From an uncultured Prevotellaceae bacterium (GTDB taxonomy: Bacteria; Bacteroidota; Bacteroidia; Bacteroidales; Bacteroidaceae): a DNA stretch of 64,000 nt. This document shows, in pieces, positions 1 through 64,000 of the stretch; position 1 is the first letter of the stretch, and each line of letters begins with the position of its first letter. Below the pieces are notes generated by a model. That model saw only the letters and a list, made by a program, of their open reading frames with translations, had not been told where the DNA came from and made no database searches. The stretch is from the NCBI GenBank assembly GCA_902790625.1, contig CADASP010000005.1, positions 1 to 64,000 of the forward strand, written 5' to 3'. The translations under genes were made by a program, and so were the position numbers.

Positions 1-69
1 GCTGCCATATACAAGTCCGACATCATGTGGAGAGATTACACCCAAATGTCAGAGGAAGAGGATATTTGA
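1..69 (+). CDS. C-terminal end of an upstream gene (partial)
   Basis: The frame starting at base 1 is open for 22 codons and stops at TGA 67-69. It could be the tail of a gene that begins before the window. The peptide is acidic near its end and too short to assign to a family. The AT-rich composition matches the lipoprotein that follows 60 bases later, so both may belong to the same acquired segment. It may equally be chance. Confidence 0.3.
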   Translation, partial: AAIYKSDIMWRDYTQMSEEEDI

Positions 70-129
70 GGTTCGGGAACTCTTCACCATACGGATTAAG
101 AAATATCATCAAAAAGAGAGATTCTATTT

Positions 130-780
130 ATGGTTATGGGGGCAAAACTATTGAATTCATTATTTGTCATATCGTTGTATTTCTATTTTTGCAGCTGTAC
201 AAAAGAAGAAAACGCTGTAACGGTGGACTTCTTTTGTTTTGGGGTGTATGATTGTGAAAACGTCGGCGACATGTCTTTGTACATCACAAGAAACAAATGC
301 TTGTGTAGCTATAATCAAGGTGATTCCACGGATATTGTGCAAATAAAAGACTACGTGGCAAAAGCTATCTGGTTGCTCGCTGACAGTCTTTTCATTGAAA
401 AAAACGCGCAAGTATATGATATGAAGAAAAGAACTGACAGCAATGAATATCATGAAGGGAACCAAATGGTCATCACTGTATCTAAAGATGGCGACAAGAG
501 CTATGAGAGGCATCTTGTTGGAGAAATTTATTATTATGCCCATGAACCACAATTTACGGAGGACTATTATGAGTATATCTACTCGGATACATACCGCCTG
601 TTTTGTCAATATATTGATCTTATCCATGCTTATGTTTCAGGTCAAGAAGCATGGAGATGCTATGTGAACGATGTTTACAAAATGAGTAGAGACCCTAACG
701 CAAGTGTTTTTCATGCTATTCTGCAGACATGTGACAGCATGCAGACTCGCTCAGCTGGATTCGCAATCCCACCCCATTGA
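130..780 (+). CDS. Small AT-rich lipoprotein of unknown function
   Basis: I do not recognise a family. The product is about 216 residues and begins with a hydrophobic stretch ending in a lipobox-like FCSC, so it is probably exported and anchored through the second Cys (near residue 23). An ATG six bases downstream (136) is an equally good start and gives a cleaner signal peptide. The mature part is rich in Tyr, Asp and Cys and has no recognisable motif. Base composition is much more AT-rich than the RHS fragment after it, and the last ~20 codons shift in composition, as if the 3' end was joined to foreign DNA. It precedes RHS debris, so it could be an immunity or associated lipoprotein, but nothing in the sequence proves that. 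Confidence 0.6.
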   Translation: MVMGAKLLNSLFVISLYFYFCSCTKEENAVTVDFFCFGVYDCENVGDMSLYITRNKCLCSYNQGDSTDIVQIKDYVAKAIWLLADSLFIEKNAQVYDMKKRTDSNEYHEGNQMVITVSKDGDKSYERHLVGEIYYYAHEPQFTEDYYEYIYSDTYRLFCQYIDLIHAYVSGQEAWRCYVNDVYKMSRDPNASVFHAILQTCDSMQTRSAGFAIPPH

Positions 781-823
781 ATATCTGCCTTTGCAATGCG
801 TTACCCCCAATCCCTAAAGAACT

Positions 824-1573
824 ATGGAAAAAGAGTGCAACCTGCTGGCGAGCGTGCGCGATGACGCGACCCATTCGGCGTATGCCAATGCCACGGATTT
901 CTATACGGACTCCAGGCAGAAGTCGTACCCCCTCACCTACAACGGGGCGGGGTCGCTGGTGAGCGATGCCGGGCGCAAGATTGCCAGGATAGACTACGAC
1001 TACTTGAACAACCCCGTCCGCATTCAGTTCACCAACGGCAGCGTCACCCGCTACGTCTACAGCACAACGGGTGAGAAGCTGCGCGCCGTGTACCAGACAG
1101 CGGTGCCGAACATCAGCGTCGCCCTGGGCGGCACGAGGGAGCTTGCACTCACGGAGGTGCAGTGCACCGACTCCACGGACTACCTCCTCGGTGGTGCCCT
1201 CACGCTGAAGAACGGGCGCATCGACAAGTGGCAGCACGAGGAGGGCTACTGCCAGGCCGTGAAATACCGTCTCAATGCCAGCCAGGATGATTTCACATTC
1301 TGCTACTACGACCGCGACCACCTCGGCAGCGTGCGCCAAGTGACGAGGGCCGGCAGCGCCAACGGGAAGGTCATCCAGAAGATGGACTACTACCCCTTCG
1401 GCTTGGAGTTCTGCGACGGCTCCACCGGCAGCAACGTGCAACCCCACAACTATAATAGCAAGGAACTCGACCAGATGCACGGTCTGAACACCTACGACTA
1501 CGGCGCACGCCAGTACAACCCCGTCACCGCCCGATGGGACAGGGTGGACCCGCTCTGCGAGAAGTACCACTGA
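824..1573 (+). CDS. Truncated RHS repeat-associated core protein
   Basis: A 249-residue fragment of the C-terminal RHS/YD shell. Visible landmarks are YDYLNNPVRI (YD repeat), a DHLGSVR motif, YYPFGLEF, and the core end YDYGARQYNPVTARWDRVDPL. In complete RHS toxins this core is preceded by hundreds of residues of YD repeats and followed by a SPYxYxxNNP segment, the autocleavage site and a toxin tip. Here an in-frame TAA (815-817) lies just before the ATG, and a stop follows directly after DPLCEKYH, so both the barrel and the toxin are missing. It is GC-rich while both neighbours are AT-rich. I read it as a relic of a polymorphic toxin cassette, or a donor fragment for recombination, that probably does not act alone. 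Confidence 0.75.
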   Translation: MEKECNLLASVRDDATHSAYANATDFYTDSRQKSYPLTYNGAGSLVSDAGRKIARIDYDYLNNPVRIQFTNGSVTRYVYSTTGEKLRAVYQTAVPNISVALGGTRELALTEVQCTDSTDYLLGGALTLKNGRIDKWQHEEGYCQAVKYRLNASQDDFTFCYYDRDHLGSVRQVTRAGSANGKVIQKMDYYPFGLEFCDGSTGSNVQPHNYNSKELDQMHGLNTYDYGARQYNPVTARWDRVDPLCEKYH

Positions 1574-1610
1574 CGAGTACTGAATAAGTTGACACTCATC
1601 ACTATAAATT

Positions 1611-2228
1611 ATGGTCACATACTACATTTTAACCCACCGTTTCAAAAGAGGAATGATAGAAATCACATCTGAAACAGACTATCGGCTGTTTCAAAGATAC
1701 CTTGACCCTCTTCAAAAAGAAAGGCTTCCTAATAACATTAAATTTAGAATCGCAGCTGGAAGTAAAAAATATGACATCATTCGACTGTATGAACGCGGAG
1801 AAGAATTTTACTCTCAAAGAGTCATTGACGTACTATCACAGTTTGTTGATATGAATGGAAAATGCTACCCAATTAGAATTGACGGTGTTGAGGAACAGTA
1901 TCATGTCTTAAATAATTTGGTAGCTTGTCCTTTCCTAAATAGAAACGAAAGTATATCTATAGATGATCCATGTTTCTTGGAAGTGCAAGACACGCCACTT
2001 CACATCTTTGGTGTAGAAAACACTTCGTTTGTGATAGTGTCAGAAGAGATCAAAAATGCACTTTTGAAAAATAAGATTTCGGTTGGCAGCGGCCGCTGCC
2101 ATCATTGGCGGCGTTCGCTGCCATCATTGGCAGCGGCCGCTGCCAATCATGTCCCCGCCCGCTGCCAACCTACCTTTTCCCTCTGCGGTGCCTCCCGCTC
2201 CCTGTTTGTCGTGCGCCGCCTCTCCTGA
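1611..2228 (+). CDS. Imm11/DUF1629-like immunity protein with a repeat-derived C-terminus
   Basis: The first ~155 residues resemble the Imm11 (DUF1629) and Imm43 type of immunity proteins found behind RHS and other polymorphic toxins: an opening YYIL strand, a central segment YHVLNNLVACPFLNR and a closing segment ending ALLKNKIS. It lies 38 bases after the RHS fragment, the normal place for an immunity gene, but the toxin tip is gone, so it is an orphan. From codon ~158 (2081 onward) the frame enters a GC-rich palindromic repeat and then low-complexity DNA, giving about 48 residues of His/Ala/Arg/Pro-rich sequence. The natural stop was probably lost when the repeat inserted. The family assignment is from pattern recognition only. 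Confidence 0.6.
   Translation: MVTYYILTHRFKRGMIEITSETDYRLFQRYLDPLQKERLPNNIKFRIAAGSKKYDIIRLYERGEEFYSQRVIDVLSQFVDMNGKCYPIRIDGVEEQYHVLNNLVACPFLNRNESISIDDPCFLEVQDTPLHIFGVENTSFVIVSEEIKNALLKNKISVGSGRCHHWRRSLPSLAAAAANHVPARCQPTFSLCGASRSLFVVRRLS
2081..2170. repeat. Nested palindromic repeat with two NotI-core palindromes
   Basis: The segment opens with GGTTGGCAGCGG and closes with its reverse complement CCGCTGCCAACC (2159-2170), so the whole 90 bp is an imperfect inverted repeat. Inside are a perfect 18-nt palindrome (2084-2101) and a perfect 22-nt palindrome (2126-2147), both centred on GCGGCCGC. It supplies the C-terminal codons of the immunity gene and differs sharply in base composition from the gene body. 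It resembles a REP/MITE-type insertion. No transposase is nearby. Confidence 0.7.
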
Positions 2229-2317
2229 ATCCACTCCATTTCGTTCGTCATCAACAATGCCCACCTACATGTCGTCACTTTTGATTTATAAGTCAAACAA
2301 TCTATCCTTCGTAGAAT

Positions 2318-2363
2318 GATGACGCAGCCTTTTCCCTCGGCTGAGGGAAAAGGCTGCGTCATC
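2318..2363. terminator. Bidirectional intrinsic terminator
   Basis: A perfect 21-bp stem (2318-2338 with 2343-2363) closes a 4-nt loop and is followed by GTTTTTG on the plus strand. It lies between the plus-strand immunity gene and the minus-strand DUF4468 gene, so it can end transcription from both sides. Confidence 0.88.
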
Positions 2364-2436
2364 GTTTTTGAACTTGCCTTTCGCAAAGCATGCCCTTTGT
2401 TGAGCGCCCTTGCGTCAAACGGTCGTTTTGGCGGCA

Positions 2437-3174
2437 TCACCAGTCGTCGTCGTCATTGCCCACGATGCCATTCTTGATGGCCTCTTCCACCTTGTCGATG
2501 ATGGCGTTGCTGTAGGCGTGCGTCATCACCAGCGCCTTGGCGCAGGTGCGCTTCTGCGGGTCTTTCTCCACGAAGGGATAGTGCTTGGCTATCTCCCACT
2601 GCTCGTCGTAGAGGTTGGCGTTGGTCTTGTCTTCCTTCTTACGCTTGGAGTCGCCGTATGTCCGCTCGTCGGGGTCGACCAGGCTGAGCCATCCCCCGCT
2701 CACGTCGGCCAGGATGTCGTAGCTCTGCACGGTGTAGGTGACGCGAATCTTCCCGTCTTTGATGTCGAGTCGGATGACGGGCGTGATGCTCACCGAGTAT
2801 TTGTTCAGCGTGCCCGTGTGGTTGACGATGGCGGGAATGGTGGAAGTGATGATGATGCAGCCGGCCTCTTTGTCGTTGAGGGTGATGGCCTGCTTGTCTT
2901 TGAAGGTGGCGGTGGCCCAGTAGTTAAGTGCCACGTAGAGCTGGTCGCGCGTCTTTCCCGGTGCTTCAATCACCTGCTGATAGGTGAGCGACTCGTTCTT
3001 GTCGAGGGCCAGCCCCGAGGCGAGGTTCTTGGCTGCGTCGAGCCACTTGTCGCCATACCGCTCCTTGGCATATTTCTCCAGGTCGGCGGCTTTCATCACT
3101 TGAGCTTGTAAACTTATTGCGCCGCAGATGACGAAGATGGCGGCGAGCATCCATCGTAGTGGTTGTCTTTTCAT
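2437..3174 (-). CDS. Exported DUF4468 domain protein
   Basis: 245 residues with a classical signal peptide (MKRQPLRWMLAAIF, cleavage likely after SLQAQ). Residues ~65-165 fit the DUF4468 domain, a small alpha/beta fold found in exported Bacteroidetes proteins. It has the sequence TFKDKQAITLNDKEAG, the strand GCIIITST and the strand pair DIKDGKIRVTYTVQSYDI. The C-terminus is acidic (NDDDDW). The biochemical role of this family is unknown. It starts 43 bases after the sufD stop with no obvious promoter in the gap, so it is probably the last gene of the long minus-strand operon. The strong hairpin downstream would end that operon. Confidence 0.85.
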   Translation of the reverse strand: MKRQPLRWMLAAIFVICGAISLQAQVMKAADLEKYAKERYGDKWLDAAKNLASGLALDKNESLTYQQVIEAPGKTRDQLYVALNYWATATFKDKQAITLNDKEAGCIIITSTIPAIVNHTGTLNKYSVSITPVIRLDIKDGKIRVTYTVQSYDILADVSGGWLSLVDPDERTYGDSKRKKEDKTNANLYDEQWEIAKHYPFVEKDPQKRTCAKALVMTHAYSNAIIDKVEEAIKNGIVGNDDDDW

Positions 3175-3217
3175 CGTTTTAAAAGTTTTATATAATGGTT
3201 GATAATCATTCGTTTCC

Positions 3218-4555
3218 CTATTTGCACAGGCGGCATCCCTCGCACTTGTTCAGCTCGCCTCGGAAGCGCTTCTCCACCAGATAGTGCAGACGGTCGCGCA
3301 GTGGCTCGAGCTGCATCTTGTCCACCACCTCGTTGATGAATGCCTGTTGCAGCAGGATGCGTGCCTCGCGCTCGCTGATGCCACGCTGGCGCATATAGAA
3401 CAGCGCCTGGTCGCCCAGCTGGCCCACGGTGCTGCCGTGGGCGCACTTCACGTCGTCGGCATAGATTTCGAGCATCGGCTGCGTCAGCATGCGGGCGGTG
3501 GGACTGGCGCAGAGGTTCTGGTTGGTCATCTGCGAGGTGGTCTGCTGGGCACCCGGCTGCACCAGCACCCGGCCGGCGAAGGCACCCAGCGAGTCGCCAT
3601 CGAGCACATACTTATACACTTCGTTGCTGGTGCAGTGGGTGGCTTGGTGGGTGATGAGCGTGTTGTTGTCCACGTGCTGCTGCTGGTCGGCGATGACGCA
3701 TCCATAGCAGCCGCACTCTGCGCCCTCGCCCTGAAGCGTCAGGTCGAGCTTGTTGCGCGTGGTGCCGTTGTGGAGGGTGATGACATTGTGGGTGACGCGG
3801 CTGTGGGCCTGCTGCTCGATGTAGGCGTTGCTCACGCGTACATTCTTATAATGTGTCTCCTCCATGCAGTAGAGGTCGAGGCTGGCATGGTCGGCCACGA
3901 AAGCCTCGATGACCTGCGTGGTGAGAAAACTGCTGTCGCTGGCGGTGTGGTCGCAGAAGAGCATCTTCAGCTCGGCACCCTCCTCGAGCACGATGAGCAC
4001 GCGGCGGTTCACCATCAGTCCACCCTGCAGACGCGGCGGGGCCTGCAGCACGTTGATGACCTGCAGGGCGCGCTCCACCTTGACGCCCCGTGGCACGTAG
4101 ACGTAGATGCCGTCTTGCGCCAGCATGGTGTTCAGGTTGCTCACCGCATCATCGTCGTTGCCAGCCAAGCGGTTGTAGAAACTGCTTTGGGCGAGCTGTC
4201 GCAAAGGCTGCACCACGACGCCCTGCGGCAGCGACACCTTGGGCGGCGTGCCAGCGCAGAAGGCATCGTTGACGATGAAGAAAAGGCTGGTGGAGAGGTT
4301 GGGCACATCGCAGCTGAAGGCCTTGTAGGGGTCGGCGGGAATCGTCAGTCGGTTCAGGTTCACGCCATAGTTGGGTTCGAAGAGCCGCTGCATGTCGGTG
4401 TATTTGTAGCGCTCCACCTTCTGCGTGGGGAACCCCTTGGCGGCAAAGCGACCGAAAGCCTCGTCGCGCACGGCGTTCATCATGCTGCTGCCGTGGGCGA
4501 CAATCGTGTCGCGCTGCTGCTCGTACAGTTCTATGTATTGTTGCTCGCTGTTCAT
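3218..4555 (-). CDS. sufD: Fe-S cluster assembly scaffold subunit SufD
   Basis: 445 residues, the usual SufD length. SufD pairs with SufB and SufC in the SufBCD scaffold that builds Fe-S clusters in the cytoplasm. The C-terminal beta-helix signature KCAHGSTVG is present, followed by the helical GISEREARILLQQAF block and a terminal CEGCRLCK. The His of KCAHG is the conserved functional residue of the family. The start lies 7 bases after the sufC stop, so the two are translationally coupled. Neither sufB nor the desulfurase sufS, which usually sit in the same operon, is next to it; an M16 peptidase gene lies upstream and a DUF4468 gene downstream. Confidence 0.97.
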   Translation of the reverse strand: MNSEQQYIELYEQQRDTIVAHGSSMMNAVRDEAFGRFAAKGFPTQKVERYKYTDMQRLFEPNYGVNLNRLTIPADPYKAFSCDVPNLSTSLFFIVNDAFCAGTPPKVSLPQGVVVQPLRQLAQSSFYNRLAGNDDDAVSNLNTMLAQDGIYVYVPRGVKVERALQVINVLQAPPRLQGGLMVNRRVLIVLEEGAELKMLFCDHTASDSSFLTTQVIEAFVADHASLDLYCMEETHYKNVRVSNAYIEQQAHSRVTHNVITLHNGTTRNKLDLTLQGEGAECGCYGCVIADQQQHVDNNTLITHQATHCTSNEVYKYVLDGDSLGAFAGRVLVQPGAQQTTSQMTNQNLCASPTARMLTQPMLEIYADDVKCAHGSTVGQLGDQALFYMRQRGISEREARILLQQAFINEVVDKMQLEPLRDRLHYLVEKRFRGELNKCEGCRLCK

Positions 4556-4562
4556 GGTGTGC

Positions 4563-5318
4563 TTATGCCTCTTGGATGTCTTCTTTTATCCAGTCGTAGC
4601 CTCGCTCCTGAATGTCGTGCGCCAGTTCGGGGCCTCCCGTCTTCACGATGCGCCCTTGATAGAGCACATGCACGAACTGCGGGCGAATCATGTCGAGCAG
4701 ACGGTCGTAGTGGGTGATGACGATGCACGAGGTGTCGGGGCGCATCAGCTTGTTAACGCCTTCGGCCACGATGCGCATGGCATCCACGTCGAGGCCGGAG
4801 TCGGTCTCGTCGAGGATGCTCAGCTTGGGTTCGAGCATGGCCATCTGGAATATCTCGTTGCGCTTCTTCTCGCCTCCGCTGAAGCCTTCGTTCACCGAGC
4901 GGTTGGCCAGCTTCGAGTCCAGCTCCACCAGCTTGCGCTTCTCGCGCATCAGCTTCAGGAAGTCGCCCGCTTTCATCGGATCCAGCCCCTGTGCCTTTCG
5001 CCGCTCATTGATGGCGGCCTTCATGAAGTTGGTCATACTCACGCCGGGAATCTCCACCGGGTATTGGAACGAGAGGAACAGCCCCTCGTGGGCGCGCTCT
5101 TCGGGTTTCATCTGCAGCAGGTCCTTGCCATTGAACCATGCCTCGCCGGCGGTGACCTCATAGAGCGGGTTCCCCACCAGCACAGCCGAGAGGGTGCTCT
5201 TTCCCGACCCGTTGGGTCCCATGATGGCGTGGGTCTCGCCATCGGCAATCTCCAGGTTGATGCCTTTCAGTATCTCTTTCTCGCCGATGCGGGCGTGCAG
5301 ATTTCTCACTTGTAACAT
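4563..5318 (-). CDS. sufC: Fe-S cluster assembly ATPase SufC
   Basis: 251 residues from the ATG at 5318 (MLQVRNLHARIG). The open frame extends further upstream, but those codons overlap the M16 gene and look unlike SufC. It is an ABC-type ATPase with Walker A GPNGSGKST (about residues 38-46), a Q-loop in FLSFQYPVEIPG, the signature FSGGEKKRNEI and a Walker B ending in DETDSGLD, the SufC form rather than a transporter ATPase. It drives conformational change of the SufBD scaffold. It starts 25 bases after the M16 stop and is followed at once by sufD. Confidence 0.97.
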   Translation of the reverse strand: MLQVRNLHARIGEKEILKGINLEIADGETHAIMGPNGSGKSTLSAVLVGNPLYEVTAGEAWFNGKDLLQMKPEERAHEGLFLSFQYPVEIPGVSMTNFMKAAINERRKAQGLDPMKAGDFLKLMREKRKLVELDSKLANRSVNEGFSGGEKKRNEIFQMAMLEPKLSILDETDSGLDVDAMRIVAEGVNKLMRPDTSCIVITHYDRLLDMIRPQFVHVLYQGRIVKTGGPELAHDIQERGYDWIKEDIQEA

Positions 5319-5343
5319 GTCGGTCTCTCTTTTTATTCTGTTT

Positions 5344-6573
5344 TTATTGATATATGAGTGTGGTGATGTGCTCCGGGCTAAAGAGCTGTTGGGCCACGCT
5401 GAGCAAGTCATCGGCGGTGAGTCGCTCGATGTGCGCCATGATGTCGTTCAGGCTGCGACCATGCCCGGTGTGCAGGAATGTGCGGGCGAAGTCGATGGTG
5501 AACTGTTCGCGGTTCTCGCAGGCGATGGCCAGCTGTCCTTGCAGCTGCCTCTTGGCATTGCGCAAGAAGGTGGCAGTGAGGGGGTGCTGCATCAGGCGGT
5601 CGAGTTCGTTGCGCACCAATCGTCGACAGCGGTCGGTGTCGTGAGGGTCGCAGCCGAAGTAGACGGCCCATAAACCGGTGTCGCTGTAGCACGTCATCGT
5701 GCTGTCGACGGAATACACCAGTCCGTGGCGCTCGCGCAGCGACAGGTTCAGGCGTGAGTTCATGCTGGGTCCGCCCAGGATGTTGTTCAGCAGATAGAGT
5801 GCCCACCGACGCTCATCTGCGGCGGAGAAGGCACGAGTGCCCATCATCACGTGGGCTTGATGGGTGCCACGCTCACGGATGGTCACAGCGGGGAGTGAAG
5901 AGTCCAAGGGAAGGGAAGAGTCCAAGGGGAGGGAAGGGGACGTTACTTCCCCTTGCAGGTCTATTGTCCCTTTCACTCCCTTTTCACTCCCTCTCACTCC
6001 CTTTTCACTCCCTGAAACAAACAACACACAGTTCTCGGGCCTGTACCATTGCTGGGTGAAGCGGCGGGCATCGTCGCTGGTATAGGAGCGCACCTGCTGA
6101 CTGTTGCCCAGGATGTTGTGCCCCAGGGGATGACCAGGGAAGAGCAGATTCTCGAACTCGTCGTAGATAAGCTCTGAGGGCGTGTCCTCATAGCTTTCAA
6201 TCTCATCGCACACCACCTCACGCTCTTTCTCCACCTCATGCTGAGGGTACTGGCTGTTGAAGACAATGTCGCAGAGCACATCAATGGCGCGCTGTAGATA
6301 TTGCTGCTGCACCACGCAGTAGAACACCGTGTCTTCCTTGTTGGTGAAAGCGTTGAGCTCGCCACCCACGCCCTCGATGTCGTTGATAATCTTTCGGGCC
6401 GAGCGACGGTTGGTGCCCTTGAAGGCCAGGTGCTCGCAGAAGTGGGCCAGCCCCTGTTGGTCGGGAGTTTCGTTGCGGGTACCAGCATGCACGGCAATGC
6501 CGCAGTAGGCCACTTGCGACGTACTGTTCAGCTGAAGAAAGCGCAGTCCTGAAGGAAGGGTGGGAAGTTTCAT
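5344..6573 (-). CDS. M16 family zinc peptidase with an in-frame repeat insertion
   Basis: 409 residues from the ATG at 6573, which overlaps the helicase stop as ATGA. The inverted zinc motif HFCEH is at residues 44-48 and a probable third ligand, Glu124, lies in REVVCDEIESYED. The C-terminal inactive half carries the usual YSVDS segment. Peptidases of this class are often exported or act on small peptides, but I see no signal peptide here. Residues ~189-228 between the two halves consist of repeated SEKGV and LPLDSS units encoded by simple-sequence DNA (about 5887-6010). Related proteins normally have a short linker there. The active-site half is intact, so activity is likely kept. Confidence 0.94.
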   Translation of the reverse strand: MKLPTLPSGLRFLQLNSTSQVAYCGIAVHAGTRNETPDQQGLAHFCEHLAFKGTNRRSARKIINDIEGVGGELNAFTNKEDTVFYCVVQQQYLQRAIDVLCDIVFNSQYPQHEVEKEREVVCDEIESYEDTPSELIYDEFENLLFPGHPLGHNILGNSQQVRSYTSDDARRFTQQWYRPENCVLFVSGSEKGVRGSEKGVKGTIDLQGEVTSPSLPLDSSLPLDSSLPAVTIRERGTHQAHVMMGTRAFSAADERRWALYLLNNILGGPSMNSRLNLSLRERHGLVYSVDSTMTCYSDTGLWAVYFGCDPHDTDRCRRLVRNELDRLMQHPLTATFLRNAKRQLQGQLAIACENREQFTIDFARTFLHTGHGRSLNDIMAHIERLTADDLLSVAQQLFSPEHITTLIYQ

Positions 6574-8606
6574 GCGTGAGAGGCTGTTTTCAGTGATTGA
6601 ATATATTGCCACAGCTTGCGGTAGAAAGGATGGCGGGTGAGCGTGTGACTGTCGCCCAGAATAATCACCTTCATTCGTGCACGGGTGATGGCGACGTTCA
6701 TGCGGCGCAGATCGCGGAGGAAGCCTATCTGTCCCTCGTCGTTGCTGCGCACCAGCGAGATGACGATGATGTCGCGCTCCTGCCCTTGGAAGCCATCGAC
6801 GGTGTTCACCGTGATTTGCCGACGGAAGGGTTTCAGGCATTCGTTCTTGCGCAACAGCTGGCGCAGCAACTGCACCTGCGCACGATAGGGCGAGATGATG
6901 CCCACATCGAGTCGCTCCTGCTGGATGCGCTCGCGGCCTATCAGCTCAAAGTAGGCTTGCAGGCTGAGCAGTGTGAGGCGGGCCTCAAGACGGTTGAGGC
7001 GACTGTTGGAGGTGCCCGTGCTTTCAGAGCCATCCTCATCGTCGGGGTCGTCGGGATTCGCCGATTTATCTGTGTATTCCGAGGTGTCTACCCAGGTCAT
7101 GGGCAGGTCGAGGTCGAGGATGCTGCGGTGCTGCACTTGCGGTGCCGCCACCATGAGGTTGTGGTAGAACCAGTCGCTGCTGAATCGCATGATGTCCTCG
7201 TGCATGCGATACTGCATGCGGAGCAGCGTCACCGCTTCGGGCTTCTCATGGGCAATGCGCTCCATGAGCGTGCGCCCCAAGCCGCCCTTCATGGCCTCGT
7301 AGCATTTCACCGTGGGGGGCAGCTGACAGTGGTCGCCAGCGAAGACGACGCGACCGGCGCGGCGGATGGCTATCCAACAGGCGGCCTCCAGAGCCTGGGC
7401 GGCCTCGTCGATGAACAGCGTGCCGAACTTCTGCCCGTCGAGCAGACGGTTGGCCGAGCCGACAAGGGTGCTGGCAATGACATGGGCTTGGCCAAACAGC
7501 TCCTGCTGGATGCGTATCTCCAGCTCGGTGGCCCGGCTCTTCAGGCGGTCCATCTTCTGATGCCAGTTGTCGCTGCGCTTCTTCTGGCTGCGCAGTTCGC
7601 GGATGGCCTTGCGTATGGCCCACAGTTGCGGATAATCGGGATGGGCCTCGAAGCGGCGTTCGTAGGTGAACGAGAGCATCTTGTCGTCGACACGCGAGGG
7701 GTTGCCGATGCGCAGCACGTTCAAGCCGCGGTCCACCAGCTTCTCGCTAATCCAGTCTACGGCCATGTTGCTCTGCGCGCACACCAGCACCTGGGGCTCG
7801 CGGCGCAACGTCTCGTAGATAGCCTCTACGAGCGTGGTGGTCTTGCCCGTGCCGGGAGGGCCATGCACGATGGCCACGTCCTTGGCGCGCAGCACCTCGT
7901 TCACGGCATGCTCTTGCGTGGGGTTCAGGTAGTCGAAGCCCATATCGGGGAAGCTGTAGGTCTCGGCCTTCTGCCGCGAATAGAACAGGTCGCGCAGATA
8001 GCCCAGACGGCCCTTGGCACGCATGGTGCGCTCCAGGGCCTCGAACATCAGGCGATAGCTGGTCTCGTCGAAGAAGAGCTGCACGCCCAGCTGGGCATCA
8101 TCAGCGAGCAAGAGGTCGGCAACGGGGAAGCCATCAGGCACAGCCACCACCATGCGGTCGCCATCGACATAAGATACGGTGCCAGTGGAAGAGAAGAAAT
8201 GGGGTGACGGGGGTTGATGGGGTGATGGGGCTGAAGGGGATTGCCCATTAGACCCATTCGCCCCATCAACCTTAAAGAACTGCACCGGCTTGCCAAACTC
8301 GAAGTTGTGGTCGTCGGGTTCCTCGTCCTCTGCCGTTGGCTGGCGAAACACCTCCACGCAGAGCTGGTTGAGCGAGTTGTAGTAGCTGCGACCCACGCGC
8401 AAGGGCATCCAAGCATCGCCACGGGCCACCAAACGCTCCACGCCACGAGCCTGCTGAGCCTGAAGAAAAGCCTCCTTCTCCTGCTCGTATTCCAGCTGCA
8501 ACAGCATGCGCTGTCGCTGCAATTCCAGTATGGGTGATGTTACGTCAGCCAAATCCCAAATCCTTGTTTCAACGTGAAGGCACAAATGGCTACAGCTTCG
8601 AATCAA
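6570..8606 (-). CDS. Superfamily 1 DNA/RNA helicase, Upf1/IGHMBP2-like
   Basis: 678 residues from a TTG at 8606 preceded by GAGGA. A second TTG at 8552 with AGGA upstream gives the N-terminus expected for the family (LADVTSPILELQ). Motif I is GPPGTGKT (about 249-256), motif II is DEAA (about 400-403), then GDHCQLPP, QYRMHE, TVDGFQGQE and the motif VI segment NVAITRAR near the C-terminus. This order is typical of Upf1-like helicases that unwind nucleic acid 5' to 3'. Residues ~113-139 are a Ser/Pro/Gly/His-rich insert encoded by a ggggtgatgggg-type repeat (8188-8275), inside the N-terminal beta-barrel region. The gene overlaps the DUF3108 gene by 17 bases and the M16 gene by 4. Confidence 0.94.
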   Translation of the reverse strand: MIRSCSHLCLHVETRIWDLADVTSPILELQRQRMLLQLEYEQEKEAFLQAQQARGVERLVARGDAWMPLRVGRSYYNSLNQLCVEVFRQPTAEDEEPDDHNFEFGKPVQFFKVDGANGSNGQSPSAPSPHQPPSPHFFSSTGTVSYVDGDRMVVAVPDGFPVADLLLADDAQLGVQLFFDETSYRLMFEALERTMRAKGRLGYLRDLFYSRQKAETYSFPDMGFDYLNPTQEHAVNEVLRAKDVAIVHGPPGTGKTTTLVEAIYETLRREPQVLVCAQSNMAVDWISEKLVDRGLNVLRIGNPSRVDDKMLSFTYERRFEAHPDYPQLWAIRKAIRELRSQKKRSDNWHQKMDRLKSRATELEIRIQQELFGQAHVIASTLVGSANRLLDGQKFGTLFIDEAAQALEAACWIAIRRAGRVVFAGDHCQLPPTVKCYEAMKGGLGRTLMERIAHEKPEAVTLLRMQYRMHEDIMRFSSDWFYHNLMVAAPQVQHRSILDLDLPMTWVDTSEYTDKSANPDDPDDEDGSESTGTSNSRLNRLEARLTLLSLQAYFELIGRERIQQERLDVGIISPYRAQVQLLRQLLRKNECLKPFRRQITVNTVDGFQGQERDIIVISLVRSNDEGQIGFLRDLRRMNVAITRARMKVIILGDSHTLTRHPFYRKLWQYIQSLKTASHA

Positions 8607-9411
8607 GCTTGTTCCTCACGCCCTGATAGGAGCGCAGGTAGACCTTGGCCGACCCGAATGAGAGGTGCATGTCGAGCCTCACGGGCATGTGGTTGTCGTC
8701 GTCGGTGACGAAGAAGCGTATCAGCTCGTTTTCCTTCCCGTCCTCGCGTTCCATAAACGAGAAGACAAGACAGCGGAACTTTTCTTTCGAGCCTTCCACC
8801 TTGTATTTCTCCTTGCCCTGATATACGAGCCACGAGTCGCTGCGATGCTTGGCATCGGTGATGGGCATAGGCACGATGTCGCCCTTCTTCATCTTCGAGG
8901 CGTCGAAATTGCGTGCCCTCAAGAAGATGCTCATCATGTCGTAGATGCACTCCTGATACTCCTTCTCCTGCCAGTTGTGCTCGCCACGGTGATTGATGCG
9001 GTGCATCTTCACCTTCGAGAATCCATCGCCCGGATAAGTGTACCACAGCTCATCGACATAGTAGCGCTTGCCCTCGCAGGCTCCCTTGCGGTAGTAGAGC
9101 GGCGAGAGGTCGCTGACGGTGCAGTAGGACGTGAGCGTGTCGCGCATGACGAAGACACCGTCGAGCTTGTCGTTGCCCTTGGTGATGAGGTTGGTGCGAT
9201 AGCAAGGCATGCCGTTGAAGGTCGACATCACCGTAGACATCGACGCTGCCCCCACCTTCACCCACACAAACTGCCAGTTGAAGTAGAGGTCGTAGGCCAG
9301 GAACTCACCAGCCTTGAAAGCCTTGTTCTCTATGCCGCACTGGCTCTGAGCCTTCACGGGGCTGGCAAACAGGGAACAAAGTAGCACTAATGCAATGATT
9401 ATTCGTTTCAT
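8590..9411 (-). CDS. Exported DUF3108 domain protein
   Basis: 273 residues from the ATG at 9411 (MKRIIIALVLLCSLFASPVKAQ), chosen because it begins a clean signal peptide; a start 27 bases earlier is possible. The body has the DUF3108 pattern: a FKAGEFLAYDLYFNW strand, a central MSIFLRARNFD segment and a final strand VRLDMHLSFGSAKVYLRSY. The family is periplasmic or outer-membrane associated with unknown function. In Bacteroidetes it often accompanies cell-envelope genes. It sits in the operon with a 27-bp gap after the Ig-like lipoprotein gene and overlaps the helicase gene. Confidence 0.85.
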   Translation of the reverse strand: MKRIIIALVLLCSLFASPVKAQSQCGIENKAFKAGEFLAYDLYFNWQFVWVKVGAASMSTVMSTFNGMPCYRTNLITKGNDKLDGVFVMRDTLTSYCTVSDLSPLYYRKGACEGKRYYVDELWYTYPGDGFSKVKMHRINHRGEHNWQEKEYQECIYDMMSIFLRARNFDASKMKKGDIVPMPITDAKHRSDSWLVYQGKEKYKVEGSKEKFRCLVFSFMEREDGKENELIRFFVTDDDNHMPVRLDMHLSFGSAKVYLRSYQGVRNKLDSKL

Positions 9412-9438
9412 CTTCTTTCTTTTTTTCAGGTTACACAA

Positions 9439-11478
9439 TCACATTCTCATTCCAGTTTTGTCCTGGATATATTCCTTGCCCAACTGCTTGGCACGCTCCA
9501 GATTGCGGTTCTTCAGCTTCTTGGCCTGGTCGGGCTTCTGTTTGATAATCTTTCCTGGTTTCTGTCGATAGCGGGGCAGAGCGGTCAGGTTCCACCGTCG
9601 GCTCACATCCCACTTGGCCTTGCACTCCACCTCCTCGTTGTAGTAGAACACTGGTTCGGGCTGCAAGTCCTCGTCGTAGATGCCGGTATCCCACTGTCCG
9701 TTGCCATTCATGTCGCAGAAGGCGCTGAGGTAGTAGGTGCCGGGCTTCACATAGAGGAATTTCGTCTTCCCGCTGCCATCAGCAGCCTGTTGGCTGAGCA
9801 TCTTTCCCGTTCCGTCGAGCAGCTGCACGACGACCACGGCCAGCGTGTCGGCATCGGTGATGGGTGCTCCGCCGACGGTCACCTCCAGCGTGCTGAAATC
9901 GTCGGGATTGGCCACCTTGATGCCCATCTTGGTGGCTTTGCATACCTGGCCATAGATATTGACGAAGGCTGCCGAGTCTATTTCCAAACTGTATTCCGTT
10001 TTCTCCTGCCAGTCGGCCGTAAGCTCGTAGCTACGCACCGACAGCTGTCGCAGTTCGAGCGGCGATGGATACCAGAGGGTGTCTACCTTCGAATAGAGGT
10101 GCACCATCGACGTGTCGCAGCTGAGCAGCGGCTCTATCGTTTCTATGCGCAGGGTTTGCAGGGGTGTTATCTGCGAGCCTGGCGTCACCTTCAGCTGTAG
10201 CATCTTGGGCGGCATCACGCTGTCGTAGGGCAGTCCCCGCTTCTTCTTCCGCTCCTGTTCCTTCTGCCATTTCTCCAGTTCTTTCTCCAGCTCCTTCTGT
10301 CGTTTGGCAAAGAGCACCTTCGGGATGAATGTCAACGTGTCGGTATGCTCCTCCAGCATCCCCAGCGTGTCGGTCATCATGTAGCGCGTCTCCATCGTCA
10401 GTGTGTCGCGGTTCACCAATGCCGTGTCGCGCAGCCAGTAGTGCACGGTGTCGCGCTTCAGCGAGTATTCCACCACGAAGGCACTGTCGGCATTGAAGTC
10501 GAGGCCCCTCACCGCTGGCAGCGAGTCGTGGCCGTAGGTGAAGTAGAGGCTTATTTTCTCAGGCTGTGCCCGCTCGCTCTTCAGCAGGAAACGGTCGGTC
10601 TGCGGCTCTTGGAAGCAGAGCAGCGTCAGGTCGTCGGGCAGGAAGTGCGTGTAGGGTGTCGGCACGATGTTGGCGATGTGCAGCGAGTCGCGCCAGATGG
10701 TGTCGCGGCGGGTGTCGGGCATCCACGATGGCACGATGCTGTCGCGCGAGTAGGCTATCATCTCGCTCTTCTGCCCAAAGACGTAGTCGCCGTCGGCATC
10801 ATTCAGGGCGAAGGCACGGTAGCTGCCCGGTGCCACCCCTTTCACGGTGAAGCGTCCGCTGCCGTTGGTACGCGAGACGCGCATCATGGGTTCCTTGTGG
10901 AAGATGCTGTCGGGCGAGTCGTAGGGCTGCAGACCTACGAGTATGCCCTTCACCGGCTCCAAGTCCTCGGCGTTGAGCACATAGCCTGCCACCTCGAGCG
11001 TGTCGATGTGGTCGCCGGTGCTGAAGCTGTAGGTATAGTTGCCCATGGGGTTGCCCTCGTTGTTGTCGGTGATGGCATCGCTGAAGTCGATGGTGTAGGT
11101 GGTGTGCTCCTTCAGCGTGTCCTTCAGCTCGATGATGATGCGCTTGCCGGCGGCCTTGATCTCGGCCTGCTCTATCTGCGGCGGCGACACGATGACCTTC
11201 TCGTTGGCGTTCTCCAGCTTGATGTATTCGTTGAAGTCGATAGTCACCTTATTCGCCTTCACGGCGGTGCCTCCATCGGTCGGTGTCGCCCCTACCACGC
11301 GGGGCGGTGTGTCGTCGTACCATCCACCGTCGGGGTTGCCCATGCGGGCGCAAGCGCTAAAGAACAATGAACAAATGATAAATGATAATGCCCCCGCCAC
11401 CAACCAAAACTGATGCCGGATGCCATTAACATTATTATTATCCTTTCGCGTCTTCATGCGCCCAATGTCATTTGTCAT
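9439..11478 (-). CDS. Large lipoprotein with a bacterial Ig-like (Big_5) domain
   Basis: 679 residues from the ATG at 11478, which overlaps the stop of the preceding gene as ATGA. The signal peptide ends in a lipobox with Cys43 (LFFSAC). Residues ~50-150 form a Big_5/SbsA-type Ig domain (PPRVVGATPTDGG, VTIDFNEYI, YTIDFSDAITDN). A carboxypeptidase-regulatory-like segment follows (GRFTVKGVAPGSYRAFALND), and another near the end (FLYVKPGTYYLSAFCDMNGNGQWD). The C-terminus is Lys-rich. It is probably an envelope lipoprotein; no enzyme motif is seen. The hydrophobic signal core is encoded by a TCATTTATCATT-type simple repeat that starts in the tail of the upstream gene. Confidence 0.85.
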   Translation of the reverse strand: MTNDIGRMKTRKDNNNVNGIRHQFWLVAGALSFIICSLFFSACARMGNPDGGWYDDTPPRVVGATPTDGGTAVKANKVTIDFNEYIKLENANEKVIVSPPQIEQAEIKAAGKRIIIELKDTLKEHTTYTIDFSDAITDNNEGNPMGNYTYSFSTGDHIDTLEVAGYVLNAEDLEPVKGILVGLQPYDSPDSIFHKEPMMRVSRTNGSGRFTVKGVAPGSYRAFALNDADGDYVFGQKSEMIAYSRDSIVPSWMPDTRRDTIWRDSLHIANIVPTPYTHFLPDDLTLLCFQEPQTDRFLLKSERAQPEKISLYFTYGHDSLPAVRGLDFNADSAFVVEYSLKRDTVHYWLRDTALVNRDTLTMETRYMMTDTLGMLEEHTDTLTFIPKVLFAKRQKELEKELEKWQKEQERKKKRGLPYDSVMPPKMLQLKVTPGSQITPLQTLRIETIEPLLSCDTSMVHLYSKVDTLWYPSPLELRQLSVRSYELTADWQEKTEYSLEIDSAAFVNIYGQVCKATKMGIKVANPDDFSTLEVTVGGAPITDADTLAVVVVQLLDGTGKMLSQQAADGSGKTKFLYVKPGTYYLSAFCDMNGNGQWDTGIYDEDLQPEPVFYYNEEVECKAKWDVSRRWNLTALPRYRQKPGKIIKQKPDQAKKLKNRNLERAKQLGKEYIQDKTGMRM

Positions 11479-13025
11479 TTATCATTTAGCTGGAGCAATT
11501 GCTCCATTGTCTCCCTGCTGTTGCTCAGCCGTGGCACCTTGTGCTGCCCGCCCAGCTTGCCTTTTGACTTCAGCCAGTCGTTGAACAGGCCGGGGCGCGC
11601 CTGTATGATTTCCAGGTGCTGCAGGGTGATGTCCTTGTAGCGTTTGGCCTCGTAGTCGCTGTTCACCTCCTGCAGACGGGCGTCGAGCAGACGGGCAAAG
11701 TGCTGCAGGTTCTGGGGCGGGGTGCTGAACTCGATGAGCCACTGGTGGCGGCACTTGGCCTTGGCATCCATGAACACGGGTGCGGCGGTGTACTCCAGCA
11801 CCTGTGCGCCCGTCTGCTGGCAGGCGTAGGCCAGGCACTGCTCGGCGTTGTCTACTATCAGCTCCTCGCCAAAGGCATTGATGAAGCTCTTCGTGCGCCC
11901 ACTGATGATAAACTTGTAGGGGTTGGTCGAGGTGAACTGCACGGTGTCGCCAATCATGTAGCGCCACAGTCCGCACGACGTGCTGATGATCATGGCGTAG
12001 TTCTTCCCCTTCTCCACGCCCCAGAGAGGAACGATTTTCGAGTGAGGAGTTGAGCTTTGCCCTGCAGAGGAGTTAACTCCCAACTCCTCATTCCCCACTC
12101 CTAACTCCATGAACTCGTAGAAGCAGTCGTAGTCGAGCATCAGCAGCATCGACCTGTCGGCGGGGTCGTCTTGTATGCCGAAGAATCCCTCGCTGGCGTT
12201 GTAGGTCTCCATGTAGTGCATCTTCGGGCTGGTGATGAGCTGCTGATACTGCTCGCGATAGGGTGTGAAAGCCACGCCGCCGTGGAAGAACACCTCTATG
12301 TTGGGCCACACCTCTTCCAAGTGCGTCTTCCCGCTCAGCTCCATCACGCGGTTCAGCACCGAGAGCATCCACGATGGCACGCCGCTCAGGTTGGTCACGT
12401 TCTTGCCGATGGCCTCGCGGGCGATGCGGTCGCGCTTCACCTCGAAGTCGCTCAGCAGGGCCGTTTCCTTCTGAGGCACGCGGAAGAGGTTCACCAGCGG
12501 GTTGATGTTCTCGATGAGGATGGCGCTCAAGTCGCCCACGAGCGAGCCGGGTAGGTTGTAGTTGGGCTGATGGCTGCCGCCGAGGATGAGGCCCTTGCCG
12601 TCGAACATACGGCTCTCGGGGTTGTTGCGCAGATACATCGCCACCACGTCGCCGCCGCCTTTGTAGTGCAGCCGCTTCAGTCCCTCTTTCGACACGGGGA
12701 TGAACTTCGACTTGTCGTTGGTGGTGCCGCTCGACTTGGCATACCACTTCACGCGGCCCGGCCACAGGATGTCGGCCTCGCCCCGGCGCATGCGGTCGAT
12801 GTGGTCCTTCAGCTGTTCATAGTCGGTCACGGGGTTGCAGCGCACGAAGTCGTCGTAGGTCTTCATGTCGGCAAAGTGGTGGTAGCGCCCCCACTCCGTG
12901 TCGCGGGCACGGCTCACCAAGCGCGAGAGCACCTCGCGCTGCAGGGCTTCAGCCTCGTTGTTGTGTCGCTCCAGTTCGCGCCAGCGGGGTGCGAACAGCT
13001 TGCGTGCAATTCCTGTTATGCTCAC
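11475..13025 (-). CDS. GH3 auxin-responsive-promoter family acyl-adenylating protein
   Basis: 516 residues, the usual length for bacterial members. Plant GH3 proteins adenylate carboxylic acids and conjugate them to amino acids; the bacterial substrate is unknown. The ATP-binding segment KSSGTTNDKSKFIPVS, the central YNASEGFFGIQDD motif and the GLWRYMIGDTVQF segment are visible and match the adenylate-forming core. Around residues 305-330 an insert rich in Gly, Glu and Ser (GNEELGVNSSAGQSS) is encoded by a GAGTTAGGAGT repeat (about 12040-12112) in a surface loop before KIVPLWGVEKGKNYA. It is the first gene of the eight-gene operon, with a TACCTTTG promoter element upstream. Confidence 0.9.
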   Translation of the reverse strand: MSITGIARKLFAPRWRELERHNNEAEALQREVLSRLVSRARDTEWGRYHHFADMKTYDDFVRCNPVTDYEQLKDHIDRMRRGEADILWPGRVKWYAKSSGTTNDKSKFIPVSKEGLKRLHYKGGGDVVAMYLRNNPESRMFDGKGLILGGSHQPNYNLPGSLVGDLSAILIENINPLVNLFRVPQKETALLSDFEVKRDRIAREAIGKNVTNLSGVPSWMLSVLNRVMELSGKTHLEEVWPNIEVFFHGGVAFTPYREQYQQLITSPKMHYMETYNASEGFFGIQDDPADRSMLLMLDYDCFYEFMELGVGNEELGVNSSAGQSSTPHSKIVPLWGVEKGKNYAMIISTSCGLWRYMIGDTVQFTSTNPYKFIISGRTKSFINAFGEELIVDNAEQCLAYACQQTGAQVLEYTAAPVFMDAKAKCRHQWLIEFSTPPQNLQHFARLLDARLQEVNSDYEAKRYKDITLQHLEIIQARPGLFNDWLKSKGKLGGQHKVPRLSNSRETMEQLLQLNDK

Positions 13026-13091
13026 CTTTGTTGTCAGTTTTTAATTGCCATAGCCAGCACCAAAAGCGCCGGCTTTTCACTATTTAGACTG

Positions 13092-13099
13092 CAAAGGTA
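13092..13099 (-). promoter_or_regulatory. Bacteroidetes -7 promoter element for the eight-gene operon
   Basis: Read on the minus strand this is TACCTTTG, the TAnnTTTG element of Bacteroidetes housekeeping promoters. It lies about 67 bases upstream of the GH3-auxin gene start. No good TTTG is at the ideal -33 position. Confidence 0.5.
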
Positions 13100-13327
13100 G
13101 CCCAAAGTTTTGTAATAAGCGCAAGTTTTACGTTTTTTAGCTATTCAAACGTGATGCCGTCAGCATGACATTTTCGCTACACCATATATAAAACTGCATA
13201 CTTATACATGTTTTGCCAAAGATAAGGGGCAAATAATTGGCGTTAGTTTTTTTGCAAAAAGTCGTTGCCAAATTTACGAAAGTCGCCACCGGGTCTGAAA
13301 AATGAATAATCATGCGGAGAGGTGAGG

Positions 13328-13969
13328 CTATAGCAGGATGTCCCACACGGCGATGATGTGGCAGATGCTTCCGGCAAGGACAAAGAAATGGAAGACGGTG
13401 TGCATGAAACGGTGCTTGGCCCCGATGGAATAGAACAGGGCACCGGTGATGTAGCAGCCCCCCTCGGCGACAATCCAGCTGACGGCGACGGCGCTGACGG
13501 TGCTGACAAGCGGGCCGAAAGCGACGAGCACGCTGAGGCCCATGAGCACGAAGCAGAGCGTCTCAAGGTTGGAGTGCTCCTTCAGCCGCAGGAAACTGAC
13601 GATGGTTCCGCTGATGGCGCAGAGCCAGACGAAGACGAACAGCCCCCACCCCCACATGCCCTGGCTGCGCAGTGCCACCAGGGTGACGGGCGAATAGCTG
13701 CCAGCGATGTGCCAGTAGATGGCGGCATGATCCCAGCGGCGCAGCCGCTCCTTCCATGGCGAGCTGCGACGGAGCGAGTGATAAGCGGTGCTTGAGGCAT
13801 AGCTGGCAAGCATGCCGAAGAGATAGAGCGCCACGCCCACATCGGCCCACGGGCCATGGGGCACGGCCAGCACCAGCAGCACCACACCCAAGACAGCACC
13901 CAGCGCGAGGCCAGCGGCATGCGACCACGCATTCCACTGTTCCTCGCGCCGGGTGTAGCGTATTGCCAT
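13328..13969 (-). CDS. Hemolysin III / PAQR family membrane protein
   Basis: 213 residues with seven hydrophobic segments, the standard size for the YqfA/hemolysin III branch of the PAQR (adiponectin-receptor-like) superfamily. The motif TAYHSLRR near residue 60, WDHAAIYWHIAGSYSPV, and the C-terminal HRFMHTVFHFFVLAGS give the Ser/His/Asp set expected to bind a metal at the membrane surface. Members are thought to be lipid hydrolases or ceramidase-like, and a haemolytic role is not shown for most. The gene stands alone in orientation and spacing. Confidence 0.93.
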   Translation of the reverse strand: MAIRYTRREEQWNAWSHAAGLALGAVLGVVLLVLAVPHGPWADVGVALYLFGMLASYASSTAYHSLRRSSPWKERLRRWDHAAIYWHIAGSYSPVTLVALRSQGMWGWGLFVFVWLCAISGTIVSFLRLKEHSNLETLCFVLMGLSVLVAFGPLVSTVSAVAVSWIVAEGGCYITGALFYSIGAKHRFMHTVFHFFVLAGSICHIIAVWDILL

Positions 13970-14078
13970 CGAATGACGAATTACGAATTATGAATTACGA
14001 GTTATTAATTACGAATTACGAATATTGTGCGGTAGCAAATTCTTCATTCTTCATTCTTCATTCTTCACTCTTCATTCT
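13970..14078 (-). repeat. Simple-repeat tract after the WG-protein gene
   Basis: Two tracts lie here: repeats of ATTACGAATT (13978-14023) and, read on the minus strand, repeats of GAAGAATGAAGA that run straight on from the stop codon at 14079. Between them is GAAGAATTTGCTACCGCA (14028-14045, minus strand), an 18-nt word found again after the susD stop at 57490 and nearly so at 25297. Confidence 0.65.
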
Positions 14079-15311
14079 TCACTCTTCACCCTCTTCACTC
14101 TCTTCGCCTTCTTCACTCTCTTCGTCGTATTCTTCCTCTTCGTAGTCGCCATCGTCGTAATCCTCCTCGTCCTCGCTATCCATGAAGCCCCAGTTGTAGC
14201 CAATGGAATAGTCGTGGATGTTGGCACCCATCTTGATGGTGTTGCCCTCGGTATCGCAGAGCACATAGCCATCTTCGTAGCTGCCCACGAGCATGCGATT
14301 GGCGTGTCCAGCATATTCCGGGTCGAAGAGTACGGTATAGCCCTCGGGCAGCTTCGTCACCTTTTCGCCCTCCTTGTTGAGCACGAACGGCTTCTTCTCA
14401 GCGGTAGCGCCCACGAGGAGCTTGCCATTGTAGTTCAATGCTTCAAACTTCGACTTGATGACCTGCTCGCCGTTGACGTTCATCAGTCCAAACTTCTCTT
14501 CTTCACTGTCGTAGGTAGTGAACATGCCGTCGTAGATGGCTCCCACGAAGACATCCTCCTTCAGCTTCTTCACCGTCTCGCCCTTCCTGTTGAGCACGAT
14601 GCTGCGCTCGGCATCGTTGAGCACCACCAGATACTCGCCATAGAAGCGGAAGTTGCTGGGCTTGCACTCGCCGAACTTCTTGCTGAACACTTCGTTGCCG
14701 TCGGTGTCGATGACGCTCCACTTGTTGTCGGGGTCGCCGTCATCGCCGTGATAGACGATGGCCAGGCCCTCGGCGAAGTTCCAGGCATCGTAGTACTTGA
14801 TGGGGATGACGGGCTTGCCGCTCTCGTCGATGTATCCCCACTTGCCATCCTCGGTGCGCACCATGGCCCTACCACAGAAGAAGTTGAAGGCGGCGGTGAC
14901 CGTCTTCTTGCTCACCTCCTTCATGCTGAAGGCGTCTTTGCCCTCCTTGTCGATGTACTTGATGTTGCCCTTCTTGTCTTTCACGGGACAATACTTGCCC
15001 GTGAACGAGCCCACATTGTCATAGCTGCCAATCTTGCGGGGCTTGGCTTCGAGGGTGTAGAGGTCGTAGTTTCCATCGGGGTCGCTGACGACGAACCTGT
15101 CGCCCACGGCACAGCTGGGCATCTCGTCGAATCGGGGCTTCACAATCACCTTGCCCTCGAAATCCATGAATCCCCACGGCTCGCCCTCTTCCTCCTGGAA
15201 GGCGAAGTAGTTGATTTGATAACCGGCATCGGAGCCACCACCAAGCTTGTCACAGCTTGCTAACACCACTGCCACCACGAGCAGCAGACTCATTTTCCAT
15301 ACTTTCTTCAT
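14079..15311 (-). CDS. WG-repeat lipoprotein with a repeat-derived acidic tail
   Basis: 410 residues with a signal peptide ending at lipobox Cys20 (VVLASC). WG repeats occur in series: WGFMDFEGKVIVKPRFDEM, WGYIDESGKPVIPIKYYDA, the GxEVFSKKFGE unit and FGLMNVNGEQVIKSKFEAL, plus weaker ones. WG repeats form beta-rich surface domains of unclear function. The last ~35 residues are almost only Asp, Glu, Gly, Ser and Tyr (ending EESEEGEESEEGEE). The coding DNA for that tail grades into the GAAGAGTGAAGAA repeat that continues beyond the stop codon, so the tail looks recruited from repeat DNA. Confidence 0.9.
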   Translation of the reverse strand: MKKVWKMSLLLVVAVVLASCDKLGGGSDAGYQINYFAFQEEEGEPWGFMDFEGKVIVKPRFDEMPSCAVGDRFVVSDPDGNYDLYTLEAKPRKIGSYDNVGSFTGKYCPVKDKKGNIKYIDKEGKDAFSMKEVSKKTVTAAFNFFCGRAMVRTEDGKWGYIDESGKPVIPIKYYDAWNFAEGLAIVYHGDDGDPDNKWSVIDTDGNEVFSKKFGECKPSNFRFYGEYLVVLNDAERSIVLNRKGETVKKLKEDVFVGAIYDGMFTTYDSEEEKFGLMNVNGEQVIKSKFEALNYNGKLLVGATAEKKPFVLNKEGEKVTKLPEGYTVLFDPEYAGHANRMLVGSYEDGYVLCDTEGNTIKMGANIHDYSIGYNWGFMDSEDEEDYDDGDYEEEEYDEESEEGEESEEGEE

Positions 15312-15445
15312 GTTGTTCTGTTATAAGTGAATATCATTAAAAGAGATTACTATTTGTTTGTTTTTGAAGGGTTGCCCATTGAATTTTCGTTTTTCGCAAA
15401 AAACATCATTATAGTTATAAATGATTATCTGCAGATGCCCGCAAC

Positions 15446-15659
15446 TGACGCTGAAAGCGTCACCGCTCAATAGCCGTAGGTCGGAACGAACTGCGGATAG
15501 AACGACAAGAGGTGCATCGACCCTGAAGGGGTCGCCCGTACTCACGGACACCCCTCCCATGCTCATGGGCGACCCCTTCAGGGTCGATGTACCTCTCATT
15601 CCGATTGTCCGGGGGTACTGCGTACCCTCGGCTATTGAGCGATGACCCCTTCAGGGTCA
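15446..15659. repeat. Nested inverted-repeat element (about 214 bp)
   Basis: Three concentric arm pairs are visible. The outermost blocks are the related palindromes TGACGCTGAAAGCGTCA (15446-15462) and TGACCCCTTCAGGGTCA (15643-15659). Next come CGCTCAATAGCCG (15464-15476) and its exact complement (15629-15641). Innermost is a 29-nt arm containing CGACCCTGAAGGGGTCG, matched with one mismatch by the copy ending near 15597. It fills the gap between RNase R and the WG-lipoprotein gene. Short reading frames across it are chance products. The symmetry suggests a mobile palindromic element or a structured RNA. Confidence 0.75.
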
Positions 15660-15768
15660 CATACGGCAGTATGCGGATAATCATATAGTTTATTTACCTG
15701 TTTTTGTTGTTTTTACCTGTTTTACTAAGTCCACCGTTCACCGTCCAACGTTCAACGTTCACCGTCTT

Positions 15769-18066
15769 TCAGTCTGCCAGTACGAAGTCGAGCTGTCGGC
15801 GCTCCACGTTGGCCCGCGCCACCTTGATGCGGATGGCATCGCCCAACTGGTATTTGCGGTGGTGGCGACGCCCCACGAGCTGGTAGTTGCGCTCATCGAA
15901 CTCGTAGTAGTCGCCATCGAGGTCGTGCATGCCCACGAGACCTTCGCAGTGGTTCTCGTCGATCTCGCAGTAGATGCCATAGCTCTGCACGCCACTGATG
16001 TGCGCGTCGAACTCCTGCCCCACCTTGTCGGCCATGAACTCCACCATCTTATATTTGATGCTGTCGCGCTCGGCGTTGGCAGCCGTCTGCTCCATCTGAC
16101 TGGAGTGCTCGCACAGCTCCTCATAGTGCTCCTGGTTGGCAGAGCGGCCACCCTGCTGATAGCGGGTGAGCAGCCGGTGCACCATGGTGTCGGGGTAGCG
16201 GCGGATGGGCGAGGTGAAGTGGGTGTAGTAGTCGAAGGCCAGACCATAGTGGCCGATGTTGTGGGTGGAGTATTTGGCCTTCATCATGGCGCGCAGGGCC
16301 AGCGTCTCCACCAGCTTCTGCTCGCGGCGCCCCTCGGCCTCGGTCATCAGTTTGTTCAGTCCGCGCGAGATGGCACCCCGCGTGCCGCTGGTCTTCACCT
16401 TGTAGCCAAAGGGGGCGAGGGCCATGCGCAAGTTCTCGAGCTTCTGCGGGTCGGGCTGGTCGTGGATGCGATAGGGCAGCGTCTTGGCTTTCGTGCCTTT
16501 GGGCACACGCCCTATCGATTCGGCCACGGTGCGGTTGGCCAGCAGCATGAACTCCTCGATGAGCTGGGTGGCCAGGGTGCTCTTCTTGAAGAAGCAACGG
16601 GTGGGATGGCCCTTCTCGTCGACGTCGAAGTGCAGCTCCTCGCGGTCGAACTTCACGGCACCGCCTTCGAAGCGGCGCTCGCGCAGCTTCTGCGCCATGC
16701 TGCTGAGCAGGCGCAGCTCCTGGGCATAGTCGCCGTCCTTGCCCTCCAGCATCTCCTGCACCTCCTCGTAGGCGTAGCGGCGGTTGCTGCGGATGACGGT
16801 GTGGGCCAGGTGCCAGCGCTTGATGTTGGCCTCCTCGTCGAGCACGAAGATGACGCTGTAGCACAACTTCTCCTCGTCGGGGCGCAGCGAGCAGATGAAG
16901 TTGCACAGCCGCTCGGGCAGCATCGGTATGGTGCGGTCGACCAGATAGACGCTGGTGGCCCGCTGCTGCGCCTCCCTGTCGATGATGCTGCCCTCGGCGA
17001 CGTAGTGCGACACATCGGCGATGTGGACACCCACTTCGTAAAGAGCCCGACCCTCAAGAGCCCTGCCCTCAAGAGCCTCACCCCCGGCCCCTCTCGCAAG
17101 GAGAGGGGAGTGGTTACTTTTGTTGGCGGAATGGTCTGCGGAAGAACTATATACTCCCCTCTCCTTGCGAGAGGGGCCGGGGGTGAGGCTTTTCCGGGTG
17201 GAGTTTTCGGGGGTGAGGCTCCGGATGCTCAGTGCATCGTCGAAGTCCTTGGCGTCGGCGGGGTCGATGGTGAAGGTGAGCACATCGCGGAAGTCCTCGC
17301 GACGTGCAATCTCCTCGGGCGTGATGCCTGGGTCGATTTTGTTGGCGGCCTCCTCCACACGCTGCGGATATTTGTAGGGCAGGTCGTACTGCGCCAGGAT
17401 GGCGTGCATCTCCACGTCGTTGTCGCCTTGCTGTCCCAGCACGTCGACGACCTCGCCCACCAGGTTCTTCGACTCCTCGCTGGGCCACTGTGTGATGCGC
17501 ACCACGGCCTTATCACCCGTCTTGCCACCCTTCAGCTTCTTCTTCGGGATGAGGATGTCGTGCACGAAGATGTTGCCCTCGGTGACCAGGAAGGCGTAGT
17601 CCTTCTCCACCTGCAGGATGCCCACGGCTTGGTTGTGCTTGCGCTCCAAAATCTCGATGACCATGGCCTCCTTGATGTGGTTCTGCCTGCGCGCCATCAT
17701 GGCCACGCGCACGCGGTCGCCGCCCATGGCACTCTTCGAGTTGCGCTCCGAGACGAAGATGGGCTTGCCACCATCGTCGGGCATGAACGAGTTCTTGCCA
17801 TTCGCCTTGCGGATGAAGGTTCCATCCTGCACCTGCGTCTTCAGGTTCAGGCGGAAGGTGCTGTTGTCGACTTTGCTCAGGAAGTCATCCCAAGCCAGCT
17901 CGTCCATCACGTCCACGGCCAGCATCTTCGCCGGATGGGTGTTCAGGTGAAGGGCCTTGAAGATATACTTGTAGTTAAGCGACTCGCCCGGATGGGCCTG
18001 GAACAACGCCTGCACGGCATCGGCCACTTGGCGTTTGTTCAAACGTTTTCCTCCTTTATTTCCCAT
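15769..18066 (-). CDS. rnr: Ribonuclease R with an in-frame palindromic insertion
   Basis: 765 residues. RNase R is a processive 3'-5' exoribonuclease of the RNase II family that degrades structured RNA in the cytoplasm. An N-terminal winged-helix segment (about 8-75), cold-shock domains (about 80-215), the RNB catalytic domain and a C-terminal S1 domain (about 680-760) are visible. The metal-binding aspartates lie in TIDPADAKDFDDALSI (residues 266-281). Directly after it, residues ~283-342 form a Ser/Gly/Arg-rich insert, and the RNB fold resumes with YEVGVHIADVSHYV. Related enzymes join these two strands with a few residues. The insert is encoded by a perfect inverted repeat. A consensus promoter lies upstream at 18100-18130. 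Confidence 0.95.
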   Translation of the reverse strand: MGNKGGKRLNKRQVADAVQALFQAHPGESLNYKYIFKALHLNTHPAKMLAVDVMDELAWDDFLSKVDNSTFRLNLKTQVQDGTFIRKANGKNSFMPDDGGKPIFVSERNSKSAMGGDRVRVAMMARRQNHIKEAMVIEILERKHNQAVGILQVEKDYAFLVTEGNIFVHDILIPKKKLKGGKTGDKAVVRITQWPSEESKNLVGEVVDVLGQQGDNDVEMHAILAQYDLPYKYPQRVEEAANKIDPGITPEEIARREDFRDVLTFTIDPADAKDFDDALSIRSLTPENSTRKSLTPGPSRKERGVYSSSADHSANKSNHSPLLARGAGGEALEGRALEGRALYEVGVHIADVSHYVAEGSIIDREAQQRATSVYLVDRTIPMLPERLCNFICSLRPDEEKLCYSVIFVLDEEANIKRWHLAHTVIRSNRRYAYEEVQEMLEGKDGDYAQELRLLSSMAQKLRERRFEGGAVKFDREELHFDVDEKGHPTRCFFKKSTLATQLIEEFMLLANRTVAESIGRVPKGTKAKTLPYRIHDQPDPQKLENLRMALAPFGYKVKTSGTRGAISRGLNKLMTEAEGRREQKLVETLALRAMMKAKYSTHNIGHYGLAFDYYTHFTSPIRRYPDTMVHRLLTRYQQGGRSANQEHYEELCEHSSQMEQTAANAERDSIKYKMVEFMADKVGQEFDAHISGVQSYGIYCEIDENHCEGLVGMHDLDGDYYEFDERNYQLVGRRHHRKYQLGDAIRIKVARANVERRQLDFVLAD
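17074..17190. repeat. Perfect 38-bp inverted repeat inside rnr
   Basis: Arm 17074-17111 is exactly complementary to arm 17153-17190, with 41 bases between. Each arm holds an inner stem of the form CCCCTCTC / GAGAGGGG and a CCGGGGGTGAGG block. A partial third copy (GGGGGTGAGGCTCCGG) lies at about 17200-17214, just before the insertion edge. The same family (TATATAC, then a C/G-rich stem, then a G-run) occurs at 44814-44955, 46322-46372 and 49721-49852. The element keeps the rnr frame open. Confidence 0.88.
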
Positions 18067-18099
18067 GTCTTTGCTTGTGATTGAGTTTCAGATTTGGTG

Positions 18100-18130
18100 C
18101 AAAGATAAACAAATAAACTCAAACGACAAA
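18100..18130 (-). promoter_or_regulatory. Consensus Bacteroidetes promoter for rnr
   Basis: On the minus strand, TTTG (18127-18130), a 19-nt spacer and TATCTTTG (18100-18107) match the TTTG/N19-21/TAnnTTTG consensus. The transcript would start near 18094, about 28 bases before the rnr ATG. Confidence 0.75.
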
Positions 18131-18239
18131 ACTTTTCAGCAGAAAAAAGGCGGGATGGAAAAAACAGCGTCTGTTTTCGAAATGTTTCATGCCAAAACAC
18201 AAGGCTCTGTTGCGACACATGACTCATGTTACAGGCCAA

Positions 18240-18350
18240 CCCCTCCCCCTCCCTTCAACTATTCTTACACACATCTGCCAGCGTATTTCCACCCCTCCCC
18301 CAGCCCCTGCAAGGCAATTGCGCAGAGGGAGCAATTGCCTTGCAGGGACG
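18240..18350. repeat. C/G-rich repeat with a 17-bp perfect hairpin
   Basis: A pyrimidine-rich tract (CCCCTCCCCC) leads into a perfect 17-bp stem: arm 18305-18321 and arm 18331-18347 around a 9-nt loop, with ACGGGGGGAG after it pairing back to the C-run. It lies upstream of rnr in non-coding DNA and resembles the other C/G-rich palindromes of the window. Confidence 0.6.
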
Positions 18351-18529
18351 GGGGGAGCGGCGTAGGTAATTCTTTTTAGAAAAACAGTGAAAAACAAAAA
18401 ATACAGATAAAAACCATTTTCTCTGTTTTCTTGTTTTTCACTGTTTTTCAAAATCCAACTGAGCTGGGTGCGTTCAGTCGGAATCATGCGTACATTCGGT
18501 AGGGACGGACCTTGTGTCCGTCCGTCTGT

Positions 18530-18975
18530 TACACAACAGATAAAAAGTGCAAAAGGATGTGAAATGGAAATTCCTGAATTCTTACAAAAAAAATTTTCAT
18601 TTTAGGACGAAACAACGCACACTTTAGGCTGTTTGAGCAAGGCGACTGAAAAGGAAAAATCGACTTTTGACACGGTTTTTGCACACCCACGGCGGTTTTG
18701 TGCGAGATTTTAGCCATTTTTTAGACCATTTTTCGTTTCTGCGAGAACGCCAAAAAAGAAAAGGGCAACGCCAAATTTTTTTTTGGCGTTGACTTTTTTG
18801 AGCCAGCCATGGGTTTTTGTCGCAAAATCGAGCCTATTCGGTTGAAAGTCAAATATTTGCTGAAACCCCTCAAAACTCGAAAATTTTCGGCCAAATATTT
18901 TTTTGTGGAAAAGAAGCGAGTTTTGAGGGCCTTCAGCTGTTTTGAGGTGCCTTCCGTCTTAACACATTTTAATGG
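18530..18975 (+). repeat. Dispersed ~445-bp repeat, copy 1
   Basis: This AT-rich segment is colinear over its whole length with 51290-51733 in the same orientation. Shared blocks include GGATGTGAAAT, CCTGAATTCTTACAAAAAAA, GGTTTTGTGC, the hairpin CAACGCCAAATTTTT..GGCGTTGAC (about 18759-18791), CTCAAAACTCG, TTTTCGGCCAAA and GAGGGCCTT. Spacing is kept to within a base or two over about 420 bases. Both copies lie between divergent genes. Short reading frames exist on both strands but none is clearly a gene. Confidence 0.85.
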
Positions 18976-19207
18976 TTACGACTTGGTAAGTGTAACTACT
19001 CCGTCATACACAGAAAGGAAAGAAATGACCATCTTTTTCGTCATTATTCTTTTCAAATCCACCCTTGGTACCTCCAAAATGATGTGAATTACGTTCATTT
19101 CTTACGTTTTCCTCCTTTATTCTGTCCTATAATAAATAATGTATGTAGGGCTATGTGGCGAAAAGTTATGAAATCTATCTTTACCATGCAAGATTTTTCG
19201 CAAAAAG

Positions 19208-19239
19208 TTTGGACGCATCGAAAAGATTTCCTACCTTTG
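19208..19239 (+). promoter_or_regulatory. Consensus Bacteroidetes promoter upstream of a long leader
   Basis: TTTG (19208-19211), a 20-nt spacer and TACCTTTG (19232-19239) match the TTTG/N19-21/TAnnTTTG consensus exactly. The start point would be near 19246, leaving about 360 nt before the ATPase ATG. Confidence 0.75.
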
Positions 19240-19245
19240 CCTCGA

Positions 19246-19600
19246 TTTCTAATACAACCTGACTAAAAAGTCAAAATGACAGCAAACCATCTTACGAAAC
19301 ATTCCACATGGCGGTATCTGGCGGCGGGTTAGCGCGCAGAGCCTTTTGCACCATGGAATGAACCGTTCGTGTTCGCACCGCAAGGCGGTGGCGATGTCGG
19401 CCTGGCATCGCTGCATCCTGGCAGGAGCGGAGATGGTGTGCTCTTTGACTTTTTGTTACACATCCAGTGCGGTTGGCCGGCAGTGGTTAGCACTATTCAC
19501 ATTTGTTTTGTAATTCCCTTTTTCTCTGTAACCTCTCATGGGGGTGCGCCAGAGTGCGCACCCTTGCTGCGTTGTATTAGAATCTAATCTTTATAACTTG
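19246..19600 (+). ncRNA. Candidate structured RNA or long 5' leader
   Basis: The region follows a full consensus promoter, has no convincing reading frame and is GC-rich compared with the DNA before it. Potential pairings include CATTC..CATGG (19300-19311) with CCATGGAATG (19351-19360), the hairpin CACCGCAAGGCGGTG (19376-19390), GCGATG with CATCGC (19391-19411), and an 8-bp hairpin GGGTGCGC/GCGCACCC (19542-19563) close to the ATPase start. It does not show the hallmarks of tmRNA, RNase P or SRP RNA. It may be a free small RNA or a regulatory leader. Confidence 0.35.
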
Positions 19601-19606
19601 TATAGA

Positions 19607-21745
19607 ATGACACAAATCTTTGTTTCGATGATCATTGAAGGCGCGTATCAAAACTTGGCATGCAATACTGGTGATACCCTTGTGGTGGTGAAGCTCGACA
19701 AGACCATGAAGGCCGACGAGCACTACTCTTTCTTCCTCTATACCGACGACCTGGCGCTGATGGCTGACGCTGAAACTGGAAAAGACTGCGTGGAACGCCG
19801 AGGACGCATCCTACGGGTGGACATGCCGGGCCGATGCCCTTGGATGCCAGGCAAATACATGCTGCTGATGCGCTGGGCAACAGACCAAATCGTGCGCTAT
19901 GACCTGCAGCTTGATGACCGCCACCAATGGCACGTGGACCCAACGCCCACGCGCTGCCTGCCCATGAGCCGTGAGGACATGCTCAGCAGCAAACTGATCA
20001 TCAATCGGGAGAGTTGGGCGAAGCTGAGCCTGCTACCCGGCACCAGACAGCTGAAGGAGTGGTGCATAGACCGAGCCATGCAGAACAACGTGCTCGTGAG
20101 CCTCTCCGCCAACTTCCATGTCCCAATCGACCTCAACGAGAACCTGCTGGTGGCCTACCGCTCAAAATATTGGCGCAATGCCGTGATGGTGCTGCTGCAG
20201 CAGGTGGGCAATATTCATGGAGAGCTGATACCCGTAGACTGCGCCAAACTCTTCGACCCCACGAATAACGACGCCTACGAGAAGCTGCACGAGTTGTTCG
20301 GCGATGACCATCCCGACGACAAGCCTGTCAGCATCTTCCAGTGCTTTGAGGTCAGCTCCGCACTGCGGGTGTTCTGCCTGCGCAACATCGCGGCGCTCAC
20401 TGCCGCTGGCGGAAAGAACATCATGAGCGCCATCCTGCGCCACTGCCCCAGCAAGTGCCACAAGCTCATCATCATGGGCACGCAGCAGGAAATAGATGCG
20501 CTGCTGGAGCAATGCCCCTCGCTGCAGCGTCATTTCCCCCGGCAGAACCGCCTGAGCGAAGAGCCTTTCTCGTGCCAGGACATGCTGCGGCTGTTCTTCC
20601 GAGACGTAGCAAATGCCAACCTGCTGTTGTCGGCCAAGGCTCGCGAGAAAGCTTGGCGCGTGGTGGGCAAAGCCTGGCAGAAGGGCATCATCAGCAGCTG
20701 GACGATGGAAGACATGCACCAGTGGGTGAACGACGTGCTGGTGCCCGCCAACGTGAGGGGAGCCATACAGCGATGGCAAGAAGGCAAGTTGCAGACCGAC
20801 ATGCGCCAGCTATGGATGCAGCCCGACGACATCGACACCGCCACGCTGCTGGGCCAGCAATCGGCATTCGACGAGGCCTTGCACGAGCTGAACCAGATGG
20901 TGGGCCTCGACGAGCTGAAGCAGAGCATCGCCACGCTGGCCCACCGCATGCGCTTCAGCGTAGAGCGCCGACAGCTGGGACTGCCCGTCAGCGACATGGC
21001 CACCTACCACGCCATCTTCACCGGCAACCCCGGCACGGGCAAGACCACCGTGGCACGTCTGCTGGGCAAAATCTACCACTCGCTGGGACTACTCTCGCGA
21101 GGCGAGGTGATATGCGTAGACCGCACCACCATGGTGGGACGCTACATCGGCGAGACGGAGGAGAACATGAAGCATCTGTTGGAAGAGGCCCGAGGCAATG
21201 TGCTCTTCGTCGACGAGGCCTACACCCTCTACAGCAAGGACGACGACCGAGACTTCGGCCGCCATGCCGTGGAGGCGCTGCTGGGCGCGCTGGCACGCCA
21301 CAACCCCGACATGCTCATCGTATTCGCTGGCTACCAGAAGGAGATGGACAAGCTGATGCAGATGAACCCCGGACTGGCGGGGCGCTTCCCCTACAAGTTC
21401 CACTTCCCCGACTACGACGCCCAGCAGCTGATGCAGATGGTGGAGCGGGTGCTGCAACGCGACAGCTACGAGCTGGCCGACGACGCCCGGCAGACCCTGC
21501 TGCAGGGCATCGCCACGACGGTGCAAAACCGCAGCGAGACCTTCGCCAATGCACGATGGGCCGAGCAGCTGGCAATGAACGGCATCATTCCCGCCATGGC
21601 CGACCGCCTCACAGCCGCACCACATGTCTACGACCGCAGCACCTACCAGCGCGTGGAGGCGGCTGATGTGCTTGTGGCGTTGGAACGATTCGGGATGAAG
21701 GCTCCGCAAACCCGTCAGCGCAGAACCATTGGTTTCTGCGCCTGA
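19607..21745 (+). CDS. CbbX/SpoVK-type AAA ATPase with a degenerate N-terminal AAA region
   Basis: 712 residues from the ATG at 19607 (MTQIFVSM). The C-terminal half is a canonical AAA module of the CbbX/CfxQ/SpoVK family: Walker A GNPGTGKT (473-480), pore-loop MVGRYIGETEEN, Walker B VLFVDEAYTL (532-541), sensor segment FAGYQKEM and an arginine-rich GLAGRF block. Residues ~200-400 look like a second AAA domain that has lost its Walker motifs: KLIIMGTQQEIDALL..CPSLQRHF mirrors the sensor and GLAGRF region of the active copy. Residues 1-110 are beta-rich and unassigned. The family remodels protein complexes in the cytoplasm; the target is unknown. The gene stands alone behind the long leader. 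Confidence 0.9.
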   Translation: MTQIFVSMIIEGAYQNLACNTGDTLVVVKLDKTMKADEHYSFFLYTDDLALMADAETGKDCVERRGRILRVDMPGRCPWMPGKYMLLMRWATDQIVRYDLQLDDRHQWHVDPTPTRCLPMSREDMLSSKLIINRESWAKLSLLPGTRQLKEWCIDRAMQNNVLVSLSANFHVPIDLNENLLVAYRSKYWRNAVMVLLQQVGNIHGELIPVDCAKLFDPTNNDAYEKLHELFGDDHPDDKPVSIFQCFEVSSALRVFCLRNIAALTAAGGKNIMSAILRHCPSKCHKLIIMGTQQEIDALLEQCPSLQRHFPRQNRLSEEPFSCQDMLRLFFRDVANANLLLSAKAREKAWRVVGKAWQKGIISSWTMEDMHQWVNDVLVPANVRGAIQRWQEGKLQTDMRQLWMQPDDIDTATLLGQQSAFDEALHELNQMVGLDELKQSIATLAHRMRFSVERRQLGLPVSDMATYHAIFTGNPGTGKTTVARLLGKIYHSLGLLSRGEVICVDRTTMVGRYIGETEENMKHLLEEARGNVLFVDEAYTLYSKDDDRDFGRHAVEALLGALARHNPDMLIVFAGYQKEMDKLMQMNPGLAGRFPYKFHFPDYDAQQLMQMVERVLQRDSYELADDARQTLLQGIATTVQNRSETFANARWAEQLAMNGIIPAMADRLTAAPHVYDRSTYQRVEAADVLVALERFGMKAPQTRQRRTIGFCA

Positions 21746-21807
21746 CAGCCGTAGTCTCCCTGAATCAAAAAAAGGATAAAAAGCGATGTCGTTTCACGGA
21801 AAATGAG

Positions 21808-21815
21808 TAACTTTG
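21808..21815 (+). promoter_or_regulatory. -7 promoter element for the S46 peptidase
   Basis: TAACTTTG matches TAnnTTTG and lies 31 bases before the ATG at 21847. A weak GTTTC lies about 14 bases upstream of it. Confidence 0.5.
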
Positions 21816-21846
21816 CAGCCAATAAATTTATCAAACAGAAAAAAGT

Positions 21847-23976
21847 ATGAAAAAAACATTATTGGGCCTCGCGGCTGCCCTGCCCCTTTGCGGAGCGATG
21901 GCCGACGAGGGCATGTGGACACTTTACGACCTGCCACAGGCCGTCTATGAGAAGATGCAGATAGAGGGATACCAGCTGCCCTATGACAAGCTCTACAAGG
22001 CCGACGATGCCATCATGAAGAGCGTGGTGAATTTCTCGGGCTACTGCTCGGGCGTCGTCGTCAGCCCCGACGGCCTCGTCTTCACCAACCACCACTGCGG
22101 CTTCGAGGCCATCCGCAGCCACAGCACCGTGGAGCACGACTACATGCTCAACGGATTCATCGCCAAGAGCTACGAGGAGGAGCTGCCCAACGAGAATATG
22201 TTCGTGAGCTTCATGGTGGAGCAGAAGGACATCACCGACCAGGTGCTCACGCCACGATTCCAGCAGATGAGCATGCAGGCACAAGCCATGTATCTCGACA
22301 GCTTGGAGAACGCACTCGCCAAGGAGGTGAAGGCCAAGGACAAGACGCTGCGCCTGGAGCTGAAGCCCTTCTACGAGGGCAACCGCTACTACGTCACCAC
22401 CTATCGCGACTTCACCGACCTGCGCCTCGTCTTCGCCATCCCCAAGTCGATGGGCAAGTTTGGCGGTGAGACCGACAACTGGATGTGGCCGCGACAGACG
22501 TGCGACTTCAGCGTGTTCCGCATCTATGCCGACCCTGAGACCAACGGTCCAGCAGCCTACAGCAAGAGGAACGTGCCCTATCACCCACAGCACTGGGCCA
22601 AGGTGAGCACCGACGGCTACCGCGAGGGCGACTTCTCGATGACCATGGGCTACCCCGGCAGCACCAGCCGCTATCTGAGCAGCTATGGCATCAGCGAGCG
22701 GTATGCCCAGAACGCCACCAGGGCACAGGTGCGCGGCGTGAAGCAGCAGGTGATGAAGCGCCACATGGACCAGGCAGAGGCCGTGCGCATCAAGTACGAC
22801 TCGAAGTATGCCACCAGCTCCAACTACTGGAAGAACTCCATCGGCATGAACAAGTGCATCGACAGCATCGGCCTCATACAGCAGAAGGAGCTGTTCGAGC
22901 AGCAGCTGCAGCGGTGGCAGGACAGCACGGGCTACCTGAAGGGCAAGCTCGACCTGCAGCGCATGCGGCAGCTCTACCAGCAGCGCATCGCCCTCAGCGA
23001 GGAGCTGATGCTCTGGGGCGAGAGCTTCTCGCGCAACGAGGAACTGACGCAGCGGGCCATGCGCGCCAACACCCCCGGCACACGCACCGAGGGCAGCGGC
23101 AAGCGAGCACACATCAACTTCAAGAACAACAGCGACACATGGGACTACGACACCGACCGCGAGATACTGGGCGCCATGCTGCAGAACTATCGCGAGCAGG
23201 TGAAAGACCAGAAATGGCTGCCAGCATTCTACACCGAGGTCATCGACCGCAAGTTCCACGGCGACTGCCAGGCCTACGCCAACCACCTCTACAAGAAGTC
23301 GGCGCTCATCAAGAAAGGGCGCGTCTATCCCAACAAGAAGTCGTTCCGCAAAGACCTCGGCGTGAGCTACGGCTACGAGCTGAGCCAGCTGCGCGACGCC
23401 CTGCGCAGCCAGCTCATGGACGTGTCGGCCGACATTGAGAAGCAGGAGCAATATCTCTGCGACGCCAAGCTGCGCATGGAGCAGGACATGCCCCACTACA
23501 GCGATGCCAACTTCACCATGCGCATGAGCTACGGACAGGTGAAGGAGTACAAGCTGGGCGGACGGCCATCGGGCTACTACACCGATGCCCTCAGTCTGCT
23601 GCGCAAGATGCAGGTGGCCGACCAGCAGGAGGACTACCGCGTGGAGCCCGAGATGATGGCATTGATGAGCGAGGCCAACACGCCAGCACCCGGCAGCAGC
23701 GCGCAGCCATACCACGACAAGCGCACCGGCAAGCTGCAGCTGTGCTTCCTCACCACCAACGACATCACCGGCGGCAACAGCGGCTCGCCAATGTTCGATG
23801 GGCAGAACCGTCTCATCGGACTGGCCTTCGACGGCAACTGGGACTCGCTGTCGAGCGACATCTTCTTCGACTCGCAGCTGGCACGCTGCATCGGCGTCGA
23901 CATCCGCTTCGTACTCTTCATGATGGACCGATGGGGACATGCCGACCGCCTGCTGAAGGAAATCACAAGAAAATGA
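21847..23976 (+). CDS. S46 family dipeptidyl-peptidase, DPP7-like
   Basis: 709 residues, the normal S46 length. A signal peptide is likely cleaved after GAMA, placing the enzyme in the periplasm, where it removes dipeptides from oligopeptides for asaccharolytic growth. The chymotrypsin-fold residues are visible: His83 in TNHHCGFE and Ser645 in TGGNSGSP. The S1-pocket segment reads AFDGNWD (Phe661-Asp662-Gly663). From what I recall of the family, Gly at this place marks DPP7 (hydrophobic or broad P1) and Arg marks DPP11 (acidic P1), so this should be DPP7-like. It has its own promoter and is followed 49 bases later by a second protease gene. Confidence 0.95.
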   Translation: MKKTLLGLAAALPLCGAMADEGMWTLYDLPQAVYEKMQIEGYQLPYDKLYKADDAIMKSVVNFSGYCSGVVVSPDGLVFTNHHCGFEAIRSHSTVEHDYMLNGFIAKSYEEELPNENMFVSFMVEQKDITDQVLTPRFQQMSMQAQAMYLDSLENALAKEVKAKDKTLRLELKPFYEGNRYYVTTYRDFTDLRLVFAIPKSMGKFGGETDNWMWPRQTCDFSVFRIYADPETNGPAAYSKRNVPYHPQHWAKVSTDGYREGDFSMTMGYPGSTSRYLSSYGISERYAQNATRAQVRGVKQQVMKRHMDQAEAVRIKYDSKYATSSNYWKNSIGMNKCIDSIGLIQQKELFEQQLQRWQDSTGYLKGKLDLQRMRQLYQQRIALSEELMLWGESFSRNEELTQRAMRANTPGTRTEGSGKRAHINFKNNSDTWDYDTDREILGAMLQNYREQVKDQKWLPAFYTEVIDRKFHGDCQAYANHLYKKSALIKKGRVYPNKKSFRKDLGVSYGYELSQLRDALRSQLMDVSADIEKQEQYLCDAKLRMEQDMPHYSDANFTMRMSYGQVKEYKLGGRPSGYYTDALSLLRKMQVADQQEDYRVEPEMMALMSEANTPAPGSSAQPYHDKRTGKLQLCFLTTNDITGGNSGSPMFDGQNRLIGLAFDGNWDSLSSDIFFDSQLARCIGVDIRFVLFMMDRWGHADRLLKEITRK

Positions 23977-24024
23977 AAAAGAAAATGAGAAATGAGAAAG
24001 GCTGCGAGGAAATATTGGCTTAAC

Positions 24025-25263
24025 ATGCAGACATGCCGCATGGCATTTCTCGTTCTTTCTTTGCTTCTTTCTCATTTCTCATTCCTCATTTCACCAGTTT
24101 TTGGCGGTTATCTTGTTGATTTCAGGACATCGGCCAAAAACTTCTCCGACACCATCGACATTGAGTGGACGGGCCATCAGGTGTATGTGCCTGTCGACAT
24201 CAATGGTCAGCGGCTGCGCTTCCTGCTCGACACCGGTGCCGGCCAGAGCGTGGTGTTCCAGGGCACCGCGCTGGCCAGCGGCCCCACCGCCGGCACCATC
24301 GTCTCGCACGATGCCACGGGCGCCAGCAGCACCGTGACGATGGTGACGCTGCCACCGCTCACACTGGGCAGCACCACCCTCACCGGATGCCGCGCCACCG
24401 TGCAGCAGGGGCCAGCACCAAGGGGCATTGACGGGCTGCTGGGATTCGACCTGGTGAACGGCGGACTGTCGATGACCATCGACGTGCCCCACCAGCGACT
24501 CATCATCACCGACCGACTCCTCCCCGCCCCACCCCGTGGCAGCAGCCTCAAGTATCGGCTCAACTACCACGTGCCCTACATCGACATCTGGCCCTTCGGC
24601 CGCCAGCGCGAGCGCGTGCTCATCGACACCGGCAGCCGACAGTTCTTTGCCATGAACAAGCAGCATTTCGACGATGCCCTGCTCAGCATGCTCCCCCCAC
24701 ATGCCGACCCTGCCAGCGTGAGCCGATGGGACGACCTCACCATCGAGGGAAGGGCCATCGGGCGCCACGCCATAGGCCACCACGGCGTGGAGCCACTGGG
24801 CGAGGTGGCCTTCCTCGCCCTCGACCATCTGCTGATAGGCCCGTGCGCGTTCTCCGACCTCCACAGCATCACCACCCAGGGCGGCTCCCATCTGGGGGCG
24901 GCCCTCCTGCAGCATGTGGTCATCACCTTCGACGCCAAGCGGAAGAGAGTGACCATCACGCCCGCCGCAGACGGCAAAGGCGACAACGGGGAGGCCATCG
25001 CAGTGGGCAACCGCCAGCTGGAGATAGCCTTCGTGGCCAGCAGCGACGGACTGCCACAGGTGGGGCTGGTGTGGCCAGAAGGCGAACCCTACCGGCAGGG
25101 ATTCCGGCAGGGCGACATCATAGAGCAGATCGACGGCCGCCCCGTCCACAGCATGCCACAGTTCGTGCGATGGGGCTTTGAGGTGGGCCGACCCTACACC
25201 TTCACCCTGCGCGCCACCAACGGCGAGCGCCACACAGCCACATGGGTGCGCATACCCAAGTAA
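24025..25263 (+). CDS. Exported retropepsin-like aspartic protease with a PDZ domain
   Basis: 412 residues from the ATG at 24025, chosen because it opens the signal peptide; an upstream in-frame start at 23992 adds 11 charged residues. Two aspartic-protease lobes are seen, with LLDTGAGQSV (about residue 68) and LIDTGSRQFF (about residue 195), so the single chain carries both catalytic aspartates. Residues ~330-405 are a PDZ domain (GLVWPEGEPYRQGFRQGDII). The product is probably periplasmic or surface exposed. The signal core (SLLLSHFSFLIS) is encoded by TTTCTCATTTCTCATT repeats. The gene follows the S46 peptidase on the same strand. Confidence 0.85.
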   Translation: MQTCRMAFLVLSLLLSHFSFLISPVFGGYLVDFRTSAKNFSDTIDIEWTGHQVYVPVDINGQRLRFLLDTGAGQSVVFQGTALASGPTAGTIVSHDATGASSTVTMVTLPPLTLGSTTLTGCRATVQQGPAPRGIDGLLGFDLVNGGLSMTIDVPHQRLIITDRLLPAPPRGSSLKYRLNYHVPYIDIWPFGRQRERVLIDTGSRQFFAMNKQHFDDALLSMLPPHADPASVSRWDDLTIEGRAIGRHAIGHHGVEPLGEVAFLALDHLLIGPCAFSDLHSITTQGGSHLGAALLQHVVITFDAKRKRVTITPAADGKGDNGEAIAVGNRQLEIAFVASSDGLPQVGLVWPEGEPYRQGFRQGDIIEQIDGRPVHSMPQFVRWGFEVGRPYTFTLRATNGERHTATWVRIPK

Positions 25264-25665
25264 GTGAAGAGTGAAGAATCTTTTTAAGTGAAGAGTGAAG
25301 AATATGCTACCGCGTAGAAGTGAAGAGTGAAGAATTTCTTGCGCCCCTTTGGTGGCAAGCGGCAGAGCCGAGCGGCTACTGCTCAGAAGAATGTCGCGCA
25401 GCATTCATGAACATTCTTGCGTCCCTTCGGTGGCAAGCGGCAGAGCCGAGCGCGTGAGCCATTCATGCACATTCGTGTAGCGTCGCAGACAAAATTGCCT
25501 ACGGCGTAACATGAATGTACATAAATGAATCACGAATGAATCATGAATATTATTTGGTGTAGCATTCATGAACATTCGTGAGCCATTCATGCACATTCGC
25601 GTTGCGTCGCAGACAAAATTGCCTACGTCGTAACATTCGCGTTGCGTCGCAGACAAAATATTTAT
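25264..25665. repeat. Patchwork of interspersed repeat blocks
   Basis: No gene is supported here. Three kinds of block alternate. GTGAAGAGTGAAGAA words follow the protease stop (25264-25335). A block with GGTGGCAAGCGGCAGAGCCG occurs at about 25350-25372 and 25428-25450. A ~57-bp block starting GTGAGCCATTCATGCACATT and containing GTCGCAGACAAAATTGCCTA occurs at 25454-25510 and 25578-25634, with a third partial copy ending at about 25660. Words of the form CATTCATGAACATTC separate them. Confidence 0.75.
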
Positions 25666-25792
25666 TTCCGTATGGTGATAAGTTCCCAACGACCGATGGA
25701 GTGCTCCATTCGAAGCAGAAATCATTCAAATCTTTACAAATTGAACAAATAATTGATAGATTTGATTAGATTATTTGCGCGCCGGCATGGGT

Positions 25793-28336
25793 TCAGTCGC
25801 CGCCGCCCGTCTTGGCGTAGTTCGATGGTGTTGCCCCGAACTCCTCTTGGAAACAGCGTGTGAAATAGGACGCATTCTGGAATCCTGTGAGATACATCAC
25901 CTCCTTGGTGGAGAAGCTCTCTTTGCTGGCGAGCAGGCGTGCCGCCTTCTGCAGCCGCAGGTGGCGTATGTAGGCCACGGCCGTTCTGCCCGTGAGCTGC
26001 TTGATTTTGCGATAGAGCTGCTTGGTGCCGATGCCGCTGAGCTGGCTGAGCATGTCGACAGAGAGGTCGGAGTTGTCGATGTTCTCCTCGATGATATGGG
26101 TGATGCGCAGGAGCAGCTGGTCGTCTTGCGACAGCTGGGTGTCGTCGCCAGAGGCAGCGAGCATCGAGAGCCTCAGCTCCTGCTCGAGCATGGCCTTGTC
26201 TTCGCTGAGCTGCTCCTCCTTGCTTCTGGCGTTCTGCAATATCAGTTCCTTCTCCCGTCGCTCCCTTCGCAGGATGCGACGGCTCCTGACGTATAGGCCT
26301 ACGAGCGCCAGCAGCACCATCACGAGCAGCACATAGAGCGTCCAAGCCAGTCGCGAGCGGTACCAAGGCGGCGTGATGCGGAAGTGGAGGCTGTAGGCAT
26401 CATTGTGCTGCCGTGCGTCGCTCAGGTAGAGGGTGTAGCTGCCAGGCTGCAGCCCCGAGAGCAACAGCGTGCTGCTGCCCACGGGCAGCTGCACCCACTC
26501 CTCTTGCAGACCCTCCACGCGGAAGGCGAAGTGGGACGCCTTCTCTGTGCCATATTCATAATCGCTCAGATAGAACAGCAGACAGTTCTGCGCCTCGCTC
26601 AGCAGCAGGTGGCGCCGGTGCAGCTGCAGGGCATCGCAATAGCCCTGCCCCATCACCTCGACATTGGTCACCACGGGCGTGGCAGCTTGCTGCTGGCTGC
26701 GCAGGGAGTCGGCCCTGACGGCGGCAAACTTGTCGATGCCGCCCAGCCATACGGTCTGGCTCGCTGGATGATAGTAGACGGAGGTGTAGCTGTCGGCGGT
26801 GCTGAAGCTTGTCAGCACCTGCTGGCGTGCATCGGTGATGCACAGGCCCTCGTCGGTGACGCGCCACGTGCCGCTGGGTGTCGCGGCCGAGAGCCCCTGC
26901 GGCGTATAGGGCTGTGCGTTCTCGCGCTGCAGCACTGCCACCAGCCCGTCGGCGGCGATGTGGTCGGGGCTGACGGTATAGGTAGCCTGGTAGGTGGTCA
27001 CACGCAGCTTGCCGTCGGTCGTCTCCTGTATGTCGTACACCCAGTTGCGACGGTCGCCATCGATGTGCAGCGGCCTGAACTGGTGCGACCTGCGGTCGTA
27101 GAGCAGCAGGGCACCGTCGATGCCCACCCACAGTCTGCGCGCCGAGTCCTCGAACATGCAGCGTATGCTGTTGTGGGGGATGGGCCACTGCTTGTCGTTC
27201 ATCTTGTACCATCGGCAGCTCTGATGGTCGGTGTCCAGACCCTCCACGGCTATAAGCCCATGTATGCCGCCCAGCCATAGCGTAGAGTCGGAGTCCTGGA
27301 AGATGAACCGCATCTGGTTGCCCTCGCGCGAGGCTGTGATGGCAGGCAGGGGGTAGGTGTGGAGGAAGAGGCTGCGCGGCGACATCGACACGCCGTTGGA
27401 TGTGCCCACCCAGAGGTTGCCTCCAACATCGCTGCAAAGCGTCCACACCACGTTGCTTGCTATCGTCTTGGCATCGTTGAGCGCATCGTGGCTCAGGTGC
27501 CACAGCCGTTGGCGACGGTCCATCACGTACAGCCCGTCGTCGGTGCCCGCCAAGATATTGCCTTCAGCATCGCAAGCCAGACATTTCACAATGGGCAGGT
27601 CGAACTGCAGCCTGCCCTGCTCCAACTGTTCCAGGGTGCCCAGGCCTACGTCGGTGCCCACCCAGAGGGTGCTGTCGGAGGGTTGCCAGAGCAATGCCGA
27701 GATGACCGACGAAGAAGCCCTGGCTCCCTCGCCGGGGAGGAGGGTGTGCAGCACGTGCAGGCGACCGGTGGGTATGGAGTAGCACGACAGGCCGCTCTGC
27801 TGACCCACATATAGCAGCGAGTCGCCCACGGCGGCCAGCGCGCACACGTTCTCCACTTCTTTCAGACGCACGTAGCGCCCGTTGCAGAAGAGTCCGCGGC
27901 TGGTGCCTGCCCATACGTCAGTGCCCACCTGAACCAGACAGCGCACGTCAATGTCATCGTAGAGACTGTCGCGCTGGAAGCTGCGGGTGTTCAGATTGAA
28001 CTGAAGCAGACCATGCTCGTGGCCCACTAAGATGCTGCCACCGACTACCAAAGCGCAACGGGGCGACCCCATGTCGGACTGCTCAGGATGCGTATAGCGG
28101 TGCAGGTTATAGCCATCCCATGCCGAGAGTGCTTTCTTGTCGACGAACCACATCATGCCACTACTGTCCTGAACGATGGCCTTCACGACCAGCGTCTGCG
28201 TTTCGCTCTTCAGGTTGCTGAACGACTGATAGCGCAGCGGCGGCAACGTGGCAGCTTTGCCGGTGGTGGCCAATGTCAAGAGTAGCACGAAGGCGATTCT
28301 GGCAAAAGACCTATTTCGCTGTATGTACATTTTCAC
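25793..28336 (-). CDS. Membrane-spanning propeller/AraC regulator without a kinase domain
   Basis: 847 residues from a GTG at 28336; the ATG at 28330 (MYIQRNRSF) is as likely. It has a signal peptide, a two-component-regulator propeller region (about 40-560, with repeats such as LWVGTDVGLGTLEQ and LWVGTSNGVSM), a Y_Y_Y domain (about 590-655), one membrane segment (about 662-683), a charged coiled coil, and an AraC-type double helix-turn-helix (about 743-845). Hybrid two-component systems with this sensor carry a histidine kinase and receiver between membrane and HTH. Both are absent, so glycan binding outside would have to act directly on the DNA-binding end. It is divergent from, and probably controls, the carbohydrate genes starting at 28535. 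Confidence 0.9.
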   Translation of the reverse strand: MKMYIQRNRSFARIAFVLLLTLATTGKAATLPPLRYQSFSNLKSETQTLVVKAIVQDSSGMMWFVDKKALSAWDGYNLHRYTHPEQSDMGSPRCALVVGGSILVGHEHGLLQFNLNTRSFQRDSLYDDIDVRCLVQVGTDVWAGTSRGLFCNGRYVRLKEVENVCALAAVGDSLLYVGQQSGLSCYSIPTGRLHVLHTLLPGEGARASSSVISALLWQPSDSTLWVGTDVGLGTLEQLEQGRLQFDLPIVKCLACDAEGNILAGTDDGLYVMDRRQRLWHLSHDALNDAKTIASNVVWTLCSDVGGNLWVGTSNGVSMSPRSLFLHTYPLPAITASREGNQMRFIFQDSDSTLWLGGIHGLIAVEGLDTDHQSCRWYKMNDKQWPIPHNSIRCMFEDSARRLWVGIDGALLLYDRRSHQFRPLHIDGDRRNWVYDIQETTDGKLRVTTYQATYTVSPDHIAADGLVAVLQRENAQPYTPQGLSAATPSGTWRVTDEGLCITDARQQVLTSFSTADSYTSVYYHPASQTVWLGGIDKFAAVRADSLRSQQQAATPVVTNVEVMGQGYCDALQLHRRHLLLSEAQNCLLFYLSDYEYGTEKASHFAFRVEGLQEEWVQLPVGSSTLLLSGLQPGSYTLYLSDARQHNDAYSLHFRITPPWYRSRLAWTLYVLLVMVLLALVGLYVRSRRILRRERREKELILQNARSKEEQLSEDKAMLEQELRLSMLAASGDDTQLSQDDQLLLRITHIIEENIDNSDLSVDMLSQLSGIGTKQLYRKIKQLTGRTAVAYIRHLRLQKAARLLASKESFSTKEVMYLTGFQNASYFTRCFQEEFGATPSNYAKTGGGD

Positions 28337-28340
28337 AGTG

Positions 28341-28374
28341 CAAAGTTACTTACTTTTTTCTTATACGCGCCAAA
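28341..28374 (-). promoter_or_regulatory. Promoter of the propeller/AraC regulator (near-leaderless)
   Basis: On the minus strand, TTTG (28371-28374), a 22-nt spacer and TAACTTTG (28341-28348) precede the gene. The -7 element ends only ~11 bases before the ATG at 28330, so the mRNA would have almost no 5' leader. Confidence 0.55.
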
Positions 28375-28475
28375 TTTCCCATGTTTTTTGTCCGATTTGT
28401 GACATTTTACCGCCATTTGTCCATTTTGTGTTATGGTTTGGCGATTATGGTCAGGCAGGTATCGCCAAATACCAC

Positions 28476-28483
28476 TAAATTTG
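28476..28483 (+). promoter_or_regulatory. Possible -7 element for the carbohydrate locus
   Basis: TAAATTTG fits TAnnTTTG, 51 bases before the ATG at 28535. A TTTG at 28437-28440 is too far for the usual spacer, as expected if an activator such as the divergent AraC regulator is needed. Confidence 0.4.
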
Positions 28484-28534
28484 CAGCACAAACCAAAACT
28501 ACCATTTATTAACAATCTAAAAAAACTAAGCATT

Positions 28535-29275
28535 ATGAAAAAAATGAGACTCTTACTGATTGCCCTGTCGCTACTGGCAGGTAGTGCTAACATGCGAGCC
28601 GACATCGTGGACTTCGGAAGCGATTCGCAGACGGAATGGAACGCCACGGCCGATGATGGCTGCGACATGGGGTCGACCGTTACCCTCGACGGCGTTAAAG
28701 TGACGCTGGGCTCGCCCGACGATGCTGGTGTCACTTGGACATGGCATGCAGGCAACGCTGGCTTGCTGCCCTCGCAGATGCCATCGACCGATGGTACCGC
28801 CGAGACGCTTATCACCGAATTCTCGGAAGAAGCACCCTCCGGCAACCTGCCGTCTCACGGCGCTTTCCTGAAGATTGAGCCCACCAAGGCAGGCACCATC
28901 ACCATCAGCGGCAAGGCCTCGGCCAATGCAGCTCAGCCGTTGGTGTTTGTCACGCTGAGCAAGGAAGACCCCACCGTCATCCTCTCGGCACAAATCACAC
29001 CATGGGACAATAGCGTGACGCAGTGGAGCTACGACGTGGATGCCGACCATGTGTATTGCTTCTTCCAGCTAAGCTATCCCGGCAAGCTCACTGCCTATCG
29101 CATCACCCTTCGCGGCATCTCTTTCGCCGATAACAATGTGTCAACAGGCCTGAACAAGCTTCATGCAGCCCCCGCAGCTGATGATGCCTCCTTCTTCGAC
29201 CTCAGCGGCCGTCGTGCCAACGACAAGAGCGGCATCCGCATTGTCAACGGCAGGAAGTTCTACTTCAAAAAGTAA
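28535..29275 (+). CDS. Secreted single-module protein of an unrecognised ~175-residue family
   Basis: 246 residues from the ATG at 28535; upstream in-frame codons do not resemble a signal peptide. A signal peptide is cleaved near ANMRA. Residues ~24-198 form the module that recurs twice in the next gene and once in the GH115 protein. Its landmarks are IVDFGS, ATADDGCDMGST, GVKVTLGSPDDA, HAGNAGLLPSQMPSTDGT, GKASANAAQPLVFVT, ITPWDNSVT and YPGKLTAYR. The pattern of alternating strands with conserved Trp and Tyr suggests a beta-sandwich carbohydrate-binding module, but I do not recognise it. The C-terminus (FDLSGRRAND..GIRIVNGRKFYFKK) resembles the short sorting tails of Bacteroidetes secreted proteins. 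It is the first gene of the locus and is divergent from the regulator. Confidence 0.8.
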   Translation: MKKMRLLLIALSLLAGSANMRADIVDFGSDSQTEWNATADDGCDMGSTVTLDGVKVTLGSPDDAGVTWTWHAGNAGLLPSQMPSTDGTAETLITEFSEEAPSGNLPSHGAFLKIEPTKAGTITISGKASANAAQPLVFVTLSKEDPTVILSAQITPWDNSVTQWSYDVDADHVYCFFQLSYPGKLTAYRITLRGISFADNNVSTGLNKLHAAPAADDASFFDLSGRRANDKSGIRIVNGRKFYFKK

Positions 29276-29301
29276 TTGAAACCCAACAAATCAACACACT
29301 T

Positions 29302-32300
29302 ATGAGACGCTACAAACTATTACTCATCGCCTTGGCATGGCTCGCTGGCGCTGCCAGCTTGCATGCCGACATCATCCAGTTTGGCAGTCTGGAAGACACC
29401 GAATGGACCGCCACGGCCGACGATGGCTGCAGCAACGGCTCAACCATCGTGCTCGACGGTGTAGTCGTCACCATCGGTTCAGCAGAAGACGCTGAGGTCA
29501 GCTGGTCGTGGAACGCCAAAAACGCTGGTCTGATACCCACGCAGATGCCATCGACCGAAGGCACCGTCGAGTCGCTCATCACGTCGTTCTCCGATGTTGA
29601 GCCTTTCGGCGAGCTGCCCACCCATGGTGCCTTCTTCAAGATTCAGCCCAGCCGCCCCGGTAACATCACGTTCCGCGGAAAGGCATCGGCCAACGCAGCA
29701 CAGCCGCTGATCTTCGTCACCTGCTACAAGGACAACCCCACCATTATCGAGGCCAACATCACGCCATGGGACAACAGCGTCACCGAGTGGACCTACGAAG
29801 TGGACACCGAGCACGACTATTACTTCTTCCAGCAGTCGTATCCCGGTCAGCTCACCGCCTACCGCTTCACATTCCGTGGCGTGGCCTTCGAGGCTACGGG
29901 CGAAGCTCCTCCACCCGTCGACCAGCGCAACGTGGGTTTCCTCTACAATGGTGACCTGAGCGCTGACCTGGCCTACAAAGTGATTACCCGTGACAGAAGC
30001 AACAAAGTGACACCCATCGAGGCCAACAAGGCTTTCACCGTGGAAGACTTTGCCGACTATGAGGTCATCACCGTCAGCTCCACCGTGACTAACGACGTGG
30101 CCATCGCCTCGCTGAAGGAGGTGCATCCCTACCTGCCCATGCTCAACCTGAACCCCCTGATTTACGAGAAGTGGGGCTATGGCGAGGTGGTCGACGCTGG
30201 CATTCAGTTTGCCACGACCCGCAACCCCAACCATCCCCTGTTCAGGAACCTGCCGCTCATCGAAGACCCCGATGCCGAAGAGCCCACCTACGTGCTGGAG
30301 GTCAGCACCTACTCGTCGTTCCCCGGCTTGCACCTGAGCGGAATCTTTGCCAACGACCCCATCCTGGCAGTAGCCTACGACAACGAGGATGTGGTGGCCA
30401 TCCACAGCCATAACCTCTCGCGCAACGGCTATCTCTACATCCCCTACACACAGGAGACGCTGGCGGATGCCGTCACTCCCGAGATTATCACCTACGCCAT
30501 CGCCATCATGAACGGCACGAAGCAGCCTGCCACAAAGGCTCCGCTGCCCACCTTCGCGCTGGAGTACGACTATCAGCAGACCATCGTCAGCATTGCCGAT
30601 GCTGCCCCAGAAGCAGAGATTTTCTACACCCTCGACGGCACCACGCCCACCGAGGCGAGCACCCGCTACACAGGCCCCTTCACCGTGAGCGAAGAGACGA
30701 CCGTGATGGCCGTGGCGCGTGGCGAAGGCTATCTGCTGAGTGATGTGGCTGAGCGCTACATCGACATCCGGCTGGTGTGCCCACCGCCCACGTTCAGCAT
30801 GGAGCGCCTCGACGGGCAGACCGTCGTCACCATCAGCTCCGACCTCGACGGTGCCAGCATCTACTACAACTACAAGGGCGACAATACTGCGGGGAGGAGC
30901 ACCCTGTACACGGGGCCTATCACCCTCACCAGCGGCCGCACCATCTATGCCTTCCAGACCTGTCCCGACTATCTCAACTCAAGGGTGGGCTCGGCCGAGG
31001 TCGTGGTGACGAATCCGCGTGTGCGCGTCGACATCTTGTCGAAGATGGATGCCAACCAGGAAGAGTACTACAGCCAGACCAATCCTGACACGCAGACAGG
31101 CAACGCCGGCTACTACTTCTCGTGGGGAAGCACCGCCATGGACAACGTGGGCCAAGAAGAGGTGGTAGACTTCGGCAATGGCTGGAGCGTCCGCTCGCGT
31201 GGGCAGCGCATCGCCTGGGAGAACGTCACCCCGGCCTTCAACTATGGCGACGACGCCAGCGGTTCGTTCAACCCGATGACCGTCGAGGACGAAGATGCCT
31301 ATCTGCCCGTCAGCAGCGGCCTGATCGACCTCCACGACTGGAACACACAGCATCCTGCCAATGCCATGATACAGAGCACGCAGGCCTTTGCCGGTCCCTT
31401 CGACGTGGTGGCCTATATGGTCAACGAGAATGGCAACATCGGCTTTGGCGACACGTCGGTGTCGGAATGGGCTGCCACATCGGCCGACGGCTGCAACAAT
31501 GGCTCCACCATCACCCTCAACGGTGTCGTCGTGACGCTGGGCTCGCCCGACGATGCTGACGTCACATGGTCGTGGCATGCAGGCAACGCTGGCTTGCTGC
31601 CCACGCAGATGCCATCCACCGACGGCACTGCCGAGACGCTCATCACCGAATTCTCCGAGGAGGAGCCTTTTGGAACCCTTCCCACCCACGGTGCATTCTT
31701 CAAGATTGAACCCACGAAGGCGGGCGTCATCACCATCAAGGGCAAGGCCTCGGCCAGCGCCGACCAGCCATTGGTGTTCGTCACGCTCGACAAGAACAAC
31801 CCGACGAGCATCCTTGCCGCCTCTATCACGCCTTGGGACAACAGCGTCACGGAGTGGAGCTATGAGGTCGATGCCGACCATGCCTACATCTTCTTCCAGC
31901 TGGCATATCCCGAAAAGCTCAATGCCTATCGCTTCACCCTTCGCGGCTTTACCTTCGAGGCCTTCGAGGGCGGCTCAGGCGAATCAGTCGTCGCGCCCTC
32001 GGCCGAACTGGCTGCACGTCTGGTGGTGGAAGTTGCAGCCAGCAATGGCGCTGGTGCTGAGTGGACACAGATAGGCGAGCCTATCGCATTGCCCGACGCG
32101 CGCCGACTCTACTGCAAGGTCGTGCGCAGCTACGAAGGTGCCACGCCCGTCTTCGTTCGCACACGCATCGTCAACGACGTTCCCCGTGCCGGCATCTTCA
32201 ACATCTACCTCGCCTACGAGGGTGAAGAGTCAAAGCGCATCATCCAGGAGCAGAGCACCGGCATCAGCAACGTACAGCCATCGGTCGTCCTCCCCGCTGG

Positions 32301-32400
32301 CATCTACAGCATCAGCGGCACTCGCCAGAACGAGATGCGTCGCGGATTGAACATTATCGTGTCGCAAGATGGCAGCGTCAAGAAGGTATATGTGAAATAA
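29302..32400 (+). CDS. Large secreted protein with two copies of the new module and CHB_HEX_C-like repeats
   Basis: 1032 residues with a signal peptide. Order: new module copy 1 (about 24-198); an alpha/beta segment (about 205-410) with VGFLYNGDLS, EVITVSSTVTND and PEIITYAIAIMNG that recalls GATase/ThuA-like folds; two CHB_HEX_C-like beta-sandwiches (FYTLDGTTPTEASTRYTGPF at ~440 and IYYNYKGDNTAGRSTLYTGP at ~515); a linker with YYFSWGSTAMDNVG; new module copy 2 (about 712-888); and a C-terminal tail ending MRRGLNIIVSQDG, like a sorting signal. No catalytic motif was found. It is probably a surface glycan-binding scaffold. It starts 26 bases after the previous gene. Confidence 0.8.
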   Translation: MRRYKLLLIALAWLAGAASLHADIIQFGSLEDTEWTATADDGCSNGSTIVLDGVVVTIGSAEDAEVSWSWNAKNAGLIPTQMPSTEGTVESLITSFSDVEPFGELPTHGAFFKIQPSRPGNITFRGKASANAAQPLIFVTCYKDNPTIIEANITPWDNSVTEWTYEVDTEHDYYFFQQSYPGQLTAYRFTFRGVAFEATGEAPPPVDQRNVGFLYNGDLSADLAYKVITRDRSNKVTPIEANKAFTVEDFADYEVITVSSTVTNDVAIASLKEVHPYLPMLNLNPLIYEKWGYGEVVDAGIQFATTRNPNHPLFRNLPLIEDPDAEEPTYVLEVSTYSSFPGLHLSGIFANDPILAVAYDNEDVVAIHSHNLSRNGYLYIPYTQETLADAVTPEIITYAIAIMNGTKQPATKAPLPTFALEYDYQQTIVSIADAAPEAEIFYTLDGTTPTEASTRYTGPFTVSEETTVMAVARGEGYLLSDVAERYIDIRLVCPPPTFSMERLDGQTVVTISSDLDGASIYYNYKGDNTAGRSTLYTGPITLTSGRTIYAFQTCPDYLNSRVGSAEVVVTNPRVRVDILSKMDANQEEYYSQTNPDTQTGNAGYYFSWGSTAMDNVGQEEVVDFGNGWSVRSRGQRIAWENVTPAFNYGDDASGSFNPMTVEDEDAYLPVSSGLIDLHDWNTQHPANAMIQSTQAFAGPFDVVAYMVNENGNIGFGDTSVSEWAATSADGCNNGSTITLNGVVVTLGSPDDADVTWSWHAGNAGLLPTQMPSTDGTAETLITEFSEEEPFGTLPTHGAFFKIEPTKAGVITIKGKASASADQPLVFVTLDKNNPTSILAASITPWDNSVTEWSYEVDADHAYIFFQLAYPEKLNAYRFTLRGFTFEAFEGGSGESVVAPSAELAARLVVEVAASNGAGAEWTQIGEPIALPDARRLYCKVVRSYEGATPVFVRTRIVNDVPRAGIFNIYLAYEGEESKRIIQEQSTGISNVQPSVVLPAGIYSISGTRQNEMRRGLNIIVSQDGSVKKVYVK

Positions 32401-32465
32401 CCAACACCACCCCCAGCCCCTCCCCCTACCCTCCCTTGGGGGGGGGCGGAGGTGAGAGGTGAGAA
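32401..32465. repeat. C/G-rich repeat plus GAGGTGAGAAGTGAG words before the GH115 gene
   Basis: A CCACCCCCAGCCCC tract is followed by a long G-run and then GAGGTGAGAGGTGAGAAGTG words that end about 9 bases before the ATG at 32475. It is the same kind of filler seen at other gene borders in the window. Confidence 0.55.
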
Positions 32466-32474
32466 GTGAGAGCA

Positions 32475-35400
32475 ATGAAACCAATCAGACTTTTTCTTTT
32501 TGCGCTGTCGGTGCTTGCCAGTTCCACCGCACTGTTTGCTGCCATTGTTCAGTTTGGCAGCACCTCGCAGACAGCGTGGACGGCCACCGCTGCCGATGGC
32601 TGCGACATGGGTTCCACCGTCACTCTCCACGGGGTTAAGGTGACGCTGGGTGCTGCCTCCGATGTCGGCAACAACTGGGCATGGCATGCTGGCAACGCTG
32701 GTTTGCTGCCCTCGCAGATGCCATCCACCGGCGGCACGGCAGAAACCCTGATTACCACGTTCGCCGAAGCAGCTCCCTTCGGCACCTTGCCCACCCGAGG
32801 CTGTTTTCTAAAGATAGAGCCAAGCGTTGCGGGCACAGTGACCATCAGCGGCAAGCCCTCGGCCAATGTCGCACAGCCGCTGGTCTTCGCAACGGTCAGC
32901 AAGGATGCCCCCGAAACCATCCTCGCTGCGAAGGTGGCACCCTACAACGCTTCTGCCACATCGTGGAGCTACGACATCGATGACGACCACATCTACTATT
33001 TCTTCCAGCTCAGCTATCCCGGAAAGCTCAATGGCTACCGCTTCACACTGCGTGCGTTAGCCTTCGAGCAGCCGTCGGCTCCGCTGCCCGCCGTCTATTA
33101 TGAGCTGCTGGCCGAGATAGAGCAGGCGCAACTGCTGATGGGTCGCTCGCACGAAGCCGTCAGAGCGGCTCAGGCAGCGCTCGACGATGAGAACGGAACT
33201 GCTGAGAGCTATGCAGCAGCATTGGCCGCCCTGAAGGCAGCCGAGCAAGCCCACATCAGCTACCTGCAATCGCTCCCCATAGGCGAAGGGTTCCCCATCG
33301 TGGGTGGCCCCATCGTGGCCGACATCGTGACGGATGCCACCAACGACCATCCCGTGGTGGGTGTGGCTGCCAAGGCCCTGGCAGCCGACATCCGCCTCGT
33401 CACCGGGCGCAAGCCTGAAGTGAAGCCAACGGCGGCAGCACTGCGCTACCCCATCATCATCGGCACGCTCGGACGGTCGGCCATCGTCGACCAACTCGCG
33501 AATAGCGGAAAAGTGGACTGCTCGGCCATCGAGGGGAAGTGGGAGGCCTACACCCTGCAATATGTCGAGAACATCGGCGACAGCATCCCCCGCGCCCTGG
33601 TCGTAGCTGGGAGCACGCCCCGCGGCACGGCCTACGGTGTGTTCCATCTGTCGCGCCTCATCGGTGTGTCGCCCTGGGTGTGGTGGGCCGATGTCGTTCC
33701 CGCTCATCACGACCAACTCTACTTCACGGCTGCCGACAACTTTGCGTCGAAGGAGCCTTCTGTTCGCTTCCGCGGAATATTCATCAACGACGAAGACTGG
33801 GGGCTGCAGCCCTGGGCCAGCGCCAAGATGGACACCAACATCCACAACATCGGCCCACGCACCTACGAGCGTGTCTTCGAGCTGCTGCTGCGCCTGCGTG
33901 CCAACATCCTGTGGCCGGCCATGCACAAGGTGAGCCGAGCCTTCTGGACCATCGACGAGAATCCCCAGCTGGCCGCCCAGTACGACATCGTGCTGGGATC
34001 GAGCCACTGCGAGCCGATGCTGCGCAACAACGTGGGCGAGTGGACCGCCAGCGGGTCATCCTACAACTATGCCACCAACAGGACTGCCGTGCAGCAGTAC
34101 TGGCGCACCAGGGTTGAAGAGTCGAAAGACCAGGACGTGATGTACACCCTGGGCATGCGCGGCGTACACGACGGGGGCATACAGGGCTACAGCGGTGCCG
34201 CCAACATCGCCGCCGGACTACAGGAGATCATCGCCTTCCAACGCAGCCTCATCCACGACATCGTCAACGAAGACGTGACGCAGGTGCCGCAGACCTTCAT
34301 CCCCTACAAAGAGGTGCTCGATGCCTACAACACGGGCATGAACGTGCCCGACGACGTCACCCTCACATGGGTCGACGACAATCATGGATTCATCCGACAG
34401 ATGCCCACCGATGCCGAGCAGCAGCGGGCGGGCAGTCATGGCATCTACTACCATCTGTCCTACTACGGCGCGCCCCAAGACTATCTGTGGCTCTCCAGCA
34501 TAGGCCCCGCGCAAATCAGCTACGAGCTCACCCGAGGCTACGAGCAGGGTATTCAGCGGCTGTGGATCATCAACGTGGGCGACATCAAGCCTGCCGAGGC
34601 AGAGTTGCAGTTCTGCATGGACCTGGCGTGGGACATCGATGCCTGGAACCCCGCGAACGCCAACCAATGGAACCGCCACTGGGCAGCCGAGACCTTTGGC
34701 GAAGAGGTGGCCGACACCCTGGCCGAAGTGAAGAAAGAATACTACAGACTGGCGGCGGGCGGCAAGCCTGAGCACGTGATGTTCGTCGACTACAGCAACG
34801 AGGAGATGGAAGCCCGGCTCGCGGCCTACAGCGCCATCGCCAAGCAGGTCGAAGCCATGAAGCCGAGCATCCGCCCAGAGCTTGGCGATGCCTATTTCCA
34901 GCTCATTGAATATCCCGTGAAGGGAGCCTACCTGATGAACGTGAAGCACCTGAGGGCCGTGCAGAGCATGGGCGAGGCACGCTTGGGCCACGCCGCGCTG
35001 GCACTGCAGTATGCCGACGAGGCCAGGGAGGCCTACAACGAGATACAACGGCTGACGACCATCTACAACAAGAACATTGCCCACGGCAAATGGGACGGCA
35101 TCATGAGCGCATCGCCACGCAGCCAACCAGCATTCCAGATGCCCACGGTGGCCACCCAGGCCACCATCAGCCCCGTGGAGAGCATGTCGTCGGCCGACAG
35201 CCGGACCACCATTGCCGCCAGCACCTATGTGGCAGCCAGCAGCACGCTGCGCAAGCTGCAGGGGCTGGGCATGCAGCACGAGGCCGTCGCCGTATGGCCC
35301 ATGGACATGAAGGCATACACCCGAGCTGCCGATGCGCCCTATGCCGAATACGTGCTGCCCGTGAAGGCTGGCGAGAATGTCATCACCCTGCGCCTGCTGC

Positions 35401-36377
35401 CCACCTTCCCCGTGCATGCCGGAGGCACGCTGCGCTATGCCACAGAGCTGCTCGGAGAGGATGCCGCACCGCAGGTGTTCAGCATTGCCACTTATGCCAA
35501 CGCCAGCGCCTGGAAGCAGAACGTGCTGCGCGGATGGGCAACGGGCAAGAGCATCGCCTACACAGCGGCCGAAGCAGGCGAGGTGAAGCTGCGCATCTAC
35601 TTCATGGATCCCGGACTGGCTTTGCAGGAGATGACCATCGACCAGCCCAATGGGAACAGCCTCACCGACCGGTACATCGTCAATGCCGACTTTGAGCTGG
35701 CCGCCGAGGGTGTGGTGAACACGGGGGGCGGCACGGTGAGAGGCGTGCCATACGGATGGCAGACCAACCAGGAGTTCCCCGGAAACTCGAAGGGCATCAA
35801 CGGCACGGGGGCCAACATGCACGGCTCCAACTCGTGCTGGTTCTGGAACAAGCCCATGCCTACCGACTTTGAACTCTTCCAGACCATCAAGAACCTCCCT
35901 GCTGGCAGCTACAGGCTGACATGCCGACTGGGAGCCAAGAAAGACTGCATAGGCACCCTGAGGCTGTTTGCGGGCAACAATGTGGCGTATTTCGGTGCTC
36001 AGGCCGACTACAAGGCAAGCGTCTTCAAAGCCGACGAGAACAACAGCTTTGCCGGACATGTGGGGACAAGCGACTACAACACGCTGCAGAACATGACGGT
36101 GGATTTCACCACAACAGCCGACGGCGACGTAAGCATCGGCATACGCACCAGCAACCAACGCCCCGACGGCACGTACGACACCAGCGGCGAGACAGGCACA
36201 TTCCGCGTTGACTATTTCCAGCTCTATGCCTTGGGCACTGCCAACAAGATATCTGCCTCCACTACCCAGAGCGACAGCCAAGGCGGCACGGCCTACGACT
36301 TGTCGGGACGCATAACGGCAGCAAACAGCCCCGGCCAAATCATCATTCGCAACGGCCGAAAGCTTATCAACAAATAA
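32475..36377 (+). CDS. GH115 alpha-glucuronidase with an N-terminal copy of the new module
   Basis: 1300 residues from the ATG at 32475 (MKPIRLFLFALSVLASS). Residues ~19-195 are a divergent copy of the unrecognised module and ~200-262 an Ala-rich helical stretch. The GH115 core runs from ~275 to ~1000: VVAGSTPRGTAYGVFHLSRL, RFRGIFINDEDWGLQPWA, LLRLRANILWPAMHKVSRAF, LGMRGVHDGGIQG and WVDDNHGFIRQMP. GH115 enzymes remove (4-O-methyl-)glucuronic acid from glucuronoxylan, and some act on other plant polymers. After a linker, ~1095-1245 form a galactose-binding-like domain, then a C-terminal tail (YDLSGRITA). It is probably secreted or surface bound. It lies downstream of the two module-bearing genes and upstream of two esterases. 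Confidence 0.92.
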   Translation: MKPIRLFLFALSVLASSTALFAAIVQFGSTSQTAWTATAADGCDMGSTVTLHGVKVTLGAASDVGNNWAWHAGNAGLLPSQMPSTGGTAETLITTFAEAAPFGTLPTRGCFLKIEPSVAGTVTISGKPSANVAQPLVFATVSKDAPETILAAKVAPYNASATSWSYDIDDDHIYYFFQLSYPGKLNGYRFTLRALAFEQPSAPLPAVYYELLAEIEQAQLLMGRSHEAVRAAQAALDDENGTAESYAAALAALKAAEQAHISYLQSLPIGEGFPIVGGPIVADIVTDATNDHPVVGVAAKALAADIRLVTGRKPEVKPTAAALRYPIIIGTLGRSAIVDQLANSGKVDCSAIEGKWEAYTLQYVENIGDSIPRALVVAGSTPRGTAYGVFHLSRLIGVSPWVWWADVVPAHHDQLYFTAADNFASKEPSVRFRGIFINDEDWGLQPWASAKMDTNIHNIGPRTYERVFELLLRLRANILWPAMHKVSRAFWTIDENPQLAAQYDIVLGSSHCEPMLRNNVGEWTASGSSYNYATNRTAVQQYWRTRVEESKDQDVMYTLGMRGVHDGGIQGYSGAANIAAGLQEIIAFQRSLIHDIVNEDVTQVPQTFIPYKEVLDAYNTGMNVPDDVTLTWVDDNHGFIRQMPTDAEQQRAGSHGIYYHLSYYGAPQDYLWLSSIGPAQISYELTRGYEQGIQRLWIINVGDIKPAEAELQFCMDLAWDIDAWNPANANQWNRHWAAETFGEEVADTLAEVKKEYYRLAAGGKPEHVMFVDYSNEEMEARLAAYSAIAKQVEAMKPSIRPELGDAYFQLIEYPVKGAYLMNVKHLRAVQSMGEARLGHAALALQYADEAREAYNEIQRLTTIYNKNIAHGKWDGIMSASPRSQPAFQMPTVATQATISPVESMSSADSRTTIAASTYVAASSTLRKLQGLGMQHEAVAVWPMDMKAYTRAADAPYAEYVLPVKAGENVITLRLLPTFPVHAGGTLRYATELLGEDAAPQVFSIATYANASAWKQNVLRGWATGKSIAYTAAEAGEVKLRIYFMDPGLALQEMTIDQPNGNSLTDRYIVNADFELAAEGVVNTGGGTVRGVPYGWQTNQEFPGNSKGINGTGANMHGSNSCWFWNKPMPTDFELFQTIKNLPAGSYRLTCRLGAKKDCIGTLRLFAGNNVAYFGAQADYKASVFKADENNSFAGHVGTSDYNTLQNMTVDFTTTADGDVSIGIRTSNQRPDGTYDTSGETGTFRVDYFQLYALGTANKISASTTQSDSQGGTAYDLSGRITAANSPGQIIIRNGRKLINK

Positions 36378-36433
36378 AGATATAATTCATCCACTCACCT
36401 CTCACCACTCACCTCTCGCCACTCAAAAAAAAC

Positions 36434-37834
36434 ATGACAATGAAACGCATTTTTCTCCTGCTGGCTGTATCCCTGCTGGGCAGCCACAGTCTCAAGGCCC
36501 AAGATTCGCTGTGGATGCACGTCACCGCCCAACGGGCCATCCGCATGCCCATTGAAGGCCTCGACAGCATCACCTTCTGCTCCACCAGCACGAGCGACGA
36601 TGCCATCTTCACCAGTGCTGAAGAGCTGGCCCACCTCTCTGGCAAGATTGAAGGATTCACGCAGTCGGTGGGCGACATCACCGCTTCGGCTTATGGCACC
36701 GCCGACATGACGGCTGGCAAATGCTATATCACCAAGAACGAAGGGGCTGTGGGCACACCCGTAGAAACCAACAACACGGGCAACTACCTGTCGCTGAAGA
36801 TAGCCGTCGAGAAAGGCGACGTCATCGAAATCAGCACCGTGGGGGCCGACTGGGGACGGGCTTACTTCGTGACCAATGCTGCCAATCAGATTATCGACGT
36901 GGCAGAGAAGCGCACCGACATGGCGCATCCCCAGACCTACGTCTTCCGCATAGCTGATGAGCAGGCTGCCAATCTGATGGTGAACTACAACAAAAGCGAA
37001 TACACCCTGTCGGAGAACATCTGGGTAAGACAATACCGTGGCATGAGCGACCTGTTTGCATCGATGTTCTTGAGCGGGCATCTCGCAGCCACCACCACCA
37101 CGCCGACCGTCGCCGCTGCCGACGCCTCGCTGCAAGGGCTGCGCATCTTCAACATCGGCAACTCTGTGGCCTATGGGGCCAACTCATCGCCCAAGGGCTT
37201 CGCATACGCCGACATGGTGGCCCAGCTGCTGGGAGGCAGCGTCGTGGACTACAGCCACAGCGGCGACCAGCTGCCCACCATCCTGCAACAGATGGAGCGG
37301 GGCATCAACGACAAGATCGCCTGTGATGTCATCTTCATCGAAGGCGGACTCAACGACATGTGTGGAGCCACCGAGGAGACAGGTGCCAACGGCAGCGTGG
37401 CCTACACGCCCGCCCAGTTCGAGACCTACGGCATTGGCCTCGGCACCTTCGACCCCTACGACTATGCTGTCCCCTCGGCTGCCAACCGAACATTTACCGG
37501 ATACGTTGAGCGCATCATGTATCTGGCCAAGACCAAGTTCCCGCAGGCCGTGCCCTACTGGATACTCACCCACCGCACGAGCTACAGGAATGCGCAGCTG
37601 CAGGACATCTGCTACAACCGCATCATCGAGTGTGCACGCAAATGGAACGTCGTCGTCGTCGACCTCTTCCACGAAGGAGTCCTCAATGCTATGACCCGCG
37701 AACTGGCTCCGCAGGGTGCTACCGACTTCGACAGCGGGCGGGGTGGCACACATCCGCTGCTGCGCGGCTATCAAGACTACTACATTCCGCCCATCATGGA
37801 TGCCCTCAACCGCTATTCACGACGCTATTTCTAA
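36434..37834 (+). CDS. Secreted SGNH-hydrolase esterase with a GNS block I
   Basis: 466 residues; the ATG at 36440 (MKRIFLLL) is an alternative start. A signal peptide is cleaved near SLKAQ. Residues ~25-215 are a beta-rich accessory region. The SGNH domain begins at ~235: IFNIGNSVAYG (Ser244 as nucleophile, with Asn in place of the usual Asp of GDS), GGLND at 304-308 (block III), and GGTHP with His440 (block V). No Asp lies three residues before that His, so a Ser-His dyad is possible. Proteins of this class remove acetyl or other acyl groups from polysaccharides. The 56-base gap before it is filled with CTCACCTCTCACC words. Confidence 0.85.
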   Translation: MTMKRIFLLLAVSLLGSHSLKAQDSLWMHVTAQRAIRMPIEGLDSITFCSTSTSDDAIFTSAEELAHLSGKIEGFTQSVGDITASAYGTADMTAGKCYITKNEGAVGTPVETNNTGNYLSLKIAVEKGDVIEISTVGADWGRAYFVTNAANQIIDVAEKRTDMAHPQTYVFRIADEQAANLMVNYNKSEYTLSENIWVRQYRGMSDLFASMFLSGHLAATTTTPTVAAADASLQGLRIFNIGNSVAYGANSSPKGFAYADMVAQLLGGSVVDYSHSGDQLPTILQQMERGINDKIACDVIFIEGGLNDMCGATEETGANGSVAYTPAQFETYGIGLGTFDPYDYAVPSAANRTFTGYVERIMYLAKTKFPQAVPYWILTHRTSYRNAQLQDICYNRIIECARKWNVVVVDLFHEGVLNAMTRELAPQGATDFDSGRGGTHPLLRGYQDYYIPPIMDALNRYSRRYF

Positions 37835-37856
37835 CCTACTCAACCACCCACCTCTC

Positions 37857-37905
37857 AACTCCTAACTCCTAACTCCTAACTCCTAACTCCTAACTCCTAA
37901 CTCCT
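37857..37905 (+). repeat. Seven perfect tandem copies of AACTCCT next to a start codon
   Basis: AACTCCT repeats seven times without error over 49 bases and ends two bases before the ATG at 37908. It occupies the place of the ribosome-binding site and leaves no purine-rich Shine-Dalgarno. Copy number could change by slippage. Confidence 0.95.
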
Positions 37906-37907
37906 CA

Positions 37908-39332
37908 ATGAAGCATTTCATTCCACTCCTGCTCGCACTGACATTGCTACAGCCGACATGGGCCTACCAAAGCAAGAAAATCTATGTGAACTCCAACGGC
38001 AAGCAGCGCAACATGCTGGTCTACACCCCCGACGAGCTGCCCACGGGCAGCCCCCTCTTCATCGTCACCCACGGCATGGGCGGCAGCTCGGAGAACCAGG
38101 CCAGCCACGACCGGATGTACGAACTCATCGACACCGCCAAGTTCGTACTGGTCTATCCGCGTGCCGACGGCGACTACTGGGACATCAGTGGCAACAGCGA
38201 CCGCGCCTTCATCATCAAGACCATCGACGAGATGGCCGCGCGCTACAACATCAACCGCAACCGCGTCTACTGGTCGGGGTTCTCCATGGGGTCCATGCTC
38301 ATCTTCCACTGCATGCCCACGATGCTCGACAAGATAGCCGCCTTCGCCCCCACCAGCGGCATACAGTTCAGCGAGGAGCCTTGGAACCACTGCCCAAAGA
38401 AAGTGAACGTCATGGAGTGCATAGCCTACAACGACAACGCGTTCAACTACAACAAGTATCACATCCGAGAATACATGGAGCACTTTGCCCAGATGAACCA
38501 GTACACGAAGTACGTGAAGCAGACGGGCTATCACACCAAGAACGGCACGTCGTGGTTCGACGGCGACCGCGAGCTATGGCTCAACGAGGCCACGGGCCAC
38601 GAGGTGGTGCTCTATTCCTACAACTATAGCGGAAAGGGTTCGCATACGCCCGTGGCCGAGAACTCCTACGAGATATGGAACTTCTGCAAGCGCTTCCAGC
38701 TGGGCGACCCCATGATTGTGCCGCCGCCCGTGGTCACTGCCCAAGAGTTCTCGCTCTTGATGAGCAATGCCCAATCCATCTACGACGCTACTGCCGACAC
38801 CATTTACGCTTCGGCCGAACCCCTGCGGGTTGCCCTAAAGACACTGGTAGACGAATATGCCCCGCTATTAGCCGACGAGCTCGACGACTATACGGTCTAT
38901 TCTGAACAGATAGAAGAGGCCACCAAAGCACTGGCAACGCGCAAGACGAATCTCGACAACTACTTTGCCGCCCGCTATCGGGTGAAGAAGCTCATCGACG
39001 ACTATGCCGACAATCCCAACTACAACCAAACGACGCTCTACCTGCGCATGGTGAGCCACTACAGATTCTACGACCTGAATGAAAAGAACATCGTCAAAGA
39101 CGACAAGCTGGTGACAGCGGCCAAGAACCTGAACGACGTTGCCGACAGTTTCCTGACCGAGGTGGCTTCGGGCATGGAGCCAACGACAGCCAGCACTGCC
39201 GCCATGCTGTCGACAGCCTACTACGACCTGCAAGGCCGTCCTATATCCAGACCCACAAGGGGCGGCATCGTCGTGGAGAAGGTCGGCCATGCCGATGGCA
39301 AAGTGAAAGTCAGGAAAATTTATCGAAGATAA
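37908..39332 (+). CDS. Secreted CE1/PHB-depolymerase-like esterase with a C-terminal extension
   Basis: 474 residues with a signal peptide cleaved near TWAYQ. The alpha/beta-hydrolase domain (about 22-265) has the oxyanion HGMGGSSENQ, the nucleophile elbow GFSMGS (Ser126) and a likely catalytic His in GKGSHTPVAEN. The architecture fits feruloyl or acetyl-xylan esterases of the CE1 / PHB-depolymerase group. Residues ~280-435 form a helical extension with no recognised fold. The C-terminus has YYDLQGRPISRPTRGG, similar to sorting tails. Together with GH115 and the SGNH esterase it suggests removal of side groups from a plant cell-wall polymer. Translation starts right after a heptamer array. 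Confidence 0.85.
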   Translation: MKHFIPLLLALTLLQPTWAYQSKKIYVNSNGKQRNMLVYTPDELPTGSPLFIVTHGMGGSSENQASHDRMYELIDTAKFVLVYPRADGDYWDISGNSDRAFIIKTIDEMAARYNINRNRVYWSGFSMGSMLIFHCMPTMLDKIAAFAPTSGIQFSEEPWNHCPKKVNVMECIAYNDNAFNYNKYHIREYMEHFAQMNQYTKYVKQTGYHTKNGTSWFDGDRELWLNEATGHEVVLYSYNYSGKGSHTPVAENSYEIWNFCKRFQLGDPMIVPPPVVTAQEFSLLMSNAQSIYDATADTIYASAEPLRVALKTLVDEYAPLLADELDDYTVYSEQIEEATKALATRKTNLDNYFAARYRVKKLIDDYADNPNYNQTTLYLRMVSHYRFYDLNEKNIVKDDKLVTAAKNLNDVADSFLTEVASGMEPTTASTAAMLSTAYYDLQGRPISRPTRGGIVVEKVGHADGKVKVRKIYRR

Positions 39333-39356
39333 GAACAGTATCTCCTACTTTTTTCT

Positions 39357-39364
39357 TATCTTTG
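39357..39364 (+). promoter_or_regulatory. -7 promoter element for the trimodular enzyme gene
   Basis: TATCTTTG matches TAnnTTTG and lies 29 bases before the ATG at 39394. The gene may therefore have its own transcript, separate from the esterase upstream. Confidence 0.5.
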
Positions 39365-39393
39365 CCGCAAACTTGGAAGAAAAAAAACTACTT

Positions 39394-42300
39394 ATGACTA
39401 CAAAACGACTTCTGTTTCTGTTCTGCATCGTAATCATGGCACAGAACGCGCTGGCCCAGCAGCGCATGGATGATGCCTTCCGCCAACCGCCCACCGAGGC
39501 CAAGCCCATCATGATTTGGCAGTGGATGGACGGGCTGGTGAGCGCCGAAGGCATCACCGCCGACCTGGAGGCCTACCAGCAGGCGGGCATCGGCGGGGTG
39601 CAGCAGTTTCTGGTGGGAGGCCCCGTGCAGGTGTCGGTATGCGACTCGGCCAACGCCATCGGCACCGACTCGTGGCGACGGCTGATGCAGCACGCCATCA
39701 GCGAGTGCAGCCGCCTGGGCCTGTCGTTTGGCACCCACAACTGCCCAGGGTGGTCGTCGAGCGCCTTCCCCACGGTGGCACCGAAGTATTCCATGCAGAA
39801 ACTGGTGTGGACGAAGGAGAGCATGCCGAGAAATGGGCTGGTAAGGCTGCCAAAGCAGCCTGAGGTGGATGCGCAGTGGAACTACTACGAAGACATTGCC
39901 GTGCTGGTGATGCCCAACGACAGCCTTGTCAGTCTGGGCGACATCCACGTGTATCGTCCGAGTGAGCTCCCCACCCGCCTCAGAGGCGTGGGCGATGGCT
40001 ACTGCGTGGTTCGCTTTGGCCACACCACCAATGGCAAGACCAACTATGCCACGGCTCCTGTCGGCGGCGTGGGCTTGGAGTGCGACAAGATGAGCCGCGA
40101 GGCCGTGCGCCGCTACTGGGAGGCCTATCCGCAGCAGCTCCTCTCCTTGGCGGGCAGCGAAGCGGGCAAGACGTTCCAGCGGTTGGAGATTGACAGCTAT
40201 GAGGCTGGAGGACAAGAGTGGACGCGAAGGATGCCCGAGGAGTTTGAGCAACGGCGCGGCTACGCCCTGCTGCCATGGCTGCCCACCCTGACGGGACTGG
40301 CCGTGGTAGACAGCCCAGAGGCCACACAGCGAGTGAGGCGCGACTGGCAGGAGACGGTGAGCGACCTCTTTGCCGAGAACTACTATGGCTACATGAGCCA
40401 GCTGGCACATGAGCACGGGCTGAAGCTGCTGGTGCAGCCCTACGGCACTGGCTCGGCCAAGCCCTTCAACCCCATCAACACGCAGAAGATAGTGAGGCAG
40501 GTGGCACCCGACGACCCCATCTGTGCCGAGTTCTGGGCGAAGCCCGACAACTGGGGGTGGAAGGACGTGCCACGGGTGGCCAGCGCCGCCTACAGCGTGG
40601 GCCATGAAGAGGTGTGGGCCGAGGGGTTCACCTGCTGGCCGCTGCACGCCTGGCAGGACGACCCCGCAGCGCTGAAGACCACCGCCGACCGCGCCTTCTG
40701 CTTAGGCGTGAACCGCGTGATGCTGCATGCCGCCGCACAGAACCCGTGGCCACAGGCCAAGCCCGGCATGACCTTCGGGATATGGGGCACGTGGTGGACG
40801 CCGGGACAGACGTGGTGGCGCGACGGCGCCACGGCGCTGTTCGCATACATCGCCCGCTGCCAGTCGCTGCTGCAGCGAGGCAGCTATGTAGATAACTTCC
40901 AGAGCAGGGAGCGCTCGATGAAGACCGACGACGAGCGCGTGCAGTGGATACACCGACGCGACAACGGAGCCGACATCTATTTCATTGCCAACACCAACGA
41001 CAGTACGCTCGAAGCCACACTGACCATCAACGACGCGGGCGGCAGGGTGCCAGAGACGTGGGATGCCGACACGGGCGAGATGGCGAAGGCTGATGCTTGG
41101 ACTGCGGCAGACGGAAAGACGAAGGTGAAGCTACGTCTGACAGCACACCAGTCGCTGTTCCTCGTGTTCAGAGAGCGAGCCACCGAGGCCCCCTCCACTC
41201 TGGCCCTGCATGAACCCGTAGTGGCCGAAAGCATACCCGTCAACAAAGCATGGACGGTGAAGTTCTCCGACGCCAAGCAGGTGGAGTGGCAGCAGCTGAT
41301 GCCGTGGAATGAGTCGGCCGACCACGACATCAAGTATTTCTCGGGCACAGCCCGCTACACGCAGCACCTCTGCCTCAGCGAGGTGGACCGCCACTACCGC
41401 TATGTGCTCGACCTGGGCGAGGTGAAGAATATGGCCGTGGTCCGTGTGAACGGGCTGACGGTGGGCACGCTGTGGCACCCGCCCTTCAGCATCGACATCA
41501 GCGACGCGCTGCTGGGTGGCGACAACACACTGGAGATCGACGTCACCAACCTATGGGTGAACCGCATGGTGGGCGACGAGCTGGAACCCGACGACGTGGA
41601 GTGGTCGGAGCCCGTCGGCTTCGGCGCTGCCCAGAGCAGCCCAGGCATCGGCCGCGCCATGAAGCGCGTGCCGGAGTGGCTCAGCAAGGGGCTGCCCCGA
41701 CCATCAAGGGGCCGCAAAGCCATCGTGTCGTTCAAGTTCTTCAACAAGGACACACCGCTGCTCCGTTCGGGCATGATGGGTCCCGTGGTGCTGACGAAGC
41801 AGCTGCAGGGCACTGCGTGCAGCTGCCCCTCGGTGGAGCAGGAACTGCGCATCAAGCATGGCGGCAAAAACATCTATGGCGTGCTGAGCACTCCCGTCGA
41901 CGGCAGGAGGCGCCACCCCATCGTCATCTACTCGCATGGCTTCAACGGCACCCATCACCACGGGCGCAGCTATTTCAAGATGCTCCGCGAGATAGGCTAT
42001 ATGTGCTACACCTTCGACTTCCCCTGTGGCAGCACGAAGAGCCGCTCCGACAACAACACCATCAACATGTCGGTGCTCGACGAGCAGAAGGCATTAGAGG
42101 CCGTCGTGGACTACTTCAAGAAGCGCCCCGACGTAGACAAGGACAACATCGTGCTCGTGGGTGGCAGCCAGGGAGGACTCGTCGCGGCCCTCACCGCCGC
42201 CAGCATGAAGAGAGACATCAGGCGGATGGTGCTGGAGTTTCCCGCCCTGTGCATTCCTGACAACTGGAGCCAAACTTATCCGCAGACAGCATCGATACCC

Positions 42301-43836
42301 GACACCACAAAGGTGTGGCAGGTGCCCATCGGCCGACGCTTCTTCATGGAGCTGCGCAGCATCGACGTGGCGAAGGCCGTGGAAGCCTACCGCCGACCCG
42401 TGCTCATCATTCATGGCGATGCCGACAACGTGGTGCCCATCAGCTACTCGCGCCGCGCAGCAGCGCGTTACAACGACGCCCGGCTGATGGAGATACCGGG
42501 GGCGGGGCACGGCTTCAACCAGCGCGACTTCGACAAAGCGCTGAAGCGCATCAGGCAGTTCCTGACGGGCGAAGACATGCGGAAGCGCCAGGCCATCATC
42601 AACGGCGTGCCCTGGTACGACCAGAACGGCAACGTGGTGAATGCCCACGGCGCGGGCATCACCTACGACCATGGGCGCTACTGGCTGTTTGGCGAATACA
42701 AGGCCGACACCACCAATGCCTTCCCCGGCTTCGCCTGCTACTCGTCGGCCGACCTCACCTCCTGGCAATTTGAGCGCGTGGTGCTGCCAGTGCAGACTGG
42801 CGGCATACTGGGTCCCCGCCGCGTGGGAGAGCGGGTGAAGGTGATGAAATGCCCCAAGACGGGCCAATACGTCATGCTGATGCATGCCGATGCCCTGGAC
42901 TATGGCGACCCCTATATCGGCATTGCCACTTCGCCCACCATCAATGGCGACTATCAGCTCAGGGGGGCGCTCACCTATCAGGGCAAGCCCATCAAGCGCT
43001 GGGACATGGGCGTGTTTCAGGACGACGACGGGAAGGGCTATCTGCTCATCCACCATGGGCCCATCTACCGCCTCAGCGACGACTACCTCGCCGTCGACAC
43101 GCTCGTGGCACAAGTGAAGGGCATGGGCGAGTCGCCAGCCATGTTCAAGAAGGACGGCATCTACTATCTGCTGACATCCAACACCACGAGCTGGGAGCGC
43201 AACGACAACTACTATTTCACCGCCCCCTCGCCATCAGGGCCATGGACACGCCAGGGCACATTCTGCCCTGAGGCGACGCTGACATGGAACTCGCAGACCA
43301 CATTCGTGCTGACGCTGCCCGACGGCACACCGATGTATATGGGCGACCGCTGGAGCTATCCCCGCCAGGCCTCGGCTGCCACCTACGTATGGCTACCCAT
43401 GCAGGCGCAGGGCACACGGCTCGCCATACCCCACTACTGGAATGCCTGGGACGTGCAGACCACAAGCCCCGTAGACCTGCTGGCGAGCGGCAAGAGAGTG
43501 GACGTCAACTTCTCGTCGAACACACCGGGCGAGAAAGCCGTGATACCATTCCGGGGCAAAAGAATCATCGTCATTGGCGAGGCCAACGCCCATGGAGGCT
43601 ATGCCCAGCTCACCATACAGCGACGCGACGGCACAACAGTGCGCCAAGCACTCATCGACTGCTATGCCAAGGCACCCGACGTGGGGGTGCGCTATGCCAG
43701 CCCCATACTGCCAGAGGGCAGATACCTGCTGCAGATAGAAGTGACGGGCGACAGGGGCAACTGGACCGACAAGCGACACAACCGCTACGGAGCCGACGAC
43801 TGCTACGTCAACGTGGCAGCTGTCTGTTATGAATGA
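39394..43836 (+). CDS. Trimodular enzyme: GH106-like, alpha/beta-hydrolase, GH43-like
   Basis: 1480 residues from the ATG at 39394, which opens the signal peptide MTTKRLLFLFCIVIMAQ; a TTG 21 bases earlier is less likely. Residues ~22-800 resemble GH106 alpha-L-rhamnosidases: IWQWMDGLVSAEGI and DLEAYQQAGIGGVQQF, FGTHNCPGWSSS, and a C-terminal beta-sandwich VRVNGLTVGTLWHPPF. Residues ~815-1064 are a complete alpha/beta-hydrolase: YSHGFNGTH, nucleophile GGSQGG (Ser925), IIHGDADNVVP and GAGHGF. Residues ~1066-1480 are a five-bladed GH43-type propeller: NAHGAGITYDHGRYWLFGEY, KRWDMGVFQDDDGKGYLL and MGESPAMFKKDGIYYLLTS, closest in feel to the exo-beta-1,3-galactanase branch. No stop or frameshift separates the parts. 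Three activities in one exported chain imply coordinated attack on a rhamnose- and acyl-decorated glycan. Confidence 0.85.
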   Translation: MTTKRLLFLFCIVIMAQNALAQQRMDDAFRQPPTEAKPIMIWQWMDGLVSAEGITADLEAYQQAGIGGVQQFLVGGPVQVSVCDSANAIGTDSWRRLMQHAISECSRLGLSFGTHNCPGWSSSAFPTVAPKYSMQKLVWTKESMPRNGLVRLPKQPEVDAQWNYYEDIAVLVMPNDSLVSLGDIHVYRPSELPTRLRGVGDGYCVVRFGHTTNGKTNYATAPVGGVGLECDKMSREAVRRYWEAYPQQLLSLAGSEAGKTFQRLEIDSYEAGGQEWTRRMPEEFEQRRGYALLPWLPTLTGLAVVDSPEATQRVRRDWQETVSDLFAENYYGYMSQLAHEHGLKLLVQPYGTGSAKPFNPINTQKIVRQVAPDDPICAEFWAKPDNWGWKDVPRVASAAYSVGHEEVWAEGFTCWPLHAWQDDPAALKTTADRAFCLGVNRVMLHAAAQNPWPQAKPGMTFGIWGTWWTPGQTWWRDGATALFAYIARCQSLLQRGSYVDNFQSRERSMKTDDERVQWIHRRDNGADIYFIANTNDSTLEATLTINDAGGRVPETWDADTGEMAKADAWTAADGKTKVKLRLTAHQSLFLVFRERATEAPSTLALHEPVVAESIPVNKAWTVKFSDAKQVEWQQLMPWNESADHDIKYFSGTARYTQHLCLSEVDRHYRYVLDLGEVKNMAVVRVNGLTVGTLWHPPFSIDISDALLGGDNTLEIDVTNLWVNRMVGDELEPDDVEWSEPVGFGAAQSSPGIGRAMKRVPEWLSKGLPRPSRGRKAIVSFKFFNKDTPLLRSGMMGPVVLTKQLQGTACSCPSVEQELRIKHGGKNIYGVLSTPVDGRRRHPIVIYSHGFNGTHHHGRSYFKMLREIGYMCYTFDFPCGSTKSRSDNNTINMSVLDEQKALEAVVDYFKKRPDVDKDNIVLVGGSQGGLVAALTAASMKRDIRRMVLEFPALCIPDNWSQTYPQTASIPDTTKVWQVPIGRRFFMELRSIDVAKAVEAYRRPVLIIHGDADNVVPISYSRRAAARYNDARLMEIPGAGHGFNQRDFDKALKRIRQFLTGEDMRKRQAIINGVPWYDQNGNVVNAHGAGITYDHGRYWLFGEYKADTTNAFPGFACYSSADLTSWQFERVVLPVQTGGILGPRRVGERVKVMKCPKTGQYVMLMHADALDYGDPYIGIATSPTINGDYQLRGALTYQGKPIKRWDMGVFQDDDGKGYLLIHHGPIYRLSDDYLAVDTLVAQVKGMGESPAMFKKDGIYYLLTSNTTSWERNDNYYFTAPSPSGPWTRQGTFCPEATLTWNSQTTFVLTLPDGTPMYMGDRWSYPRQASAATYVWLPMQAQGTRLAIPHYWNAWDVQTTSPVDLLASGKRVDVNFSSNTPGEKAVIPFRGKRIIVIGEANAHGGYAQLTIQRRDGTTVRQALIDCYAKAPDVGVRYASPILPEGRYLLQIEVTGDRGNWTDKRHNRYGADDCYVNVAAVCYE

Positions 43837-43950
43837 GATTTCATCATAAGTGTTTAGTTGTAATTTGTTAGTTAGTTAGTTAAGATGATAGGGCGGTTCC
43901 TACAGAGTAGAAAGATTGCTTTTCAGGAAAAAGACATTTGCTAAGGAATA

Positions 43951-43988
43951 AAAGGCGTTGACTGTTTTCGAAAACAGTCAACGCCTTT
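43951..43988. terminator. Bidirectional intrinsic terminator
   Basis: A perfect 38-nt palindrome (AAAGGCGTTGAC at its left end) with A-rich and T-rich flanks lies between the plus-strand trimodular enzyme gene and the minus-strand lpxA gene. It can stop transcripts from both directions. Confidence 0.9.
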
Positions 43989-44032
43989 TTGGAATCTCCC
44001 ACCAACAAATGGTGGTGGGTGGTGGGCTGAGC

Positions 44033-44809
44033 CTACAGCTTCGAGATGATGCCGAGCTTGGTGGCTCGGATGAACTCGACGATGTGGCGAATCTGCGGAC
44101 CGTCGGGCACCTGCTGCTCTATCTGCATCACGGCATCGAAGACGCTGGTCTGGCCCATGAACACCAGGCGGTAGGCATTGGCGATGTGCTTCAGCGTCTT
44201 CTCGTCGACGCCGTAGAACTTGCCCATGGTGTAGTTGACGCCGCCATACTCCGAGCGCTTGGTGCAGATGATGTAGGGGGGCACGTCCTTTGAGAAGGTG
44301 GTGCCGGCCTGAATCATCGCTCCCTCGCCGACGCGTGTCTTGGCGTTCTCGATGACGGAGGAGCTGAAGATGACACCATCCTCGATGACGCAGTCGCCAG
44401 CAATCTTGGTGCCATAGCCAAAGACGCAGCGGTTGCCCACACGGGTGTCGTGGCTGATGTGTGCACCCTCCATGAGCACATTGTCGTTGCCCACGATGGT
44501 CTGCCCGCCGGTGTGTGTGGCGCGGTTGATGACCACGTTCTCGCGGATGATGTTGTTGTCGCCGAGGATGCACTCCGACCGCTCGCCACGGAAGTCGAAG
44601 TCCTGGGGCAGGGCGCCGATGACGCTCCCCTGGTGCACCTTGTTGTGGCCGCCCATGCGGGTACCGTCGAGGATGCTGACGAAGGGGAAGATGATACAGT
44701 TGTCGCCGATGACTACGTCGTCCTCGATGTAGACAAAGGGGAATATCTTGCAGTTGTTGCCGATTTTCGCCTTAGGGCTGATTTCGGCTTTGGGACTAAT
44801 CTCGCTCAT
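44033..44809 (-). CDS. lpxA: UDP-N-acetylglucosamine O-acyltransferase LpxA
   Basis: 258 residues, close to the usual 255-265. LpxA carries out the first step of lipid A synthesis, moving a 3-hydroxyacyl chain from ACP to UDP-GlcNAc in the cytoplasm. Left-handed beta-helix hexapeptides (VIGDNC, IIFPFV, VGEGAM) run through residues 10-185. The catalytic His lies in EGAHISHDTRVGNRC, and a helical C-terminal domain follows SEYGGVNYTMGKF. In many Bacteroidetes lpxA follows lpxC/fabZ; here it is downstream of an efflux-pump operon, separated by a 144-bp repeat, so co-transcription is uncertain. Confidence 0.96.
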   Translation of the reverse strand: MSEISPKAEISPKAKIGNNCKIFPFVYIEDDVVIGDNCIIFPFVSILDGTRMGGHNKVHQGSVIGALPQDFDFRGERSECILGDNNIIRENVVINRATHTGGQTIVGNDNVLMEGAHISHDTRVGNRCVFGYGTKIAGDCVIEDGVIFSSSVIENAKTRVGEGAMIQAGTTFSKDVPPYIICTKRSEYGGVNYTMGKFYGVDEKTLKHIANAYRLVFMGQTSVFDAVMQIEQQVPDGPQIRHIVEFIRATKLGIISKL

Positions 44810-44813
44810 ACAG

Positions 44814-44955
44814 AAAGCCCCCCTCCCATCCTCCCCCAGGCGGGGGAGGCGTATATAGTCGTGGAGGTTATAGGGGTGTCTTTTAAAAGTTCTACTTCTT
44901 ATATTAATAATCTAACTACTCCCTCCCCTCGGGGAGGGCTGGGGGAGGGGGCTTT
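44814..44955. repeat. C/G-rich palindromic repeat between oprM-like gene and lpxA
   Basis: The ~142-bp element has inverted ends (AAAGCCCCCC at the left, GGGGGCTTT at the right), an inner left stem around CCTCCCCC..GGGGGAGG followed by CGTATATAG, and an inner right stem CCCTCCCCTCGGGGAGGG. Its right end overlaps the stop codon of the efflux gene. It is closely related to 49721-49852. Confidence 0.8.
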
Positions 44956-46414
44956 ACTTGCTTCCTCCGCCCAGCGCCTGGTAGAGGCTGACCACGGCCT
45001 GCATCTTGGCGAAGTCGTCGCTGACTTTGGAGATGCGGGCGTTGAGCAGCGAGCTTTGTGCCTGTATGACCTCTAAATAGCTGCTGCCCTTCGAGGTGTA
45101 GAGCTTGCGCGTGTCCTCCACATTCTGCTGGTAGAGGTCCACCTGCTTCTGGTCGAGCAGACTCTTCTCCTGACTGCTGTTGTAGGTGAGCAAGGCGTTG
45201 CTCACCTCGTTGCCAGCCTTCAGGATGGTGTTCTGCCAGGTGTTGAAGGCCTGCTCCTGCTTGGCCTGTGCCACCTTCAGCCCGGCCACGATCTGTCCGT
45301 GCTGGAAGATGGGCTGCGTGAGACTGCCTACTGCCGAGAGGAGCCACTTGCCAGGGTTGACCACCGCTCCCAGGTTGTTGGTGAAGGTGGCGTTGCCCGT
45401 GACGGTGATGTTGGGGTAGAAGCGCGAGCGCGCCGTCTCCACGTCGTAGAAGCACTGTGCCAAAGCCATCTCGGCAGCGTGCACGTCGGCACGGTTGCTG
45501 AGCAGCTGGATGCCCACGCCGGCGGCGAACTGCTGGGGCAGGTGCTGGTTGTAGAACGTGCCGCGGTCGATGCGGTGCCCCGACTCGTTGAGCAGCAGCG
45601 AGAGCGAGTTCTCCATCTCGCGTATCTGCCGCTTCATGTCGATGGTCTGTGCCTGAATCTGGTAGTAGCTGGCCTCGGCGCTCTGCACGCTGGTGCTGCG
45701 GGCGCGCCCCAACTGCATCTGCAGCTTCATCATCTCCCACGTCTCCTTCACCAGGCCCTCCATGTCGTTGAGGATGGCCAGCTGCTCGTCGAGCATCATC
45801 AGGGTGTAGTAGAGCGTGGCCACACCGCAGATGATACCCGTCTGGGCTGCCACCTGATAGTCTTTCATCATCAGCAGCTGCACCTGTGCCGAGCGTTTCT
45901 GCGAGAGGATGTTGCCGAAGAGGTCAACGTTCCACGAGGCTGAGATGGGCAGCTGGTAGGTCTTCGACGTGGTGGCGCCGTCCATCTGCACGCGGCTGAT
46001 GGTGCCGCTGGGGGCGATGGCCACGCCAGGCAGGAAGGCCAGCTTGGCCACCTTCAGCATGTCCTGCATCATCTGCACGTTGAGCGCAGCATTCTGCAGG
46101 TCGGTGTTGTTCTCCAGTGCCGTCTCGATGAGCTGCTGCAGCTGCGGGTCGGTGAACACTTCGCGCCAGGGCAGCTGACCGAAGTTCTCGTCACTGTTCG
46201 TCACCAGTGTGTCCACGTCGCTCACCGCGTCGCGATAGAGGCCGGTGGTGTTCACGTCGGGGCGCTCATACTTGTTGTAAAGTCCGCAGCCCGTCAGCAA
46301 CAGGCACAGCAGCAAGCCGAGCAGACCCACCCCCTGCCCCTCCCTGCGAGGGAGGGGAGTATATACTCTTGCAGCAGAACCGCCATTCATCTCTTTATTA
46401 TTATGCTTTGTCAT
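44954..46414 (-). CDS. RND efflux outer-membrane channel lipoprotein (TolC/OprM type)
   Basis: 486 residues, with lipobox Cys43 (LLLTGC). The mature part has two outer-membrane-efflux repeats: long helical hairpins plus beta segments such as LPISASWNVDLFG and PNITVTGNATFTNNLG. It would form the trimeric exit duct for the pump encoded upstream and belongs to the NodT/OprM family. The N-terminus is odd: before the hydrophobic core it carries ARVYTPLPRREGQGVG, encoded by a C/G-rich palindrome of the repeat family found between genes. An internal start after this is not obvious, so the repeat seems to be translated as the n-region of the signal peptide. Confidence 0.94.
   Translation of the reverse strand: MTKHNNKEMNGGSAARVYTPLPRREGQGVGLLGLLLCLLLTGCGLYNKYERPDVNTTGLYRDAVSDVDTLVTNSDENFGQLPWREVFTDPQLQQLIETALENNTDLQNAALNVQMMQDMLKVAKLAFLPGVAIAPSGTISRVQMDGATTSKTYQLPISASWNVDLFGNILSQKRSAQVQLLMMKDYQVAAQTGIICGVATLYYTLMMLDEQLAILNDMEGLVKETWEMMKLQMQLGRARSTSVQSAEASYYQIQAQTIDMKRQIREMENSLSLLLNESGHRIDRGTFYNQHLPQQFAAGVGIQLLSNRADVHAAEMALAQCFYDVETARSRFYPNITVTGNATFTNNLGAVVNPGKWLLSAVGSLTQPIFQHGQIVAGLKVAQAKQEQAFNTWQNTILKAGNEVSNALLTYNSSQEKSLLDQKQVDLYQQNVEDTRKLYTSKGSSYLEVIQAQSSLLNARISKVSDDFAKMQAVVSLYQALGGGSK
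46322..46372. repeat. C/G-rich palindrome inside the efflux lipoprotein signal sequence
   Basis: The stem CCCCTCCCTGC/GCGAGGGAGGGG is followed by AGTATATACTC, the same order (stem, then TATATAC on the opposite strand) as in the rnr insertion and the intergenic copies at 44814 and 49721. It encodes about 16 residues ahead of the hydrophobic core of the signal peptide. Confidence 0.7.
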
Positions 46415-46458
46415 CTTATAATATTTTAAGTTCTTACCATTTGAAAGGGGTGGGTATT

Positions 46459-49400
46459 TTATTTCTGAATCTTATATTCCACGGGGCGCTTGGCATACTG
46501 CTGCAGCTCGGTGGCCACGTCGGGGTTCTCCTCGTCGCCTTCGAACTTCATCGGGCGGAACTTCTCCTGCAGACTCTGGAAGATGACGAACAGGGCGGGC
46601 ACCACAAAGATTTGGCAGAGCGTGCCGATGAGCATGCCACCCACGGCGGCGGCGCCCAGCGTCTGGTTGCCGTTCTTGCCCACGCCACTGGCGAACATCA
46701 GCGGCAGCAGACCGACCACCATGGCGAGCGACGTCATGAGGATAGGACGCAGACGGGCTGCGGCACCCAGCACGGCGCTCCACGAGATAGCCATACCCGT
46801 CTGGCGGCGCTCCAGGGCGAACTGCACAATCAGGATGGCGTTCTTGGCCAGCAGACCAATCAGCATGATGAGCGAAATCTGCATGTAGATGTCGTTGGCA
46901 TGGCCGAAGAGCATGGTGAAGAGGAAGCAGCCAGCCAGTCCGAAGGGCACCGAGAGCAGCACGGCCCACGGCAGCAGGTAGCTCTCGTACTGTGCAGCCA
47001 GGATGAGGTAGATGAACATGAAGCAGAGCAGGAAGATGATGGCCGTGGAGTTGGTGGCCTTTGCCTCCTCACGCGTCAGTCCGCTGTAGTCGTAGGTGTA
47101 GCCTGTGGGCAGCACGTCGGCGGCCACCTCCTGCGCTGCCTTGATGGCTTCACCAGTGGAGTAGCCGCTGGCCACCGTTCCCGTCACATTGATCGAGGTG
47201 AACAGGTTGAAGCGGTTGATGTTGGTGGGGCCATAGACGCGCTCGATGTGGCAGAACTCCTGTATGGGCGACATTCCCGCAGGCGTGCGCACATATATAT
47301 TATTGAGGCTCTCGGCGGTCATGCGCGACTCGGGTGTTCCCTGTATCATCACGCGGTAGAGCTTGCCGTAGGCGTTGAAGTTAGAGGCATAGAGTCCGCC
47401 ATAGTAGCCCTGCAGCGTGGCGAGGATGGTGCTGGGCGAGATGTTGCTCTGCTTGCACTTGGCCACGTCGACGTGCACCATGTATTGCGGATAGCTGGGG
47501 TTGTAGCTGGTCTGTGCGCGCTGTATCTCCGGGCGCTTGTTCAGCTCGGCGATGAAGGTGGTGACAACCTCGAAGAAGCGCTCCAGCGAGCCGCCCGTGC
47601 GGTCCTGCATCACCAGCGACAATCCGCTGTTGGCCGAGAAACCGGGAATCATGGGCGGCGAGAAAGCCAGGATGTTGGCATCCTTGATGTGGGCGGTCTT
47701 CAGGAATATCTGCGCCACCACGCCATTGGCCTCCAAGGGGTTGAGGAAGAAGCGGTAGATGCCGTCGCCCTCCCACAGGCCCTTCACCTTCCACCAGAAT
47801 CCTTTCTGGCGCTCGCTGAAGGGTTTCAACTTCAGGATGAACGTGGCCTGGTCGGAGCCAGCGCCAGCGATGAAGTTGTAGCCCTGAATCTGCTCGCGGC
47901 TCTGGATGGCGGGGTCGGCGGCGAGGATGCTGTCCACCTCGTTGATGATTTGTCGGGTGCGGGCCACGCTGGTGGCGGGGGGCATGCTGATGGTGCAGAA
48001 GAGGGTGCCGGTGTCCTCGTCGGGCACCAGACCGGTCTTCGTGGTGAACATGGTTCCCACGAGCACGGCGATACCCACCACCACGGCGACGCCGATGAGC
48101 AGCGGACGGCGCACGGTCTTCTCCACACGCTTCTTGTACTTGCCCAGAATCTTGTCGTAGGCGGTGTTGAAAGCCAGGTGGAAGCGGTCCACGCGGCTCA
48201 TCTTCTTCTCCTTGCCGTCGGCATCGTGGGGTTTCAGGAAGATGGCACAGAGGGCCGGCGAGAGCGTCAGGGCGTTCAAGGCCGAGATGAAGATGCTGAC
48301 GGCCATGGTGATGCCGAACTCGCGATAGAACGTACCCGTGGTGCCGCCAAGGAAGCTCACGGGGATGAACACCGAGGCCATGACCAGCGTGATGGAGATG
48401 ATGGCACCCGAAATCTCGTTCATGGCGTCGATGCTGGCGGTGAGCGGACTCTTGTAGCCCTGGTCGAGCTTGGCGTGCACCGCCTCGACCACCACGATGG
48501 CATCGTCGACCACGATGGCGATGGCCAGCAGCAAGGCCGACAACGTGAGCAGGTTGATGCTGAAGCCGAACACCTCGAGGAAGAAGAACGTACCGATGAG
48601 CGACACGGGCACGGCGATGAGCGGGATGAGCGTGGAGCGCATATCCTGCAGGAAGATGTACACCACGATGAACACCAGGATGAGCGTCATCAGCAGCGTG
48701 AACACCACCTCCTCGATACTGGCGTAGAGGAACTCGGTGACGTCGTAGTTGATTTTATAGTACATGCCCGGTGGCATCAGCTTCTGCTGCTCGGCCAGCT
48801 CGGCCTTCACCTGCTTGGCAATCTCGTTGGCGTTGGAGCCTGCAATCTGCTGCACCATACCCATCACCGATGGGATGTTGTTGTTCTTCATCGACACCGA
48901 GTACTGCAGTCCGCCCAGCTCGATGCGTGCCACGTCTTTCAGGCGCAGCGTGTTGCCATTGGCATCGCTGGTGATGATGATGTTGCCAAACTCCTCGGCA
49001 GTCTTCAGACGGCCGGTGTAGCGCATGGCATACTCGTAGGCCACGTCGGCCTCCTCGCCGAAGTGTCCCGGGGCAGCCTCCACGTTCTGCTCAGCCAGTA
49101 CGGCACTGATGTCCGAGGGCATCAGGTTGTACTGCTTCATCACGTCGGGGTTGAGCCAGATGCGCATGGAGTAGGTCTTCACACCCGGGCTCTGCACGTC
49201 GCCCACACCCTGAATACGCTTGATGGCGGGGATGATGTTGATGTTCGAGTAGTTCGTCAGGAACTGGTCGTCGTAGCGGCCGTCGCTGGTCAGGGTGAAC
49301 ATCATCACCTGGCTGGTCTGTCGCTTCATCACTGTCACGCCGATGCGCGTCACCTCAGCGGGCAGCAGTGCCTGTGCCTGCTGCACGCGGTTCTGCACGT

Positions 49401-49716
49401 TCACGGCACACATGTCGGGGTTCATGCCTTGGCGGAAGAGGATGCTGATGCTGGCCGAGCCCGACGAGGCCGACGAGCTCATGTAGTCCATGCCCTCCAC
49501 ACCGTTGATGCTCTCCTCGAGGGGCACGAGCACCGAGTTCTTCACCGTCTCGGCATCGGCACCAGGATAGCTGGTGAACACCACCACGGTGGGCGGCGCG
49601 ATGTCGGGATACTGCTCAATGGGCAGCGTGGTGAGTCCTATAAAGCCCAGGATGACGATGAGTATGGAGATCACCGTCGAGAGTACCGGGCGCTTGATAA
49701 AGTTGGTAAAAGTCAT
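46459..49716 (-). CDS. RND multidrug efflux transporter, AcrB/MexB (HAE1) type
   Basis: 1085 residues, slightly longer than the usual ~1045. It is a proton-driven inner-membrane pump of the HAE1 branch. The N-terminal FIKRPVLSTVISILIVILG, the proton-relay aspartates in AIVVDDAIVVVEAVHAKLD, the pore-domain blocks LPIEQYPDIAPPTV and the second-half repeat FVVPALFVIFQSL are visible. Twelve membrane segments are expected. It works with the adaptor (MFP) encoded just upstream and the outer-membrane channel downstream, in the order adaptor, pump, channel. A 44-base gap leads into the channel gene. Confidence 0.97.
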   Translation of the reverse strand: MTFTNFIKRPVLSTVISILIVILGFIGLTTLPIEQYPDIAPPTVVVFTSYPGADAETVKNSVLVPLEESINGVEGMDYMSSSASSGSASISILFRQGMNPDMCAVNVQNRVQQAQALLPAEVTRIGVTVMKRQTSQVMMFTLTSDGRYDDQFLTNYSNINIIPAIKRIQGVGDVQSPGVKTYSMRIWLNPDVMKQYNLMPSDISAVLAEQNVEAAPGHFGEEADVAYEYAMRYTGRLKTAEEFGNIIITSDANGNTLRLKDVARIELGGLQYSVSMKNNNIPSVMGMVQQIAGSNANEIAKQVKAELAEQQKLMPPGMYYKINYDVTEFLYASIEEVVFTLLMTLILVFIVVYIFLQDMRSTLIPLIAVPVSLIGTFFFLEVFGFSINLLTLSALLLAIAIVVDDAIVVVEAVHAKLDQGYKSPLTASIDAMNEISGAIISITLVMASVFIPVSFLGGTTGTFYREFGITMAVSIFISALNALTLSPALCAIFLKPHDADGKEKKMSRVDRFHLAFNTAYDKILGKYKKRVEKTVRRPLLIGVAVVVGIAVLVGTMFTTKTGLVPDEDTGTLFCTISMPPATSVARTRQIINEVDSILAADPAIQSREQIQGYNFIAGAGSDQATFILKLKPFSERQKGFWWKVKGLWEGDGIYRFFLNPLEANGVVAQIFLKTAHIKDANILAFSPPMIPGFSANSGLSLVMQDRTGGSLERFFEVVTTFIAELNKRPEIQRAQTSYNPSYPQYMVHVDVAKCKQSNISPSTILATLQGYYGGLYASNFNAYGKLYRVMIQGTPESRMTAESLNNIYVRTPAGMSPIQEFCHIERVYGPTNINRFNLFTSINVTGTVASGYSTGEAIKAAQEVAADVLPTGYTYDYSGLTREEAKATNSTAIIFLLCFMFIYLILAAQYESYLLPWAVLLSVPFGLAGCFLFTMLFGHANDIYMQISLIMLIGLLAKNAILIVQFALERRQTGMAISWSAVLGAAARLRPILMTSLAMVVGLLPLMFASGVGKNGNQTLGAAAVGGMLIGTLCQIFVVPALFVIFQSLQEKFRPMKFEGDEENPDVATELQQYAKRPVEYKIQK

Positions 49717-49720
49717 ACTT

Positions 49721-49852
49721 TAAGCCCCCCTCCCATCCTCCCCCTCGGGGGAGGCGTATATAGACATGGAGGTTGTAGGGGAAATATTTTAATTGATATT
49801 CTATTGGCAAATGTAACTATTCCCTCCCCTCGGGGAGGGCCAGGGAGGGGGC
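49721..49852. repeat. C/G-rich palindromic repeat between pump and adaptor genes
   Basis: It shares CCCCCCTCCCATCCTCCCCC, GGGGGAGGCGTATATAG and CTCCCCTCGGGGAGGGC with the element at 44814-44955, in the same order and orientation. It starts right at the pump start region and ends at the adaptor stop codon. Confidence 0.8.
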
Positions 49853-51028
49853 CTACTTCTTCATCGCCTCTACGATGTCGCCGGCCGTCATGGCCTTGGC
49901 CTGTTCCTGAATCTTCTCTTGGTAGCGCTGGGGCGTGATGGGCACAATCTCCATCTGGTCCTGCAGCTTGGTGATGCCGTTGGTCACATACTTGTCGCCG
50001 GGCTTCAAGCCGCTGGTCACCACGAAGTTCTTGCCATCATCCTGCGGGTCGACGGTGATCTCGGTGTAGACCACCTTGTTGCTGTCGTTGAGCAGGTAGA
50101 CGAACTTCTTGTTCTGCACCTCGCTCACCACGCTCTGCGGGATCACGATGGCACCCTCGGCCTCACGGGGCACGATGATGGTGCCGGCGCCGCCGCTCTT
50201 CAGCAGTCCGTCGGGGTTGGGGAAGCGGGCCTTCAGCTGCACCGAGCCGGTGGCCTTGTCGATGACACCGCTGATGGAGGCCACGTGGCCGTCGTAGCCA
50301 TAGATGCTGCCGTCGGCCAGCTGCAGCTTCAGCGAGGGGAACTGCTCGGCAGCGCCCTTCAGGCCACCCTCGGCCTTGCTCAGCGCGAGCATGTCTTTCT
50401 CCGTCACGCTGAAGTAGACGTCCATCTGGCTGATGTCGCTCACGTGGGTGAGCACATTCGAGGCGCTCACCAGCGCACCCTTCTTCAGCGGCAGCGTGCC
50501 CACCACACCACGGGCGGGACTCTTCACATAGCAGAAGCTCAGGTTCTCACGGGCCGAGGCCAGCATGGCCTGTGCCTGTGCCAGCTGTGCCTGTGCGCTC
50601 TGCAGCGCGTTGCCGGCGGTCTGCAACTCATACTCGCCGATGACGCGGCTGTCGAAGAGCTGCTGCGAGTTCTCGTAGGTCAGCTTGGCGGTGCTCACCT
50701 GGCTCTGCGCCGTGTTCACCGATGCCTGAGCCTGGCGCACGGCGGCCTGGTAGGTCTCGTTGTCGATGACGAAGAGCACCTGTCCGGCCTGCACCGTCTG
50801 GCCTTCCGTCACGTTGATTTGCGTCAGGAATCCCGTCACCTTCGGACGTATCTCCACATCCTGAATACCATTGATGACGGCGGGGTACGTCGTCTGCATA
50901 GCCGCTGCCGAGGTGGTCACCTCCTGCACCGGATACTCGTTGTCGCCAAAGTTGGGCATGCCACCACCGCCGCCACACGAGGCCAGCACGGTGGTGATGG
51001 TAGCGACCAAAAATAATTTCTTTTTCAT
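49853..51028 (-). CDS. RND efflux periplasmic adaptor (membrane fusion) lipoprotein
   Basis: 391 residues with lipobox Cys18 (TVLASC). It links the inner-membrane pump to the outer-membrane channel. A lipoyl/barrel-sandwich half (VIDNETYQAAVRQAQ is the start of the hairpin), a long alpha-hairpin (about 85-160, rich in Gln/Ala), the matching FCYVKSPARGVVGTL strand and the C-terminal beta-barrel (VTSGLKPGDKYVTNGI) are in the usual order. It is the first gene of the pump operon, with a TAACTTTG promoter element 77 bases upstream. Confidence 0.96.
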   Translation of the reverse strand: MKKKLFLVATITTVLASCGGGGGMPNFGDNEYPVQEVTTSAAAMQTTYPAVINGIQDVEIRPKVTGFLTQINVTEGQTVQAGQVLFVIDNETYQAAVRQAQASVNTAQSQVSTAKLTYENSQQLFDSRVIGEYELQTAGNALQSAQAQLAQAQAMLASARENLSFCYVKSPARGVVGTLPLKKGALVSASNVLTHVSDISQMDVYFSVTEKDMLALSKAEGGLKGAAEQFPSLKLQLADGSIYGYDGHVASISGVIDKATGSVQLKARFPNPDGLLKSGGAGTIIVPREAEGAIVIPQSVVSEVQNKKFVYLLNDSNKVVYTEITVDPQDDGKNFVVTSGLKPGDKYVTNGITKLQDQMEIVPITPQRYQEKIQEQAKAMTAGDIVEAMKK

Positions 51029-51104
51029 ACCTGTTGTTTATTTTATAAATATTGTATCGCTCGTTCGTGAAAACCCAAACAGCATCTTTAGTTTTTTCGA
51101 CGTG

Positions 51105-51112
51105 CAAAGTTA
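51105..51112 (-). promoter_or_regulatory. -7 promoter element for the efflux operon
   Basis: On the minus strand this reads TAACTTTG, matching TAnnTTTG. It lies 77 bases before the adaptor ATG. No repressor gene is adjacent. Confidence 0.5.
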
Positions 51113-51289
51113 CAAAAATATTATGTAAGCCGCGCACATTGGCCGTATTTTTTACACTTTATTAGCACACAAGGGCAATGCACGGCTACTGCTCAGTCCT
51201 GCGCTTTCTGCAATGTAAATGATGAACAGTTCTTTCATTTGTTCAGAGGGCTTTGTTTCGGATATGTAGTGAATGGTTAATTTCTGCTT

Positions 51290-51733
51290 AAGACAGGAGA
51301 GAAATTGTGAAGGGATGTGAAATGAGAAATCCTGAATTCTTACAAAAAAAATTTTCATTCTGGAACGGAAGATGCACACTTTCGGTGGTTTGTGCAGGGC
51401 TGAGGGGCGAGGGAAAAAGGGCTTTTAAGGCAGATTTTGCACAGATGGGTCGGTTTTGTGCAATATTTTAGCCGATTTTTGGGCCGATTTCCGTTTTTGT
51501 GAGCACGCCCTATCAGAAAACGGCAACGCCAAATTTTTCTGCGGCGTTGACTTTTTCCAGCCATCGAAGGGGTTTTTGCGGTATATTGAGACTAACCATC
51601 TGAAAGCCAGTCGTTTGACAAACACTCTCAAAACTCGCGTATTTTCGGCCAAAAGTTTTTTCGTGGAAAATTATCGAAATATGAGGGCCTTTAGCGGTTT
51701 TTGGGAGGCATCCGTTTTAATATATTTTAATTA
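51290..51733 (+). repeat. Dispersed ~445-bp repeat, copy 2
   Basis: Colinear with 18530-18975 in the same orientation. The CCTGAATTCTTACAAAAAAA block is at about 51330-51349, the hairpin CAACGCC..GGCGTTG at about 51523-51548, and the shared TTTTCGGCCAAA block at about 51640-51652. Copies differ by many substitutions but few length changes, and the hairpin arms are kept while the loop differs. It lies between the efflux operon and the SusC gene, which point away from each other. Confidence 0.85.
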
Positions 51734-51734
51734 A

Positions 51735-52345
51735 GTAGAAGCCCCGGAGGGGCGACAGAAGCCGATGGTGAGCACCAATCGTCCTGGCAGGGGCATTGTC
51801 CTTGAAAAGGAAGGATGGTCCGTCGCCCCTCCGGGGCTTTTCTCCCGTCTGCATGAACAGGGGTTGCACCCCTGCCTGTATTCCATCGCCCCTCCGGGGC
51901 TTTCGCGTTCAAGTAGAAGCCCCGGAGCGGCAACAGAAGACGATGGTGAGCACCAATCGTCCTGGCAGGGGCATCGCCCCTGTAAAGGCACCCCACCCAC
52001 AAAAGCCCCGGAGGGGCGACGGAATACAGGCAGGGGCATCGCCCCTGTAAATGCACCCCACCCAAAATAGCCCCGGAGGGGCAACGGAATACAGGCAGGG
52101 GCAACGCCCCTGTAAAGGCATCCCACCCACAATAGCCCCGGAGGGGCGACGGAATACAGGCAGGGGCATCGCCCCTGTAAAGGCATCCCACCCAAAATAG
52201 CCCCGGAGGGGCGACGGAATACAGGCAGGGGCAACGCCCCTGTAAAGGCACCCCACCCAAAATAGCCCCGGAGGGATGACGGAATACAGGCAGGGGCATC
52301 GCCCCTGTATAGTCATCCCCCCACAAAAGCCCCCGGAGGGGCTTC
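51735..52345. repeat. Tandem array of a 65-bp double-palindrome unit
   Basis: Unit starts at 52004, 52069, 52134, 52199 and 52264 are exactly 65 bases apart, with diverged units on both sides. Each unit carries two palindromes, GCCCCGGAGGGGC and CAGGGGCATCGCCCCTG, joined by an AATACAG segment and followed by CACCCCACCCAAAAT. The left part (51735-51970) is a shuffled version that includes GGTGAGCACCAATCGTCCTG twice. Because 65 is not a multiple of three, long open frames run through all three phases; they are not genes. It lies ~300 bases upstream of susC. Confidence 0.95.
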
Positions 52346-52579
52346 ACCTCGGTTGGATTTGTCGCCCGAGTAGCTGTGCAGCTGACGCTTTCATCGTCTT
52401 TTCAACCGTACTCGCATTTTTCTCCCCATTTATTTGGTTGTAAACGAAATAATTACTATTCTTATTTTTTCCCCGGAAAGGCGGCGCATCCAACGTTCAA
52501 CGGCCTTTTAAGCCTACTTTTTGACAAAAGAGATGCATTTTTTGACCTGATTTTATTCTTTTGTGTCGTTTTTTTGTAC

Positions 52580-52587
52580 TACCTTTG
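52580..52587 (+). promoter_or_regulatory. -7 promoter element for the susC operon
   Basis: TACCTTTG matches TAnnTTTG and lies 53 bases before the SusC ATG. The nearest TTTG (52560-52563) has a short 16-nt spacer, so an activator or other sigma factor may be needed. Confidence 0.5.
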
Positions 52588-52639
52588 CCACCAAATTGCC
52601 GAAAAACATATTCACTTTTAATAACTAACAAAAAACCGT

Positions 52640-55600
52640 ATGAAAGAAAACACGAAACTATCTGCGATGCGACGGCTGTTCGCCGCTCTCGTCGCGATGC
52701 TTCTGTCGGCAACGGCTTTCGCCCAAGGCGGGAACCTGTCGGGAGAAGTGAAAGACGCTCAGGGTGAGCCCATCATCGGCGCCACCGTCATGGTGAAAGG
52801 CACCCAAACGGGCGTGGTGACCAACTATGACGGCCAGTTCACGCTGGCAGCCACACCAGGCAGCACGCTCGTAGTATCCTACATCGGCTACAAGAGCCAA
52901 GAAGTGAGAGCCACAGCCAACATGAGCATCATCCTGGAAGAGGATGCACAGACCCTGCAAGACGTGGTGGTCATCGGCTATGGCGTGCAGAAGAAGAGCG
53001 TGGTCACCGCCAGCATCGCCAAGGTGAGCGCCGACGACCTCGACGGCAAGACGCGTCTGCGTGCCGAGGATGCCCTGAAGGGCATGGCTGCCGGCGTGCA
53101 GGTGACGTCGGCCAGCGGCCAGCCCGGTGCCAAGTCGATGATTCGCATCCGTGGTATCGGCACCATCAACAGCTCTGAGCCGCTCTACATCATCGACGGC
53201 ATGCCCACCGACCAGAACGGTATGGAGAGCGTGAACCCCGGCGACATCGAGTCGATAGAGGTGCTGAAGGACGCTGCATCGGGAGCCATCTACGGTGCAC
53301 GCGCCGCCAACGGCGTCATCCTCGTCACCACGAAGAAAGGCAAGGTGGGCAAGGCACAAATCAACTACAACTTCTCGCAGGGCTGGCAGAGCGCCTGGAA
53401 GAAGCGCGACGTGACCGACGCCACCAACTATGCCATCCTGCAGAACGAGCGCCGCGTGCAGAACGGCATGACTCCGCTATATATGGACCCCTACAACCTG
53501 AAGGATGCCAACGGCGAGGCCATCACGGGCTTCGGCACCAACTGGCAGGAGCTGCTCTTCAACGACAACGCTCCCATCCAGCAGCACGACGTCAGCATCA
53601 GCGGCGCATCGGAGAAGGTGAACTACTACCTCTCCTTAGGCTACTTCGACCAGGACGGTATCGTGGGCGGCAACTTCGGCCAGTCGAACTACGACCGACT
53701 GACCATCCGCTCGAACAACCAGTTCAACCTGCTCGACGCCAGCAAGGAGCGCAACTTCCTGAACAAGCTCGACCTGGGCGCGAACATTTCGTATATGCGT
53801 GTGCACAACACGGGCGTGAGCGACAACTCCACATGGGGCTCGCCCCTCGGCTCGGCACTCTATCTGGCCCCCACCCTGCCCGTCACGCTGACGCAGCTGG
53901 GCTATGACGACAATGGCGACCCCCGCTACGGACAGGCGATGATAGACCGCTACAGCGCCTACGACCTCTACTACGATGAGCACGGCAACCCCTACACCAT
54001 CCCCGGCTATGTGGGCAGCTATCAGGAGCAGAACAACCCCATCGCCATGATGCAGGGCAACCCCAACAAGAACTGGAGCCACAAGTTCATGCCGAAATTC
54101 TCGCTCGACCTTCAGCTGTGGGACGAGCTGAAGTATCACTTCACCTACAGCGCCGAGCTCAGCTTCTGGGGCTACGAAGGCGCCACGCTGCAGAAGCACT
54201 ACTTCTCGGGCAACAACAACAGCGACCACACACAGGCCACGGCCTACAAGGGCAACAACTCGACATGGCAGATTGAGAACACGCTGACCTACGACAAGAC
54301 TTTCGACAAGCACACCATCGGCGTGGTGATAGGCCAGAGCGCCCTGAAGACGAAAGGCGACGAGCTGGGTGGCTCGCACTGGAACCTGGTGAACCCCGAC
54401 AAGCCCAGCATCAACTACACCACGGGCGGCGCACTGGAACTCACCACCGATGCCGACGGCAAGGTGAACGGTGCCAAGAGCCTCGTCGGCGTTTGGGGAG
54501 GCCCCTACACACAGCACCGCCTGGCTTCGGTCTTCGGACGTGTGAGCTACAACTACGACGAGAAGTACATGCTGCAGGCCACCATCCGTCGCGACGGCTC
54601 CAGCCGCTTCGGCTCGAACAACAAATACGGCACGTTCCCCTCGTTCTCGGTAGGTTGGAACGTGATGAACGAAGACTTCATGGCCACCACACATGATTGG
54701 CTCACCAACCTAAAGCTGCGCGCCAGCTGGGGTAAGAACGGTAACGACAACATCGGCGACTTCGCCTATACCACACTGACGGCCACCGGCGGCAGCAGCA
54801 ACTACTACTACGGACAGACAGCTGCCATGACCTACGGCTCGAAAGCCGACCGACTGGCCAACGAGGACCTGAAGTGGGAGGAGAGCGAGCAGACCAACAT
54901 CGGACTGGACTTCGGCCTGTGGAACAACCAGCTCACTTTCAGCGTCGACTACTTCATGAAGAAGACCAACGGCATGATCATCGACATGCCCATCCCCAGC
55001 TACGTGGGCGAGAAGCGCCCCCTGGCCAACGTGGGCGACATGGAGAACAGCGGATGGGAGTTTGAGCTGGGCTACAAGTGGAACATCAGCGACGCCCGCT
55101 TTGCCGTGAAGGCCAACGCCTCGTACCTGAGCAACAAACTGAAGAACCTGGGCAACGACACCGGTTTCCTGAACTACGGCATCAGCCAGTTTGCCGACGG
55201 TGGCACACGCGCCGAGAACGGACAGCCATTCCCCTTCTTCTATGGCTATAAGACCAACGGCATCCTGCAGAACCAGGCTGAGGCCGACACTTACAACGCT
55301 GCTTACAGCGCCAGCTCGAAGCCCGGCGACTTCCGCTTCGTGGATACCAATGGCGACAACAAGATTAATTCCGACGACCGCACCAACATCGGCGACGGCA
55401 TTCCCGACTGGACCTTCGGCCTGAACTTCGACGCTGAGTGGAAAGGCATCGACCTGGGCCTCTTCTTCCAGGGCGTCAGCGGTGTCGACGTCTTCGACGC
55501 CACCTACCGTCAGGACATCGCCAGCGGAAACTATCCCACCTGGGTACTGCAACGCTGGACCGGCGAGGGCACCAGCAACACCGTGCCCACACTGGGCGAC

Positions 55601-55903
55601 TCGAAGAACTGGGTGGTCAGCGACATGTATGTGCGCGACGGCAGCTACCTCCGCCTGAAGAACATCACACTGGGCTACACCCTGCCACGCACCCTGACCA
55701 GCAAGATTGGCATCAACCGCCTGCGCATCTATGGCCGTGCCGAGAACCTCTTCACCTGGACCAAGTACTGGGGTTTCGACCCCGAGGTTGGCGCCGGATG
55801 GGACAACAACTCGCAGAAGCACAACACCGAAGCCACGGGTGTTGACTACGGTGTCTACCCGCAGGCCCGCACCTTCACCTTTGGAGTTAACGTATCACTT
55901 TAA
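52640..55903 (+). CDS. SusC/RagA-type TonB-dependent outer-membrane transporter
   Basis: 1087 residues with a signal peptide cleaved near TAFAQ. An N-terminal carboxypeptidase-regulatory-like domain (GEVKDAQGEPIIGATVMVKG, about 36-115) is followed by the plug (VVVIGYGVQKKSVVTASIAKV, then the NPGDIESIEVLKDA block and the IYGARAANGVILVTTKKG motif) and a ~800-residue beta-barrel ending in an aromatic residue pattern (ARTFTFGVNVSL). It imports oligosaccharides across the outer membrane with the SusD partner encoded 30 bases downstream. The following genes suggest a beta-glucan as substrate. Confidence 0.97.
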   Translation: MKENTKLSAMRRLFAALVAMLLSATAFAQGGNLSGEVKDAQGEPIIGATVMVKGTQTGVVTNYDGQFTLAATPGSTLVVSYIGYKSQEVRATANMSIILEEDAQTLQDVVVIGYGVQKKSVVTASIAKVSADDLDGKTRLRAEDALKGMAAGVQVTSASGQPGAKSMIRIRGIGTINSSEPLYIIDGMPTDQNGMESVNPGDIESIEVLKDAASGAIYGARAANGVILVTTKKGKVGKAQINYNFSQGWQSAWKKRDVTDATNYAILQNERRVQNGMTPLYMDPYNLKDANGEAITGFGTNWQELLFNDNAPIQQHDVSISGASEKVNYYLSLGYFDQDGIVGGNFGQSNYDRLTIRSNNQFNLLDASKERNFLNKLDLGANISYMRVHNTGVSDNSTWGSPLGSALYLAPTLPVTLTQLGYDDNGDPRYGQAMIDRYSAYDLYYDEHGNPYTIPGYVGSYQEQNNPIAMMQGNPNKNWSHKFMPKFSLDLQLWDELKYHFTYSAELSFWGYEGATLQKHYFSGNNNSDHTQATAYKGNNSTWQIENTLTYDKTFDKHTIGVVIGQSALKTKGDELGGSHWNLVNPDKPSINYTTGGALELTTDADGKVNGAKSLVGVWGGPYTQHRLASVFGRVSYNYDEKYMLQATIRRDGSSRFGSNNKYGTFPSFSVGWNVMNEDFMATTHDWLTNLKLRASWGKNGNDNIGDFAYTTLTATGGSSNYYYGQTAAMTYGSKADRLANEDLKWEESEQTNIGLDFGLWNNQLTFSVDYFMKKTNGMIIDMPIPSYVGEKRPLANVGDMENSGWEFELGYKWNISDARFAVKANASYLSNKLKNLGNDTGFLNYGISQFADGGTRAENGQPFPFFYGYKTNGILQNQAEADTYNAAYSASSKPGDFRFVDTNGDNKINSDDRTNIGDGIPDWTFGLNFDAEWKGIDLGLFFQGVSGVDVFDATYRQDIASGNYPTWVLQRWTGEGTSNTVPTLGDSKNWVVSDMYVRDGSYLRLKNITLGYTLPRTLTSKIGINRLRIYGRAENLFTWTKYWGFDPEVGAGWDNNSQKHNTEATGVDYGVYPQARTFTFGVNVSL

Positions 55904-55933
55904 TTAGCAACCAGTCATTAGTAATTAGCAATT

Positions 55934-57487
55934 ATGATTACCACAAACATAAAAACTATGGCCGCCAGCTGTCTCGTATGCTGCGGCATTGCCGCAGCCT
56001 TCACGGCTTGCAGCGATGATTTCCTTGAGGTGACCAAGCCCGATGGCGAGCCACTGGAGGAATATTACACCACGGAGGAGAACCTGAACGAGGCCCTCAC
56101 ATCGGCCTACGCTCCCCTGCACTGGCCCGACTGGGACAACAAAGCCTACAACGACCTCACCATCGACGGAGAGATCATGGGCGACGACTTCTGGGTGGGC
56201 GGCAGCGACAACACCGACAACCAGCACTGGCACCGCCTGTTCAACTTCGAGGCCGACGGCAACAACACGCTGGCCACCCTCTGGGGCGACTTCTACAGCG
56301 GCATCAAGCGCTGCAACGACGCCATCAAGTATGCCGGATGGGAAGGAAAAGCCAGCCGTGAGTTCCGCAGCTCCATGCAGATGCAGGCCCGCCTCCTGCG
56401 CGTGTACTATTATAATATATTGTGGCACTACTACGGCAAGGTGCCTTTCTACCTGGAGAACCTCTCGCAGCCCTACACCGCTCAGCAGATTAGTGCCGAC
56501 GAGATCTACAACCGTCTGATACCCGAGCTGGAGGAGATTATCAACAGCGACGTGCTGCCCATGCGCTGGGAGGCAGCCCAGGCAGGCCGCGTGAGCCAGG
56601 CTTTCGCCTATATGCTCTATGCCGAGATGGTGATGTATCAGAACGACAGCGCACGCTATCCCAAGGCTCTGGAGTATATGAAGAAAATCATTGCCGACAG
56701 CAACTACGCCCTCAACCCCAGCTTTGCCGACCTGTGGTCGGAGAACGGCGAGTGGTGCAAGGAGAGCATTTTTGAAATCAACTACAACGACGACCAGGCC
56801 CAGCGCGACTGGAACGAAGCAGCCCTCAATGCTGGCGGCACCGTGTTCCCAACGCTCTGCTCGCCCAACGGCTGGGGCGGCGGTGAAGGCTGGGACGGCG
56901 GCAACGACGGTTGGGGATTCCTGCCCATGAAGGTGGAGACCTACAACATGTATGCCGAGGGCGATGTGCGTCGCGACGTCACCTGCTGGGACCTGCGCGG
57001 CTACAGCTACACCGAGCGCTATCAGGACACCCACATCTGGCACGGCAAGTATCGTCCGCAGTCGGACAACAACAAGGACTGTCCCACGTCGAAGAACCTG
57101 AACTACAACAACAACAAGCGCATCTACCGCTACGCCGAGACCCTGCTCAACGCCGCCGAGCTGCTGTTGCAGACGGGGGGCAGCGCCGCCGAGGCCGCTG
57201 GCTACGTGAACGAGGTGCGTGCCCGCGCCGGTCTGCCCGCGCTGGCCAGCGTCACCATCGACGACATCTTCAACGAGCGCCATCTGGAGTTCTGCGGCGA
57301 GGGCAAGCGCTACTTCGACCTCGTACGTGCCGAGGGCATCGCCGAAGCCACACAGAAGGCATCGACCGTGCTCGTGCCCGACAGCTACGGCTATCGCACC
57401 AATCGGTGGACACCCAAAAAGAAGTACATCCCCCTGGCTCAAAGCGAACTCGACGCTGACCCCAAACTGGAGCAGAACGACTATTAA
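55934..57487 (+). CDS. SusD/RagB-type surface glycan-binding lipoprotein
   Basis: 517 residues with lipobox Cys26 (AAAFTAC). The early DDFLEVTKPDG motif, TPR-like helices (LNEALTSAYAPLH, RLLRVYYYNILWHYYG) and the C-terminal ERHLEFCGEGKRYFDLVR block are typical of SusD-like proteins. It forms a lid over the SusC barrel and captures glycan at the cell surface. It follows susC directly, in the same transcript. The sequence before its ATG is made of ATTAGTAATTAGCAATT words, and GAAGAATTTGCTACCGCA follows its stop codon. Confidence 0.97.
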   Translation: MITTNIKTMAASCLVCCGIAAAFTACSDDFLEVTKPDGEPLEEYYTTEENLNEALTSAYAPLHWPDWDNKAYNDLTIDGEIMGDDFWVGGSDNTDNQHWHRLFNFEADGNNTLATLWGDFYSGIKRCNDAIKYAGWEGKASREFRSSMQMQARLLRVYYYNILWHYYGKVPFYLENLSQPYTAQQISADEIYNRLIPELEEIINSDVLPMRWEAAQAGRVSQAFAYMLYAEMVMYQNDSARYPKALEYMKKIIADSNYALNPSFADLWSENGEWCKESIFEINYNDDQAQRDWNEAALNAGGTVFPTLCSPNGWGGGEGWDGGNDGWGFLPMKVETYNMYAEGDVRRDVTCWDLRGYSYTERYQDTHIWHGKYRPQSDNNKDCPTSKNLNYNNNKRIYRYAETLLNAAELLLQTGGSAAEAAGYVNEVRARAGLPALASVTIDDIFNERHLEFCGEGKRYFDLVRAEGIAEATQKASTVLVPDSYGYRTNRWTPKKKYIPLAQSELDADPKLEQNDY

Positions 57488-57507
57488 ATGAAGAATTTGC
57501 TACCGCA
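57488..57507 (+). repeat. 18-nt word shared with two other post-stop sites
   Basis: GAAGAATTTGCTACCGCA (57490-57507) begins three bases after the susD stop. The identical word follows the WG-protein gene (14028-14045, minus strand), and a one- or two-base variant follows the aspartic protease gene (25297-25314). Confidence 0.7.
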
Positions 57508-57551
57508 TTTGTCTCTTCAATAATGAAATAAACATATAAAAACATACAACA

Positions 57552-60008
57552 ATGAAACAAAACAATCATCAAAATATTGGGAAAAGGAGTCTGAAAATGA
57601 CGATGGGATTGCTCGGTGCAGCATTCTTCATTCTTCATTCTTCATTCTTCATTTCCTCCTGCTCGCCCGAGGAGTTCGAGGGCGCCAATGCCAACGGACT
57701 TCCCACGATGGAGGGCGTAGACTTCCAGCTCTCCGTCGATCAGGAGACCAACCAGATGGTGGCCAGCTATACACCGAAGGCCGGCACCTACCCCATCTGG
57801 ATTCTCGACGGAGCCAGCTACTCCAGCCTCTACGAAGTGGGTTACAAGAACGACGAGGCTGGCACCCACACCATCGAGCTGCGCATAGGCAACCGCAACG
57901 GCATCAGCCAAGCCGGCGTGAAGAAGACCTACACCTTCAACGAGACGAAGATTGACTACAGCTCCGACTTCCGCCGTATCACCGGCAAGGAGTGGCGCAT
58001 CGACAACAAGGAGAAAGCCCACATGGCATGTGGCGAGGCTGGCACCGACGGCTCCAACTGGTGGGCTGCTGGCGCCGACGAGAAGAAGGACTTTGGTGTC
58101 TACGACGACCGTCTCACCTTCACCGCCGACACCCGCAAGGGAGGCAGCTACACCTACAATGCCGGTGCCGACGGCATGACCTACGTGAACAAGGAGACCA
58201 AGTGGGCCAACGGTGCCACAGAGGATGTCGACGTGGCCCTTGGCAACCAAGAAGCCACATGGAACTTCGAGGAGCTGGACTGGACCGACAAGGAGGGCAA
58301 CACCACCAAGCAGCGCTACATCCGTCTGGCCGCCAACACGCTCTTCCCCTACGTCAGCAGCGATGCCCAATATGAGAATCCCTTGTTCCGCGTGGAGCAG
58401 CTGACCGCCAACAAGATGGTGCTGGTCTATGACAAACCCGACCGCAGCATTGCCTGGCGCTTCATCCTCACCAGCAAGGAGGGCGAGAAGGAATGGGCAG
58501 GCTTTGATGCCAACAGCGACTTCAACATGTGGAAGGGCATCACGCCGACCATGGAGTTCTGGTATGCTCCCGGCTGGAACCAGATTGCCGACCCCGGCTT
58601 CAAGGACGACGGCAACGACTACACCATCACGCTGCCTGAGGCCACTACCGACCAGTGGCAGGCTCAGGTGAAGATGCACACCGACCTCACCACCAACGCC
58701 GCCACCAACTACGACTTCTCGGCTGTCTTCAACAGCGACAAGGACATGAATGGTGCCACCGTGAAGCTGGTGCTCGACGGCGACGACGGCGTGTTCTACT
58801 TCACCGACCGCATCGACCTGAAGGCCGGCGAGGACTACATCTTCTGGAAGAGCGACATGCCCGGCATCGACATGCCCAAGGTGATGCTCGTGCTCGACTT
58901 CGGCGGCTGCCAGGCTGGCACCACCGTCAACGTGTCGAACATCGTACTGAAGAACCATGCCGACAACGACGGCACCGTGCCCCCGACAGACAATCCCGAC
59001 ACGCCCGACAATCCCGACCAGCCCACCATGGACTGGGACTACAACAGCGCTGCCAACCTGTGGAAGGCTGTCGACGACGGCTCGCTGTTTGATGCCTTCG
59101 GCTACTACTTCGCCGACAATGGTTGGGGTGGCATACCCTACAACGAGGCAACCCACAACGGCGACACCTATGAGATTACGCTGCCCGAAGGCCTCGGCGG
59201 CTCTCAGTGGCAGGGTCAGTTCCACATCGACACCAAGCTCACCGCCAGTGCACAGAAGGCCTACAACTTCTACTTCGTGATGGAGGTCGACAACGACTGC
59301 CCACAGGTCACCGTCAAGCTCACCGATGCTGGCGACACCAACTTCTTCTGCGAGGGACGTCACGACGTGAAGGCCGATGAGCCATTCATCTACAAGGTGA
59401 CGGGTGCCACGCTGAAGGAGGAAAAGGATGCTGATGCCATCCGCCTGTTCTTCGATTTCGGCGGTTCACCCGGTGGCACCCATGTCAAGATTAGCAAGAT
59501 TTACTTCGAGGAAGTAGTCTCGATGAACTATGACGACGCTGACAACCTTTGGAAAGCTGTTGACGATGGCACTCTCTTCGATGCCTTCGGCTACTACTTC
59601 GCTGACAATGGCTGGGGTGGCATTCCCTTTAATGAAGCCACCCACAGCGGCGACACCTACGAGATTACGCTGCCCGAGGGCCTCGGCGGCTCACAGTGGC
59701 AGGGCCAGTTCCACATCGACACCAAGCTGACGGCCAGCGCACAAAAGGCCTACAACTTCCAATTAGTGCTGGAGGCCGACAACGACTGCCCAGGCGTGAC
59801 CATCAAGCTCACTGATTCTGGCGACACGAACTTCTTCTGCGAAGGTCGCCACGACATCACGGCCGACGAGCCTTATATCTACACCATTAAGGGTGCAACG
59901 CTGAGGGAAGGTACCGATGCTTCGGCCATCCGTTTGTTCTTCGACTTCGGCGGCTCGCCTGGCGGCACCAAGGTCAAGATTAGCAAGATTATCTTCAAGG
60001 AAGCCTGA
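57552..60008 (+). CDS. SusE/F-position surface glycan-binding lipoprotein with three CBM-like domains
   Basis: 818 residues with lipobox Cys37 (FISSC). An N-terminal PKD/Ig-like segment (about 45-135) is followed by a region with KEWRIDNKEKAHMACGEAG (about 140-330), common in such proteins. Three beta-sandwich units follow: a diverged one (about 335-475, WNQIADPGFKDDG) and two close copies (about 495-655 and 658-818), each starting with LWKAVDDG, FDAFGYYFADNGWGGIP and containing GSQWQGQFHIDTKLTASAQ. The two close copies come from a tandem duplication of about 485 bases. The position after susD and the repeated CBM-like units suggest surface binding of the PUL substrate. The signal core (FFILHSSFFI) is encoded by TTCATTCTTCA repeats. 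Confidence 0.9.
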   Translation: MKQNNHQNIGKRSLKMTMGLLGAAFFILHSSFFISSCSPEEFEGANANGLPTMEGVDFQLSVDQETNQMVASYTPKAGTYPIWILDGASYSSLYEVGYKNDEAGTHTIELRIGNRNGISQAGVKKTYTFNETKIDYSSDFRRITGKEWRIDNKEKAHMACGEAGTDGSNWWAAGADEKKDFGVYDDRLTFTADTRKGGSYTYNAGADGMTYVNKETKWANGATEDVDVALGNQEATWNFEELDWTDKEGNTTKQRYIRLAANTLFPYVSSDAQYENPLFRVEQLTANKMVLVYDKPDRSIAWRFILTSKEGEKEWAGFDANSDFNMWKGITPTMEFWYAPGWNQIADPGFKDDGNDYTITLPEATTDQWQAQVKMHTDLTTNAATNYDFSAVFNSDKDMNGATVKLVLDGDDGVFYFTDRIDLKAGEDYIFWKSDMPGIDMPKVMLVLDFGGCQAGTTVNVSNIVLKNHADNDGTVPPTDNPDTPDNPDQPTMDWDYNSAANLWKAVDDGSLFDAFGYYFADNGWGGIPYNEATHNGDTYEITLPEGLGGSQWQGQFHIDTKLTASAQKAYNFYFVMEVDNDCPQVTVKLTDAGDTNFFCEGRHDVKADEPFIYKVTGATLKEEKDADAIRLFFDFGGSPGGTHVKISKIYFEEVVSMNYDDADNLWKAVDDGTLFDAFGYYFADNGWGGIPFNEATHSGDTYEITLPEGLGGSQWQGQFHIDTKLTASAQKAYNFQLVLEADNDCPGVTIKLTDSGDTNFFCEGRHDITADEPYIYTIKGATLREGTDASAIRLFFDFGGSPGGTKVKISKIIFKEA

Positions 60009-60048
60009 GGAGATGTGAAGAGTGAAAAGTGAAGAATTTGATATTGAT

Positions 60049-61191
60049 ATGGCAAACGTGAAAATCTCAAATCTCAAACCTCAAATCTCAAATCTGAAAG
60101 TGAATATATTATTGCTCTCTCTCGCCGTGGCCCTCACGGGCTGCGGTGGGGGCGACGATGACGACGACGCACAGCCCGCAGCAGTGAACATCACGGTGTC
60201 GCAGGAAAGCGTCACCGCACCTGCCGACGGCGGTTCCTACACCATCAACGTCACCACGACGGGCAAGGAGTGGGGCGCATACGCCGACCAGGATTTTATC
60301 ATGGTGGACGCTAAGAACACGGTGGCACAGTCGGGCACGCTGACGCTCACTGTGAGTGCCAACCCTACCACCAACGCCCGCACGGGCACCGTCACCGTCA
60401 TGTCGGGTGCCGCTCGCAAGAGCATCAGCGTGGCGCAAGACGCTGCCGCAAAGTCGGCCTACGATGCCCCCGAAGGCTACAGGCTGGTGTGGCACGACGA
60501 GTTCGACAGTGGCACGGAGCTGAACCCCAGCGACTGGACCCACGAGGTGAAGAACTCTGGCTGGGTGAACAACGAGCTGCAGAACTATGTGAACCACAAG
60601 ACTCCTGGCGGCTCGCTCGTCACCGAGATTCGCGGCGGCAAGCTGCGCATCACGGCACTGAAGGAGAACGGCAAGGTCTACTCCGGCCGTGTCTATGCCA
60701 AGGTGAAGGAAGGCTGGACCTATGGCTACATCGAGGCCAGCATCAAGCTGCCGAAGGGCAAGGGCACGTGGCCCGCCTTCTGGATGATGCCCGTGAACTT
60801 CCGCTCGTGGCCCGCCGACGGCGAGATTGACATCATGGAGGAGGTGGGCTACCATCCCAACTACGTCAGTTCGAGCCTCCACGCCAACGCCCACGTGCAC
60901 AGCAACAACACGCAGGTGACCCACGAGATGCTCTGCCAAGGAGCCGAGGACGAGTTCCACACCTATGCCATCAAGTGGACCCACGAGAACATCACCACCT
61001 ACGTCGACGGCAAGCAGCAGCTCAGCTACGACAACCGTGGCAAGGGCCGCGACGACTGGCCCTACGACGACCCCTTCTACGTCATCTTCAACCTGGCTTG
61101 GGGTGGCAGCTGGGGTGGCCAACAGGGTGTCGACGAGAGCGCCCTGCCCACCACGATGGAGATAGACTACATCCGCGTGTTCCAGAAGTAG
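60049..61191 (+). CDS. GH16 endo-beta-glucanase lipoprotein with a BACON domain
   Basis: 380 residues from the ATG at 60049; a GTG at 60022 in the same frame lies in repeat DNA. The lipobox is Cys32 (ALTGC). Residues ~45-130 are a BACON domain, a linker or glycan-facing Ig-like fold. Residues ~140-380 are GH16: WHDEFDSG, the active site GEIDIMEEVG with Glu259, Asp261 and Glu264, and LAWGGSWGG near the end. The extra Met in the active-site strand is the laminarinase (beta-1,3- or mixed-linkage) form. It would cut glucan at the surface for uptake by SusCD. The n-region of the signal peptide (ISNLKPQISNLK) is encoded by a CTCAAATCTCAAA repeat. Confidence 0.95.
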   Translation: MANVKISNLKPQISNLKVNILLLSLAVALTGCGGGDDDDDAQPAAVNITVSQESVTAPADGGSYTINVTTTGKEWGAYADQDFIMVDAKNTVAQSGTLTLTVSANPTTNARTGTVTVMSGAARKSISVAQDAAAKSAYDAPEGYRLVWHDEFDSGTELNPSDWTHEVKNSGWVNNELQNYVNHKTPGGSLVTEIRGGKLRITALKENGKVYSGRVYAKVKEGWTYGYIEASIKLPKGKGTWPAFWMMPVNFRSWPADGEIDIMEEVGYHPNYVSSSLHANAHVHSNNTQVTHEMLCQGAEDEFHTYAIKWTHENITTYVDGKQQLSYDNRGKGRDDWPYDDPFYVIFNLAWGGSWGGQQGVDESALPTTMEIDYIRVFQK

Positions 61192-61213
61192 CCCAAAGCA
61201 TCCTGTACGCTCA

Positions 61214-61251
61214 AGCACCGTCCTGCTCACCCCAGCAGGATGGTGCTTTTT
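61214..61251 (+). terminator. Intrinsic terminator after the GH16 gene
   Basis: The arms AGCACC-G-TCCTGCT and AGCAGGA-T-GGTGCT pair over 14 positions (one G-U) around CACCCC, followed by TTTTTG. It would end the susC-to-GH16 transcript and separate it from the GH3 gene. Confidence 0.85.
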
Positions 61252-61338
61252 GTATGGCTGCAGGGGCAAACGCCGCCTTTGGTTACAGATTGCATAATAA
61301 AAGATACATCAGAGAAAGGGAGGGCCACCGTTTTTTCG

Positions 61339-61346
61339 TATTTTTG
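61339..61346 (+). promoter_or_regulatory. -7 promoter element for the GH3 gene
   Basis: TATTTTTG fits TAnnTTTG and lies 29 bases before the ATG at 61375, after the terminator. The exo-enzyme gene therefore probably has its own transcript. Confidence 0.5.
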
Positions 61347-61374
61347 CAAAAATTATTTAACTAACACAATCAAC

Positions 61375-63996
61375 ATGAAAAAAATCTTGATGATGGCCGC
61401 GCTGGCGCTGGGCAGTCTCAGCAGTCAGGCGCAACAGTATCCTTGGCAGAACACCAATCTGTCGAACAAAGACCGCGTTGAAAACCTCATCGGCATGCTC
61501 ACCCCCGAAGAGAAGGTGGGCCTGATGATGAACAAGAGCATCAGCATCGAGCGTCTCGGCATCCCTTCGTACAACTGGTGGAGCGAGGCCTGCCACGGCG
61601 TGCGACAGGGCGACTACACCGTCTATCCGCAGCCCATCGGCATGGCCGCCGCCTTCAACGCTCAGCTGGTGCGTGACGTCTTCTCGCAGGTGAGCGACGA
61701 GGCCCGCGCCAACTGGAACCGCTCCGACCACAGCGTGAAGCACGTGGGCATGGGCGAGACCTACTACCCCGGCAACCCCGAACTGACGTTCTGGTGCCCC
61801 AACGTGAACATCTTCCGCGACCCACGCTGGGGACGTGGACAGGAGACCTACGGCGAAGACCCCTACATGAACGCCACCCTGGGCGTGCAGAACGTGCTGG
61901 GCATGCAGGAGCCTGTCACCATCAACGGCAAGACCTATTACAAGACTCACGCCTGTGCCAAGCACTATGCCGTGCACAGCGGTCCGGAGCCGCTGCGCCA
62001 CTCGATGAACGTGGAGCCTACCAACCGCGACCTCTGGGAGACCTATCTGCCCGCCTTCAAGGCGCTGGTGAAGAAAGGCGACGTGCGCGAGGTGATGTGC
62101 GCCTACCAGCGCTTCGAGGGCAAGCCCTGCTGCGCCAGCGACCGGCTGCTCATCGACATCCTGCGCAACAAGTGGCACTACGACGCCATCGTGCTCACCG
62201 ACTGCGATGCCATCAACAACTTCTTCAACCGTGGACAGCATGAGACCCACAAAGACCCGCTCAGCGCCACCGTCGACGCCGTGCTCAACGGCACCGACCT
62301 GGAGTGCGGCAAGGTGATGATGAACCTGACCGACGGCCTGAAACAAGGCCTCATCAAGGAGAGCGACCTCGACGGCCACCTGCGCTACACCCTCAAGGGC
62401 CGCTTCGAGCTGGGCATGTTCGACCCCGCCCAGTCGCTGCCCTGGGCCAAGCTCACCCCCGATGTCATCAGCAGCGAGAAGCACCACGCCCTGGCCATAC
62501 AGGCTGCTCGCGAAGCCATGGTGCTGCTGGAGAACAACAACAACGCCCTGCCCCTCTCGAAGAGCATCAAGACGCTCGCCGTGCTGGGTCCTAACGCCGA
62601 TGACATCGGTCTGCTCAACGGCAACTACGGCGGCACACCCACCAAGGCCCACCAGCACTCGCTGCTCGAAGGCATCAAGAACGCCGTGCCCGGTGCGAAG
62701 ATTATCTACCAGAAGGCATGCGAACTGAACGACGAGTACACCACCGTGCACCACATCCAAGACTTCAACGGCGGCAGGGGTTTGTACATAGAATTCTGGA
62801 ACAACAAAGACCTGGAGGGCGACCCCGTGAAGAGCGCCTACTATACCGAAGAGCTGAACTTCTCTACCTACGGAGCCTGGGGCTTCGCCGAGGGCGTCGA
62901 CAACGACAACCTCTCCGTGCGCATCACTGGCAAGTACACGGCTACCTTCACCGGCGAGATGAAATACAATCTGATGACCGACAACGGCTACATCTTCAAG
63001 GTGAACGATCAGGTGGTCGAGGAGAACAAGGGCGGCGGCGGTGGCCGTCGTGGCTTCGGCTTCGGCAGAGGCCGTGGCGTGGAGTACAAGTCGTTCCCCG
63101 TGGAGCAGGGCAAGACCTACAACGTGGTGATAGAGTATCGCCGTGGCAACGGTCAGTTTGCCATGCTGCGCGGCGACATCTGCGAGCGCAAGCTCGCCGA
63201 CTTCACCGACTTGGCCAACGAGGTGAAGCAGGCCGATGCCATCATCATCATCGGCGGCATCAGCGCACGCATGGAAGGCGAGGGCGGCGACAAGCAGACC
63301 ATCGAGCTGCCCGTGGTGCAGCAGCTGCTGGTGAAGGCCATGCACAAGACGGGCCGTCCCGTCATCTTCGTCAACTGCTCCGGCTCGGCCATCGCCTTCG
63401 GCAGCGTGGAGGGTCAGTACGACGCCCTGCTGCAGGCCTGGTATCCCGGCGAGGGCGGCTCCGAGGCTTTGGCCGAGGTGCTCTTCGGCGACTACAACCC
63501 CGGCGGCAAGCTGCCCGTGACGTTCTACCGCTCGAACAACGACCTGCCCGACTTCCTCGACTACTCGATGAAGAACCGCACCTACCGCTACTTCACCGGC
63601 CAGCCGCAGTATGCCTTCGGCTACGGACTCTCCTACACCAACTTCCTGGTGGGCAAGGCCAAGCTCAGCGCCAAGAAGATGAAGAAGAACGGCAAGGTGA
63701 CCGTCAGCGTGCCCGTCACCAACACCGGCAAGCGCGAGGGCACCGAGACCGTGCAGGTCTACGTGAAGCGTCTCAACGACCCCGGCGCTCCCATCAAGGC
63801 GCTGAAGGGATTCCAGAAGCTCAGCCTGAAGGCCGGCGAGACAAAGACCGCCACCATCACCCTCGATGGCGAAGCCTTTGAATACTACGACGAGAAAATC
63901 GACGAGCTGAGCACCATGGCCGGCAGCTACAAGATTCTTTGCGGCACATCGTCGCTCGACCGCGACCTGCAGACCTTCGATTTCACCGTGAAGTGA
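61375..63996 (+). CDS. GH3 exo-glycosidase with an inserted PA14 domain
   Basis: 873 residues from the ATG at 61375; the frame is open further upstream but crosses the terminator. A signal peptide is cleaved near SSQAQ, so it acts in the periplasm or at the surface. The N-terminal TIM-barrel domain has KHYAVHSGPEPLRHS and the nucleophile Asp276 in VLTDCDAI. The C-terminal alpha/beta domain resumes with VKQADAIIIIGGIS and ends in a fibronectin-like domain. A PA14 domain (about 466-597) interrupts the second domain, as in several Prevotella beta-glucosidases and beta-xylosidases. Inside it, residues ~550-570 are a Gly/Arg/Phe loop (GGGGGRRGFGFGRGRG). It likely completes breakdown of GH16 products. 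Confidence 0.94.
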   Translation: MKKILMMAALALGSLSSQAQQYPWQNTNLSNKDRVENLIGMLTPEEKVGLMMNKSISIERLGIPSYNWWSEACHGVRQGDYTVYPQPIGMAAAFNAQLVRDVFSQVSDEARANWNRSDHSVKHVGMGETYYPGNPELTFWCPNVNIFRDPRWGRGQETYGEDPYMNATLGVQNVLGMQEPVTINGKTYYKTHACAKHYAVHSGPEPLRHSMNVEPTNRDLWETYLPAFKALVKKGDVREVMCAYQRFEGKPCCASDRLLIDILRNKWHYDAIVLTDCDAINNFFNRGQHETHKDPLSATVDAVLNGTDLECGKVMMNLTDGLKQGLIKESDLDGHLRYTLKGRFELGMFDPAQSLPWAKLTPDVISSEKHHALAIQAAREAMVLLENNNNALPLSKSIKTLAVLGPNADDIGLLNGNYGGTPTKAHQHSLLEGIKNAVPGAKIIYQKACELNDEYTTVHHIQDFNGGRGLYIEFWNNKDLEGDPVKSAYYTEELNFSTYGAWGFAEGVDNDNLSVRITGKYTATFTGEMKYNLMTDNGYIFKVNDQVVEENKGGGGGRRGFGFGRGRGVEYKSFPVEQGKTYNVVIEYRRGNGQFAMLRGDICERKLADFTDLANEVKQADAIIIIGGISARMEGEGGDKQTIELPVVQQLLVKAMHKTGRPVIFVNCSGSAIAFGSVEGQYDALLQAWYPGEGGSEALAEVLFGDYNPGGKLPVTFYRSNNDLPDFLDYSMKNRTYRYFTGQPQYAFGYGLSYTNFLVGKAKLSAKKMKKNGKVTVSVPVTNTGKREGTETVQVYVKRLNDPGAPIKALKGFQKLSLKAGETKTATITLDGEAFEYYDEKIDELSTMAGSYKILCGTSSLDRDLQTFDFTVK

Positions 63997-64000
63997 TGCT

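Follow-up and report, generated by a model that had tools for sequence, protein, structure and literature searches.

A module of ~175 residues occurs in four copies on three neighbouring secreted proteins of an uncultured Prevotellaceae bacterium, a rumen-type Prevotella (Table 1). A whole-genome search with copy 1 places all of them within the window, i.e. the 64,000-nucleotide stretch of DNA that was analysed (E 8e-118 to 6e-78), and a broadened profile yields no fifth copy in the genome even at E<=5. The number of copies given in the original prediction is confirmed, and its residue positions are borne out to within about 1-5 residues. Pairwise identity among the four copies is 58-76% in protein and 66-77% in DNA. 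Five of the predicted motifs are common to all four copies (DGC[DSN]xGST, VT[LI]G, NAGL[LI]P[ST]QMPST, GK[AP]SA[NS] and YP[GE][KQ]L); the (T/A)PWDNSVT motif, also listed, is worn in copy 4, where it reads APYNASAT. Among 14 close members the aromatic residues W13, W46, W48, W142, Y152, F154, F155 and Y159 (module numbering) are invariant. One copy had been described as the whole of its protein; the 28535 product does contain copy 1 but also a signal peptide (type I-like, without a lipobox) and a 49-residue tail that ends in DLSGRRANDKSGIRIVNGRKFYFKK.

Table 1. Module copies, their host genes and the genes around them in the window
Feature	Position	Strand	Remarks
Module copy 1	28601-29125	+	residues 23-197 of 28535 product; search query
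Module copy 2	29368-29889	+	residues 23-196 of 29302 product; E 6.0e-78, 66% identity to copy 1
Module copy 3	31438-31956	+	residues 713-885 of 29302 product; E 6.8e-88, 76% identity to copy 1
Module copy 4	32544-33065	+	residues 24-197 of GH115 protein; E 6.8e-81, 70% identity to copy 1
Divergent regulator	25793..28336	-	Pfam: Reg_prop propeller, weak Y_Y_Y, AraC-type HTH
Stand-alone module protein, 246 aa	28535..29275	+	ORF; no Pfam/NCBIfam family
Secreted protein, 1032 aa, copies 2 and 3	29302..32400	+	ORF; Pfam PF13290 9.6e-23, PF13287 1.9e-20
GH115 protein, N-terminal copy 4	32475..36377	+	Pfam Glyco_hydro_115 1.2e-127, GH115_C 3.5e-14
GDSL/SGNH esterase, same cluster	36434..37834	+	Pfam Lipase_GDSL_2 2.3e-10
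CE1-like esterase	37908..39332	+	Pfam Abhydrolase_2 2.7e-5; homologue in genome G194 has a module copy (L016)
Multi-catalytic protein	39373..43836	+	Pfam: GH106-like / AXE1-like esterase / GH43

The signal peptides ahead of the three N-terminal copies (1, 2 and 4) are related, a sign that each was probably duplicated as one unit with its module. Copy 3 is placed differently. The 29302 product consists of copy 2, a region without assignment, CHB_HEX_C_1/Fn3_assoc repeats and a C-terminal domain that is split by copy 3. When the flanks of copy 3 are joined without the insert they match, each time in one stretch, a paralogue in the same genome that lacks it (G000:C24, 61% identity, query residues 39-227) and a protein of another genome (G054, 44%), and the host domain is uninterrupted in proteins of many other Prevotella genomes. 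Because the joined flanks match an uninterrupted domain elsewhere, copy 3 is, judged by these alignments, an insertion into the pre-existing C-terminal domain of the 29302 product.

The third host begins at GTG 32466 in the ORF list; its likely start is the ATG at 32475, from which the residues of copy 4 are counted. Its Pfam match makes the GH115 assignment secure, and the predicted fusion of one copy to an alpha-glucuronidase stands with it. GH115 enzymes take (4-O-methyl-)glucuronic acid off xylan and related glycans, and the GH115/esterase cluster therefore looks like a set of enzymes for stripping side chains and ester groups. Adjoining the module cluster, the multi-catalytic protein is an unusual fusion, in a single ORF, of GH106-like, AXE1/BD-FAE-like esterase and GH43 parts. 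By its position the upstream, divergent gene is likely the local regulator of the module cluster; Pfam shows no histidine kinase in it, which sets it apart from a full hybrid two-component system. Promoter and terminator scans gave background level only. Apart from this cluster, a SusC/SusD locus at 52640-63996 has GH16 (BACON) and GH3 genes and would be, by content, a beta-glucan utilisation locus.

Type IX export of the module proteins is plausible, since the genome encodes SprA (2616 bits) and other TIGR04183-type cargo (nine matches above cut-off elsewhere in the genome). A sorting tail of this type on the module proteins themselves was considered and set aside: their tails resemble Prevotella sorting tails, yet TIGR04183 has no match in them at E<=10.

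Conservation of the module cluster

Orthologous clusters with all four copies are present in loci L007, L008, L009 and L010, whereas the cluster in L011 is partial; all of these loci are in MAGs labelled Prevotella or Prevotellaceae. Each of the four copies is under purifying selection: per-copy dN/dS is 0.04-0.25 in the comparison with L008 and 0.10-0.15 in that with L010, values similar to the 0.14-0.18 of the remainder of the 29302 and GH115 proteins. It might be supposed that the module is a ligand-free structural or stability domain that acts as a spacer or beta-sandwich cap and has multiplied by duplication inside the locus, and the nesting of copy 3 within another domain is what such a unit might show, as is the wide occurrence of related modules in long multi-domain surface proteins (see below). 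However, the free-standing secreted copy is kept in all of L007-L011 and is itself constrained (dN/dS 0.09-0.10), and a purely structural role is considered improbable.

A tree of the copies groups copies 2 and 3 strongly by position in every locus. For copy 4 the same is true of four of the five loci, the L010 copy 4 standing elsewhere on a weak branch. This copy (12098-12622) stays apart from the other copies 4 and is nearer to copy 1 (79% versus 66%), and its odd placement may reflect exchange between copies. The same locus has, before the CE1-like esterase and module cluster, a gene for 551 residues (5076-6728) that is also present in L011 and for which no credible Pfam family was found. 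Matches of ~35 residues given by tblastn within the GH115 part of L007-L010 (E 0.09-0.35) are taken as chance.

Family status and the wider Prevotella superfamily

Over the module of the three proteins Pfam-A gives nothing above cut-off (best E 0.02, 15.4 bits versus a cut-off of 25), a scan that covers only those CBM families having a Pfam model; the weak matches to CAF1A_dimeriz, PilN and SusE lie far below cut-off. In NCBIfam nothing matches the module at E<=10. The PDB was searched by sequence, both with single copies and with profiles, and gave no credible match; no relative was found in plasmid records, and literature searches turned up no description of the module. The original prediction recognised no named CBM family, in keeping with the Pfam and NCBIfam searches, and the best explanation is an uncatalogued CBM-like family that has a name in neither collection. 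What the reading of the sequence by itself did not reveal, and the profile comparisons indicate, is membership in a much larger Prevotella superfamily.

The close subfamily, to which the segment NAGLLPSQMPSTxGTxE is peculiar, is rare: a profile of close members only (A2) has strong matches in 6 of the 398 sampled genus genomes, including the window's own. One of its members, in genome G194, is fused C-terminally to a CE1-like esterase that is homologous to the window's 37908 product and adjoins a GH27-type gene. Weak matches in the A2 search led to a much wider group, and profile A3 has matches at E<=1e-3 in 83 of 249 genus genomes, a figure that describes the superfamily and is no independent proof of homology since A3 already includes remote members. 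An independent test is the hhalign comparison of A2 with A6, a profile of remote members only, which gives a probability of 95.7% and E 1e-8, collinear over residues 13-171 and including the VTxG, LPxxGAFxKxEPxxxG and YYxF positions. On the evidence of these profiles the module is one branch of a large and diverse Prevotella beta-sandwich superfamily. The latter looks concentrated in Prevotella, since in 296 phylum genomes the wide profile A5 finds the window's own genome alone at E<=1e-4; this holds notwithstanding one clear member in another family of the same order (L039). TonB-receptor and Ig-like-repeat matches (L040-L042, E about 0.006-0.008) are taken as chance.

A PL1 pectate lyase (L125) and a pectinesterase (L144) are among the hosts of the wide members. 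Many others are large surface proteins that carry BspA-type LRRs, Ig-like domains or dockerin but in which no catalytic domain is recognised, so that an enzyme-targeting role cannot be assumed for every member and the superfamily may serve more generally in adhesion or structure. In one case (L088, G027:C46:58700-60900) four wide-superfamily modules stand in tandem in one 1029-residue open frame.

A protein-protein docking domain, by which neighbouring products would assemble with each other or with a common partner in the manner of dockerins, is another conceivable role. Every copy in the genome is on neighbouring products of one locus, the 28535 product is little more than the module, and the two copies on the 29302 product would permit bridging. 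No partner domain was identified, however, and in L126, L134 and L139 the wide members lie in proteins that have a type I dockerin of their own, so that in these proteins it is not the superfamily that does the docking; moreover, the solved fold closest to the module is that of a carbohydrate-binding domain (see below). Docking is accordingly held to be quite unlikely. That all genome copies sit in one locus of carbohydrate-active enzymes favours the CBM-like reading.

Predicted fold and probable function

A first AlphaFold2 model, built on 14 close relatives only, was poor (pLDDT 57.7), and its PDB matches were set aside when it was superseded by a second model of copy 1 with 43 diverse relatives. 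The second model is a beta-sandwich (pLDDT 80, pTM 0.82) in which residues 51-70 have pLDDT below 50. Its top two Foldseek matches are 8wc1 (E 9.4e-4, prob 1.00) and 8x8h (E 2.5e-3), both annotated as carbohydrate-binding domains, and the same two head the VIA-align 2 list (8x8h, Z 9.1, rmsd 3.6 over 127 residues; 8wc1, Z 8.8, rmsd 3.8 over 129). The next row has Z 7.2, and matches below Z 8 are scattered over many unrelated beta-sandwiches. According to the tool, models that lack a clear match usually reach a best Z of 7-8, so that the fold match, although 8x8h and 8wc1 stand above the next row, gives moderate support for likeness to a solved carbohydrate-binding domain. The check by structure prediction that had been proposed thus points the same way as the prediction, with the reservation that a shared fold alone is no proof of function.

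Invariant residues among the 14 close members are densest at 46-87 (20 of 42, against about a third elsewhere). Because of this density it may be guessed that the poorly modelled segment 46-87 (WxWHxxNxGLxPSQMPSTxGTxExLIT) forms a ligand site; such conservation of a non-core segment exceeds what a spacer would need and also speaks against the structural role considered above.

The module is probably a non-catalytic, CBM-like beta-sandwich that anchors the enzymes of the locus to plant polysaccharide. CBMs typically appear as free-standing, terminal or inserted units, and the module is seen as a free-standing, an N-terminal, a C-terminal and an inserted unit. It is a discrete unit on several carbohydrate-active enzymes: GH115 and CE1-like in the close subfamily, PL1 and pectinesterase in the superfamily. 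The original prediction that it behaves as a CBM gains support from these enzyme fusions together with the beta-sandwich that matches annotated carbohydrate-binding domains. In the proposed scheme the module would hold the GH115 alpha-glucuronidase, the CE1-like and GDSL esterases and the GH43 at the locus substrate, the segment 46-87 would supply the putative ligand site, and the 28535 product would act as a free glycan-binding protein. Glycan binding is the most likely activity, and the likeliest substrate is glucuronoxylan or another glucuronate-bearing plant glycan.

Prevotella is dominant in rumen and fibre-rich human gut communities, and to our knowledge many of its large surface proteins are without any annotated binding domain. 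A superfamily found in roughly one third of the genus genomes sampled, outside Pfam and NCBIfam, would offer a directly testable set of candidate glycan-binding domains, and if its members are glycan binders they would help to predict the targets held by Prevotella surface proteins. It is conceivable, and advanced here tentatively, that the four copies and the superfamily constitute a new and very large Prevotella CBM class, a single fold that would have spread in free-standing, terminal and nested form, the close subfamily serving a glucuronate-bearing plant glycan and others further glycans; if so, annotation has until now missed a considerable part of the means by which rumen and gut Prevotella recognise glycans.

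Comparison with related and similar domains

The unnamed Prevotella modules of the type LPTxGTFYxFxPTxxGTLTV...AGxTYYxFxxGSKLGFYGFxF, e.g. the C-terminal module of the L125 PL1, are homologous to the close family at about 13-25% identity to copy 1, and are likewise nameless in Pfam. CBM4, CBM35, CBM86, CBM15, CBM77 and related families share the general beta-sandwich arrangement at Z 5-6, values also reached by unrelated beta-sandwiches, and a sequence match to them is absent.

Whether the family is new is a separate matter from its function, since the module could belong to a recent CAZy CBM family that has no Pfam model, which would be compatible with the role proposed here. Such families continue to appear, e.g. 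CBM112, new among the Bacteroidota as late as 2026 (PMC13357471), and the closest fold is itself a deposited carbohydrate-binding domain. On the other side, the module and superfamily profiles retrieve by sequence neither 8wc1 nor 8x8h (PDB, E<=10), nor any other PDB chain with a credible match. CBM112, a beta-mannan-binding, intercalated and esterase-linked CBM (PMC13357471), was considered for its architecture; it has about 117 residues and a different conserved site (two tryptophans, QxSxK), unlike the module, and two CBM112-like repeats in L146, recognised by published spacing and architecture and not by a CAZy model, show no similarity to the module (hhalign against A5, probability 0.2%), a result that depends on how well this recognition holds. 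Membership in an existing CAZy family appears rather doubtful. The L146 repeats, of CBM112 spacing, occur in one G054 protein (1-2541) together with a GH5-like catalytic end and a CE7-type esterase. CBM112 does provide a precedent for the nested copy 3, since it is intercalated and has been described from this bacterial group (PMC13357471).

The best structural match to the module model remains 8x8h/8wc1, the carbohydrate binding domain of a putative pectate lyase, at 9-11% sequence identity and Foldseek TM-scores of only 0.37-0.51. Module and match are alike also in broad context, each being a unit on a plant cell-wall enzyme.
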